Assembly (NCBI GenBank): GCA_947034885.2 | Contig: OX344752.2 | Location: 25,300,386-25,364,385 of the forward strand | Source of the DNA: Thuidium tamariscinum | Taxonomy: Eukaryota; Streptophyta; Bryopsida; Hypnales; Thuidiaceae | Length of the DNA: 64,000 nucleotides | Direction of reading: 5' to 3' | Shown here: positions 1-64,000 of the stretch, in pieces | Position numbering within the stretch: position 1 is the stretch's first letter | How the letters are laid out: every line of letters begins with the position of its first letter | The notes under the pieces: model-generated | Told to the model about the DNA's origin: nothing | What the model saw: the letters and a program-made list of their open reading frames with translations, nothing else | Databases searched by the model: none | Position numbers and translations under genes: made by a program

Positions 1-16
1 CAATTTGACCTAGTTA

Positions 17-1118
17 CACTAGAAGAAAATTAGGACTTTTGCGACTGCGGTTAGCAACTACGTGTAGTTTTGTAGTTGTATAACACGTTTGCAACTGGGT
101 GATAATTTAGAGCCCATAGTTGCAGTGGACAAATTGCACTAGTTGCAATGTAGTTGCAAAATTGAAAAAATTGTTTTTCATTAGATAGCCTATGTGGAAC
201 TTCATCGATGAAGTCTTCTGACGTGGAACTCGCTTTTGTGCAACTTGTGTGCAACTGCTTTGCAACTAGTTTGTGACTGCTTTGCAACTAGTTTACAACT
301 AGTTTGTAACTTGTAGATTTATAGATTTATAGATTTTTTATCTTAATGATTGTAGATTTCAGAAATTGAATCTCAATGATCTGTAGATTTTAGAATTTTA
401 GATCTAGTTTTTTTTAGATTATCAAACTCAAATAATGATATTAAATAGATTTCACAAGTTTACAAAACTTTAAATTTCAAAAGTTTTAAAATTTCTTATA
501 CTTTAAATATTTGTAGATTTCTATAAATTATAGAAATCTATAAATTGTAGAAATTTGCAAGTTGTAAAAATCTACAAAGTATAGAAATATTACAATTGTA
601 ATATTAAACTTTATTACTTAAAGATCTAAAATTAAACTTAAACTTACAACTCTTATCCATCCAATCTAATGGTACTCTTGACAATTGAGATGGGACAACT
701 AATATAAAACTCGATTTAATTATTTTCTAGTTGTATTTTAGTTGCAAAGTAATTGCATTTTAGTTGAATTATAGTCAAATTAGATTATTCCCAACTGTAG
801 TTTGACACACTTGACTCTACAAAACTTAAAGTGGTCCATGTTGACAAGTGTGATGAATTTTGGATGTAGAATACATTACAAAAATTCTTTTGTTAGATTC
901 TTGTAATCCAAACTTCAACTTGCAACTACTTTGTAACTACTTTGCAACTACGTGCAACTCGAAACTTCAATCTACAACTACTTTGCAACTACTTTGCGAC
1001 TATAGTAGTGTAAACATTAAATTTGGTGCAAATACAAAGGGTTGTAGTTGCAGGGAAGTCGTGTAGGACATATAGTTGCATATTAGTTGGTTGCGGCAGA
1101 CATGATTTTCTTCTAGTG
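17..1118. mobile_element. Non-autonomous CACTA-type DNA element
   Basis: The left end reads CACTAGAAGAAAA and the right end reads TTTTCTTCTAGTG, which is its inverse. The ends are flanked by the same 3-bp duplication TTA (14-16 and 1119-1121). CACTA ends with a 3-bp target duplication are the signature of the CACTA/EnSpm superfamily. The interior has no credible gene. It is full of short direct and inverted copies of a TTGCAACTA-like word near both ends, as expected of subterminal transposase-binding repeats. Confidence 0.8.
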
Positions 1119-2655
1119 TTATTGGTGTGTGTAGTTTGGATTTTGTTGCAATTCGATGGTGGTGTCATGCTATAAGCATACTGTGTATATGAACTTCAAT
1201 TCGTGACCTTTGTGATCTGGATTGGTGCAGTGTGCAGTTGTTGGCCAAGTGAGATTTGAACCAAGTAATTCTAGTTTTTGCTATGACTAAGAGTGAATTT
1301 GGGGATAGAGGTAAATTGAAAGATTATTTGGTTAAGGATTTCACAGTTGATTGTTTATCTCTTACATTGTCTACCTTGTTTGCTAAATTTATCTCTTTCA
1401 CATTTATCTTTTACTTTTTGTGTCTTCATGTTATAAAAGGATGAGAGGGTCTGGGAAAAAGAACCAAACTCAAAAGAAGCAGAAGGTGAATGGAGAAATC
1501 AATCTAAAGAACGCTCTGAAGAGGCAAGCTGCACCAGCTGCCAAGTATCGTATTGGGCAATTTGCCTAAGTGGAAGGTACGATTAAAAAAGCAACAGGTC
1601 TTGAAGTAAAAGTCTTTGCAAAAGAATACTCAATAATTATATGTTCATTGGGACCTCACAAGACCCAATTTTGTAGCCAGAGTTCCACGTTTGTGAAAAT
1701 AGAAATGGCCAGTGGCCAATAATCAAACCACAGAGCTTCATGAGGAAGTGGAATCTCTTAAGAAGCAAGTGTTATTCTCACTACTCTTTGTACCTCTCAC
1801 AACGAGCAATTGGATACTATACATTTACATTGGAAGCGTTGGAAGCCTATTTTAGAAGAAACCCTCACCATATGTGGTCGTACCTTCATCAATAAATGTA
1901 TCGTTACTTTTTGCGCTATGGCCCGAGCTCATGGATACTTAAAGGAGGGTGACAATAGCTCCATGAAAGCATGGTTTAATTCTGTAGAGGCGGCCGAGTT
2001 TGTGGCTATAGGTTACTATTTGATGGTGATCTTTGGCAAGAGTATTTGTATCACTCTTGACATTCTCGAGAGGATGAAAGTGTTTAAATTTCTCTCAAGT
2101 GCACTTTCCAAGACCATTGCCTACTAAACAACGCATTTGAATGTTGTCCTAAGTATTTTGAAGAATCCATTCTTTCAAATCCCACAGGTTCTTGATATGT
2201 TTTAAAAGTTGTTTGTTTTATCTGCAGAAGATGTTGTAAAAGCCTTCACTATAAGAAACCTATGTTTTAAATGATGGATTTTAGGTGACACCCAATGTAG
2301 CAACCCGTGATTTTATATCTAAATTAATGCCCGCCATAACATAAAGATCTTGTAGTATTTTAAAAATAGTTTCCCCCAACCCCTTAGTAAACCATAATTT
2401 CAATACCTCTGTGAATTCACTGTGATTTTAGTGTACAACTCATAGATTAGAACTATACTAAGCATACTATGAAAAGTTCAAATTTTTGGAGGGGAATTTT
2501 GGTAAGGCTACTTTAGAAAAAAAAATTAGTATTTTTGTATACCCTTCATTATTTTTAAAGTCTAAATTAAAGCTCATTACATAGATGCTAATTTATTTTG
2601 AAGGGTTGTATAAAATTTACCTCCAACGCAATTAAAATCACCCTTCATTAAACTA
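1119..2655 (+). pseudogene. AT-rich stretch with remnants of an unidentified coding region
   Basis: Two short plus-strand open frames look protein-like. 1441-1569 begins MRGSGKKNQTQKKQK (Lys/Gln rich) and stops at a TAA. 1810-2127 contains HWKRWKPILEETLTICGRTF and ends in a hydrophobic/basic tail. They are not joined by convincing splice sites, and I do not recognise a family. They may be decayed remains of an element gene. The rest of this stretch shows nothing I can name. Confidence 0.25.
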
Positions 2656-2690
2656 ATATTTAACTAATTATGGACAAATCCATAGTCCAG
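2656..2690 (+). repeat. Left terminal inverted repeat of the giant element
   Basis: It begins ATATTTAACTAATTATGGAC and is the inverse of 19742-19797, which has a 19-bp internal duplication. Confidence 0.7.
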
Positions 2691-3012
2691 AAATAAATCG
2701 GCCGTCAGCCGATATAGTCGAATGCATAGTTTTGTGTGCCACCAGCAGTGAACAAAAATGGCTGCAACCACTAAAGAAACAACACCTGGCCCATAAAAGA
2801 GTTGAGAGCTAATAGTTTATGAAATTTTTTTATTAAATAAACACGTATGTTGTGTCCTCATTTGTGACAAAGTATCGGCTGGCGCCTGATACTGGCAGCC
2901 GATTCCTAACATCATTCACTAGAGCACCTAGATCTATGGAAGTGTCCTAACTACGTAAAGTGACAAGTGGCTACGGCATTCATCTGTATGATGAAGAGCG
3001 ACGAATTGTCGA

Positions 3013-3030
3013 CCCTAAACCCTAAACCCT
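3013..3030 (+). repeat. Short telomere-like (CCCTAAA) repeat
   Basis: CCCTAAACCCTAAACCCT is two and a half units of the Arabidopsis-type plant telomere repeat. It sits at the 3' end of the minus-strand gene model. It may be a telo-box or chance. Confidence 0.6.
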
Positions 3031-6000
3031 GAGTCCATCCGATCCAAGTAAGAAAATCGGGAGTATCAGCTGGCAGCCGATATCCCCCCCCCAAACCTCC
3101 AGAGATCAGGTCTTGCAGTGATGAGGCAGTGGACTCGATAGGACTGGCGTTGAAATCACAGTTGTTCAAATTCCTAAATAAGGGGACGAGACATGAAGGT
3201 CTTGTATCCCCCCCGATTCCACTGATACGCTGTACCGGCTGGCGTCCGACACGATGTACGGCCAATCACCAGAATATCCCTTGCCAATTTGGCTTGCCAT
3301 ACTTGATTGATTGTGCAACCTCATAGTGTAATTGTCCCGGTCTGTGTGCGCCTTTGATGTATTCTGAGACTGACTGATACTGGTGCATGGGATAAATGAA
3401 TGGAATAATATCTTTTGAAATGTTTGGAATAGCTCTACTAGTGTTCGGGAAATTGAGATCTCCCTTGAATGGTAGCGGAATATAGCACGTCGTATCCGGC
3501 GTCCTCCTGAGCGCAAGCGGGCACACATCGACGATGAGCACTTGGTCCGTGAAGCATGTAATCCTGGATGGTCTCTTAGTATGAAGTATTGAGAGCATTT
3601 TGTAGCACCATGGGAACTTGAGGCTATCTATACAGTACTCTCTGCCATAAACGAAGGCTAGGTTGTCTCTGATATGTTTTGGAAGCAAGTGCGCAAGCAG
3701 AGGCCTAAGCTGAAGTATTGGCAACCTTGACCAAATTCCTACGTGAAACTTTTGAAACAATGTCATGAACATAGCAACTAGCCTCGGCCTTTTAATGACG
3801 TTTTTGTGTGGGTCTGACTTGTCCACCTTGGTATTCGGGTCAAGATAACATAGTAGTCCCGTGACTCCTAGAACCACACATTTCTTGAACGACTGTGTAT
3901 GCCCAACGTTGGACTCCTTAATAGAAGATAAGTTAGTGGATACATGATTCCACAACATAAGCATCCGATGAAAGAAGAGCATGCAGTAGGTATCGGCTGG
4001 CAGTCGATACTGGGGCCTGACCCAATCCAGCAGTCAATAATTATTGTTGAGAAAGAAGCAGGTGCTAGATAGACGTAGAGATGATTGAGTGCCTGCCCCT
4101 ACATTATTGCAATCACTTGATTCCAATGTCCAAGACCTAATGATGAAACTCTTAAAGGAAACATTGGAATGCTTTGAGAGTGAGTGTCCCATGCGCACGC
4201 TTTGGAAAAAATCTGACTATAATGTCTTCATTACAAAAAAATGTTTAATCCATACAGAAGAAAATAATGTACAGAAGATTTAGTCTATCCGTGCTGTATC
4301 TACAGAGAATATGTACAATCTACAGAAGAGTGTGTCGGCTGGCAGCCGATACACTACGCCTCCTCCATCCCGTCGCGTCAGCTATTGAATTCCCAAGGCC
4401 TCTAGCTCCTCCTGTGAATATGGTACCTCGAATCCCTTTTGATACTTTGGTGTCACATTCACGTACTGATTATGCATAGGGGTGCCCGGCATACATCGTG
4501 CAATCCCAATGGACGAGTTCCTCTCATAGAACTCTGGGACCGTGAGTCCGGAAGACAAGAGCCGTTCAATGAACGGGATCATGGTCGCCTGGAGATAAGG
4601 CAGTTTCCCTGCCTTGAGTGATTTCTCCGAATACGTGGTGACGGGGGGCGGATGAATTGCATTATATGGCAGATTCAAAACATTCCTATATGGCTCTGAG
4701 TCCACGATCAATGAGTTGTTGATCGTGGTGCCATTATCGTACAAGGAGGATGATCCGAGAATTCTTGCGAGACGCTTCAGAAAAATTGGTCGTGATGAAT
4801 TCTAAGGGTCTCGGTAAGTACTCTCGTCACAGAACTCCTGTCCAAAGGCCAGGTAATCCTCTCCGATCTCCGGCGCCTTCCATCTAAGGTTATAAAGGCG
4901 CTGCTCGAGAGTGTTCTTGGGTAAAATCGACCAGTAGACAATCACAATGTCTTGACCCTTACAGAACATGATGAACTCTCGGAGACTTGGTCGCTCTCTC
5001 ACTGTCGACCTCTGAATCATACTCTTCCCTTTGAAAATGAGTGGCTCATAGAAAAGTAGAGTTCCGTGAACTTCAAGGAAAAGAAACAACTTCGGAGTCG
5101 CTACCTGAGCAGGGCCAGCACTGTCGGGAGTCCCTGCTTTGTCTTGTGTTTGTGGCTGGACATTCCCATTGCCAGCCTCAGATTCGATGTCGGAGGAATT
5201 CCCAGGATTGTGATAGTCATCATCTGCATTGCCAAACGAAATACATAGAACATGAGATGCTATGAACTTAGGTAGATGACGAAACATTTTTGCACTGTAT
5301 CGGCTGGCAGCCGACATAGTCGAGAGAAACTCTAGTCTGCCGAGGTAAAGGCTCCTCTTGACATGTCTACGCACGAGTCTGAGCTAGGCAGTGCTACTTA
5401 TGAACGAGCTATATAAGATACTCCACAAACATCGCGGAGCATGTCTATCGCCTACGAACCTCCAGTCTGAGTCTTCTTTTGAGATCGGGGGGGAGACATC
5501 TCCTCATTCGGGAAGTCCTGAACCCGCGCCACCGCGCCACCATCTTTTTCCTCATTGGATCGCTTCCGCTTCGGATAGATTCGAGTTGAGCGGCGCGAGT
5601 CCGCCGACTCCGACTCCTTTTCCAGCGGTGCCCCCTTGCTTCTTCCCCGTCTTGGTTCCGGGGGTGAAATCTCCATGGGTGTCGGCTGGCCGCCGACACG
5701 AATGTCGGCTATAGTCGCCGGTCGGCCAAGTGCAGTGACTCCCACCTAAGGCTCCGTCGCCGCGACGACCACTTGAGGTAGAGGGAGCCTGCTTATCTCC
5801 TCCGACGGTGGCTCAGTGTACAAATCCACAACCATTGCGAGTGATGAATTCCTGTGTGGGAGCAGTAGGGGGCGGTCCTGAATTTGAGTCGGAGGTGGAT
5901 TGAGAGAAGGCCTCGAAGATGAAGGACGTGGTTGCCGTCCCCTTCGAATGAGTGTTGCTTCCGGGGAACTGTCCTTGTCTGAGTCAATCTCAATCGTCGG

Positions 6001-9000
6001 AATTGGTGATTGCTCCTGAGACTGACCCTGCGGCCGCTGAGTTTGAGCGGCGCCCCCCGGAGCCTGGGGCAGAACGAGGCTGGACAACGGCCGCGGTTGC
6101 TGAGTTGATTGCGCAGGTGCCGGTTGCCCCTCCTGGTCTATGACCGCCAGCGTCACCTGAGAAGGTCCCAGGGAATCCATGGAGAGGAGGTTCATTCCCC
6201 TCACACGTTCCTTGGCCTTCTCCAATCCGTCCTCCTCCCGAATGAACTCCATGACAGCTCGTCCATTCCTCTACGAAGCCATGGAGTGCAAGTCAGCAAT
6301 CTATTGTATCGGCTGCCAACCGACAGAGAGTGACTTCCTGTGAGCACTGCAAGTGTGAGGATGGGATAAGAAAACGTACCAGAGCGATCTCCGTGATGTT
6401 ATCGCCTCCCCAGATGTTGATGATGGTGGCATCCTTTGCTTTGAGGGTGGGTAGCATGAATTTTTCGAGCTGTCCATGGCCAACCCCGCACATCCCACCA
6501 TTCCAGTCGACCTCTCCCTCGACGTCGAAATTAAACAAGTCCAGCGCCTTGTTGATCCCAGTAAAGCGCTTGAAGATTGGGAAAAGACTGAGCCTGTCCT
6601 CGGGCTTCGGGAAGGTCAAGGAGAGAGTGACCAAAGGCCTGGACTCAATCTCGACCTTCTGAAAGCCTCCCCGGGGAGATGGCTAGTAGTACACTGCATG
6701 GTAGTACCAGTCGGACGAGGATGAGTGCGCTGTCGTGGCGACAGAATCACGGAACCGCGAGTTCCTGATGAGGAGCATTGGCAGGGGGATGTAAAGTTCG
6801 CCGTCTTCGTCATCTGCCCCGTCCGGAATTTCTGCTGCGAACGATAGATCGAGCAGATCGTTCCTGTTCATCCCAAGAGGTTCCCCCATATTTGTATATC
6901 CGAAGAGGACCAGGAATTTCTTGTCCTCGGGTTCCAGCGCCATCGTCCCCTTGGATTGACGAACGAATTCGACCACCTCTGCAATACTCTACTCGACATG
7001 GCATTCGTATTGCAGGTCGCTTGACTTGCCTACCGTGGTAGGCAAGTGGACTTTGACGTAGCTTGCCAAAGTCGTGAAGAAGACCCCCGGCGCCTTGCCA
7101 TTCGTGGACTTGTCCGTGGTTGGATTCATGGGGTTGACTCTCCCCTTCAACTAGTTGCTTGCGTCCATGAACTTCATCATGTCCTTCCAGACATTTCGGA
7201 CTACGGCCGCTGAGTACCCCTCCTTGTCAGCCAACTCCTTCCAATCCTCATCCGTGTATGGGGTCCAGCCCGCGTCCTTGCAAGGAAGGGGATACTTCTT
7301 TCTGGTCCACATGATCTCGTTTATGACGATCCTGTCGAGCTTCTTGTCCTTGCACCAGTCGAAGAGAGTGATCTTCCCCGAGGACTTTGCCTTGGCGGTG
7401 TTCTTGATGCTCACGCGGAGGGCAACAATCTCCCGCCCCAGCTCGCACAGATCTGAATCACGAAGCCCCAGCGTTGGCGTGAGATCCGTTTTCGTGATGT
7501 GTGTGAGCGGTTTCCGGTTGACCAGGAGATTGGGCACAGTCCCGTCATCGCCAATGAGTTCCCCGTTCTCCCACGCATCGAACACCTCCGTCCACAGCAC
7601 CCAAGTGTTCTCCTTGATGAAGATAAGTGGCAACTTGGAGGACACCTTTTCCTCCACGAAGTGCGCCATCACCTTCAGCTTCGCAGCCTGCCACAGTTCA
7701 ACTACAATGTTTAGAACAAAGCACACATGTATCGGCTGGCAGCCGATACATAACGTATTCAGCAAATAGCATAACAAAGCAAATAAGCGTGGGTAATACC
7801 TCGAATGCTGGTGTCGGCTTGCCTCCTCCACGATGCGGCTCTGGGCATCCCGCCTTCACCCACGCCGCTCTCCCCATCTCTGCGCAGGATCTGAAGTTCT
7901 CCTTCGCTACCTTCTCAGCGATGTTGAGATTGAGGGCATTGGAGACTCTGACGAGTGTGTCCGGGTCTCTACTAAACACCGGAATCACCTTGAACTCCAG
8001 GAGGTCGGTTTTGGCCTCAGAGCCGTTGGAATACTACTCGGCCAGTTTTCGGCAGGCCGTCACCGTGTGTTGTCCGCCAATGATGTACCAGTGCACATTT
8101 GGCGCCTTCCACTACGGCATTGAGATGCCGTTGACAACAGTGAATTCTTCCTGCCCGGCACACTTGTCCATCACTGCGTCCAACTCTTTGTCCTTCGGCA
8201 ATGGAGCCCGCTTCAGAGGAACCCCATGTATTTCCGACTTCTTCTTGATTAACCCATATCCCTTATACATGGTCTTCATCTGAAATGACAGAAGGCCGAA
8301 CCATTAATGACAAGTTACACATGTCGGCTGCCAGCCGATACAAGAAATCAAATGACTTTGACCAACGAGAGATGCAAGTGATCATTCAAATACTTGTCCA
8401 AGTTGGTCCTTCGCAATCTTTCGGTACTTGAGCTCGTCCGGTGCAATGTGCAACTTGCTCGAGTGAATGACCCCCGGAAGACGCTGCTTCTTGTAAGGAA
8501 ACGCGTGCAGCAGCCCCGTCTCCAACACCTGGTAAATAGCGTTCACCTCGTTCTCCTTAGTCTTCGTGGTGAGGTGATTTCCACGGCGGAGTGCTTCGTC
8601 CAGTGTGAGCTTCAGCGGCTTCGTCGGATCATCCTTGGCCTTTCCTTTCCGCTTTGGTTTGGTCGGGGACCCCGGCTCCTCAAGATCAGTTTCAGCGACC
8701 TCGGCCACTGTCGCCGCCACCAGCTTCCTCTCCGCGGGGACCTTCTTCTTCCCCTTCTCCAGCTCACGAGCGACGAACGCATTGTGCTCATCGCGCTCCT
8801 GCTTCAGGCACTTCCACCCCTGGATGAGCTCCTCTGCAGTCGATGGTGTGTTCCCGGCAAATGTCATGCCCATGGACATGGACTTTTGTCCGCAGACCTC
8901 CTCCGTACACTTGTTCACCGGCAGCTCCACCGCGAAATAATCGGGGACTCCGTTCGTGCTTGCCAATGGCATCAAGCATATCATCACATGCACGGACTCG

Positions 9001-9593
9001 CCTTAAGCCCTGACGGACAACACACTTCCCTTGCCAGGGGTCATGTTCCCCTTCAACTTGAAGGAGCATACGATGTCCACTTTCTTGTCGGGTGACTGCC
9101 TCCAGCACAGGCCCCCTTCCTGGATGGCCTCGATTCCTCGCCATGTTGCTCGTGGTGGAAACCCGTCCCCCCAAATCCCAGAGTTTGGGATTTGCTCACC
9201 CAGAATTCGGGCCAAGAGAGTCGGTTTCCTACAAAACGGTACAATTGAATGCTCAGTAAGTTCTCACTATGTACCTCCACTTTGTGCATCTACTGTATCG
9301 GCGGCCAACCAATACAGCCACTGAGTCCCTAAACCCTACCTTCAAAAGTCATTTATAGATTATCGTATGACCACTGACCCAGAATTATATCGGCTGCCAA
9401 CCGACATCGTATGAGCTCAGGATTCTACTAAGTGCTCCCATGTTTGTCGACTGCCAACTGATATAGCAACCCACAGGTGCCTCTAACTCTCAATGGCTGT
9501 CCTGAAAAATATTTGACAAATGATAATGTATCAGCTGGCAGCCGATACATGTATAGAAAAGTACCTCTCTGTCGCCAAACTAGAGGTCGCCAT
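3015..9593 (-). CDS. Ten-exon element gene: ParB-like motif plus two FCP1/NIF-like segments; interrupted in frame by UAR
   Basis: Proposed exons: 9593-9565 (ATG GCG start), 9228-8394, 8279-7800, 7687-6380, 6270-5746, 5670-5460, 5223-4358, 3916-3270, 3221-3097, 3028-3015. All joins are phase-consistent and give 1,680 codons. Good splice sites include the donor after GCTCTG (GTACGT) at 6379 and acceptors TTTTGTAG at 9229 and CATTTCAG at 8280. Each of the nine introns holds the palindrome. In-frame stops are TAA 9003-9005 and TAG at 8112, 8034, 7151, 6989, 6683, 5746, 4802 and 4382 (window left ends). There is no in-frame TGA. I cannot tell whether these mark decay or recoding. The gene is divergent from the transposase-like gene and inside the same TIRs. 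The middle (about residues 880-1110) is low-complexity, rich in Gln, Pro and Ser. The 3' end is the least certain part. Confidence 0.55.
3270..3916 (-). other. FCP1/NIF-like (HAD fold) segment 2
   Basis: A second copy of the same layout: KCVVLGVTGLLCYL; KRPRLVAMFMTLF; HVGIWSRLPILQL; a stretch with LAFVYGREYC; then VLIVDVCPLALRRTPD and a YIP-PF tail. The first motif has G-V-T where an active enzyme has DxD, so it also looks catalytically dead. It joins segment 1 through an intron of about 441 bp (3917-4357) holding two palindromes. It may be one protein with two HAD modules or two fused genes. Confidence 0.5.
4382..5223 (-). other. FCP1/NIF-like (HAD fold) segment 1
   Basis: In order: a strand KLFLFLEVHGTLLF; RPSLREFIMFC; IVIVYWSILPKNTLEQRL; then SSRPIFLKRL; then SLIVDSEPYRNVLNLPYNAI. 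This is the layout of NLI-interacting-factor/FCP1 phosphatases (LDLDGTL, then WSS..., then VDDSP). The catalytic DxD is replaced by E-V-H and the third-motif DD by D-S. If the assignment is right, the domain is probably not an active Asp-phosphatase. An in-frame TAG (4802-4804) splits it. Confidence 0.55.
5298..9548. repeat. Palindrome copies 7-15, all in predicted introns
   Basis: Copies lie at 5298-5316, 5681-5699, 6307-6325, 7730-7749, 8322-8341, 9296-9315, 9388-9406, 9445-9464 and 9529-9548. They fall in predicted introns 5224-5459, 5671-5745, 6271-6379, 7688-7799, 8280-8393 and 9229-9564 (the last four copies). The copy at 5681 is changed symmetrically in both arms (GTCGGC...GCCGAC), so pairing is kept. 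Confidence 0.9.
7800..8279 (-). other. Exon with ParB/sulfiredoxin-like motif
   Basis: This exon reads KAPNVHWYIIGGQHTVTACRK at about residues 345-365 of the gene model. GGQHT followed by a small-residue helix resembles the conserved G-x-H/R-x-x-A motif of ParB/Srx-fold domains. The preceding exon has the expected run-in (a stretch naming residues to be looked up, then INGI-like strands). Two TAG codons lie close on either side (8112-8114 and 8034-8036). The match is from memory, and one motif is weak support. The downstream part (VFSRDPDTLVRVSNALNLN) is unassigned. Confidence 0.35.
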
Positions 9594-10264
9594 CGTGTGA
9601 GCGCTCCTAACTCCACCCTCGAGCTAAGAGTTTTTCACACGAGTCTTGTGTCTAATTGAGTTTTCTTTCTAATTGGGTATGAAAAGAAAGCCTTCCAAGC
9701 AATGAATTCTTTTAGTCACGTCTTTTAAGTGTTTCTAATCTAATTTCGTGGTTATAATTCTATCTTTTTTAGTCTAAAATTCAGCCAAGCAATCCTACTC
9801 TATTCTATCTTATAGTTTTGTCTAAATCTAATGCCAAGCATTTGGTAAAAAGAAACTTAACAGTAAAATAACGAGAATGAAAATCAAATGTGAGCGGTTT
9901 ACCTCCTCTGCGTAAATCTCCATGGTCCCGTCGTCAAACATCATCATGTGTAAATATTCCCCTACGACCTCGCCATCGAAATCATCCCAGCTCTCCATCT
10001 AATCCATAATAATTCTCACGTTGTTGGTCAATTAATTCTGTCCTGATTAAAAAGGAAATTAAATGTTATGTAGTGCTAATTTAATTGCGTAATTCTGTTA
10101 ATTCCTAATTCCCCGGTAATTAAGAAATACTGCAATTTAATTAGTCTACCTAGTTTGGTTAGCAAATATTCTACTCTAATGAAATAAATGAAAGTTAAAG
10201 GTTGGTTGTTTTAGTGTTTTTTCCTTTGGTCCTAGATTAATATCCAAAATCCAAATTGATTTAA

Positions 10265-10496
10265 TTATTTAAATCGGAAATTGACATCAAATCTTTTTCA
10301 AATCTAATTAATTTTTGAATTTGTATTAATTTTAAAGAAATTGGTTGGCAATTTGTTTGTTTCCCTTTTGGCTTATTAGAATATTTTAATCAAAAAATCA
10401 TCTTCAAATCTTTTCAAATCTAATTAATTTTTGAATTTGTGTTAATTCTAAAGAAATTGGTTGTCAATTTGTTTCTTTCTTTTTGGCTTATTAGAC
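10265..10496 (+). repeat. Tandem duplication, 2 x 116 bp
   Basis: A segment containing TCAAATCTAATTAATTTTTG recurs at an offset of 116 bp (from 10298 and from 10414). Both copies run on to GGCTTATTAGA with a few mismatches. Confidence 0.75.
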
Positions 10497-11659
10497 CTAA
10501 TAAAACAAAACCAACAAAATCCAAACCTTTTAAGAATCTAATTAAGAACTACCGACCAAAGAATGTAGAACATACTCCCTAGAATAAGTGCCAATTCAAT
10601 AGTAAGATTCTAAAACAATTAGTTTTAAAAGGGCGTGGGGTCAACGTTGAGAATAAAGAATTAGATTTCAATAGTAAGATTCTTAGGAAATTGATTTTTT
10701 AATGCCAAATTCTCTCACGTGGTTGTCTCTCCCTTAATCTTCCTTCCTTTAATTCCTTCCGTCTCTCTCAATTTTGCATTTAGATTGTGCAAATTTTGTT
10801 GAGAGTTTGGCTATGGAGGTTGGAGGGAATAGAGGTTCGTGTGGTGAAATTCCAAAGTTACAAATGTTGGATTTTTGATACCAAATCAAATGGAGAATGG
10901 GATAGTACTCTACTTCCTTTGATTTTTTATTTAAACCCAATTTTTATAACACTACCTTAAGAGTGGAGTTTGCAAGTCAACTTTGTTAGGAAAATACTTA
11001 CTTGTATGTGTGATTGTTGGTGTTTTCGTTAGTGAGTTTGGGACTCTTAGTTTGTGAATTTGGAACTCAAAATGGCCTGGCCTGGACCAGAGCCCCAGCC
11101 CGATCGCATAGAGCCCCAGCTCGATCGCACAGAGCCCAACCCGATCACACAGAGCCTCAGCCCGTCACACAGAGCCCAGCCGGCGCCAGTGGCCGGGTCG
11201 CCCGCCCCTTGCTGCCGGTCGCCTGCCCTTGCCGTTGGTCTCTCTCCGCTCCAGGCCGCTGGTCTGCCTTCGGGCTGGTCCCTGGACTTGGAATTTTTGG
11301 TTTTTTGGACTCTAATTCTTGGACTAAATCTATACTATCTGATGGCTATTGCTAGTGTCTCCTATGTTTGCAATTGGTACTAAGTAATAATCACGGGGTC
11401 CTTACCCACCATATACTAATCTCAATTGAAAAGATAGATGAGGTCTCTCATGTTCAAGCGTTTAAAGAAAGTGGTATAGGCCTTCGAATCTTGAGGTTTA
11501 AAGCCTTTTTATCCTTTCTCGGGTCAACCTCGGGTGGACCAATTGCAAATAACTTCCCCCTTTTATTGAGGAGTTTAATTCTTCCAAGATGTGAGTGATG
11601 GTTCAAAGCTTCGCCGTCTTACGAGTTTTTCCCAGAGTATCTTAAGAATTTTATTCGCA

Positions 11660-11779
11660 AAAGGAGGTACACATGACAGTGTTTAAACCGAACTTTCACT
11701 TTAAATTCTTAAAATTTCTTAGTATTTCAAGATCTTACAACCAAAGGAGGTACACATGACAGTGTTTAAACCGAACTTT
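11660..11779 (+). repeat. 37-bp direct repeat, offset 83 bp
   Basis: An identical 37-bp word beginning AAAGGAGGTACACATGACAG occurs at 11660-11696 and 11743-11779. Confidence 0.85.
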
Positions 11780-13615
11780 GGCTTCCAATGCTTGAAATTT
11801 CCACAAGTTGTTGGTCCGCTAGGTGGTAGAGTAACCTTTATAAAAAAAATGTGAATCTTATGAATTAAATGAAGGGGCCCTAAGCCTTCAAATGTGTGAC
11901 AAATACAAAACTTGGCCAAAAACTTGGTCCAAGTGATGCCCCGACCACGCCGGTGGCATAAATGAAGAGAGTAACGAAGTGTCGGTGCGAGAAATAAGGG
12001 TACTGGCAACCTCGAGGGGGGCCCTTATATACCCGTGGCCGGGCCCCTCTCGGTAATTGCTAGTGAAAACACTTTGTTACTTTCTACCCTAAACTACCCT
12101 AATGTAATTCCAAAATATTAGTTGTTTAATGGTGGAAATTTGTAAAAACATCCCCATTTGGCAAAAGAAATCTTGGCCAAATCAAATCCAAGATCTTAAC
12201 CCAAAATATTTTGGAATTAACCCTAATTTATGTAGATATTTTGCAAATTAACCAAAAGTCATTTTGAAAATTGTCTTTCTTTAGCTCAAAGATGGCTTTT
12301 TACGCAAGAAAGAGATCTTGACCAAATCCAATCTTTGATTTTCCAAGAGATATTTCCAAAATCACTTCTAATTAACCGCAATTAACGATTAAAAAGTCAA
12401 ACTAAGAGCTGACCCTCTCTATCTTTTGGGGAACAACTCGAAACGAAAAACCGTCTGCGCCATTGTCTTCAGAAGACCCCAATTAGCCTAAGGGACCCCT
12501 TACCCCTCACTCCTAGGCCATTTGCGCGCTCAAATTGGAATTACGGTAACTCCAATTAAAAGTCAAAAATCTAACTTTTAGGATTTGCGCATTTTGATGA
12601 ATCTGTCAGGCCAAGGTTGTTAGGAATGTCCGTGAGAGTAAGGAATGATTCCTTATTTGCGACAATCGGACATCATTCGCTCCTGATACGCCGGTCAACC
12701 CGCTGCCAACTTGTAACTTCTAGTGAATTTCGATGTCGATGCTGGTTTTGGTAGTTGGGAATGTCGGAATGTCTTCAAACTTGACCGGGTGCTTATTAAG
12801 CACACAAAAACCTATCCTAATTTTTAGTGAGATTTTACCGCATCATACGTAATTTCTATGATTTTACGAACATTTCTATGTGCAGTTGACTTCCCATGGA
12901 GTCAACATGGAATTTCGGAAAAATACGAAATAAATTGGGTAACATCTAGGACACTCCTAGATTCTTGGTGTAAGTCCCACGCAACCTTGCACCTTTCTAA
13001 TTTTAGTAATTCGGAATTACTTTGCCCAATTGGACAATTTAATTCTCGATGCCTGGGAATCTTGGACAATTGTTTGATTCTTGTTCGCTCCTGGCATGCT
13101 CCTACCCTTGGAACACCTCTCTGTAGTCTTCAATCTCCAATCCTCCATCTTGTATCTCGTGAAGTTCGAATTCTCCAAATCCGTTGTAGTGGTTTTACCT
13201 TTAAATCCAATTTGTTCCAAAATTGAACTTAAGCCCTGGTAACTCTTCCATGCTCGTAGTAGACACCTTTAGCTTAGTCAGTATGTCACGTGCATCCTTA
13301 AAAGGTTGACTTTGCACAGACATTCGCTAGGACTAACTGACTCTCTATTCCTTATTTCTCTCGGAATTACTAAATCTTTACATAAACTTGCTTTGGAGAC
13401 TTAGAATGATTCAAATTTTTAGGATTAGGAATTTTCCACCTTCTAAATTGGTTTTCTACCATTTTGGCATAGACTGACACCAAAACTCCCTCAACATTCT
13501 TTTTATGTCTTTTTCTTGAATATTTTGACTAATTTTCGCTATTTCATCGCGAAAAATGGACCCAGAGTCCTGAGTGCCATCTCGAGGGCTCACACATCGC
13601 CAAAGGAATGACGCT

Positions 13616-13745
13616 TGTCGACTGCTCAAAAAGACTTGTCGGCTGCTGAAGAAAAACGCCTGCCTCGCACTCCTTCTCTATCGGCTGCCCATAAACGCCT
13701 ATCGGCTGCTCCTCTACTCTACGAGGGGGTGTCAGCTGCAAGCTG
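13616..13745 (+). repeat. Cluster of half-palindromes
   Basis: Five partial copies of the left palindrome arm lie in about 125 bp: TGTCGACTGC, TGTCGGCTGC, TATCGGCTGC (twice) and TGTCAGCTGC. None has its matching right arm. The cluster lies about 1 kb upstream of the transposase-like gene. Confidence 0.7.
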
Positions 13746-13751
13746 GAAGGC

Positions 13752-13811
13752 AAGAGGGAGAGGGAGAGAGGGAGAGCGAGAGAGAGAGAGGGAGAGAGAG
13801 AGGGAGCAGGA
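13752..13811 (+). repeat. GA-rich microsatellite tract
   Basis: An almost pure run of GA and GGA units (CT on the other strand). Such tracts are common near plant promoters. It lies between the half-palindrome cluster and the plus-strand gene. Confidence 0.8.
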
Positions 13812-14652
13812 GACGTAAATGGCAAATGTGAGAAAATGAAAGTGGCCTGGGGGATATACCCTCGGCTGCCACCCGAAGGGCACAATCATGACAAACCGAG
13901 TCCGTTCATCCTAAGATTTCATCCATCGCCGCTTTTCATCCAAAGATTTCATCCATCGCCCGCTTTCCATCCGCTACCGTATACTCCACATCCAGCGAAG
14001 TACATACAAGTGACGAACACTCATTGCGATGATGCGTACGTTTCCAACCACGATCTCCTCATGCACGGACTTGTCTCTCTTGCAATCACCACAACTTCAT
14101 CCTCTTTCAAATTCAAATTTCAGGCGCCAAATTATGGCACAAGTTTGCTCACCTAGGATCTGATCTTGGAGGACTTCATTTTCCATTTCCATTTGCCCCA
14201 CACACACACTCAGAGCGTCCAAGAACCGTCAGGGAATTGCAGTGGCTTCTTGTGGAATGTTTAGAAAGGATGCAACGTTAGAGAGGGAATTTAGTAGACC
14301 TCAGTCCAGTGCAGAGCTTACGCATTCAGTAGTCCTCAGGTTCAGGAAGCGCTCTCGGACAGTTGTTGTTTGGCGTTCAGGCTTACGTAGGAAATGCAGT
14401 AGGATTTGAATTGCTGGGAGCCAAATTTCAATTGCAATAGGATTTGAATTGCATTTTCGAAAATTAGTTGTCTGTCAGAGGTTCTTGATTTCCTATTTGG
14501 TTGCATTTGTGCTTCCATTTCATGATTCAACCTGGTCCGAGCATCTGTGGACAGTGCGTAGATCATAGAAATCGAAAAATCTAGCTTCGTGCATGATCCC
14601 CGGAGTTCTAGCTGTACGGTCCTGCCCCTGTGCTTGACCGTACGGACAATGG
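13812..14652. other. Presumed 5' region of the transposase-like gene
   Basis: No gene is supported. Overlapping short frames show no family resemblance. A small imperfect repeat (CATCCATCGCC-like) is seen at 13915-13970. Confidence 0.35.
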
Positions 14653-14802
14653 TATCGGCTGCCAGCCGATACCGATTTCCGTATCTGCTAGGTCGTTAAG
14701 CATTTGATACACAAACGTATCGGCTGCCAGCCGATAAGGTCATCACGGGTTTGACGGAAGCAGAAATTCCCACATTTTGGGTTCTCACCCCGATTTCGAA
14801 TC

Positions 14803-17800
14803 ATGAGTGGCTCTGATGACTGGACCTCGAGTGCCAGTCCTATTGAAGCATTCACAAGAAATGGCGGCTCGAGAAGACTGAAACTACACAAGGGAGTTGT
14901 TGTGGCTCTCACACTGGAGGGATTATACTACGTTGGAAGGGCGGTCGTAGAAAGGGTGGTCAGCTGTGATCCATACCTCGTACGCGTTCATGTCCTAGAT
15001 GTTCCAAACAACCTCGATATGCCTCTTCCGTTTCCGGAGGGAGACATGGTTTTCCTAAGACACTGCCCGGGAAGGTCAATCGTGTGGGAAGCAGGCAACG
15101 TTTATCCCCACGCAGAGGCGGAAGGGTCTTCTGCTGCTGCTGTCGGCCGGCAGCCGATACAAGTGGTCACTGATGAGAAACCCATACAACAATTCCTGTC
15201 ACTCATTGTCAATATGGATGTGACACTTCTCCAGACTCTAGGCGACACTCTGTTCTATGCTGGTGTAGGTACAATTGTAGAGTGCTCTCCGAAGGGGTAT
15301 TGGGGAGGCTTCCGCATTCCACACAGCTTCTTCCTCGTTGTGAAGCTCCTACACGTCGTCGATGATTTCAAGAATCACACTGCCTATTGCGAGATTCCTG
15401 ATTTCATCACACTCAAACGTTGTGTAGGATACAAAATACTCTGGAGTGGTTACAAGGTCAGACCAATACAGACCTCTGTCCCCATGACCAACATTGTCGG
15501 CTACCAGCCGACAGGGGCACCTACGACCAATTTTATGCAGGCTCAGGTCGATGGGAACTGTGAGAGTGGTGGAAGTTCGAACAATGTGCAGGTAGAACTC
15601 GGTGATCCGGGATCACAGCAGGTACTTCCTACTGCATCAGACGAAGACGAGCGAGATGATAGACTCTATTCGTCTGACGATGACAGCCGCGGGCCTGCAC
15701 ACGACCATCGCAATGTTCATGGTTACACCACCTCTGGCACTGGCGCGTCCGACGCAAGTGTTGTTGACAACATGGATCATTCGGACGCGTTTAGAGATGG
15801 TACTCAAAGGGGAGACAATGCCGATCCGGATGGAGTGCAAGCTAGACTTCCAATCCCGGATAGACCGCTCTGGAGAAATCAATACTGTCAACTTCTCAAT
15901 GACGACTTCTCGGTACTGGGAAGAGCCATGATCCAAGTCTGCCTACCAGATGAGGCTTGCGATGATGGCGTCCTGGGCGATACGGATGTTGGGGTCATGT
16001 TCGTATCAGACAATCACGAACTGCAAATGACAACCATGCACTGGAGGCTCACACATACAAGATTGGAGGGGGGAAGGCTACTATTAGAAATTGTCACGCT
16101 TTGCTCTCAGGCTGCTCTGTTGAAGGAGTCGGACGATGACGGAATGCAGGGGGTACCGAGGAATCCATACCGCTCTGTGCGTAGAAGGGTCATTCCCAAG
16201 GATCTCGAAAGCCAGTCCAGGTTGCAAAGCAAAACCTCGGAGGCGGAAGTACGTAAGGTCAGCTCACAGAAGTGCTGTAAGCTCAGATGCTGCCAGACGT
16301 TTCCCTGGGAGGACACCAGGTCTATACGACGGAAGTTCTTCGCTTGCACATTCGAGAGTAGGAGGGAGGTAGCGTATGCGGTGCAGAGTCAACTTCATGC
16401 AGGGATTATTCCAGGAAAAAAATTCATCACTCTTGCTAATAGAGACGTCTGCGAGAACGCATGGTATATCATTCACGGGGTATCCAGGTCGGCCTATCAT
16501 GTTTACAAGGCTGCGGCCGCCGGAGGATCCGTCAACGAGTCGCATGGAAATGCGGGGGCTCGACGGCCACGGCCACAAACAATACAAGTTCAAGCAACAC
16601 TCAAAACAATCATCGACGAGAATGCAGACAAGATGCCAAACGAGTTCAGAATGGTTGGAAATAAACGCGTCAACAATCTCAAGGTCCTACCCTCTGCAAT
16701 GAATTGGGATCACATCCGCGAACAAGTCAATTATGTAAGTCCAACATCTGCCTCCTCGTCTACAGTATAAATGTCCCTCTATCGGCTGCCAGCCGATACA
16801 ATCAAGGCTAGACTTAGAATCTAGGAGCCATAGATCTTTCCTTTCTGTAGGCCGGCATTTGCAGTTCTGTCGACTGCCAGCCGATACAACTCTATTGTCT
16901 TCCATGGAAACTCATCCATGTAGTCATGTTCTTCAGGTCAATGGAATATGCAATATGAAGCCGGTATCCCAGTCTGCTATCAACCGACTTCGAAATGCTC
17001 ATTTCAAAAACGTAGAGGTCAAGGCAGTAGGGAGCAATTTCTCAAAATGTACAGAATGTGACTTCCTCGTAGAGTTCATTGCAAAGTATCCCAGAGGTTG
17101 TGATGAGTGGCAGGCACCCGTCGACGACAGAGAGAGACATCTCAATTACCAACGCGCTTGTAGAAATGTATACAGCGGATGGACCGCGCAGTCAGTGCAG
17201 AATCCATCAGAGTTCCTCTGCATTGTTCATGACAAAATGGACACCACAAAGACTGCCATTCCCAGGATGCAGCGCATCACAAAGGCCACCGCAGGACTAG
17301 GCCAAATTCCAATCTCATGTACTGGAATGCTCATACATAGACATGGAGATGGTGCATATGCACATTACTCAACATCACTCTGGCCGGGGGATTCAAATTT
17401 CACTATTTCATCCATATGCAGGGTACTCAGGGCCCTAGAACTACCTCCTGTGAGGGAGTCAAAGATACTCTTCTCCACTCCACCGCTAAACAGCTTCTTC
17501 AAGGCTCTGCTACATGGCAAATCCAGATGCAACTCGTCAATCCCGCAGTCCTCGAACAAGGTCACAGACGCACCAACACCAGGTCGACCTCAGGTCCCAC
17601 TGCCCAAAAAACTCTTCTTGCAACTCGACAATTCGGCGAAGGACAACAAGAATAGATTCCTCATGGCTTTCTGCTCACTGCTCACTGCCAGGCGCATATT
17701 CAAAGAAGTTTCGGTAGGATTCCTCATTGTTGGCCATACGCACGAAGACATTGACGCGCACTTCAGTTACCTCTCAAAACTCATCAAAAGGAAGAACACA

Positions 17801-18169
17801 TACGTTCTGGCGGATCTCATGAAGGCGTTCATGGACTCACAGAAAACGGTAGCCTTCATTCCAGAGTTCGTGCAAGAGGTGGCAGACTTCAAATCATACT
17901 TCAGGGGATTCCATCATGATGGGGTCAACAAAATCATAGGGCTCAGAGATAAACACCTATTCAAGTTCTACGTCGTAGAGGATGGCGTGGATCGGGGATG
18001 GCCGGTCATGAGGTACAAGGTCAGGGCCACGGATTCTTCATGGCTCCCTCCTGGACCACCCGTCAAAATGTGGACAGCGGACGAAAATGGTCAACCCAAC
18101 ATTCCTCAGGGGGACCCTCGACCTGTGCCTTTCAAGGCACTCTGGGGGAATGTGGACATTAATCCATGA
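14803..18169 (+). CDS. DUF7869-type putative transposase (four exons)
   Basis: Exons 14803-15099, 15235-15456, 15541-16734, 16937-18169 give 981 residues, all joined in phase 0. The introns (135, 84 and 202 bp) each hold the palindrome. The first two stay open in frame, so an unspliced reading of 655 codons also exists. The middle has a CC-x3-CC cluster and an R-x-x-F, VCENAWYIIHGVS-like block. The last exon has a CxxC (KCTECDF), then HDKMDTTKTAIPRM (Asp about 670 and 673), LFLQLDNSAKDNKN (Asp about 802) and GHTHEDIDAHFS (Glu/Asp 841-844). This order matches the uncharacterised DUF7869 family recalled from green-lineage and other repeat-rich genomes. The spacing of acidic residues fits an RNase H-like DDE/D nuclease, but that is inference. 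It is the likely mobility protein of the enclosing TIR element. Confidence 0.7.
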
Positions 18170-18952
18170 AAGAGAAACGCTGAAAAAGAAGTCGCAAGGG
18201 CCACAGAGTGCAATGAGAAACAGACATTCATCAAAAACGGAATCGCTAAATTCATTGAATTCTGGAAATCCGGAATGGCCAGAGACAGACGATACGCACA
18301 GGAAATGACAGGCTGTGTGGCTTACTGGGAAAGAATTCAAGCAGAGATCAATTCACCGCTGCCTCAAACTCTTGCAGTGCTTCAAGAAGGATTATGGCCG
18401 CTCTCTGACTGGACAAGGGATCATGCATCCACCTCGATAGACAAGGGGGCGCAGGAGAATTATTCAATGGACACCACTCCGGAGGACGAAGGGGACACCA
18501 CTCCATACTGCGGACCTACCAAGGACAGGCCAAGATTGAGATTCAATCCATTCAGGGATGTTCTGCTCGGAGACTTTCTGCTCTGTCGACCATGTCACAA
18601 CAATCACCTGCCTGTCTGGCTGGGACGGGTACTCGAATGTGTTGATATGTCTCCGGGGCCCACCTATGGAAACTTTAAAATTGAGTGGTGGACTCCCATG
18701 AAAGCAAAGAGGGAGTCAAAAGCGCTCATTGCGAGGGAGTGCTGGACACGAAGATGGCACAAGGAACTCTGTCTTCCGCAAATGGTCCATGTCAACATTG
18801 TCTTGTACTCGCACAGAATGCCCTCACATGCAAAGAAAGGACCTCTCACATCTCATGTCATCCCGGAGGCATCCGTTGCTGCTGCTATTGCGAATCTAGA
18901 GGCCGCGGGCGCAACTCTCGACAGAGATGCAGACGATGCCGGAGACGAGTAA
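18170..18952 (+). pseudogene. C-terminal part of the transposase-like protein beyond an in-frame TGA
   Basis: The frame of the last exon continues open for 260 codons after TGA 18167-18169 and ends at TAA 18950-18952. It looks coding: a basic/acidic helix, then FNPFRDVLLGDFLLCRP, LPVWLGRVLE and FKIEWWTP, a small beta-barrel layout like BAH/chromo-type modules. A very similar tail is usual at the end of DUF7869 proteins as I recall them. The TGA is therefore probably a nonsense mutation, for example from CGA or TGG, though a true stop followed by a decayed tail is possible. Confidence 0.55.
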
Positions 18953-19741
18953 GGATACATCGCCTCGGACCTATCGGCTGCCAACCGATATAGCATTCGG
19001 GGCCTCGAGTTCTGCCACCAGCACATTACAACACGGATACGACTTCTCGATGTAGGTGTCGGCTGCCAACCGATACCATGGGCTTAGCTGCATCACGATC
19101 GCGCGGTTCGTCAGCAGAATGTTCAGTTCAACATGATTACATGCTGGTCCTCAATTTTTACTCATTTCAGGATGTGCATTCTTATCTTTTTCGGTGGGCC
19201 TTTATGTTATTTTAGGGGGTGCCTTCATATTTCTTAGGATGGTACTATAAGTCTTATGACTAGGCAGTTCGGTCATTTTCCGTATTTGTCGGCTGGCTGC
19301 CGACAGGGCTAGCCGGAGTACGTTACTCTCTTAGGTGATACTTTGTCCTCTTCGGTCGTTAGGTCCTTGCATTTCTCAGTTGCCACGAGTTTATGTACTT
19401 TCTTGACATATTTATCTGAATCTCCTATGGGGACCATGTTGCAACTGTTTTATCTTCAGTGCACAAACGGTGCAGGCATTTCTCTACCTGTCATGCTTGT
19501 TGTCCTCTTTTCCTCTTCTTACGCACTTTACTTTGTTTTCTTATCGGCTGCCAGCCTATACATGTCATTGGCCACGGGATGGGTGCACGGTTATAGGCAC
19601 CGCTTCTGCTACTCCACTAAAAACGGTCCAACATTCAACAATCCTCTTCTTTCTTATGCAACTAGTTATTCTCAACAAGGTGTGGGTGGGCTGCCGACAC
19701 TTTTCCATCATTTGAAGCGTCTTTTCCACGTTCTCAGGTGG
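18953..19741. other. 3' flank of the transposase-like gene inside the element
   Basis: It holds four full and one half palindrome and no convincing gene. A Ser/Leu-rich frame at 19343-19789 is not recognisable. Confidence 0.4.
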
Positions 19742-19797
19742 CTATGGACTATGAATTTGTCCATAATTCATGCAATTGTCCATAATTAGTTAAATAT
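19742..19797 (-). repeat. Right terminal inverted repeat of the giant element
   Basis: The outer 22 bp (19776-19797) is the exact inverse of 2656-2677. The word TTGTCCATAATT occurs twice in tandem (from 19757 and from 19776). The inner part CTATGGACTATGAAT matches the inner left end with small changes. Confidence 0.7.
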
Positions 19798-22780
19798 AGG
19801 TTATTAGTTCGCACGTCGACATCAAAGAAACGGGGAGTGCACCCCCCAGAATTGAAGGTGTGAACAAGGAATATCTTTCATATGTGCTAAAATTTAGGAC
19901 ATTTGGAAGTATAAATCAGAAAGTTTGAAATTAGTTTGTAGAATTATCTAGAGGTGAAATGCTTTGAATCTTTCTATTTTGATCAATTAGTCTTGAAAAG
20001 TTATGAAGAGTTATTGTTTATGGGCAATTAAAGATTATTTATTCTAAAATAAATTGTGAAGTCCTTTATTTTACTCAAATTTTAATATTTTTTGAAAAAA
20101 ATAAAATTGTAGGATTAAAATTTTTTATTACAACATTGTGACCATTGGGTTTGACATTTTTTAATTCCATAACTAAATTATTTACAATTTTGTATTTTGA
20201 ATCACTCTCTACTTCTTTCCACTTATTCTTTTTTTCCTATATATTGTACAATTTCAAATGATTTGAAACTTTGAAGAATGTAGCCATCTTGCCTTGAAAA
20301 ATGAACAAAAAGAAGCACCAATATTTTGGACATTTTTTTGAACAAATGTGAACTTGTGAAGTGGAGTTGCATGGTTTTTGGAAGGGAAAAAAAAGGATTT
20401 CTATGACTTTGAAAGCTCACATCTTGAAATCTATGCAATGTAAATTTTTGAAGTTTTTTCTACATATTTTCAAGTCAACATACTACAAGATCTTATAGTT
20501 ATATGTGTCCAAAAAGTCGTTTTTTCCAAAATTTGGTACTTGTGCTAAAGTGGTAGTTTTAGAGCATTTTTGGTGGAAATACATTTAAGGAAGTGAAGGG
20601 ATTAAGAAATTTTCATATTTAAAACAATACATCTCAATAATTTGACATATAATAATTGAAAAATATTATAAAACTTAGTTTTATGACTATCTTAAAGTTT
20701 GATCCAAGATGAAAAGAATCTATGCTTTGGAATGATTGTAAAAAACACTTATACTATTTCTAATCACATCCTATTTATTTATTTTTTGGCCATAGCTTCT
20801 GTATTCTCACTTTAAATGACTCAAGATCTATAGGTAAGATATTCATGACTATTGTGCGCCTTTGACTAGTTTTTTTTTGTACTTTTCAAAAATGTTTTGC
20901 TATCCAAAAATATCCCCCAATTTTGAAGTTACATTGGCTAATTTTGGGGGGGTAATATTTAATATCCAATAAAAAAAATTTGAACTAAAAGTTGGCAAAG
21001 ATGCTTTTTTAGTTTAACAACTAATAAATTGAGTATAAAGAAAAGTTGCAATTTGCAATTTACTATACATTAGCATAGAAATTTAAAGAAAAAAGTTAGT
21101 TGTGATTTGAAAGAAAATTAATATTAAAGTTAGCCATGCCTAAACTTTGTTTTTGTTCATTGTAAATTTGAATTACTTTATATTGTTGTACACAAAAATT
21201 AAAGGAAGTTTCCATTTTATAGAATGTAAAATATTAACAATATGACAAATATACAAATGATATTGGTTCTCACCATATTTGAATTTTTTGGAATTTGAGA
21301 GCATGGAATTTCATTAGTCATTGTAGAAAGTCTATAGGTTGCAACATAGACCATTCTTCCATCTTTTTATCCTTTAAAATACTTGTTGAATAGAACAATG
21401 CATTTAATTTATGTTTTATAGCTACGTGGTGCTTTTGTACATTTAATTTTTTGTACTAAGACAAGGGTTAATAATACACATAATTGATAGAAAAATCCAA
21501 AAAATTAAATTTTTATTGTCCACATCATAAAAATTTGATTTTTGCCAAAAATTACAATAACTTTCATCAAATTTTTAGTTCTTTTAATGATATTGGCAAT
21601 GATAGTTTGGAATAATAATTTAGGATTTTTTTCAACTGTAATTGCTAATTTTGGACTAGCTATTACGGTCAGTTATTTTTCAACATAGCTACTGGCTAAT
21701 TTAAAACAATAGATTTTTTTAAACATTGGTATTAACCTTAAATGCTCATGGCGTTTTTTGAGCTTCTAGGAATTTGTTCTAAGTTGAACAAAAATCCAAA
21801 ATTTTGATAAGCTTTATCAATTAAAGAAAAATTTAATCATACAAATTCAAACTAGATATGTTAAAGATTACTTAGGAAAAACAAAACAATATAGTTTATA
21901 GATTGAAAGGTTATAATGTTTGAGCATGAGGGTATTAAAATTACTTTTGTGAGTTGAAGTCTTTCAATCCCCTCTTCACATGTCACATCTAAAAAGTTGT
22001 TTAGGTTTTATTTACCTTCAAAGTTTTGCAAACACAAGATTTGGGTGTGTTAGGCATTTAGAGTTTAACTCCTACATGCTTAAGATTTTTTTTGGTCTTT
22101 TTATAATTTGGTTTGAAATTAACAAAAATTGAACATTTTGATCATTTTTTTTCAATTTTTTTAGAATTGTAAACATACAAATGCAAACTAGCCATGTTAG
22201 AAATTACATTGGAAAAGAAAACCCAACAATATTAATTATAGATTGAAAGATTATAATGTTTGATCACAAATTAGGGTGTCAAAACTATGAAATTGATTTG
22301 GAGTCTTTCAATCCTCTTTTCACATGTCAAATCTAAAAATATGGTAAAAAAAATATGAGGTTAAAGGGCTTAACATTCATAATCACAATCAATTTATGGC
22401 TTCTCAAAATCTACTCTACAATTTTTTTAAATGACCTTCTAATGTGATTTTTTCTCCAAGATCTAGTGTATTTGAGGCTCACTTTTGAGAGCCCTCAACA
22501 CTATGGAAAGTCAAGATTGCAATGGCCCCCCTTGCACAAAATCTTGTACAAGAAAATCATAATCAATTACTTTCAAGATTGGATTTTTGATACTAAAACT
22601 AGACTTCAAAAACGAATTTTTTAAATATGCAAACTTCTAAAAATATCAACTTGGTTAGGTTTGGTTCAACTTTGAGTTTTGCAAATACCAACTTTGGACA
22701 CCTCAGGCATTTAGAGGTTAAGAGAGATTCAGTGGAGAGACATTCTGGCTATGGGATCAAAGGCTTTTAATAAGGGGAGT
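19798..22780. repeat. AT-rich repeat DNA; 19900-20600 related to 53480-54370
   Basis: No gene. About 20080-20280 matches 53850-54040 with substitutions (shared: a CTACTTCTTTC word, a TTGTACAATTTCAAATGAT word, and order preserved). Two similar blocks near 21880-21990 and 22190-22330 share ATAGATTGAAAGATTATAATG and TCTTTCAATCC, indicating an internal duplication. Confidence 0.55.
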
Positions 22781-24700
22781 CACAACTCTTGTGAGAACCG
22801 GATTTTTTTGAAGTTGCACAAATCGATGAGTAAAAAGTGGAGCCAATCATGAGTCATTCCACGTGAAGGAGGTGTGACATCCCTTTTTGTTGTTCAAAGC
22901 AATTCTCAGGAATTTTTAACCTATGAAGCTAGGTGGGAGCTTCGTTGTTCATGTTGGCCCAAGCACTTTGAGGATTTTTGCAAGAATTTTTTTAGAAGTG
23001 CCATTTTCTTCAACCATGGAGGAAAAGAAATGGCACTCCAAATTTTCCGGGAATTTCAGCTCTGCCTTCTTCTCACGGCCCACTAGCACACACACTACAT
23101 GGTCATTCTCAGGAGATGCAAAGGGCTTCAGAGGTGCTGTGACACAATCCCTCATGAGGATCTCTTTCCAAGGCTGGTATCTCCCCCACCCAAAACTTGT
23201 GGAAGCTACTGTTCATAACATTCAGTAGTAGCCTGTCACACTACCTCCCAGCGGATGTAATGGTGTGGAATATTGCACACCATTCAGTAATTAAAGTTGC
23301 AAACTTCAAGAAATGTCAGATGAAATTAGGTGATGGGAGCTTCAAAGAGGGAAAGGCAGTCCTTCTATGGGCTACTGAATGTTATGTTATGTTCTTAGAT
23401 TGACCTTTTCAATAAAAACATGCGTGATATATATCATTACGGTTAGTACTGCTCTCCAACTCACTGTTGCAAAGAATTCCCTCTTTTCAGTGAGAAGATA
23501 ATATTTTGAATCCATCAGTCCATGGCACTAACTTACAGTTCATTGAGTAGATTCCTCTCCCCCAGTTCATCTAAATAAAATGTGAATTTTCTTTGATTGT
23601 GGACCTGTATTGTCCCAGTTTTAGATGCTAAGGTAAGAGGTCCTATAATGGATCATCTAAGGGCTGAAACAGAATTTCACGGAAGTAAAACTTCTAGAAA
23701 TATTTTTCAGTAAATTTTCCTTGAAAAACAAGTAGAATTGACATCTAACCCAAGTTGTTTCATATTTTTTTGAGCTTTGTGGAATTAGTTATCAAATTTT
23801 GAAGTTGAAAGGGCATAGGGCTCTAAAATGGTACCCTAGCTAAAATGTACATTGTGAGTACATTACTGAAGGTATGAAAAAACATGTACAAATATTGTAC
23901 ATTTAAGGTAGGGCACCATTTTAGAACCTGCTCCATTTAAGAACCTTCTACCTTATTTGAATTTCCGTACAAATTGTTAGTTAAAAGAGGTTTGACATGT
24001 GCCATCATATTGAGTATTCCACTTGACCATGAGGGTCACCATTTCATGTGCAATATTTATATTTAGGGTTGTCACAGCTCCTCCAAGAAACAAATTTCTC
24101 TGTAGTTAGAGAAATTGCCAAGAGAAAAGTGGAGCCAATGGCAACTTGTTGCACATAAAGGAGGTGTAATACCCATTTTGGTGGGTTGAGTGTCCACAAT
24201 CAAAACTTAAGAATTAGTTTACCTCGGCATAAAATTGGGGCCCAATCAAATGCAACACATAAATCTTACTACATGAGTGACTTGTGCAACAAAGCAGGAG
24301 TGTGAAATAGATGGGAGCAAGTCTCGTTTCTTCACCTTCAGAGGAGGAGAAGAAATGACACTCGAAATTCTCCAGGAATTTTAGCTCCGTCTTGTGCTCA
24401 TAGTCTCCCACCACACGCCATGTGGACTTTCTCATGAAAAATAGAGTGCTTCGAAAGTGCCATGGCAACCCCTATTACATCAGTGAGAAAACAAACTTGG
24501 AAGATGGTACAACTAGTGTTTCTTCATACCAAAAACATGGTGAAAAGGGATTCCCCTAAAATTCCAGCATCTATTTTGAATTAGGGGTAGTCACGGCTCC
24601 TTCGAGCACCGAGATTTCGCAGAAGAATGAGGGAAAATAGGGTCCAATCAGGAGTCGATTAGCATGAAGGAGCCGTGACCCCCCTTTCGAGTGCGGTGAG
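22780..24700. repeat. Three diverged copies of a dispersed repeat
   Basis: Segments near 22790-22890, 24095-24182 and 24600-24690 share a layout. Each has a stretch ending GTGGAGCCAATC (or a close variant), then 20-30 bp, then GAAGGAG-TGTGA/CGTGAC with a C/T-rich tail. Between them is AT-rich DNA and an imperfect inverted repeat at about 23822-23928. No gene is supported. Confidence 0.5.
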
Positions 24701-25900
24701 TGTGTAGAATCAGATTCGTGCGAGATCGGCAACTCCGACGGTGCGATCGGCAACTTCCGGTAACAACTTCGCTTGCTAACGATTCTTCACACCGCTTATT
24801 CACCTCCGGAGTAGAATAAGCGACGCGATGAAGTCTTCGCCGTCGAAGAATATTCCGTCGCATGCTGTCTCGCAAGAGCCAACCCTAAGCTGCCACGACG
24901 CTTAACGGTGGCAAAGTTCGGCAGGGAGGAAGAGCCGTGACTACCCTTATTCTTTTTTGCCGCGGGTGATAGCTGGGATTCTGGGAATAGTATTGAACTT
25001 CCATTCAAATTTGCATTCCTCTCAACAGTAACACTCTTGAAGGAGAGAAGGACCCTTCTTCACTCATAAGATTCAAAATCTCCTACTTTCCGCTGTCAGT
25101 TACGTTTACTGAATCGTAACACCGTAACGAGGACCCTCACTCCCGGCGGGCAGTGCCGTCGCACTCGACGGCGCGACCGACCACAAGTTCAGCGTGTCCA
25201 GTACTCCAGTGAGGCAACTAAACAGCCCTCTAATCAAACACACGCACCTGCTAAATTTGTCGCGTGGAATCTGCAGCCCATGACTGCCGACGAATCCTCC
25301 AGCTGACTGAAGCACTGGCCGAATCCAAGTAGAATCCGACGGTAATAACTGCTGCAACTCTCAGTTCCCGATTTGTACACCCAGCTAGCACCAGTTGGAT
25401 CAACGAGACCCACGGCTACGGAGAATCTCACTCTCTCACTGCTTTCTCACAGTCCTTACCAATTTGCTGGAAGCTCACAAGTTCGTGTCAAGTTCGGTGG
25501 AGATCGTGTGTTTGACTACTGGCAGGCTATAGTAGACGCTTCCATGGCAGATATCGAGTTTTGTGTGAGAGAGCGAGCTCAAGACATTTCGTGCTTCCCG
25601 TTGGATTAGGGCATGTTCTTCCGCTTTTCTGATTTCTGTAACAGGATTGATAGCTGGGACTTGCAACTGATGCTCCGGTGTTTTAGGTGCAATTCTGGGA
25701 TCCCACTTTTGGGGTGGAGAGGGACTAACCAGAAAGAGGAACTATAAAATCTTAAGCTGTAGATTTTGTGACCTGTAACGGAGAAGAGAGAGGTAGCCAA
25801 GCTGCATTTGAGGATTGTAATCTCAGAGAGTGAACTTCATTGCGTTTACGATTCGAGTTAGGTCGGTGTTGCCGTAGTTGGGGTATTTTGTGAAGCGGAG
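24700..25900. other. Upstream region of the IQM-like gene
   Basis: More GC-rich than the DNA to its left. It probably contains the promoter and 5' UTR. I see no recognisable protein in either strand. Confidence 0.35.
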
Positions 25901-28900
25901 ATGGAGGCGGTTGTGTCGCAGACTGCGGCAGTGGTGTTGATGCAGAAGTCGTATCGAGGGTACCGAGCTCGACGCGAGCTTGCCGATGCTGCCATCATGG
26001 CCAAGTCCTTTGGCTGGTACGCCGCCCTTGGCCTCCCAATAAGGGTTTGTTTGTTTGTTTATGTGCTTGAATGTTGTCCTCCTGTTGTTTCTTTAGAACC
26101 AGCGTTTGGCATTATGAACAAAAACATACAAACATGACGATCAGTAGGCAGCCTCCTCTTTGTTCTACAAAATTATGCCCATTCTGCGCATAATTAGGAG
26201 TTATCGAACTATGAAATCACTACGGTGAGATTATGTCTTCGTAGGCTTAGGAATAGAAAAAGCAAGGTTGGGAATCGGTGGTTGCAACAATCTTGGCTAT
26301 TGCTACTTTTATGGCTGAGAAGTCATTGTGCTCCGTAGTTGCTGCAGTTGGCTGTTATGACATTTGGATTGCAAATATGGGAGTCCAAGCTAAAGTGACG
26401 AGCAGCGATGGGTTTCATTTAAAAAGAGAGGATTAATTTATCGACCGTAGAAGATTATGTGGCCAAGGGGATTTGATAATCGCTACTGTGGCCCAAGTTT
26501 GTGGTACCTGGTGACAAGTCTAAAGATTTCGTCAGAGCGATGCCATTGTATGCCTTTGTATGTCAACGCTGGACTGGTTTTCAAAGCAATGAATGAGCGC
26601 TGGATGTAAGTAAAGAGTTCTTCCGCGTTCTTTGACAAGACTGTGTCTGCGTAGAAACAGGTGGAATCTAGTAGACTCTGCGATTCTCCAAGAGCGTTCC
26701 CAGCTTTACTATGCACATTCTGAATCTTGGAAAGCTTCGGACAATTGGAAACGTTTGAATCGAAAGGCTGCAAAGGTGAGAAAACTCTCTCCGATGATCT
26801 CACTTCTTTTCAATTCAATGTGAAGGGCCATAGCTTACTGTTGAAACAGGACATTCTTTAGAGTCCGCTGGTGCACTCGAGAATCAGAATCCATCATTCT
26901 GATTCTAGCAAGTGTTTATATCTGCAGTGTGCATGTTGACTAGCTATCTTTCCATTAATAACTCAACCAAGAGTGAATAGGAGCGGTATAAGCGTTTGCT
27001 TAATAAAAATAGAAGATTGTTTATTTAAAATTCAAGCTACAAAAGTCAGTTAGTCAGATCAAAATGCATTGCTGATTTCAATTCCCGAAGTGACGGGGAA
27101 GACTTACAAGGGCTAAAATTGTTATGACTCTTAAACCCTCTCCAGGACAAAGTACTTCAAGCTCTTCTCTGTGAAGACGCTGTTGAATTAGTTCCCTTTC
27201 TTAACACTGTCGACCTTATCCTTGGCATGACTTCCTATTTTCCACCTTGGTTAAAAGTAGTCGGGTTTGTTTCATCCTGAGGAATAGCTGCTGTTGAGAT
27301 GCAGGTTGGAAAAGGATTATCGAAAGATAGCAAAGCTCTAAAGCTTGCTCTCCAACATTGGCTTGAAGCGGTGAGTCATTATTCCTTCCTATGTGTTTGT
27401 TTCATTAGAGCAAGAATTGATGTACAGCGACTGAGTAGACTTACTCCTTTTCATACAAATTGCGGCGAAGTTCTTGATCGCTTTTCAACTGCTATAAACA
27501 AGACTTTCAGATTAATTAGCCCGTATTAGAAACTTTTAGACAGCACAGAGTTCCATGATACATGAGGAGGCTTTCGATTGATCACTGTGACTACAGGGAG
27601 ACCTCCTTATTAATTATGGGGAAGGTTTTCTTTATGATACTGCTTAATAGTTCCCAAGACAGTCTTATTTTACTGGAAACGCTGTTATTCCTTTCAAGTG
27701 TATACTTCCCAGTCTCTTTGTGGTTTGGAGAAGTCGAGGTATTGATGGACATCTGGAGTTGTAGGCTAATTTTTTGGTCGTCATGGCGCGCAGATAGATG
27801 CAAGGCACAGATATGGAGCCAACTTGCGCCCTTATTATCTTTACTGGCTTCAGCTCGAAACTCACGAACCATTCTTCTATTGGTACTAGTCGATTTGTTA
27901 TGGCTTCTCTGTTTTACACTCAATTGAGCCAGGACTTAATGTGTTGATCGAATGTATTTGATGTAAACATACTTCGTTCGTGTTTGGCAGGTTGGATGTT
28001 GGGAATGGCAGGAAAGTTGAGTTACCGAAGTGTTCAAGAGCCAAACTTACGAAGGAAATGATCAGATATCTGAGTCCTGTAATGGCCTTTTCCTGTAACT
28101 GCTGACAATGGTCTTGTATATATACGGCTTTAAAACAGAGGTTTAATAGAACATTCTTTATTAGCATGTTAGCATTTGAGTACTTTGCCAATTAGGAGTT
28201 GCATAGAGCCAAACCCGAAAAATTGAGAATCAAAATACAGAACAAGCTTTGACATACTCACCTCACAAGACAATGTCTCTTTAGCCTTTGGAGTCCGCAC
28301 TCGTTCAAATTGATCTGACTTTGCAAAACAAGGCGTTAGGGACTCTTTTCATGCCAATTCAGAGGGTGCTCAACAAGGGTTCTCTAGAATGCTATGACTG
28401 TTTGCTATGACCTCTAATCCTCATTTCAGATCTCCAATACATCCTCCCCTTCAAAAGCCTTTGAATTCATGGAAGCAACCTAGCGATCTAACGAATTTTA
28501 TTGTTGTGATTTAACTCTCAGGAACAGAGAAAGCACTACCAGGTCGAAGTTTGCGATGGCAAATTAGTTTACAAACAGAGTGGGGAGCTTGTGCACACCA
28601 ACGACTCCGACAATAGTGATGACCGTTGGATCTTTGTCATGAGCCCTTACGGGATACTCTACATCGGCAAGGTTTGTCTTTCAGAAACCCTTCTCTCACA
28701 GTTGATTGCTACGGTCATTATTCTCTAAAGTATTTGAAATCCAACAAGCATGTGCTTCAGATCAGTTCCATGACTTTGTTATGTACTTTATTGCAGAAAG
28801 AACGAGGTGTTTTTCAGCACTCCAGCTTTCTGGCTGGAGGTGCCACAGTTGCTGCTGGCCGGCTTTCCATTCACAAGGGACTCTTGCAGGTTGGTCCACT

Positions 28901-30095
28901 CTCAAGAACCTACTGCTCGAATGGTGGATTTTGATGGATTGAGTAGACTATTTTAGGAACCTTTTGACATCATAAAGGGAAAAAATCCCGTAATTGAAGT
29001 CAATCTTCCTGTGGTTACTGTGATCATACCGAGAGCTTCACTCGATACATAGTGAGAGGCTTGTGTATTTTCGTTGCACCTATTATGCAACTTCCTCATG
29101 AATCATGAGAAATATTCTCTTTATGATGGCTAGAAGGTTCTGAAACAATCTAATCTGTTTGAAAACCCTGTTATTACACAACGGTGTCAAATTGGTGTTC
29201 AATTGCGGTAAGGTTTCGGTAGAATTGTCCTGTCCTCCAGTTTTTCTGATTAGGAGCATTTTCTAATGTTAAATCCTGGTAATCAACATTGAGTTCATGA
29301 GTTAGTTCCGACTAACTGGGTTGTGGTGGCTGCTCCTTTCTTATTAGCTGATGGAGGCTCACAGCGGACACTACCGACCAAGCCCAGAGAATTTTCAGTC
29401 GCTTATTCGAATGTTGATTGAAAAAGGAGCTGATTTGTCTTTGGCCAATGTAAAGCCCCTCCTCAACTCCTTTTCTCCTTGTTTCAACCGCTAATTTCTT
29501 ACTTAGATGTAACCCCCATCTTCCCTCATTTTTTTTCCACAACCCTCTCATGCTGCTCTCATCACCACATGGTGCATCCCGGTTAAAAAAGGCGAGAGCC
29601 TCGAATCATACCTCTGTACGCAAAAGATTCATAGATTTTCAAAATCTTATGGTCCCAATTTGGGCTGGAGAAATGCCTCAGGGTACATTTACAACAAGAG
29701 GACATATTCTCTGAATTTGGGCTGGTTTTTTAATGTGGGCATTGTGTTATCAGGTGCAACTGGTGTCCGACGATCTAGTGGAGAAGAAACAAGGGAAGAA
29801 GCTGGCGGGAGAAGTGCGTGACGTCATCAAAGATGTTGTCAAAGAGGAGCGTGTTCCAGTGAAGGTTGAATATCAAAGCCTTGTCTCTCTAGAGAGTGGG
29901 TTGGAGCTCGTCACGGACTTGACTTTCCCATCTCCTGCAATGAAGCCTGCGGAGAAGGACAAGGAGCGGAGCATTGGAGAACTTGTGTCGGCGACGGGGT
30001 TTTCCAGAAACTCTAGCTTGGCAACTTTGCTTCCTGACAAGCGTCAGGAAGCCTTGAAAAAGTTTGGTGTTGGTGAGCCAACTGCTGTACGGTAA
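25901..30095 (+). CDS. IQ-motif protein of the plant IQM family
   Basis: Nine exons: 25901-26016, 26661-26775, 27305-27370, 27794-27882, 27991-28078, 28522-28671, 28797-28889, 29348-29449, 29754-30095. They give 386 residues, with consistent phases and GT-AG ends. Residues 14-25 (MQKSYRGYRARR) are an IQ calmodulin-binding motif. Family blocks follow in the expected order: VGKGLSKDSKALKLALQHWL, RYGANLRPYYLYWLQL, WLDVGNGRKVEL, QVEVCDGKLVYKQSG, FQHSSFLAGGATVAAGRL, AHSGHYRPSPENFQ. Plant IQM proteins bind calmodulin, and some act in stomatal and stress responses. This copy has almost no N-terminal extension before the IQ motif, so it is short for the family. The gene looks intact. Similarity is from memory. 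Confidence 0.9.
28340..28390 (+). repeat. Short dispersed repeat, copy in an IQM intron
   Basis: A TTTCATGCCAATT word followed by GGGTGCYCAACAAGGG matches 31928-31978 in an intron of the neighbouring PPR gene. Confidence 0.65.
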
Positions 30096-31468
30096 CAGAT
30101 GCATCACATTTATTGGAACTCTTGTAGAATTTCTTGTGGTTTTTGGAATGTGGAAATGATGTGTTGTGAATCTGGACCATGGAGTGGAGCGAGAATAGGG
30201 GGGCTCTGGTTCTTAGTACACAGGGATCATTTAGGAGCTTGCCACTTCTTCTGAAGCAAGGTGCTTATCAGCCCTTTTTTTTACTTTTTGAGAAAGTGCC
30301 AAGATGGCGATCACTTCAAATTTGGTGAAGCATTGTATTTTTACATTCATCCATCTTTTGGACTTAAAAACACTTTTCCATCATATTCATACACTTTTTC
30401 ATCCAAATTTGGCAACTTCATCCATATTTTAAAGATAACTAGAAAATTTCTGGCGAAAAAAGATTACTTTTATCTGGCGAAAAAAAGACGTTTGTTTTGA
30501 AATGCGCAATCTGGCCACACGGTGCTGAAAAAAAAAAGGCTGGTGCTTACCTGCCATCTCATTCTGAACGGGAAGTTAACTCTTAAAAAAAAATTTAAGT
30601 GCAAAGATTAAATCTAAGGAATTGTTTTAATGAACACAGTTTTATTGGTGAAATATGGGCTGTGTAGATCAGGGAATTGACCCACTCAAGGACCCACACG
30701 ACTAATGAGATCAGGTTTTCTTTTGTATCATTACTTGTTCTATGCAGTCCATGCTTCCACTCTAATTAGTTGCATGTTTGTACAAAAATGACACAGTTAA
30801 CCGTTAGATTGGGCTGCCAAGAAATGTCGCTGAACTTAATTCAGCACGTCAGTATGGTTTTTTGTGGTTTGTTTGATCATTGCTTGGAAGGAACAATTGT
30901 TGAATATGATGTCAATAAGTAGCTGAAGATAATAAGATTTTGGACTGAATTTCTAAAGTAGTCCTCATTTTTTATGTATCGAAAATCCAAGAATGCACTT
31001 ACTTTTGGAAATGAGCTAATGTGAATTAATACATTGTGTGATCTGGCACAGTAACCATTTGGGGGCAGCGGGGATCCCAAGCAATGAGACTGAAGGGGTC
31101 AGGAAGCTTACCGTAGCGAGCCACATTGGTGCTGCGCTTCTCCTTTCTCTGAAATGTTTTGAATCCTCAAACCTCAACCCTAATCAAAATAGCACATTCT
31201 CAAAATATCGCATCAAAGCAAACAACATACCAATACTCATGAACTAACTTTCATTAACAGTTAAAAAGAGTTTTGAATCTATACAAGCCCAGCACGCTGC
31301 CACATTGCATTTGGCATGTGGGCAGCGATGTAAACAATCCCATCTAGAACTCAATTTACAATGCTACATCATCCAGTCGTGCAGTTTTACACCTGGACAT
31401 AGCAAATATCACAATAATATACACTACATAAGCTACTTACACGACACATCTTCAGAGTAGATTATCTA
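30096..31468. other. Intergenic, 3' ends of two convergent genes
   Basis: AT-rich with no gene. It contains the 3' UTRs of the IQM-like (+) and PPR (-) genes. Confidence 0.5.
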
Positions 31469-34281
31469 TCACAGCACCCTGATTATGCACAGATTAAGAG
31501 CATCAATGTAGAAATATAGTAAGCAGGGCTCAATCATTCCAAATTGTGCCAGCGTCTTGCATATGTGAAGATACTGGGATACAAGACCGGTTTTTTGTAA
31601 AGACCGGAGGATTGCCAGCATGACGTGAGAATCAGGTCGCAATCCACGGCTTAACATCAGTTCCAGTGTTTCCGACGCCTCTTGAATATTTCCTCCTTTC
31701 AAGAAGCCACCGATCAAGACTGTGTATGTTTTCTTCACTGGCATGGGACCCATATTCTGCATTCTACACCCGCCAAAACCCTCTCATATCTTCAGATTGA
31801 AACTACACACCACAACATTCTGAAGTAGCAGTAGTGACAAAGCACCGTTTGAGAACAGAGTCAACTAAGAGTTACGTAGGGCAAAGTTGTGCCAAAATCA
31901 GAGAAATCAAGCATTAGAAGATGTCAAGGATTCCTTTCATGCCAATTTAAAGGGTGCCCAACAAGGGATCTCCAGAAAGTAACGAATAATCTCTGAAGAA
32001 GTACAAACATATAATATTTCCCACACATGACCTGTAAATTGAATAAACAAAATTACCATGAAAACTCTTCAATTGTGGTGCACTTGCGAGTTGGACATTG
32101 GCACTCACCTACGAAGAATACGAAAGGCGGCTTCTCGATGGTTTCCATACCCACAAACGCCAACAACTGTGTTGTACATTTCGACTGGTGGCTCCCGTCC
32201 TGAAAATTTCATCTTCCATAAGGCCCGCTCAGCCTCCAGTCCCTTCCCTGCAATGCAGTACATGGCCAGGAGTCGTTCATAGAGGCCTGGCATTTTATCA
32301 GGCTTCCCTATTGCCTCTGCCCAGCGGACAATCTCCTCGGCCTCTCGATGGAGGTGGTCTTCGTAGGTTGTGAAGGCCTCGGTTTCATGTTTTTCCAGCT
32401 CCTGCAGTGCCCCACTCTGGACGAGCATCCTCACCTGTCGCTGCACCCTAGTGAACTGCACGTACAAGAAAGTGCACATCTATGATACCAATGGAAGCAT
32501 AGGAGATAATTCACCTATGAAAATATCCTAATTAGGTAGATAATGTTTCTTGTATTCGAAAACAGTTGTTGAAGTACTTGGTCACTTGGTTGCATCCTTC
32601 CATATTAACTCCAAAAGGAACAATAAGTCCCAATTGGCTTCATGTTCTATTTAGCAATTTTGAGTAGGTCAAAAGGGAATTTCTTGTGCATAAATTTGTT
32701 TATTTGTTGACCAACATACGCAATGCTCTTCAAGGATTCTGGTGATAGATATTTTTGCTCCATATGATTTATATTCTTCACGATATGATCAATTGAATAG
32801 CGTCATTCTCAAACCATAAATGCTTGGTTCGTTACGAGTCATACCCCCACGTTGACTCTCCTTAGCAAGCACTAAAGGTATCCAATGAGTGTCAAGTGTC
32901 GTGCGCTGTTGCGCACAAGATGCATAAAATATCATTTCTAATCCCTTCAGAAAATATTCGAGTAAATGAGTATCTAATACTGTGACAGCTTACAGTAACT
33001 CCAAGATCAAAAGACAGCCGACTGTTAAGAGAAGAAAAACATACCAGCTCCTGTTCTTTGATTGCAGCCAGCAGTGCTGCACTATAACCAGAAATACGGA
33101 GCTCAAATCCACATTCCCGCAAATTACGCACAAGCTGGACGGCCTCCTTTTGCTCTCCTATTCTTACCATCTTCAACAGTAGGAAAGCCACAGGATCTTC
33201 CGCATCGTCATCCACCCCTATTTCCAGCATTTTTTTGATAAAGCACAGTGCTTCCACCTTCCTACCCCTGTCAAAATAAGAAGAAATGATGTCTTGTATG
33301 ATGTGGAACTCCGGTTTTAAACCCACGCAATACATATCCTGCACATTTAACAACATGGTCAGAAGGAAACTTGCTTCAGAAGTTGGCCCCCTAGTGCCTC
33401 ACTGGTCAAAAGTGGTTGCTTACAAATCTATAGAAGTTGAAATGAATTACTTAGGAAGCTTCAAAGGCATCAAAATGTACCAATACAAAGAATAAAGATG
33501 CCCTACATTCTTGAATGATAGACGTATCTTTTGAAATTTACTGTAAATGGTTGTTAGCTTCCAAAGCGAACTTTCTATTTTCAGCTCAAGCACTTAAGGT
33601 TCATCCAGGGAACTGAAAATGCAACATGAGCAAAAAGCTACACTCTATCTGGTAACAAACTGGAAGCACAAAGCAAATTTGAAACTGGTGACGACTGACC
33701 TGCAATAGACTTTTCACTTCTTCCACAGCCCGCTCCCCTTCAACTAATTTCATGACCCATTCATACATGATAGACATCATCAATTTCTGAGTCTCGTCTC
33801 CAACACGATTTTCCTTTTGCATCCACTCGTAGACTTCGAGCGCACACCACGAATCCCGCCCCTCCTGCGCAAAATACGACAGCACGAGCTCCAAGTCCTT
33901 GGCAGACAAGCGTTCCTGCATACCTCCTAGAACCTCCGCCGGCTCTCTAACCATGATTTCCAGCTCAAAAATGGCTTCTCTAAAAGGCTCCTCAAATCGA
34001 TGTTCAGCTGTTCCTCGATCATCTCGTGAACAAAGTAATACCCAGGTATCTCCAGATATGCCCTTGGAAGGTGAATCTCTACGTCTTAAAATTCGATCAC
34101 TGCTTGTTGGTGATGTCTTCACACAAAAGCTCTTCTCCGTCGCACTGCCTCCCTGCTTGACAGCCCTCGCCTTATTGAGGGTTGATACTGCAGTGGCAAG
34201 GGCAGCACTTTTGTCATAGTTTTGAGCACATGGCCGCAGAGATGAACTATGAACCATTGGATGGACTGCGCATAACGCCAT
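31469..34281 (-). CDS. Pentatricopeptide repeat (PPR) protein, probably plastid
   Basis: Exons 34281-33700, 33338-33045, 32455-32109, 31763-31469 give 505 residues and end in TGA. The start is the ATG of MALCAVHPM. An acceptor (TTTTGCAG) at 34357 just upstream suggests a 5' UTR intron. The first 50 residues are Ser/Ala-rich and basic, like a transit peptide. Then come FREAIFELEIMVREPAEVLGG-type and GRDSWCALEVYEWMQKENRV blocks, VGLKPEFHIIQDIISSYFDRG, and PPR-like units KKTYTVLIGGFLKGGN and RGLRPDSHVMLAILRSL. The N-terminal blocks resemble the Arabidopsis At2g30100-type PPR protein (from memory). Such proteins bind organelle RNA. The gene looks intact and is convergent with the IQM-like gene. 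Confidence 0.8.
31928..31978 (+). repeat. Short dispersed repeat, copy in a PPR-gene intron
   Basis: Matches 28340-28390 with a few transitions. Confidence 0.65.
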
Positions 34282-37131
34282 TGCTTCGAGATGGTGCGCT
34301 CCTACATCAGAATGAGAGCGCCACAGGGTCTCCTCACACTCAGATGGCAAAAGATCCTGCAAAATAAATGTTATACGAAATCAATAAACACCAACAAGAT
34401 GTGATATTGACCTAAACTCAAATTTGAGGTGAGCAACTGAGCACCAGTGAACCGACAGACCTTCGAGAACATCCAAGTACGCTCTTACAGAAAATCACAT
34501 TTACAAGGCTCAACTTCAGATGCCGACCATAATTCTCGGGATTTCGATAAAAATGGCACTGAAATTCATGCTGCTCGAGTGACACCCCCTACAACGGACA
34601 TAATGTACTCGAAATGTACATTTGAAGAGGCGGTGTCCCTTGAGCAGCTCTCTTCCCAATTCAAATACATCTAACTCTTTGTTCCATTTAGACGACAACT
34701 GCACTCCAGCAATCCACAAACACCGCCTCATGATGCTACAGCAACTCCCTCCCAATTACCATGCAAATCCAACAATCAAAGGCCAACACGCTCACCAACA
34801 AACTCGCCACTCAGAACAAACATGCTCACCTCAGTTGCGATCACAGCAAACCCTTCCAAACACCAGAACAAAACGATCACGAATCAGATGACTAAAAACC
34901 CCAAGAGAAGACACACGAATCAACAGGAGCCTCCCTAGTGGTCCCTGAGTATCCCGCATTCTTACGCACCAAAACAATTCACCGCTCCCGAATTCATTGC
35001 TGAAGAAAGAAAACCCTCCAGCCAACATTTCGAATCAAGAATATCCCTAGAACTCGTGTCACAGAACGTAGTCTGACATCATTAAAGTAATAATTTGACA
35101 CTTTTAAGAAAATAAATTTAGATCTGAGAACCAAGAGTCGGTGTACCACATAGATTATTACCTCCAAACACGAAAAACACCGTCGCGTTGTTCCCCTGCA
35201 CCCCAGCGCCACAATTCATTTCATGCAACACCGTGAGATTTGAACTGAAATTGAACACCGCATGGCTTGAACAGAGTGATCAATCCTCAAAAGAAAACCT
35301 CGGTGTCTATCTCATCGCAACTCCACACTTCCCAGGGGAGAATAATTTGACAAATTCAGGACCTCACTTACTCATGAAAATTCCTCCCAACTCCCAGTCT
35401 ACCTCTCTCTGTCTGTGTGAATGTGTGTGGAATTTCTCTCGATCTCGTGTCCCGCACCTCCAGTTTCTACAAAGCGGCTTCCATGTCAATTGGGCTAGCG
35501 ATTGACCAGGCTTACAAGCAAACAATCGCGTGGATGTTGCATCATCGCCGTTGGTGATGTGCAATCTCTGTCCAGGAGTGAAGCACGCAGGCTGGTTCGA
35601 TTGCCCCGTTGTTTTGTTTACTTCTTTCTTCGGACGCCTGTGTGAATGGGGACTTGCTCAGAGTGAGTTAGGGCGTGGGAATGATTGGCAGTGACCCAAA
35701 TTGGGCCATTCATGCCATGCATGCATGCATACATACATACATGGATGGGGATGAACTCTAACTTGGAGTGGTCCAGAGTCCAGACTCCACTTTGTGTCAG
35801 GGGGACCACGGAGAAAACGTTTCCCCTTGGGTTGGAAATTTTCAACTATGGTAGAAGTACCCATAACTGATCAAATAAACACATTTGGATATAATCTAGG
35901 GTGGTGCAAGGCAAAGCAAATATTTTCATAGATGCATTGATAGAAATAATGGGAATTGCAGAAAATTTGGTAATTTTATCTTTTAAATTGAAATTACTAT
36001 GAATTTTGGAAGGCAAAAGTTGGGCTTGACTTATAACCAACATCTAGAGTCATCCAATTTCAATCATTCAAGAATACTTTCCCACTAATCACTTCCTACA
36101 TTTATGCTCACTAATGTGTTATTAACTTGTTGGTCCAAACCTTGAAAAAGTACAAAGACACACATTCCAAGGAAAAAATAGAAATCCATTCCAATTTTCT
36201 TTAGAATAGGATATCCTATTTGTTGTTAATGGGTGAGGTGTCAACAATAGGTACCTCTACCATAGAGAAGAAAAGAAGTCATACTAAGGGAGAAACACCC
36301 AATACCGCAGTTGTACCTTGCAATGGATCCTAGACTCATCCAAAAATCATCTCGAGACTATAGTTATTGTGTTTGCCAAATGCTTGACTTTAAGTCACTA
36401 ACGCATATTAAAGATACATACCAAAATTTGATTGACTCACCACTAATTTTAACAACATTCACATTTGGGGGCATTTAATGAACAATTTCAGTGGTCTACG
36501 TAGCCAACACTTCAGAAAATCATAGAAATTGCATATGGCATTTGAAAAATGTATTTTTTTTAATATTCATGATTTTCACTCGCTAATACTAAAAAAAATA
36601 TTATTTTTAGAAAAAATTGCCTCCTACTATGTAGAATTCCTTATTTGGACGGTTTTGGGTAATTCCATTATATGGTAACTAAGGCAAGAGGCTCTTAAAT
36701 TGCATGGGCATCAAGAACGGTCTTTGTAAATGGCTATGAAATGAACATGACATCATTCTTAAAAACCCTAAATCGAGAGAACCATAAGAGATTTTTTTAG
36801 AGGTCTGAGAGACTGTTTCAGCCCTATTTCCCAGTCTGTGAACCCGTCAGATTAAATAATAATAATAAAATATCAAAATATTAATTAAATATTAATATTT
36901 GATGTGGCAGTCTCTTGGCCACATCAGATCGCCTTTGTGGCAGCTTTCAGTGAGTTCCCACAATCCGGGAACTCGCAGCCTTTTACACGAGCTGAAAAAC
37001 CTTTTATGAGTATAAATTTTTTCTTTCAAAATATATATAAATATATAAGTGATAGTATTCATGAATCTAATTGTATTGATAGAATCTAAAACTCAAACTC
37101 TACAACTTTTACTTGCATTATGGTCAATTTC
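34282..37131. other. Upstream of the PPR gene, then AT-rich DNA
   Basis: 34282-35600 probably holds the promoter and 5' UTR of the PPR gene. No further exon is certain. A short ATGC/ATAC microsatellite lies at 35715-35743. The segment at about 36790-37010 is a diverged copy of 53100-53320 (shared order: TCAGATTAAATAAT-like, GACGTGGCA-like, CCCACAAT..GGGAACTC). No gene is supported. Confidence 0.4.
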
Positions 37132-37363
37132 GTTAAAATGGCGATAGTCCATTAAAATGGCATGACATTCCATTAAAATGGCATGATATTCCGTTAAAAT
37201 GGCACAACATTTCGTTAAAATGGCACATTTTTTTCCTCTACCACTATACCTCTATGTCAAAATGGTACACAAAAATGTCAAAATGACACTTGAAATTTGT
37301 CAAAGTGGCACATGGAATATGGCAAAATGGCACTGGAATTTGGCAAAATGGCACTCGGAATAC
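37132..37363 (+). repeat. Minisatellite of AAAATGGCA units
   Basis: Five units of about 21 bp (TTAAAATGGCATGATATTCC-like) lie at 37132-37225. After a short gap come looser units with (G)CAAAATGGCAC at 37256-37363. Confidence 0.75.
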
Positions 37364-38832
37364 CGCCATTTTAACAAAATTGACCATCATTTCAATTCAA
37401 AAACATTCTTCCAAATAGTATTATATAATATTGTTTCTAAAATCATCAATTTTAGAGATGAATCTCGACACTTCGGGGTTAAATATATTCAGGGTGCAAT
37501 AGTAATCTAAATTGAAAGTGCCACATGTGTGTCATACTGTCATTGGATCCAACTTAGCATGGATACAAATGTTTATCACTACTACATAGTCAACCTCTCT
37601 TAATGCCAATCTCCTACTTACATAAATCATACTCTTTTTATACATAAATTAACCATTGATGGAGCTATTTGTGTCAAACATCATTGTATTTTTTGAATGA
37701 ACCACTAATCAAACACAAGTTTTTACTAAAGAAATCTACCTAGATTCACATTACAACAAATAAAGTGTAGAATTGGAGTTAGAAGTATTGGGATTGAGTT
37801 GAAAAATGACTAGTCCATGACTCCAATTAACAATATAACCCATGTGGATTCTACACATGACAAAATGTTTATTCATTGCTCTAAAATCTTAAGAGATCTT
37901 TTTGACATATTGGAAACTAGAAGGGAGATGAGAAAATTACGATAGAATCCAAAATTCCAAATGGATAAAAATAGTTTCTAGGAGGGACAACAATGGTAAA
38001 TAATATGTTTTTGTTTTGACCACTTTTAATGCATCTTTTTATTTCCAAAAATAAGTTGAACAATGAATTTTCAAAGATTTGTTGTCATTTTGTAAAAATA
38101 GGAGGTCGGGTAGTTCATTTCCAAAGTTGTATTGAAGGACGTAGAGAAACTTTTTGTTTGGTTGTTTATTATTGTGTTCCTAGTTTAGTTTTTAGGGGAT
38201 TGGGTGTTTTCTAGGGTCATGGTGTTTGCCATTGCTATCAATCTCATCTGAGATGTTCCGAACACATTGGCAACAAGATCATCTAGAAGTGGATCCATAT
38301 TTGGATTGAGCACGTCCAACCTTCTTGTTGTTGTGAGGAGTTCTTCGAGCACCGGAAGAGCAACAACATCAAGAAGGCCTAAGCCAAGGCTTGCGGTGAG
38401 ACGGTCAACTTGAAGCGCCAACTTGCTAGTCCTAGATCTGGCTTTGTGTTGGATTCTTCTACGTTAGAGACTGTGACGTCCATCTTCTACGACATGGTCA
38501 ACGACTTCAAGGGAGGATATTGAGAGCTTATTTTATGGGCCTACCCATTGTATTTTCTCTTGTGGAATTGATGAAGAGTTCTAGACATTATCTTGGTACC
38601 CAAGTGACTTGATGTTGGTAGGTCAAGATGATTTTGATGCATACTCTTGTTTTCATGGAACATTGATTTGTGAGGTCTTGTTGGTGTGGTTTCAAGGTGC
38701 CTGGTGTTGTAGTGCAATTATTGTAACGTTGAATCATCCTTGGTTGTAAATAATTGCAAGTTTGTGCTACTTTCATTGTTTATTTTAATATCAGTGTAAG
38801 ATTGTATGTGGCATCATGGTATTATTTTGAGT
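37364..38832. other. AT-rich intergenic DNA
   Basis: No gene is supported. 38185-38540 is less AT-rich and has short frames on both strands (a minus-strand frame with LDVVALPVLEELLTTTRRLDV), but no recognisable family. Confidence 0.4.
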
Positions 38833-40235
38833 GTACAGTGGGGTACCAATCAAAATGTCGTTTTTGAATTCGTAGTGAGAAATTTTTTTGTATTGCCAAC
38901 TTTGAAAGCCTCTCGAGAGCTCAAAAATTGGTATTTTACCACGAAATTTTTACCACAGCATCATCTTTAAGTTAATTATATGTATGACAAATTTCAAGGC
39001 CAAAAGATTTACCAAAAAAAAGTTATTCAAAATCTACCAACATGGGTAGTGGTGAGAAACATTTCATTACTTTCAACTTTGACACCTTCCTAAGGATTGA
39101 GTTTCTTTTTTTTTGCCATGAAATTTTTTTCATGAAACAATATCTATGTTTTTAATATGTATAAAAAATTTCAAGGTAAAAAGATGTTTTTTAAAGAAGA
39201 TATGTGAAATCTCCCAATAGGTGTAGTTTTGAGAAAATTTTCACAATTTCCAACTTTGACACCTTCCCAAGGGCTAAAAAATTGGTTTCTTACCATGAAT
39301 TTTATTTTGTGAAGTCAACTATATGTTGGTAATATGTGTTACAAATTTCAAGTTCAAATGAATTACCAAGAGAAAGATATACAAAATCTCCCAACATGTG
39401 TACTTGTGAGGAGGAGTTTTTGAGCCCTTAGTATAGTGCTATTTTGTGAAGCAAAGTTTGACACGAATGTAAAAACTCAACCTCACAACTACACATGTTG
39501 GGAGATTTTGAATATCTTTTTTTGGGTAAGTGTTTTGAACTTGAAATTTAGAAGATATATTATCAATATAAATTTGATCTTATTCAAAAAAATTCATGTT
39601 AAATAGACAAATTTTCAGCCCTTGGGAGGGTGTCAAAGTCGGCAATAGTGAAAATTTTCTCACAAGTACACATGTTGGGAGATTTTGTATATCTTTCTCT
39701 TGGTAATTCATTTGAACTTGAAATTTGTAACACATATTACCAACATATAGTTGACTTCACAAAATAAAATTCATGGTAAGAAACCAATTTTTTAGCCCTT
39801 GAGAGGGTGTCAAAGTTGGAAATTGTGAAAATTTTCTCAAAACTACACCTATTGGGAGATTTCACATATCTTCTTTAAAAAACCTCTTTTTACCTTGAAA
39901 TTTTTTATACATATTAAAAACATAGATATTGTTTCATGAAAAAATTTCATGGCAAAAAAAAAGAAACTCAATCCTTAGGAAGGTGTCAAAGTTGAAAGTA
40001 ATGAAATGTTTCTCACCACTACCCATGTTGGTAGATTTTGAATAACTTTTTTTTGGTAAATCTTTTGGCCTTGAAATTTGTCATACATATAATTAACTTA
40101 AAGATGATGCTGTGGTAAAAATTTCGTGGTAAAATACCAATTTTTGAGCTCTCGAGAGGCTTTCAAAGTTGGCAATACGAAAAATTTTCTCACTACGAAT
40201 TCAAAAACGACATCTTGATTGGTACCCCATTGTAC
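38833..40235. repeat. Long inverted (foldback) repeat, about 1.4 kb
   Basis: The left arm 38833-39410 and right arm about 39655-40235 are inverse copies with few differences. The ends read GTACAGTGGGGTACCAATCA and, inverted, GTACAATGGGGTACCAATCA. Each arm is made of about three units of roughly 177 bp (marks: CCAACATGGGTAGTGG, CCAATAGGTGTAG, CCAACATGTGTAC). The spacer is about 240 bp. No gene lies inside. A transcript would fold into a very long hairpin. Confidence 0.85.
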
Positions 40236-42757
40236 ATGAGAGATTCTACTGCCTTGTAAATGGACATTTGGTGAATTCTCAATGATATTCCTAGTTAAGT
40301 ACAGTCGAAGTAGTTGCTTTGCATTTATAAATAGAATGATCCCTAGGAAGTTACCTTGCAAGGTGGGTCGATTGCAAAGTTTAGTATTACATGTTAATAG
40401 GGTACTGTAGTAATTGCAATACGAACTCAAGTCTGGTTCAATTCAACCTAGCATTGATGATTCATGCCTTCTATTAAAATGCATTTGGAGTAAAGACTTG
40501 GGAGTGGAAGGGTGTAGTTCAAGACCAAGCTTGGTAATTCGACTAGCCTTTCACCCCTTTGTCCCCATAGAATTAGGCCAAGACATTCCTAATAGGTTTA
40601 GGTGTGCTCCGGGAATTTGTTTGATTTGGAGCATGTTGATGATCGGACAATAGATGCCGTAATTTTGGAAGGCATGCCTTTGCATAATACTTGAACTTGA
40701 AGCCCATATTAATTTGGCAGCTTAACAATCACTTCCCTATGGTCAACTCCATATGATTGTACCAAGCATCTACAATAGCATTAGAGGAGCTGGAATTCCT
40801 GTCCATGGAAATTAGTACTTGTGGATATACTGTAGCGTTTTAATTGATCTCCACATTCACATAGAGGTCAATGAAAACACACTGATCAACAAAGATGAGG
40901 ATAGTTTGCAAAGACATTTGGGAAAAGCATACCAGGGCTCTTTTGCTTTTGATCCAAATATTTGTGTAAAGTTTTGGTGGATCAGGTAACTGAGCAAATG
41001 TTCTGCAAACATTCCCACTCATGAAGATTAAGACTAGACTTCTCATAGTGTGTTTTTACTTTGCCCTTCACCAATTTATTGGTGTGGAGAACCAGACTCT
41101 TAGAGTTGTAAAAAGATGATTCTAACCTTAGCCTTTGCAAGAGCATCCTCTACTTCCTTGTTGGAATCGAACTGATCTACCATTTATTAACATGGTTTAA
41201 CCATCAATCTAACAATACATCAATGTAAAGGCCGCTAACAATATAGTGCCATAGAGCTTTAATGACCCAAAAAAACATTGTTGAAGTTGAAGTCAAGAAA
41301 CACTCAAGAGATGAACACAACTTAGAAAAAGGTGGAGATGAGATTCTGCACATACCTTCAGCTCCTTGTCTGTAGAAACTTTATGTTTCAATATCATCTT
41401 TCTAATCCTTTCAATACAATTATGCCTCTGACAAACAATTATGCATGCTCATGAGAGGGAAAAACTATCAGGACTATATTCACCCCACGCTTATGAATTG
41501 AAGTGAGGTACATTTTTTTGGTAGAAATTTACCTAGCAAATAGTTGCGATCTCGTCACGAGTTTGATAGGTACTACTGGGATCGGACATGGAGTGACTAT
41601 GATATTGATATGTATCGAATTCCAAGACCTTCACAAAAACACAGTTTGTTCAAACAAGGAAAAATCTAGCATCATCATATGGACTAAATTATAGCTAATG
41701 CATAGTAGCTAGCCTATATCAAAGTTGGCGTGGCAAAGCTTTAGTTCACCACAAGTCTAGCACATAGGCTTCAGACAATTCAATCTAGAACTCACGAGGG
41801 GCCCTTTCTTTAATGCATAATTTTTTGCAAACTTCACAACTTATTTCACAGCCATGCAGTCCATTCCATCCACCTGGCACCCAAAAACAGTGCAACCATC
41901 AAATTGAAGAATCCGCTTATAGAGGTAGTAGAAACCTAGCTCCATTAAGCCTTGCAAACTTTCATGCCATTCTAAGGTAATCTTGAACTTAAACAGTAAT
42001 GAACTGAAAGTGGCTAGTTTCACTAGAGCAATACCAGATTGGTGACATTGGTTTTCATTGTGAATGTTGAAAAATTCAAAATGATTACACATCTACATGT
42101 TTATATGCTCACCTTCAAATGTTCATTCAATATGTTCACATGTTCTCACGTATTACAAGTAGCATGAGAATGATAAGCTAAGGTAGTCCTAGGTTGTGAC
42201 CTAAGCTTAAATAGCACTTTTAGAGCATGAATTTTGAGCATTTTACCTCACAAGATTATGTGACAAGGCATAGGCGCATCAATGCCTAATTGCTGAATTG
42301 ATTGTTATTATAGGATGCAAATAAACATGCATTCCGGGAATATAATCTTCATGCTTATAGTAACAAGGGCTTTTGGCTGATCGCCACTCCATAGTGCCCA
42401 TTTTGTCTGCAACACAACAGACTCCACTTCCCTTGAGAAAAAAACAAGCATAGTAAGTTCAATTTGTGTACCACGCATAATCCCTCAAGGACTAGGAAGC
42501 TCCAATCAAGCCTTGTGCTTTTCAGCATGTTTAAGTAGGTCATACACAAACTATCTTTTTATCAGTTTTTTTAAATTTTTTGACAAACATAATTAAATAT
42601 TCTTCACTGATGTAAAGTTTGACCTCCTCTAGATTACTAATTTTTCAAAATATAATATTCCAAATTGGTCATTTCAAACCATGAATTCTTGATCGTGTAG
42701 GGATATTTGTTAACTGACCGATGTGAACTGTAAAAAGGAGAGACTTTGATAACTTAC
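40236..42757. other. Intergenic, nothing recognised
   Basis: AT-rich with only short, low-complexity frames on both strands. Confidence 0.4.
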
Positions 42758-43244
42758 AATGGTTGTTTTTGCATACATAGATGACCAACAAATTCAAGAG
42801 TGTTGACATATTCATGGCCTCAAAGAACTGGCCTTGGTTGGCAACGCCATTGCCATATATAGCCATCGTCACCCCTTCTACCTTCAAGTACTTATGTACA
42901 AAGGCTAGCTTGGCGCCTAATGATGTTTGTGCCCCGACAATTCCATTTCTGCCATAATACCCTCTCTTCTTGTTGTACATGTGCATGGAGCCCCCTTTCC
43001 CTAAAGAACACCCGTCTTTCCGCCCTATGAGCTGAGCAAAAACCTTATACACTATGCCACCGCGATCAAGATGTATGTAGTGGTCCCTATACAATGTGAT
43101 TATGCAATCTTTTTCATTCAAAGCCGCTTCCATGCCCACACACACAACCTCTTGGCCATCAGACAAATGGAAGAACCTCCGAATGAACTTCTGCTTATAC
43201 ATTGAGTCCGCTGCTATCTCCATCTGCCTCATCACAAACATCAT
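42758..43244 (-). pseudogene. Single exon of pyruvate dehydrogenase E1 alpha
   Basis: 162 residues read without a stop: MRQMEIAADSMYKQKFIRRF, SDGQEVVCVGMEAAL, YRDHYIHLDRGG, CSLGKGGSMHMY, YYGRNGIVGAQTSLGAKLAF and AIYGNGVANQGQFFEAMN. This is the thiamine-diphosphate-binding half of the mitochondrial-type E1 alpha subunit. It is flanked by an intact acceptor (TTCTTCTAG) and donor (GTAAGT), so it is a genomic exon copy rather than a retrocopy. The GDG of the cofactor motif is GNG (Asp to Asn), and several other conserved residues differ. I see no neighbouring exons, so it is probably a dead fragment. Confidence 0.75.
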
Positions 43245-46051
43245 CTAGAAGAATCCCATTAGCTCTTTTCCTAAAGTCAATCAAAATTTAGCCAAATGGC
43301 AAGAAGAGAAAATCCTTCTTTAATAACTTGATCAAAGTACCATTTGGATGCAATTAGGATTTACAACAAGAAAATGTCAAAATGAGTCACATCTTTATTA
43401 GAAAACACAAAGTACTACAAAAGACATTTAAGAATCTCAAAATGATAAACACTAAATTTTGAATTTTGAAATGACTATAAAAACTAAATATTGTATTTCA
43501 AAATTTTGATAGCTTAGAAAAAATGTAGCATCTTCTCTACCTGAAGTCTCTACTTTGAGAGAAGGTGGTTCGATCTTGTATCCTCTAAACAACTGCTTAA
43601 TTTTGTAGGGAATTTTTTACGAGCTACCACTTGCAAAAAATCGCATGGTCGACATTTGAGGGTGAGCCTTGATTTCGGACAAATTTGAACTCCATTGTAT
43701 GCCATAATTGCCAAATTGAGTAGTGTCGAAAATTGAAATGCACCAATTTGCAAGGCTGCACTTGTGCGTGGCAAGATGAAGCATCGCAGTGCAATTGGAA
43801 ATCGCAAAATGCGTTGCGGAAATGGATTTTGCTTTAGAATGCTTTGGGGTGGAAGTGTAAGGAGAGGTTGGCTTCAATGTCTGCTGAAGGAGATCCCTTG
43901 ATTGTGCTTGATCTTAGGTTTCCACAGTCTTAGGCTACTAAGAGAAATATCTGGTAACCATGATGTCCTTTTCCATCTAGGACCAATATCCACTCATTAA
44001 AAGAAAAGTTATATTCTAGAGACATTTTTTCAATAACTTTCTTGCAAGAAGAGTGTTGAAAAAATGTTGTAGAAGATCTCAGTATTCATCAATTTTGTGT
44101 CAAACAAATGTCAAATTTTTTTTAAGTATAATTGGTTGTAAAAAAACTGTAGTCTTATACAACAATCAATTCACTCAAAAAAGGTTGTCACCTCCTGGTT
44201 TGCATTAGTTCCACCCCCCTCTCTTGAAAAAATCACAAGCCGTTGATTTAAAAAGAAAAAAATGCTTCCCGTCCTAAATGCTGTCAATTTATCAAAAAAT
44301 CAGAAGCTATTGATCTTTGTGAGATTTAATCTGAGCCATCCAAATATGAATTCAAAATACAATACCAAATATGGATATGGATGCTTAAATACTACACATA
44401 GATAATTGAATATTGAATATGGATATGGAAAATAGATGAATGTCCCATATTGATTGTTTAGAACTCCACCCACTCAAAAATATAAGAGGAGGTGGAGTGA
44501 GTATGTGTATTTAAGAAAATTTTAATATTAAATTTTTTACAATGAAATCAAATTTTAAAATTTGTGAGTCCATTGCATGACAATTTGTCACACACAATGG
44601 GCAATGGACTCAAAAGAGGTAGTTACTGCCTACATACAAACTATCAAAAAATAGTTATATGAATTGGGTTGAATTTGTCTAACCATAACTTGTTGAAATG
44701 AACAAAACTATGCCATTTCATTCATTCAAAGAGTCTCCTTGAGGAAGTCTTCAAGGTTTAAACAAGTTCCTACAATCTCAGTTTTTAGCAAGAGTTTTTG
44801 AAACTTTTCTTCAAAATAGGAAAATTGATTAGCTTTTGGAGATATAGAATTAAAACCCAAGGCCATTTTCTTATCAAAATCACTTAGAACTAGCATTTCT
44901 TTAGCAAAGAAGAAAAAATTCAAAAATTGTTTATTTTTGCATATCTAATTGTAGGGTCTTACATTAGATTTATTTAGTAAGAGAATGTGTAGAAGAAATT
45001 TCATAAACTTCCATTCTATAGATTGCAAGGTATTTGCATTTAAAGCAAACAAAACAAGTTATTTTGCACCATATTTGACTAGTTCTTTTCACTTTGAATC
45101 TTTTTAACTAAATTTTTTTTGCATTATCGATTTTGATTTTCTACTTTGGTATGCAGAAGGATACACTTAATTTTTACTCATTAAAAATCATTAAGTAGAA
45201 ATAAGTTAAAATTGAAGTAGAACTAAATTGTTGGTAGCTTTAAAATGGAGTCAAATTACAATATTTCTAATAGTGAGATTATTCTATCAAGTTGAAAATC
45301 TTTAAAACTCATTTGACAAAAGACAAGTAGATTTAACCTCACCTAAATTTTTTTTTGAAAAATTATAAAAATTACATTCAAAAAGGCATTCTATAAGTTA
45401 TTTTTTCAAGAAGATGCTTAGGTTGCTAAAAAATAAGCATTAGAAAGAAATTCAGGGCAACAAAAGGCCGTTAAGAACAATTTTTTGGAGAAGGGTAGCA
45501 TGCCAAGAATACTCAAGAGCTCAGGTTTTTCCCTATACTTGCGCACCAGATGAACGACTGGGATTTGAGTGTCCTTTCTCGCAAACGAATCATTGATAGT
45601 TTCTCCCGCCTAACTCATCCTCGCTGTTTGTACACGTAGCCCCCCTTTGCCATCTTGGTAGTCCTATTGGCATTTGCGTCACTTTCCTTCGCGCCAGAAA
45701 CTGTAAGGCTGGCATTCTTGTTGCGCCAAATTTTGAGGTTCTCTCTTTCTGAGGAGAGCTTTTGGAAGAGAACCAAATTCTGAGGAGCCAAATTCTCTTC
45801 GATCGCACAAAACTGTTGGGAGTGATTTTTTGGGTTTATTCAATTTCTTTGCACTTTTCAGTACTAGTTACATTCCTTTTTTTGAATTTCAAAATTGAAA
45901 TTTTCAACGAGATGTTGTAGCGAGATGTTACAGGGAGATGTTGCGAGATGTTTGTGATCACTTTGAATGTATAATCATCTGATCTTTGAGGGGTTAATCG
46001 TAGTAGTATAATCCTTTGAATTAGATTTTGGACTTAATATTTCCTTATATA
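43245..46051. other. AT-rich intergenic DNA
   Basis: No gene is recognised. A minus-strand frame at 45590-45808 is too short to judge. Confidence 0.4.
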
Positions 46052-49000
46052 ATGGAAGAAAGACTTACATGTGAAACGCCTTACAAGGTACAAGTAACGT
46101 TAGATCCCAAGTATAGATCAGTCATTGTTAGAGGTCGTCCGATCCACGAGCAACCTGCGAAATCAACATTTCCTGAGAAGCGTAAGGCTGGTAACAGTAA
46201 CTTAGATCTGTGGCTCGATGGGCACATTTATCCGATGGATCCTTTGACAAACAAGCGGCCTTGTTTTCATGACGTCAAAAGTTTGTTGGAGTACGTGGGG
46301 GATGGAGAGAAAGGCATGTTGGGCTACATGACCCGCTTACAAAATTCAGATGGTGATCTTCTTAGTAAGTTCATAATTGATCAAAATAGAAGTGAAAGTC
46401 AGATTGCGTCATTGAAGGAAGCTTTACAGTTGTGTCAACAACGAGAGGAACAGTGCATGAGTAGACAAGTGGCGGAGAGAGAAAGCTCCCTTGCTGAAAT
46501 TCAAGAGTGTGAGAAACGGCATGCTGATGTGCAAAGTAGTTCTGAAAAGGTGATCACATCATTGAGAAGTGAATTGGTAGAGGTGACGACAGATTTGCAA
46601 GAAAGTATACTAGCTGAAGTTGAGCGTGAGAAAGAAATTGAGGACTTACAGAGAGACCATATCCGGTACACACAAAATTTGGAGCAAAGTAGTCATGCTG
46701 AATTAGAGAGAGTGAAGCTAGAATTAGCAACTACTGCTAAGAATCTCTCCGTATTAGAGAGAAAATGGAAGCAACTTGAAATCACCCCCTACGGATACAG
46801 GAAACAATAAAGAGCTCGGAGAGATATACACAACTTATCTCAATCTGGAAGTCATGCAAAAGCACAAAGGAGATTAGTACGCTCAATTGTAGCCCCTGCT
46901 ACCGTTAGACACATTCAAAGAGGCAATGCTGTAAATCACATGAAGCAAAGGCTGTGCGGTTCTAAGGAAACGCAAATGGAGTCAGGCAAAGTCTTTGCAT
47001 CAATATTGTCAAAGACGGAGGTGTCAACGATGTTACACATGCCAGTTATGCAGTCCGTGGGAACTGACATCACCAATCATTATTTAGATAAAATAGGAGC
47101 AGAGATAGGAGCGAATGAAATTCTGGAAATAGAAGACCGCAATGGTATTACAAATGAAGCTTACAGTAACATTTACAAGCAGTTCAAAGGAGGGGCCAAA
47201 GCTGTTGGCAAAGGACTCCGTATAGGTTTTCTACCGAAGCCGTATCACGTGTCGTTGCTGCGGAAAGAAATGAACAAGTTACGTGATTTTGTCGGTGATT
47301 ACTACTCCATCCACAATACTCTACAGATTTTGCCTGGCCCAAAGTCGAAAAGAAAAGAACCGATACAAATCGAGTTGAATGAGAACAATTCATTGTTCGT
47401 TGATGTTGAAACAGTCCAGAGGACGATGGTGCAACTGTACAGATTCACTTTTGCCGGTACGTGTTTAAGTAACTACTTTCGTTTTACATGGTCTTCATGG
47501 TTGTAAGCATAAGCAGTTTAGTTCATATAGTAATGCTGCAATTTCATTGATTGACAATCGAGATTACCATTCTTAAGTACGATCAAATTTGGTTGCATGA
47601 TTTAAATGTTAATTAATAACTGATTCATGAGAAAAACGATTCATGACCGTAACTGAAAGTCTTCAATTCATCAATACATAGTATATTCAATCTTGACAAA
47701 TCTATTCAATTGAATTAGTTATTATCATTGCCTGATTGGTTTGTTTGCTCTTTTTTTTATCTGATTTGGTAATAAGGTCTTCAATTGGATGATGCAGAGG
47801 TTGGTAACAAGCCCTTGATCTTTGCCCTAAAATTAGACGAAGCAGAAATTGTGCACGGTCAGAAAATGGAGCGCGTTAGTATTACGCTTATGAATCGTGC
47901 TTTGAATGCTGACATTCACATAGGTAGCCCCGAATACTTCGCTGTCTAGAGTGAACGTGAGATCTGGCCGATTGGATGCTTCCAAGTGCAAAAGGAATCC
48001 CATGAAGTTCTATCTTGGGTTTTCAATCAAACCATGATCCCAGCATTGATTGAAAAGCAAAACAATGGTCAACTATTGTGTGTTCCTGGAGTTGGCGATT
48101 TTAAAGTTGAGTGGCACTTATCGGCTGATATGAAAACTATAAAGTGCATATACGGGTTAAGCCACGGCGCATGTTCTACTTACAATTGTATTTACTGCTC
48201 CCAAGAGCGTGTGAAGCCAGTACTTGGAACGGAAGCATAAGCATTGGCTGCCTTGGCTAAAAAATCGAGTGGATGGGGTGGAGGTCTGTTTTGTTCAAAG
48301 ATTCCTTCAAAGCCAGTGATTGGTGCTGCTGGACGTGGAAGATGGAAACCTGTGCTTCCAATTCCGATGGATAGAGTCTACATTTGTACTTTACACGCTT
48401 TTAATCGAATTGTAGAGAAACTAGTACTATTGCACTTTCAGTTCATTTGGACGCTCCGAGATAAACAACTCCAAAAACAAGCAACCTCGGATATGCAGAA
48501 AGTTTTATCTTCGACAGGAGCTCATGGAGGAAATGTCTTGATATTTAAAGATGAGAAGTCATCTGGAAAATCAAACAGTGTGCCCAACAGACCATCTTTC
48601 AATGGAGTACATGCAGCAAAGCTTTTCCAGCCGTCAACGTTGCCAGGAGGCTCAGACAAACTTTACATCGATGTCGTTGCTGCTGAGCGGAACTTCATTG
48701 ATTCTGGTGTTTCGAAGAGGGCCAAGCTTGAAGTCTGGCAAGGTTTGGATAGGTTGCGGCCTTATTTCACAGGATTGACATAATCTCCAAGCTGTCGATC
48801 ACTTTTCAAGACAGAAGTCGAAACGTGGGGCCGAGCCTTCATCAAAGCATTTGGCGAACATCACGTCACACATTATATTGTGAGTTGATCCCTTTTGTTG
48901 TCAATCAATTGTCCTATGAGGTTATTCCTATCTGAATACCCTAGGCCTAATACCCTTGTAAAATTAACAAACATGCAGTAATGAACAGTAATGAATATGC

Positions 49001-49645
49001 ATTGAAATTTGCAAACATGCATTAAAGCTAACAACATCCATTCTTCTAGAACAAAACTAAATTGTGTTTCATTCTGTTTCATTAAGCAATATGATCAATG
49101 TATTGATGCAATTTTCCATTGCTTGCAGCACGTGTTTGTTAAGCATGCAGTTTGGTTTGTTAGCGAATATGGAAGCCTAAGTGTATGGTCCTGCCAAGGT
49201 ATGGAATATAGCCATTATGCAGCCAAATCTGCGTACCAAAGACACATGCAACATGGAGGAAGAAAGTCCAAAAAAAGCCCGCTAGTTCAGACGTACCAGC
49301 ACTGGTACCGAATCATACAACATCAGTTCAGAGAGATGGAAAAGAAAACCAAACTTGACAACGAAGCTCTCAATGATGAACATAATATTGACGATGAAGT
49401 CCATGTTTGGATAAGAAGAGAGGCCGCAATAAACTCAAGTGCTGCCCTACATGTTGCTGAGTGGAGAGCAAAATGTGATCGACGTGGAAGCAAATGGGTG
49501 CCCCGAACTGAAGTTCCTGAAGAGAGCATTTCAAACGACTCTATTCTACAAAATCGATGTGAGTAGGAGAATCTTCGGGGGCAGTACCTCTCCAACAGTA
49601 ACACTCTTCTCCCTTCTCCGATTGATCTGCACAACGAAAAAATAG
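46052..49645 (+). CDS. Element-like gene of unknown family, interrupted in frame by UAR
   Basis: Exons 46052-47456, 47777-48879 and 49129-49645 join in phase, and the last ends at a good donor (GTAAGA), so more may follow. The N-terminus has a long coiled coil (about residues 115-245, rich in Glu, Gln and Leu). Later come AEIVHGQKMERVSITLMNRAL, WHLSADMKTIKCIYGLSHGA with CIYC, LPIPMDRVYICTLHAFNRIVE, and WSCQGMEYSHYAAKSAYQRH with QHGGRKSK. This pattern resembles an unnamed repetitive gene family I recall from cnidarian and algal genomes. In-frame stops are TAA 46808, TAG 47947, TAA 48238, TAA 48781 and TAG 49564. There is no TGA. The position after YFAV, before SEREIWP, is usually Gln in the family as I recall it. 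Function unknown; transposase-like by context. Confidence 0.5.
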
Positions 49646-50433
49646 GTAAGATACAGTATAGCTAATCATTCCTGTGAAGGCAACTGATTCTCTAGCCGGA
49701 AGTAAAAGATTCCCATCTACATAGATAAGCTGTGGTTTCATGACACTGGAGCCACACCATCGGTCGGTCGACTCTTGCATGCTGTGCACGCTTTAATTCG
49801 ATGAAACTTTGAAGTTAAATAAAAGCTTATCCAATTTCTATTTTTAGTAGTTTATATTTTTGGAAGATTTTTTTTGAAGTCTAGTTCTAGCATCAACAGT
49901 GCAATTCTGAAAATGAACAATTATGATTTTTCTATGTAAGATTCAGTGCAAGGGTACCCATGACACATATGTCATTGCAAAAGTATAATTTATGTCACTA
50001 AATGCACTAACCCCTCCCACAAGAAGTTAATACACTTAATGACACATGATTTTGAGAACATATACCTTATGTCACTAAGTGCACTAACCCTTCCCACAAG
50101 AAGTTAATACACTTAATGACACATGATTTTGAGAACATATACCTTATGTCACTAAGTGCACTAACCCTCCCAAATAAGGTTAGTTCACTTAATGACACAT
50201 GATTTTGAGAACATATACCTTATGTCACTAAGTGCACTAACCCTCCCAAATAAGGTTAGTTCACTTAATGACACGCATGTAATATTGTGAAGATATATTT
50301 TAGGTTACAAAGGGACCAAGCACAATAGTCTAGATGCATGATTCCAGTAAGACGAAATATCAAAGGGTCAGCAGGCTAGCTAGAGTATATTACTGTTGTT
50401 TCTCAGCTAGAGTATATTACTGTTGATTCAAGT
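49646..50433 (+). repeat. Convergent interval with a 4 x 77-bp tandem repeat
   Basis: Units start at 49991, 50068, 50145 and 50221, each with TATGTCACTAAGTGCACTAA and ACTTAATGACACATGATTTT. Units 1-2 and 3-4 differ as pairs (CACAAGAAGTTAATA versus AAATAAGGTTAGTTC). The array lies between the 3' ends of the plus gene ending near 49645 and the minus gene ending at 50434. Confidence 0.85.
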
Positions 50434-52051
50434 TCAGTAAACAAATTGTACCTTCATGGTTGAGTTCCCTTCTTGTATGATGCTCATGCTGAAGTCTGCA
50501 ACTGCAAAGGAACCCAATGCCATTTCGATTTCTGATCTTACAGAAGTTAGTGGCCAGTTATGCCCTACTTCAATTTCTTGACGCCAAGCACCCAACACAC
50601 ATTGAATTGTGACAATCCTAACGACTTCATGTTGATCTATTTGCTCCCATAGCCCACCATGTTTCAATCTCAATCTGCTGAATTGGAAATTGGCGTACAA
50701 CATCGACCTTCCTATGTGATACTTGAAGAATATAGATTGGGGGTCAATGACACATTTAATTTCATCTGCTCCCAAAATTATTACCTCATTCCATCCTTTG
50801 TCCATCAATGAGGCGAACAGCTCATTTGATATGTGCTTGAAGACGAACATTGTAGGTGTTCTATGCACATTCTTAGCTACGGCAAATAGGTCCACCATTA
50901 CACCAATCGGCATGAACCAACTAATCCGAGTTATTTTGCTACCTGTACCTGGCTTACATGCATGCATAAAATCTTCTCTCATTTGTGCTCTGAATGCTTC
51001 AGTGGTTGCCATGTCAGGTAATGGCCAAGCAGGGTCATCGAAACTAGGCAAAGGAAGATAGTTTGTGTAACCATAGCCGCCATCAGGGTCTGGGATATAT
51101 TCGGCATTGTAAAAAAAAATAGAATCTTGAAGCAACTGTCTGTGATTTCGGGATCCTCTAGTTAACTCCCCAATTTCAGCATGAATGACACAAAGCACTT
51201 GCAAAATGCTCTTAGGGTCAATCCAATCTCTGTAACGAGATGGATACAGATCTGGAAAATCCAGCAAGTAGGAATTCAGACAACAACACCTACTTAACCA
51301 AATGAAGGAGAAACCAAAGTGAAGAGTAAAAGCAAATGAACAAATATATGAGCAGCAAAGGTGTCACTTTTGAACTTCAAAAACTTACAATTGCAAGCGC
51401 TAGAAAGCACATTAGGGCGTGCAGGGTGCATTGACAATTCCCGTTTCATGTATGCATGTTGAACTTCAATCTCAGTGACCATTGAATCAATCACTTTAAA
51501 TTTTGTAACTTGAGCCTTGTATGCGCCATCAACTGAACACCCTCTCCGCTCATCCGATTGTAAAGCAACCCAACTATTCACCTCAATTTTAAGGGGTATA
51601 TAATCACCATTATCATCTTTACTATTATACAAGACTACACTCTGGACGTGTGCTCGTGGCCTCATGATAAAAAAAAGTCCTACAAATCAAAGCTTCATAA
51701 CATGCTTCAAAGTTTCACAAGCAAGAGGAATTCATAATCTAGAATGCTGCCGAACCAGACAGAAACGCGGCAGCACCTAACAGTGGCCTTCCCGCCAAAT
51801 CCCTCCTGCTTTTGCTGAACCAACACAGCAGAACTTCCCGCCCCGGCATTCGTCCGGCACACTCCATCAATGAATAGTAACTGGCCAACTGGAAATACTG
51901 GAAATAGCATCCCAAACGGTCAGAATGCGACTACATCATCTGGACTAATGATGGTTTCTGGTAGGCTTGTCTCGTATTTTACTGAGTACCAAGACCCCCA
52001 CAAACTCACGGCCCTACATAGCCTTGAGTATTTTTCTAATGGATTGTCCAT
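50434..52051 (-). CDS. Element-like gene of unknown family, partner of the 46-49.6 kb gene
   Basis: Coding-like parts: 52051-51923 (MDNPLEKYSRLCRAVSLWGS, ending DDVVAF then TGA 51920-51922), 51919-51707 (PFGMLFPVFPVGQLLFIDGV and on), 51665-about 51387 (MRPRAHVQSVVLYNSKDDNG), and about 51257-50434 ending in TGA. The join of the last two is phase 1 with donor GTAAGT and acceptor TTTTCCAG. Joins further upstream are unclear. It contains VNSWVAL and a long alpha/beta stretch (SRYRDWIDPKSILQVLCVIH, ISWFMPIGVMVDLFAVAKNV). I do not recognise a domain. Its tail-to-tail position suggests it belongs to the same element as the plus gene. Confidence 0.45.
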
Positions 52052-52267
52052 AACTTTCTCATTACTATTCCAAAAAAATTGAATAAGACCTTCACTTGTA
52101 GCAAAAAATAGAAGATTTGAAAAAAAAAAGATTTAATCCCTTAAAATTTTCATTGACAATAATATGGTTGACATGTTTTTAGAACAACCATTTCTAGATT
52201 TAGGAATGTGAAAAGCTACTTACTCTTAGATTCATTTTGACAAAAATAAATGTAGCTATGAAGTTAC

Positions 52268-52483
52268 ATTAGTAGAAACCCCCGTTTAATGTGACGAGGC
52301 TTAATTTTTCTTGACGAATTTTGCTAGGCATCAAAAGTAACAACCTATGTTTTTATGTCAACATTGATGTTGTGTTGAACATTTTTGTTGACATAAAAAC
52401 ACAGGTTGTTACTTTTGATGCCTAGCAAAATCCGTCAAGAAAAATTAGGCCTTGTTACATTAAACGGGGGTTTCTACTAGTGC
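52268..52483. mobile_element. Small CACTA-like foldback MITE
   Basis: 216 bp that is almost entirely inverted repeat, with arms of about 95 bp. The left end is CATTAGTAGAAACCCCCG and the right end, inverted, is CACTAGTAGAAACCCCCG. No clear 3-bp duplication is seen (TTA left, CCA right). Confidence 0.75.
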
Positions 52484-53421
52484 CATGAACTTAGAATTAG
52501 AAGAAGATTGGCTATTCAATTTATGAAAATTTCCAAAGCTTGGGTGGTCTAGAGGTAAAGAATAAAAAAGTCATCAAATAGGAAATGTGACCAATAAAGT
52601 ATTTATTTAACTCTTCTTGGTCTATATCTAGTGACAACTACTAGAATACTCATCTTGCACTTGGATTTGAGCTTTTTTCAAATTTTTTTCCTATTGTACA
52701 TCTTCTCTTGTGCTTTTTTATTCTACCATATCTAATCTTGAATTTTAATTTGAAAAGTTGTGGCAAATCTTTCATTTTTTTCATATTTAAAAAAAATTTA
52801 TCAACAAAATAGTGACTATTGCAAAGTCAAGAAGAGTTTCAAAATTGCTAGGATAGTATTCAATGGCAATTTTCTAGTAAGGGATTGCATTGCTTGTCTA
52901 TTTATTTGTTTCATTTGCTTGAACTTGGCTTTCATTTGCTTCAAGTTGGATTCAATTTCTTTGAATTTGGTTTCTTCCAACATTGGAAACTAGTGTTTTA
53001 AAAGACATGTGAAAAAACATGAGAAAATGTCACATTCAAGAGGATTTGGATCATCTTTGATGTCATCTAAAATCCATCATAATAGATGGCATTAGATGTT
53101 TTTTGAGGGATTAGAAGATTGTTTGAGGCTCATTCCCAATGCTGTGAACAGTCAGAATAAAGAATTAAAAAAATATTAAAAACCTATTATTATTATTATT
53201 TTAATATTATTATCTGACGTAGAAATCTCTCGACCATGTCAAATCACATATGTCGTAGTTCCCCACAATGTTCCCATAGTTGGGAACTCACAATCTTCTA
53301 ACTAGCAGAAAAAACATTTAATGGCAAAAAACATTCCAAAATTTTGGCTACTATAGAGGGGTTTGAAGTGCCACATAAGTTCTTCTGGGATGGGCAATGT
53401 TACATGGGACAATGTTTCATT
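52484..53421. other. AT-rich DNA with a diverged dispersed repeat
   Basis: About 53100-53320 is related to 36790-37010. No gene is recognised. Confidence 0.45.
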
Positions 53422-54373
53422 TTAACCCCTAAAGGACCAAACTGCGTTTTTTGGCAACATAGCGATTTCGGGCAGCTCATTACAGATGGAGTTTTTGGTT
53501 TTTTTCTTTGAAATTTTTACACAACATGTGCCCGAGGAGTAGCTTCAAGGCCCAACAATTTTCATAACTTTTGACTACATAGTGAAAAAGTTATTGGCTG
53601 ATATGTAATTTCTCTACTCGGTGGGCAGCCCGGGCAGCAAAAAAAACTTCTTCAAAAATTACTTTTTTAAGAAATTAAAATTTTTAATTGGTTTCTTTGA
53701 TTTTTATCAAAGTGGAAACCTTTAAATCATTCCATTCTGATTAATGAGTCAAAAGTTATGAGGATTTTTAGTTTGAGGTAGTTTCGGCTAGTTATAAAAT
53801 CTCTACACTACAAAAAAAGTTTGAAATTCTTTATTTAATTCAATTTTTAATATTTTTGAAAAAAAATAAAAACATTGGGTGTATATTGTTTAACACAACA
53901 TTACAACCATTGGGATTGTCTTTTTTTAACTCTATAAATAAATTGTTAATAATTTAGTGTTTTGGCTCATTTTCTACTTCTTTCTACTTACTATTTTTTT
54001 CCTACATGTTGTACAATTTCAAATGATCTGAAAATTTTCAAGCATGTATCCAACTTCACTTGAAAAATGAATCCAAAGAGTTACAATCATTTTGGACATT
54101 TTTCCACACAAATATGGTCTTCTGAAGTGCAGCTGCCCGGATTTCCGCAGTGGTAAAAAAATGATTTCTGTGACTTTAAACACTAATATCTTGCAATCTA
54201 CACGGCGGAAATTGCTGAAATTTTTTCCACATATTCTTAAACTTGTTTTCTAAAATATCCTACGGTTATTTTTGTCAAAAAATGTTTTTTTCTAAAAATT
54301 TGATAGTTGTCTAAAAAATGACAGTTTTGAAGCGGTTTTGGTGAAAACATAGTCCAAAACCTTTAGGGGTTAA
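53422..54373. mobile_element. Non-autonomous DNA element with TTAA-type ends
   Basis: The left end TTAACCCCTAAAGG (53422-53435) is exactly inverted at 54360-54373 (CCTTTAGGGGTTAA). TTAA outside a CCC-starting terminus is the layout of piggyBac-like elements, and Kolobok elements also target TTAA. The interior has no gene and resembles 19900-20600. Confidence 0.6.
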
Positions 54374-55070
54374 CACCATTTTGACCAAGATTGTGACATG
54401 GACTTGGAAAAAAGTGACATCCCCCCTTAGATTATGCTAATGTGGACCCACAAATGATACTAATGTGGCATGCTTTCTCAACTAAGTTTTGTGTCATTTG
54501 AAAATTTTAATGGTGTTCTTTGAGATGTCAAATTAGACATTTTTTGAACATCAATTGGTACAAACTATATCCATAAGGCAAGATCAACAAAAAATAAATA
54601 TTTAAAATAAATTTAAACATGAAATAAAATGCACAAGGAAAATTATTGAATTCAACAAGAAATGAAGAAAACTTACCATCTAACATATTTGTCTACGGTC
54701 ACATCTACTTGTTTTCCAATTTAGTCACACATATTTTCCACAAACATCACATCAAATTTACACTTTTGTAGTCATTCACTACTTAACATGTGACGTATCA
54801 AAAAACATAATATGTTTTTTACCAACGACACCTAAAACTTAGTTTTTTTGTAGTGTTTTGATTGTTTCATTTGCTTCAACTTTACTAGAAATTTACTGGA
54901 ATTTTACTAAAACTTCATTTCGCACTTCATTCCATTGGCAATGAAGTGCATTTATGTGTCATTTGCATTTTTTGGCCTCAAGTGTCTTGTTTTTTTCCTT
55001 CAAGTCACTCATTAATTTAATTCTAATTTTTTTAGTCTTCATTCTTAAACTTATCTACAAAAGGTCTACA
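54374..55070. other. AT-rich intergenic DNA
   Basis: Nothing recognised. Confidence 0.4.
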
Positions 55071-55307
55071 CACTAGAAGAAAAACGCAGAAATTCCTGTT
55101 CATTTCAACAAAACACGTCAGGTAGATTGTGTTGAGATTGCGTTGCTGAAAATGCAGGAAAACGATGAAAATGCAAAAAAAACGCAAAAAAACACAGAAA
55201 ACGCGTTTTTTTGTGTTTTTTGTGTTTTTTCCGCGTTTTCAGCAACGTGGTCTCAACACAATCTACCCGATGTGTTCTATTTAAATAAACAAGGATTTCT
55301 TCTAGTG
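55071..55307. mobile_element. CACTA-type MITE, 237 bp
   Basis: Ends CACTAGAAGAAA and TTTCTTCTAGTG, flanked by the 3-bp duplication ACA (55068-55070 and 55308-55310). The interior is a large inverted repeat around ACAAAATCTACC-like and AACGCAAAAAAAC runs. Confidence 0.85.
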
Positions 55308-57004
55308 ACAGTTCTTTCTTGTCTAAAATCACACGTGGACTATCATGGTTAATTTGTTTTCTTACTTATTTGTTCATTTTGTATTGCACTTATCTCATTG
55401 CTCTTGACCTTTTTGAGTATAGAAATTATTTAGTATTTTTGTGACAAACTTGATAAAATGGTTCTATAGCAAGAGTTATTTGATGCTTTTGGCATTATTT
55501 ACATCCAATACCAGAAACAAGAAGGGGCAAATGAAAGTTTTCCTCAATACTTATTAATGCTCAAGAACTTTTACAACTATGCCAAATTCTTGAATATAGG
55601 GAGCTTGGAGTTGGACAGGGGAGGCCTTGCACTATCCCTCAAATGTTGTCTGTTTCCAAACTAGACAACCAACAAAGTCTATTTAAAATAACCATGAATA
55701 AGGTGTTTTTTTTTAAATTTCTTGTGAAGTGTCAAAGTGGTGATATGTCATTTTATTGTGGAGCTCCAAATTTTAACATTCATCTATATATTATATAGAA
55801 AGTATCATATTAGCACATAATACATATCTATCATTCTATTGTCATCCATTATTTGGCGATTTCATCCACTATTTTAAAACAAATTGAAGTTTATTGGCAA
55901 TTTCATCCAAAATTTCATTGTTTTTTTCCTATAGGCTTGGTGCCAGGCCAAAAAATTTGGTATAATTTTGCACCAAATCGCCAGAAAAAAAAACCTTGAC
56001 CATGAAAGCAAATGCTAATGCAACACTTGCACCACCTTTCCATATCTAGTGATTAAGTTGTGGAGAGACTTGTTATAATCATAGCACTTGGGCAGCTTTA
56101 TCTTTGAGTATTTCAAAGTTGTCGAGATTGGCTATTGCATGGTGTTGGGCTTGATAGAGGATAAGAGGTGTTTTAGCGCATTGAAATTTCTTAAATTGTG
56201 CCAGTGTAATTGTTTGGACAAGCATCTACTAATAGTCCGTATGTTTGTATAGAGACTATAGACTTTTGGAAAAATGTTGTGAAGAATGGTTGATGCAAAG
56301 ATTTGCAAGGTGGTGTTGGTTTATTAATATCCTACTTAGTTTCATAAAATTTTGTTAGCTTTTGATCTCAAATTGGAAGAATTTCCTTAACATTGAAGGG
56401 CTCTATTGGGATGTATGTAGTACTACACACTTTTATGCAGAGGAGCATCATCAAAGTTAAAAAGAACATCATCAGATTCTAACAATTGTCACAGATTTGT
56501 TTTTGTTTATTCTAATTTCTATTTGTAGTATTATTTGTTTGTCTTGTGTGCAAATCCCACTCACACTACAAATGAGCAACCTTGCTTATTGCAAATAAAG
56601 TTTAAGTTAGTGCAAGTTTTGTATTTCCAATCCATTTCATATAATTTTCAAATTCCAATTTGTGTCTTGAATTTGGAATGTATGACTTTGAGCTATAAAC
56701 TTACATTGTTGCAATTGCATTCTTCTACTGTTTCAATTTCCAATGTCATTAGCATATGCATTTCTCTTACACGTAAACCAAATGTGCATTCATATTAATT
56801 TGAAAATCACATTGCCTTACCTTACATTCTCTCACAAATGTCCACATATTCGTTGCTAAGGCGAGCAATTGGAACCAATGAAAAAGACCAAAAACAGCCA
56901 TGTGGGCCATACTACAAATCCTCCCTTGTTGCAACTCTTCTTACCAACAAAAAAGTATCTACAAATTGAAATTTTTTATGGGCCACGCTTACGCTCCCAA
57001 CATT
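55308..57004. other. AT-rich intergenic DNA
   Basis: No gene is recognised. Short degenerate frames near 55450-55700 faintly resemble a Copia-type gag start (LIKLLMLLALFTSNT-like), but not enough to call. Confidence 0.35.
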
Positions 57005-57622
57005 GGGAGTGGCGCCTACCAAGGGGAACGGGGAACGGGGAACTCGACTGCTGGCACTTGAGCGATGGCGCTTTGGCGAATCTTCCCGAGGTTGGAGGAG
57101 CTCGCGCTCTGCGGGTGTTACCGTCACTGCGATGAGCTTCTTGTGAATGTCGCTCGCAGGACGCACGCGACGCTGTGGCGGTTTGCGTGGTCCGGGTTTG
57201 GAGGAAAGGTGACGTGGTTAGGGTTTTAGGAAATAGCGCGCAAGTGTACGAATATCACGTCGTTTTTGATTGATAGCGGCGCTGGGACGGATGTGAACGC
57301 TGTGATGTGCGCTGTGGCAAGTAATTGCCCTGCGCTTTCGGAGCTTAGTGCGTATGATCTGACGACGAAGACGTTTCTGCATATTAGTAGTTGTAAAGTG
57401 AGGTTGAAGAGGTTAAGGCATAAGCGGAGAGTGGGGGGAGCTCTTGCTGTGACCGATTTCACTTTGTTTTTGCTGATTAATTTGTGCCCGTTGCTTGAGG
57501 AGCTTCACTTGGTGGACAAGTCGGATGTGGACGATACCGGAAATTTGACGGATATTGGTCTGCTGGCTTTAACCGAGAGGTCTTCGACGCTGCGGATTTT
57601 GAAGAAAGAAAAGCAAGTGTGA
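57005..57622 (+). pseudogene. LRR (F-box/LRR-like) gene fragment
   Basis: Two frames read as leucine-rich repeats: ALWRIFPRLEELALCGCYRH (from about 57070) and, after a break, DVNAVMCAVASNCPALSELS, LCPLLEELHLVDKSDVDD and LTDIGLLALTERSSTLRILK. The layout is that of cysteine-containing LRRs of F-box proteins, but no F-box is visible. The frames are offset, with stops between, and the end is abrupt. It is probably a broken copy. Confidence 0.55.
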
Positions 57623-57974
57623 CAATCTACAATCTACAACAATCTAGTTCACAGAATATCAACGACACACTTACAGTAGAGAACCAGTACTGGGGCATCA
57701 TCTTACATAACATGAACATCCAAGACCAACCAACAAGCCTGTCATGAAGGGTTCTGATGATGAACTAAAAAAGCACTCCCTCGTGGAAGGCGGCCATACA
57801 ACCCAGGAGAGATGGGTCTAATTGGCCGACTCCCTGTATCTGCAACTAATAAGTCGCTAATAGAGGTTTGGATTCATTCAAAAAACCCTAGTCTAGTTTG
57901 GATTGCCTCAAATGAATCCACCTTGGAACTAGAATCCTTCATACCTACTGATTTCAATGGCACCGTCCCCCAGC

Positions 57975-59004
57975 CTACTTCTTCTTCTTGCCATCCCCAG
58001 CGGCCTTCGCCTGCAACCCAACCCAACCAGCATTAAAGTACTTAGAATTTCCTACCCAATCAAGTTCATCGTGGAGTATGCCCAAAATGTATCCTATGTT
58101 CTTTGGATTCTATTACATTTTAACTGAAGCAGAATTTCAGTATCAAACAGGGACACTGCAAATTGCACTGCATTGCAAAACGGAACTTCCTGACCAACTT
58201 TAGTCAGTAAAATAAGCCATCTGGACCATCACGTACCTTCTTCACACCCCTGATCTTCTTGGAACGGTTCTTGCGCTCCTTAATCTGCTTCCTGGACTTC
58301 TCCACCTTGGTCGCCAGTCCATTCTACAATCACACCCAAATCCAGAACATCGGTACCGTGCTACAGCCAATTTTCTCCGTCACAAGTAACTACTGTCGAT
58401 CATCCATTAAGCCCGCACCCGAATGAATAACGCTGCGGGATCAAAACTAGGAACTCACCCTAATGACACTACGGGAACTTAAAGTATAATATTACCCTAA
58501 TGAGCCTGTACTTGGGCTCGTATTTCTTTGCAGAGTCCACAGAATCGTAAATGAGACCGAAGCCCGTAGACTTGCCACCTCCGAATTGCGTCCTGAAGCC
58601 AAAAACGAAGACGCTCTGGGGGTCCCGCACTTCGTACAGCTTGGTCAGCTTCTCCTTCAACTCAGCCTGTGCGAACAAATTTGAACCTCAGCTCCTCCGC
58701 ACTCACATGTCAACCTGTGCTTCACCCTAATAGGAGTGCAAAATATACAAAGACTCACCTTGGACACATTCGCACGACCCGGGTGAAGCACATCGATAAC
58801 CTGCACAAGGAGGCCGCCCCGTCATTAGAACCGAGTGCGACCCTAATCTCGCCTCAAACCTTAAACCCAACCACTCAAGCAGCGGTGACTTGAAATCGTA
58901 TCAAACGAAAGCCAATGCGACTCGGTGCTTACAAACTGCTTCCTGGCCAGCAACCTGTTGGTCATGAACTTCCTGGTTCGCACGGTGCACGCCTTTTCCG
59001 CCAT
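57975..59004 (-). CDS. RPS24: 40S ribosomal protein S24 (eS24)
   Basis: Five exons: 59004-58933, 58800-58759, 58666-58496, 58323-58237, 58010-57975. They give 135 residues and a TAG stop, with all phases 0 and GT-AG ends. The sequence starts [20 protein letters not shown], continues RKQF then [74 protein letters not shown], and ends in a Lys run (GDGKKKK). This is a full-length, typical plant eS24, a protein of the small ribosomal subunit. The gene looks intact. Confidence 0.97.
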
Positions 59005-61790
59005 AGCTGCTAGCTGCTACAGATGCGAGAAGAGTTCCAGAAGCAGAAAAAGAGAGCGAGATGGTGCCTGGAGTCGGACTTACCAAGACGGGGCGGCCCC
59101 AAAGCCCTAATTTTGTTCCCCGTGCTACCGTCGGAAGGATGAACTGGAAGGATGAAACCAAACGAACAGAACTGAATGTCGTCGAGCTCTCGTTGATGGT
59201 GAAGCTTTACTGAACGAACTCTCGTTGATAAACAGAATTTATTACTTAACTTAAGTTATAAACAACGCATCAGGAGTTTTTTGGTCTGATGATTGACAAG
59301 GAATTCTCCAGTGTAAAGGAGGCAACTCATTTCTGAGCATATCTGGAGTGCAGGTTTGCTGACTACTTAATCTTGAATGCATAGAGTTAGTTGTGGAAAA
59401 TTTTGACCATTGAATTTTTAGATTAGAACAATTTTAGATGATCAATTTCATAGGCAGAAAACGCAGCTTTTGGGGATAAAAGTTTATAAAAGATGAATAT
59501 TGCTTTGGAATCTAAGGCAAATGTAGTTTTTTTTTATTGAAAAATTTGAAGATAAAGACTCAAGTTTTGTACACCTTTTTGAATAGAAGGAGTAGAGAGC
59601 CAAATTGACCATATTGAATCCTACACAATTTTAAAATTTTATATATGCCTCAAATTTTGAAGTATGACAATTGATATTATTATCATATTATTTGGAACAT
59701 CTTTAGAATGTTTGGAACCATTATAATTATTTTGAGTTCTAAATTACACTACAATTAAAGGCCCCAAATTAGCTTGAAAGTAGTGTAAAAAATAGATTAA
59801 TCAAGTAGAAAATAGTTTTTTTTTCTAACATGGACCTCTAAAAATCAAGTTAGGGATTTTAGGAAGACAAGTTGATGGTTTGATTCAAGTCAACTTGGCA
59901 TGTCGGGTTTTTTTAAACCAACTTTGAGAAGCCATGGCGAACCAACCCCCTCACTCCTCTCTCACAAAAAATGCTGAAATTTTTAAATTTTTAAGCAATT
60001 TGCATGAAAAATTTGCAAATTTTGAAATCATACATATGATTATTCATTATCTTGGTTCCCGCTTCCTTTGTGGAAGTATAACATGATTCTAGATACCAAA
60101 GAAAGAATTATTTAAATTATAATATGAAATGAACTATTGGATGGCTAGTCACGTGGCTAGCTGAACATGATTTGGTGAGGTGATGTCTAAACATTGGATC
60201 TCAAAAAAATAATATAATATTCAAGGAGTTTGATTGGTTAGAGCTTCTTACACATTTACAAATAAAAAATAACTTGCAAAGTTTCAATGTTGAGGACTCC
60301 CTCATAGAAACAAAATAGACCCATTTGACGTTGGTTAACATCCAATTTCTAGACGATGAATAGATTGAGAGTTTTTTTTTTTATTGGTTAGTGCTTGGAT
60401 GAAAGTCATCCTAATTTTTAGAGATTCTTTTGAAGTTGTTGTCCTATCTAAGGGTTGGATTTGGTGTTACTAGAGTTCATAGTTTTCTAAAATTACAAAT
60501 GTGGAAGTATATCAAGTGTTTGACTTGCATTGACTCTAGTTCGAAACCAAATATTTGCAAAAATGAGGTCATAGATTTCAAGAACACAAAAATTCTAAAA
60601 AACCACCATATTAAGAGAACCTCATTTCAAACCCACTCCAACAAATTTTACTTAGAATTTAACAATATTTTGCTCAGAATTGAATTTCAAAGGAATTTTG
60701 AAATTTTCCTTTCAAAATGTATAGAAAAATATTGGTGAAAGCATTGGGGAATCTAACTGCATGGATGGAATCTAAAACTCAAAATTTACAACTTTTGTTT
60801 ATATGACAATTCCAAAATCTTCTTTCAAATAGTACTTTATAATGATTTTTCTCAAATCGTCAATTTCATAAATGATTCCAGATGCTTAGGGGTTAACACT
60901 TAACAATGTTCAATGTTAAGGTAGGTACACCCAAAAGTGCCACATTCCTAAAAGCACCATCTACAGTGTGCATACATTTCTAAAATCAATCATGTTCACA
61001 GACTATAGATGGCACTTTCAGAAACAGACTTTGACTGTTAATAACTTTTGCATACGGTATCCAAATCCTACGTTCTTTGATGTGTTGGAATGTGCTTTCA
61101 CTTGCCAACAAGACTGTATGAAAATCTGAACAGCCTAATCACACTAACTAAGTGTAGTATGAATAAGTGGCACTTTTAGGTGTACCCACTTTATGTATTT
61201 GCAAATACCTCAACCCTAAAGTGTCTCAATCTTTTTTTGAATTTTTGCACATTTTTGCTTAAAGCTTTGTACAGATATATCATTTACCAAAATTTAATTA
61301 ATTTGGTCATTAAGGAAGGTTGTATTTTCTAAATTCAAGTGTTACATTTGATAAATGAGAAGTTAATTGGATGAAACAGGGCCTTGAAGCCCTCTGTTCA
61401 TCGTCCAGAATATGGATGTCGGAGCGCTTCAGGGTTAATGGCCCCAAATAACTAGGGGAGCTGCAAAGATAAATCAAACAGGCACAAAATAACTTAGGTG
61501 TGTACCTGCACCCTTCGAATGACTTTGGGGACCCCGACCGGGCGCACTCCGGCAGCTCGCCTGGCGAAAGTTCCGCTAGGAACCGCCGCCATGTGCGTAG
61601 GCTGTCCGTGTGGGCGGACACCCAGCGCGCACTGGACGTAGTCGATTAGCTCTGCGCCTCCTTTCTAGTGGTGACGGTGTCGTTTGAGTTTTGTTTGTGC
61701 TTGTGGGTGCGCCTTTGGCCGTTGACGGTGTGGCATGGGGCACTTGCTGACGTGGAATTCGGTGGAGTGATAGTCTCCGTGTGTGCTCCA
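59005..61790. other. AT-rich intergenic DNA
   Basis: 59005-59200 probably holds the eS24 promoter. The rest has no recognisable gene. A TTAGGGGTTAA word at about 60889 resembles the end of the 53422-54373 element, but I found no partner. 61510-61660 is GC-rich and exon-like on the minus strand (WRRFLAELSPGELPECARSG, donor GTACAC) without a family match. Confidence 0.35.
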
Positions 61791-61796
61791 TAAACT

Positions 61797-61928
61797 ATTT
61801 GAGGAAGCTCAGAGTGCAGAAGCCAAGGTTCGCAGATGTGGTGAAGCTTGTGTCCAAGCTGCGGGAGCTTAAGCTCCTGGATAACTACCTGTTTCACTCA
61901 GTCTCTGGGAAAGAGTACACTACTCAGG
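61797..61928 (+). pseudogene. Exon-like fragment, unidentified
   Basis: Reads LRKLRVQKPRFADVVKLVSK then LRELKLLDNYLFHSVSGKEY and ends at a CAG followed by GTGCGG donor. Basic, helical and leucine-rich. No family assigned. Confidence 0.3.
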
Positions 61929-62889
61929 TGCGGCAATGACCCTTTTTAATTTGGTGTATGGTAGAGCAAAACAATTGGACACTTATGAAGTAATCATTCG
62001 TCAATGTGTACATGCTTTCTTCTTTATCCAAGTCTTTATCCTGCATAATTCAGGATCCCTAAACACGACTACAACTACAAAGTTACAGAATTATGCAAGG
62101 AAGGTGTTTGATCAAGTTGGGTTTAGGGTTGCAGCGGAGGTTGCCGATTCTACACGTGTGCCTTGTAGTTGTTCCGTGCTGAATTTTTTCGTTTGTAATT
62201 GAGCGATGCCGACGAAAGGGGACTTCTTTTTTGTGCCATGAAATTTCGCTACGTAGAATTGGACCTGCCTTCCCTTAATCTAGCTTAAAATTCCACTGAC
62301 ATTGATGAGTGCCTTCTGCGCCACAGCATTTAAAGTTATGTTGCCACTTGGAAGCTGCCGGTGCTCACATTTAGAACCCTAACATTAGCCAAGACCGAGG
62401 GTGATGAGCATTTTTGAGGTTTTGAACTGGTGTGCCAAATTTAGGATTTAGGGTTTAAGGTTTGATTGGATAAATCTCGGTGCAATCCTGGAAACGGTCA
62501 GACTGAATTGGAACTGGTCTAGTTGTGATGTGCGTTGTTGAGGTTTTAGACTCGTGTGCCATGTGCACAGTTACAGTTTCAGGGTTTAGGGTTTAAGGTG
62601 AGTGAAGGAACTAACTTCGTCTGGATGTCTTCTCCAGTAGTTTGGGCTTCATCATAATACATGGAGCTTAAATTGGTGGTGAGACTTCGTGGTTGAAGCT
62701 GGGACCATTGGTTTGGAAACATGGTTAGTACTTAAACTTGGGAGTTTGTGTTTTTTCTGTTTGTTTCGTTGAAGTTTTCATTAAATTTGGATTTCTTTTT
62801 TATTGAAGCCACTTGACGAGTTTTTGTAATAGTTAATTTCTTGCCGTCTTAAATGCGGAGTGTACATCTGACTCGTTTTTTGCGTTGAG
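61929..62889. other. Region upstream of the helicase-like gene
   Basis: No gene is recognised. It repeats TTTAGGGTTTAAGG-type words at 62450-62600 (telo-box-like, as often seen near plant ribosome-biogenesis genes). Confidence 0.35.
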
Positions 62890-64000
62890 AAGGAGGAAAC
62901 TGTTCCTCGATTGGACAAGGGCCGAAAAGACAATTCTTGTTCTAATATGGAACAAATATCTGGGTCGAAGAAGAAAAAGGAGAAGAAAGTGTCTCAGAAG
63001 GTGAGTTGGGCAGAAGCATTGTAATAAAAGTTTTGTGCTTATCGTCCATTGAATACAATGGTATTGTATACGCATGAGTGCGATGGATCACATGAATTTG
63101 TGTCTATTTTTTGCGCAGGAGCTAGAGCAACAGGTGAAAGTAAGTAAGAACATGCAGCGCAAGCTGCGCAGGCTTCAGGAAGAGGAGGAAAAGAAGAAAC
63201 TTCGGGTTGAAGTTATGGAAAGTTTACAGTATCCTTTTCTACGGTGTGCTCTACGAATGCTGTGTTTAATATGTAGGGACAGATTGCTCAGTGAATTCAA
63301 TTTTTTGATTGTTGGAATTGTTGAAACTCGATTTTACCTGTGCGGTCGCCTTAATTCCTTTATCCATAGAAAACACAAACTGGCGGACGATAAATTTGAA
63401 CTGCTTCATTCCTCCGGCACGCTTGGGCAGGTCAGAGTTTACTTTCCTAATTTAAATTTTCTCGTAAATTAGGTTTGGATTTCAAGTTTCTCAAGGGAAG
63501 TCCACTTCGACGAAAGGAATGCTCTAAACTTTTGGCAACTTCAGCTTGAATGCCCTAAACTTTAAAATGATTCGTGCAGGAGGAAACAATGAAAGAAAAA
63601 CTTCAGCGAGCTATGAATTATAAGCGAGCGGGGCTTCCAGTTCCTTCCAACATACCTCTGTTTCGAGAAAGGCCTGGTCACCAACATGATATGGAAGAAG
63701 AGCAGGACCCTATGGAAGAAGAGCCCGAGCTAGTGAAAGGACGCGCTTTGCAAAAAGGAAGGATTCAAGTCGACGGTGTACGTTCCGTGGAGAAAGGGAA
63801 TGGACCTGATTCGAGTCAAGTGAGATCTGCTCCAGAAATTGCAAGCATGGATATGGACAGCATGGACAGCCCTCCGAAAGCTAAAAGCCTGAAGAGGAAA
63901 AAGTTCAGCGTTGGAATGGATCCAGTTATTGTAGAAAATGACAACCTAGAATATGGAAATACTGAAAAAAAGAGTAGGACGAGCAGTTTTATAGGTAATA
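62890..64000 (+). CDS. 5' part of a DHX37/DEAH13-like pre-rRNA helicase (cut by window end)
   Basis: Exons about 62890-63000, 63119-63228, 63370-63430 and 63580 onward join in phase. The first ATG in frame is 62947, but the frame is open further upstream (EETVPRLDKGRKDN) from an acceptor near 62890. The protein is Lys-rich (SGSKKKKEKKVSQK), then a coiled coil NMQRKLRRLQEEEEKKKLRV, EVMESLQ, DKFELLHSSGTLGQ, EETMKEKLQRAMNYKRAGLP, an acidic stretch and another basic stretch. This matches the N-terminal extension of DHX37/Dhr1 helicases, which act in 18S rRNA maturation in the nucleolus. The helicase core lies beyond the window, so the name rests on the extension alone. Confidence 0.6.

Follow-up and report, generated by a model that had tools for sequence, protein, structure and literature searches.

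CACTA (En/Spm) elements, which end in CACTA/G and leave a target site duplication (TSD) of 3 bp, carry TnpA-binding subterminal repeats, a protein made by the element thus occupying many short sites within it and affecting methylation. In bacteria, the ParB-parS system uses palindromic sites of about 16 bp read by a dimer, and we know of no partition function for a eukaryotic transposon. Introners are marked by a repeated sequence in many introns, and Sola is among the superfamilies with a 4-bp TSD. The VANDAL transposons are Mutator-like, and their VANC proteins bind the family motif and remove methylation. For the anti-silencing systems VANDAL21/VANC21 and VANDAL6/VANC6 of Arabidopsis, two reports describe family-specific, tandem-amplified motifs in non-coding DNA including introns (PMC5735166, PMC10398659), and the VANC motifs YAGTATTAY and AGTTGTCC/AC occur there as arrays in one orientation (PMC5735166).

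Here we analysed a 64-kb stretch of Thuidium tamariscinum DNA (the window), which contains a terminal inverted repeat (TIR) transposon with the palindrome TATCGGCTGSCAGCCGATA repeated along its length (Table 1). The moss element resembles CACTA elements in that a protein of its own is predicted to occupy many short element sites; in contrast to CACTA, its sites are element-wide instead of subterminal, its termini begin with AACTAA or AACCTA and its TSD measures 4 bp. Its transposase, with DUF7869 and a 4-bp TSD, is not Mutator-like (MULE) as in VANDALs, and no VANC-like gene was recognised in the element, the scanned parts of its second gene being without a Pfam family. As in VANDAL and VANC, the moss motif is short, family-specific and enriched in non-coding DNA, introns included, and is tandemly duplicated, in a 48-bp array in subfamily C (L041) and a 35-bp duplication in subfamily A; the moss sites, however, are palindromes of 18-21 bp, and the string "palindrom" is absent from the main text of PMC5735166. 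On balance we consider it probable that each family's palindrome serves as a private recognition site, read by a dimeric and probably element-encoded protein that would act in VANC-like anti-silencing or in transposition control.

Table 1. Features of the moss transposon and their positions in the window
Feature	Position	Strand	Remarks
Left TSD ATTA, 4 bp	2647..2650		right copy at 19803-19806
Whole TIR transposon copy, subfamily A	2651..19802		17,152 bp including nested insertion
Left terminal inverted repeat AACTAATATTTAACTAATTATGGAC	2651..2675	+	
Palindromes 2696, 2873, 3064, 3233	2696..3251		between left end and last conserved stop
NIF-like ORF (PF03031, E=9e-5)	3266..3982	-	
Palindromes 3991 and 4333 in gap 3917-4357	3991..4351	-	intron or spacer
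Second gene, five supported introns	4382..9593	-	several in-frame stops in window copy
Palindrome in intron 5224-5459	5298..5316	-	
Coding palindrome	5680..5698	-	peptide VGGQPT
Palindrome in intron 6271-6379	6307..6325	-	
Palindrome in intron 7688-7799	7730..7748	-	palindrome-type peptide also in relative P0142
Palindrome in intron 8280-8393	8322..8340	-	palindrome-type peptides also in relative P0142
Palindromes 9296, 9388, 9445, 9529 in intron 9229-9564	9296..9547	-	
Nested insertion, not the element's own	9596..13594		adjoins second gene's start, upstream; without palindrome match
Palindromes 14653 and 14718	14653..14736	+	upstream of transposase start
Transposase exon 1, 644 codons	14803..16734	+	single open frame, two coding palindromes
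Coding palindrome	15141..15159	+	peptide VGRQPI
Coding palindrome	15495..15513	+	peptide VGYQPT
Supported intron, palindromes at 16780 and 16868	16735..16936	+	
Exon 2, DUF7869 domain (PF25273) and C-terminal part	16937..18955	+	one in-frame stop in window copy
Palindromes 18972, 19057, 19287, 19542	18972..19560		right flank
Right terminal inverted repeat	19778..19802	-	

A previous reading made from the sequence alone (the sequence-only reading) had given the range 2698..19561; the element itself runs from 2651 to 19802 and is flanked by the 4-bp TSD. Besides the window copy, subfamily A has six full-length copies of 13.0-13.4 kb each, and the insertion at 9596-13594 is missing from all 10 other copies fetched. 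The element termini are AACTAATATTTAAC / AACCTATATTTAAC, and a perfect 4-bp TSD flanks six of the seven full-length copies, the window copy counted. These TSDs vary (ATTA, TCAC, GCTT, AAAG, TCTT, AAGA), in contrast to the TTAA-specific 4-bp TSD that PMC9587614 gives for piggyBac and Kolobok. With Pfam, DUF7869 was recovered (E down to 5e-46) and no MULE domain was listed for three transposases, those of the window, of L003 and of L043. The DUF7869 transposase of the element may be DDE-like, a kind defined by an RNase H-like catalytic core with a DDE/D triad; a first structure model was poor (pLDDT 49.6), and neither a safe fold match nor a safe PDB-sequence match was obtained. The viral contigs searched held no DUF7869 relative, and in the literature searched no paper contained the name DUF7869, nor did any of the titles and abstract openings describe such a palindrome system.

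Allowing three mismatches, TATCGGCTGSCAGCCGATA matched 23 times across the 64-kb window, always within 2696-19560, and never in 100 shuffles. With four mismatches 25 sites were found in the first 24 kb of the window, every one inside 2651-19802, whereas in 44 kb of DNA to its right no match appeared even at this threshold, in agreement with the earlier count of about 25 copies inside the element only. The sites avoid coding DNA: non-coding sequence makes up 32% of the transposon yet holds 22 of the 25 (binomial p=1e-8). On the present gene model the other three (15141, 15495, 5680) are coding, contrary to the claim that exons hold none.

Conservation was assessed in nine sister copies, the window copy left out, by counting non-deamination changes at non-coding sites. 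Such changes affected five of 2569 half-site cells versus 523 of 31495 cells elsewhere in non-coding DNA (Fisher p=2e-12), an approximately nine-fold resistance of the two 7-bp half-sites, although the p-values overstate independence because sister copies share ancestry. Neither the 5-nt centre (11/917, p=0.36) nor the 10-nt flanks (96/3637) are conserved. Within the palindrome the arm letters are kept and the inner pair 8/12 is variable. The sequence-only reading had seen matching changes in both arms, but compensatory change is unsupported: positions 2/18 showed no significant association over 24 of the 25 sites (11 A-T, 3 A-C, 6 G-T, 4 G-C; Fisher p=0.39; site 5298 dropped for alignment gaps). 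The half-sites show no deficit of C>T/G>A changes (0.0245 of cells versus 0.0114-0.0117 in other non-coding DNA, base content uncorrected; deamination-type change at CpG 0.034 versus 0.041 and at other C/G 0.040 versus 0.027), so that the copies seen today give the impression of methylation and decay, not of protection.

In the host genome (363 Mb), the subfamily A palindrome occurs in 751 copies, and a backwards control in none. Among the 50 exact sites listed, 44 have a subfamily-A DUF7869 match no more than 15 kb away (0.9% expected) and six have no DUF7869 match within that distance; in the genome-wide search that had been proposed, the copies thus cluster around elements bearing a DUF7869 transposase. 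Some related families have private palindromes of their own in a comparable arrangement. That of subfamily C, ATCSGGAGATCTCCSGAT (24 sites in L041), has 412 genomic copies (control 9), with 39 of 50 listed copies within 15 kb of C matches, and that of subfamily E, TATCTTCGASTCGAAGATA (14 sites in L043, 6 in L045), has 1742 (control 3), with 33 of 50 listed sites near E matches and 17 without a DUF7869 match within 15 kb. L003, a distant relative outside the host genome, carries TTTAGCTCGASTCGAGCTAAA at seven sites; this motif has one weak match in L004, where no private palindrome was seen. Apart from decayed A motifs in L044 (65% identical), the A, C and E motifs were each confined to their own family among those tested. 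Both site number and spacing differ between families, and in L005 the only four palindrome copies belong to a tandem repeat of two units. The viral contigs searched gave two palindrome matches, in two contigs, which we attribute to chance.

We favour binding by a dimeric protein because the half-sites are conserved around an unconstrained 5-nt centre, the palindromes are private to several families and VANC/VANDAL provides a precedent; among the four options of the sequence-only reading this one fits best. A putative dimer would read the two half-sites (TRTCGGC / GCCGAYA) 5 bp apart, and the sites are distributed over whatever stretches of the transposon can accommodate them, namely its flanks, its introns and a small number of protein linkers. 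The reader protein would most likely be encoded by the transposon itself, and occupancy at many sites would mark the element's own DNA. This marking would most likely keep the element transcribed or unsilenced, in the fashion of VANC on VANDAL, or else control transposition.

The subterminal repeats of CACTA or Mutator-like elements serve the assembly of the transposition complex, and the moss transposase might likewise bind the palindromes itself for this purpose; we regard this as unlikely, since the sites extend across the whole 13 kb, deep introns included, instead of gathering at the ends, and vary in number and spacing by family. It is improbable that the sites are targets of host silencing or of a host transcription factor, carried passively or used as promoter. 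The C>T decay suggests methylation, and the transposase start is preceded by two sites, but a single host factor would not readily account for three families in one genome, each with a different private palindrome, and selection in the element should not keep a silencing target; the silencing option raised earlier is likewise improbable.

Another claim had been that all 12 proposed introns carry the palindrome. Comparison of copies and gene models supported six (5224-5459, 6271-6379, 7688-7799, 8280-8393, 9229-9564, 16735-16936), support meaning GT in 10/10 copies and AG in 8 to 10 of 10, plus a change of reading frame that the gene requires, stops in frame, or indels whose length is not 3n. 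At least one palindrome lies in each of these six, so for them the claim stands; of the other six, three look coding, one is a non-coding gap and two lie past a conserved stop. The three candidates 15100-15234, 15457-15540 and 5671-5745 are of 3n length, open and indel-free in the copies, and homologous proteins align straight through 15100-15234. AG is found in 3/10 copies at 5671-5745, while 15100-15234 and 15457-15540 have GT in 9/10 and 10/10 and AG in 10/10 and 8/10 copies, respectively; since GT-AG is mostly present, these two, which look coding, may be optionally spliced. The gap 3917-4357 is either an intron or a spacer, because a stop just precedes the proposed donor in all nine covering copies. 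A stop shared by 7/7 covering copies precedes both 3222-3269 and 3029-3096; the former (46-48 nt) has GT in 7/7 and AG in 6/7, with non-3n indels in the sequence after it, and in the latter GT occurs in no copy but that of the window.

The six supported introns hold 10 of the 22 non-coding sites (p=0.041), and the chance that random non-coding placement hits all six is p=0.017; with 3917-4357 as a seventh intron, the values are 12 of 22 (p=0.067) and p=0.016. The intron excess beyond non-coding placement is therefore modest, and intron tagging is mostly a by-product of the avoidance of coding DNA. In a gene-dense element introns account for a large share of the unoccupied sequence, which by itself can produce an association of a motif with introns. 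At 5298, a 35-bp tandem duplication adds a second site in 7/9 sister copies, and the region homologous to the transposase intron in subfamily C holds two C-type palindromes where subfamily A has A-type ones.

Pre-mRNA hairpins aiding splicing or RNA stability would account for the hits in all six supported introns (chance 0.017 for 22 sites placed randomly in non-coding DNA) and for four relatives of the second gene with palindrome-type peptides at the same introns, among them P0137, P0138 and P0139, which read on at the place of 6271-6379. However, sites also occur in coding sequence and in flanks beyond the gene models, in subfamily E and L003, whose transposase genes are single-frame, palindromes are restricted to the flanks of these genes, and arm letters rather than pairing are conserved, as the variable pair 8/12 indicates, which makes this option of the sequence-only reading very improbable. 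Its introner option, that insertion of such units created the introns, is hardly credible: in some relatives (P0040 and P0048 by pattern, P0019 by eye) VMRYK is followed by a further intron-like stretch containing palindrome-like peptides, which the window lacks, but the repeat search found only 25-28-nt families around the site and nothing else common to the introns, no homologous intron-length units, and the sites also lie in exons, in flanks and around single-frame genes.

As to the reader in the favoured dimeric-protein model, a GQH motif in the second gene resembles ParB/DGQHR proteins, and like parS the moss sites are palindromic; the scanned stretches of the second gene gave no Pfam family and no ParB match. 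The NIF-like ORF is the second gene's final exon or else a gene in its own right. More speculatively, and doubtful as a whole, DUF7869 transposons may form a large class, undescribed in the literature searched. Many of its families would write a palindromic address of their own element-wide for an element-encoded dimer, perhaps the GQH protein loading at the sites and spreading as ParB does from parS, with each family recognising and protecting its own copies only and address and reader co-diverging. The favoured model would represent an independent instance of dense family-specific sites, outside Mutator-like elements and flowering plants. With several families and different palindromes in one genome, motif and reader would be comparable, swappable and directly testable, making the self-recognition of selfish DNA and its escape from silencing accessible to experiment.

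Subfamily D, represented by one 9.9-kb stretch, showed no repeated palindrome of its own, looser search included. The candidate TCCGTCGGATCCGACGGA belongs to another repeat: none of 50 listed copies lies near a DUF7869 match, and 16 of the 50 form eight pairs 10.6-11.9 kb apart. A further motif, TRTCGGCGGWCCGCCGAYA, was deduced from palindrome-type peptides in 142 mutually related proteins, the window's own included, with peptide patterns written after some of the proteins had been viewed. A DNA search of the viral contigs for TRTCGGCGGWCCGCCGAYA found nothing. Its frame-1 QP form (5 versus 1.1, shuffle maximum 6) and frame 3 (2 versus 0.42) were not significant alone, while the frame-1 GPP form occurred 17 times versus a shuffle mean of 0.19 and the frame-2 peptides 17 times versus 0.08.

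The palindrome TATCGGCTGSCAGCCGATA had 23 matches at ≤3 mismatches in the 64-kb window, where none was expected, and 25 at ≤4 mismatches, every one of them within a single transposon (subfamily A). In the revised gene model, non-coding DNA (4222 bases) contains 22 of the 25 sites and coding DNA (8931 bases) only three (p = 1e-8). The six introns that we regard as supported hold 10 of the 22 non-coding sites (p = 0.041), and the chance of all six receiving a site is 0.017. The sequence-only reading had proposed 12 introns, all with the palindrome, and exons with none. On this model the second claim fails on the three coding sites; as for the first, since 22 of 25 sites are non-coding and the intron excess is modest, avoidance of coding DNA explains most of the pattern.

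The 12 proposed introns were checked against sister copies and homologues. The claim held for the six supported introns, with one to four sites each; three others look coding, two lie past a conserved stop and one is either intron or spacer. Two plus-strand segments of the DUF7869 transposase gene (15100-15234 and 15457-15540) have lengths divisible by three, an open frame and no indels in nine sister copies. Those of 15 homologous proteins that extend to the first align through it (e.g. window AAAVGRQPIQVVTDEKPIQQFL vs Physcomitrium WCVGGPPIPVLEDEKPIGQFL), and the second is a variable linker. In both, GT and AG are also mostly kept and codon-position bias is weak within such short segments, thus the case that they look coding relies on frame, lack of indels and, for the first only, homology. 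The segment 5671-5745 is likewise 3n and indel-free, keeps AG in 3/10 copies, and its excision would leave an adjoining stop in the window copy. Both 3222-3269 and 3029-3096 lie past a stop found in 7/7 covering copies; the former has GT-AG in 6/7 copies but measures only 46-48 nt, and the sequence that comes next contains non-3n indels. Non-coding 3917-4357 has GT in 8/9 and AG in 9/9 covering copies, and may be a spacer separating two genes because a stop immediately precedes the donor in all nine. Four of six relatives of the minus-strand second gene read past exon ends with palindrome-type peptides, at the 6271-6379 intron (P0137, P0138, P0139) or at those of 7688-7799 and 8280-8393 (P0142); P0140 and P0141 have none there. 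The coding palindromes (window 15141, 15495, 5680; homologues P0122-P0136) are read in a single frame, giving peptide linkers VGxQP(T/I) or, in relatives, (V/I)GGPP(T/I).

Conservation was counted in nine sister copies, leaving out the window copy, in which the sites had been picked. Non-deamination changes occupied 5/2569 cells in the half-sites of non-coding sites, 11/917 in the 5-nt centre, 96/3637 in immediate flanks and 523/31495 in other non-coding DNA, cells not being independent events in copies of common ancestry. C>T/G>A changes were not reduced in half-sites of these copies. A structural hairpin would keep pairing, not letters; two near-invariant 7-bp halves around a free centre are the trace that would be expected of a dimeric protein. 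Along the earlier minus-gene model (window second gene and 18167), eight of ten in-frame stops are TAG. The TAG-rich stops and the C>T excess jointly fit methylation-driven decay, though two or more of these ten stops could be natural ends.

Palindromes were also clustered de novo in one stretch per family, with shuffles as control. The counts were 15 in the window element, 8 each in C and E, 3 in L003 and 2 each in D and L005 (shuffle maximum 1), 2 in L044 vs a shuffle maximum of 2, and 1 in both L004 and window DNA outside the element. At ≤4 mismatches, the C motif has 24 sites in L041 and the E motif 14 in L043 and 6 in L045; the L003 motif has 7 at ≤5. Only two cross-family matches were found, single and weak: one of the L003 motif, in L004, and one of the D candidate, in L045. 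The decayed L044 (65% identical) carries four A-type sites. L003, with a 38% identical protein, is a contig within a cyanobacterial MAG, presumably a contaminant. One of the 24 C sites is within an open coding frame, and two C sites fall in the intron region homologous to window 16735-16936, where the window carries two A-type sites. In both E (974 codons) and L003 (947 codons) a single unbroken frame encodes the transposase, with no site inside; one E site is within an open frame bearing the GQH motif. No own repeated palindrome was found in the single stretches of D and L004. The D candidate TCCGTCGGATCCGACGGA (L042:1123 and 1378) was rejected: the genome contains 261 copies of it, and among 50 that were listed 16 are paired 10.6-11.9 kb apart; it probably represents the ends of another repeat family. 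In the MAG contig L005, whose DUF7869 relative is very distant, all four copies lie within a two-unit tandem repeat (89 bp; L005:4972-5149; palindromes GTGTTCGNNNNCGAACRC).

At ≤2 mismatches, the host genome (363 Mb, 19 contigs, the window included) contains 751 copies of the A palindrome, against zero for the backwards control. Searches gave at least 104 protein matches with the window DUF7869 protein (102 of 686 candidates scored), those listed comprising by identity 46 A, 5 A-like, 15 C, 29 D and 9 E, and at least 106 with the E protein (105 of 721 scored). Among 50 listed sites per motif, which are the first along the contigs and not a random sample, 44 exact A sites lay ≤15 kb from an A match and 39 C sites from a C match (45 at ≤20 kb), with a chance expectation of 0.9%. 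For E, 17 of 50 sites were this close to a match in the window-protein list, and 33 to one in the E-protein list; none of 50 listed D candidate sites was near a match. Named relatives among the transposase matches were mosses only, Physcomitrium patens and Ceratodon purpureus, on which grounds the host is presumed to be a moss. Contig C11 (17.5 Mb, <5% of the genome) holds 45 among the 106 E matches listed, and may be a sex chromosome or other element-rich chromosome.

VANDAL transposons of Arabidopsis are described as carrying short family-specific motifs in non-coding DNA, introns included, which are bound by element-encoded VANC proteins, amplify by tandem duplication and diverge between families (PMC5735166, PMC10398659). 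The moss element resembles them in the anatomy of its motif system but has another transposase, palindromic sites and no recognised VANC gene, and is not a VANDAL. From the sequence comparisons we conclude that the palindromes are putative recognition sites of a family-specific dimer. The likeliest extension is that the element would encode this dimer for self-marking against silencing.

Further features of the window
Feature	Position	Details
Nested insertion	9596-13594	~4 kb; ends TGTGAGC...GCTCACA; not in ten sister copies fetched
NIF-like (HAD phosphatase-type) stretches	4358-5223; 3270-3916	First by eye; second above Pfam cut-off
ORF with E1 dehydrogenase domain	42669-43244	PF00676, E=6.5e-44

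By eye, catalytic aspartates are apparently absent from the NIF-like stretches. The E1 dehydrogenase ORF is probably an exon of an ordinary host gene, and the nested insertion has an apparent CATCG duplication at its junctions.
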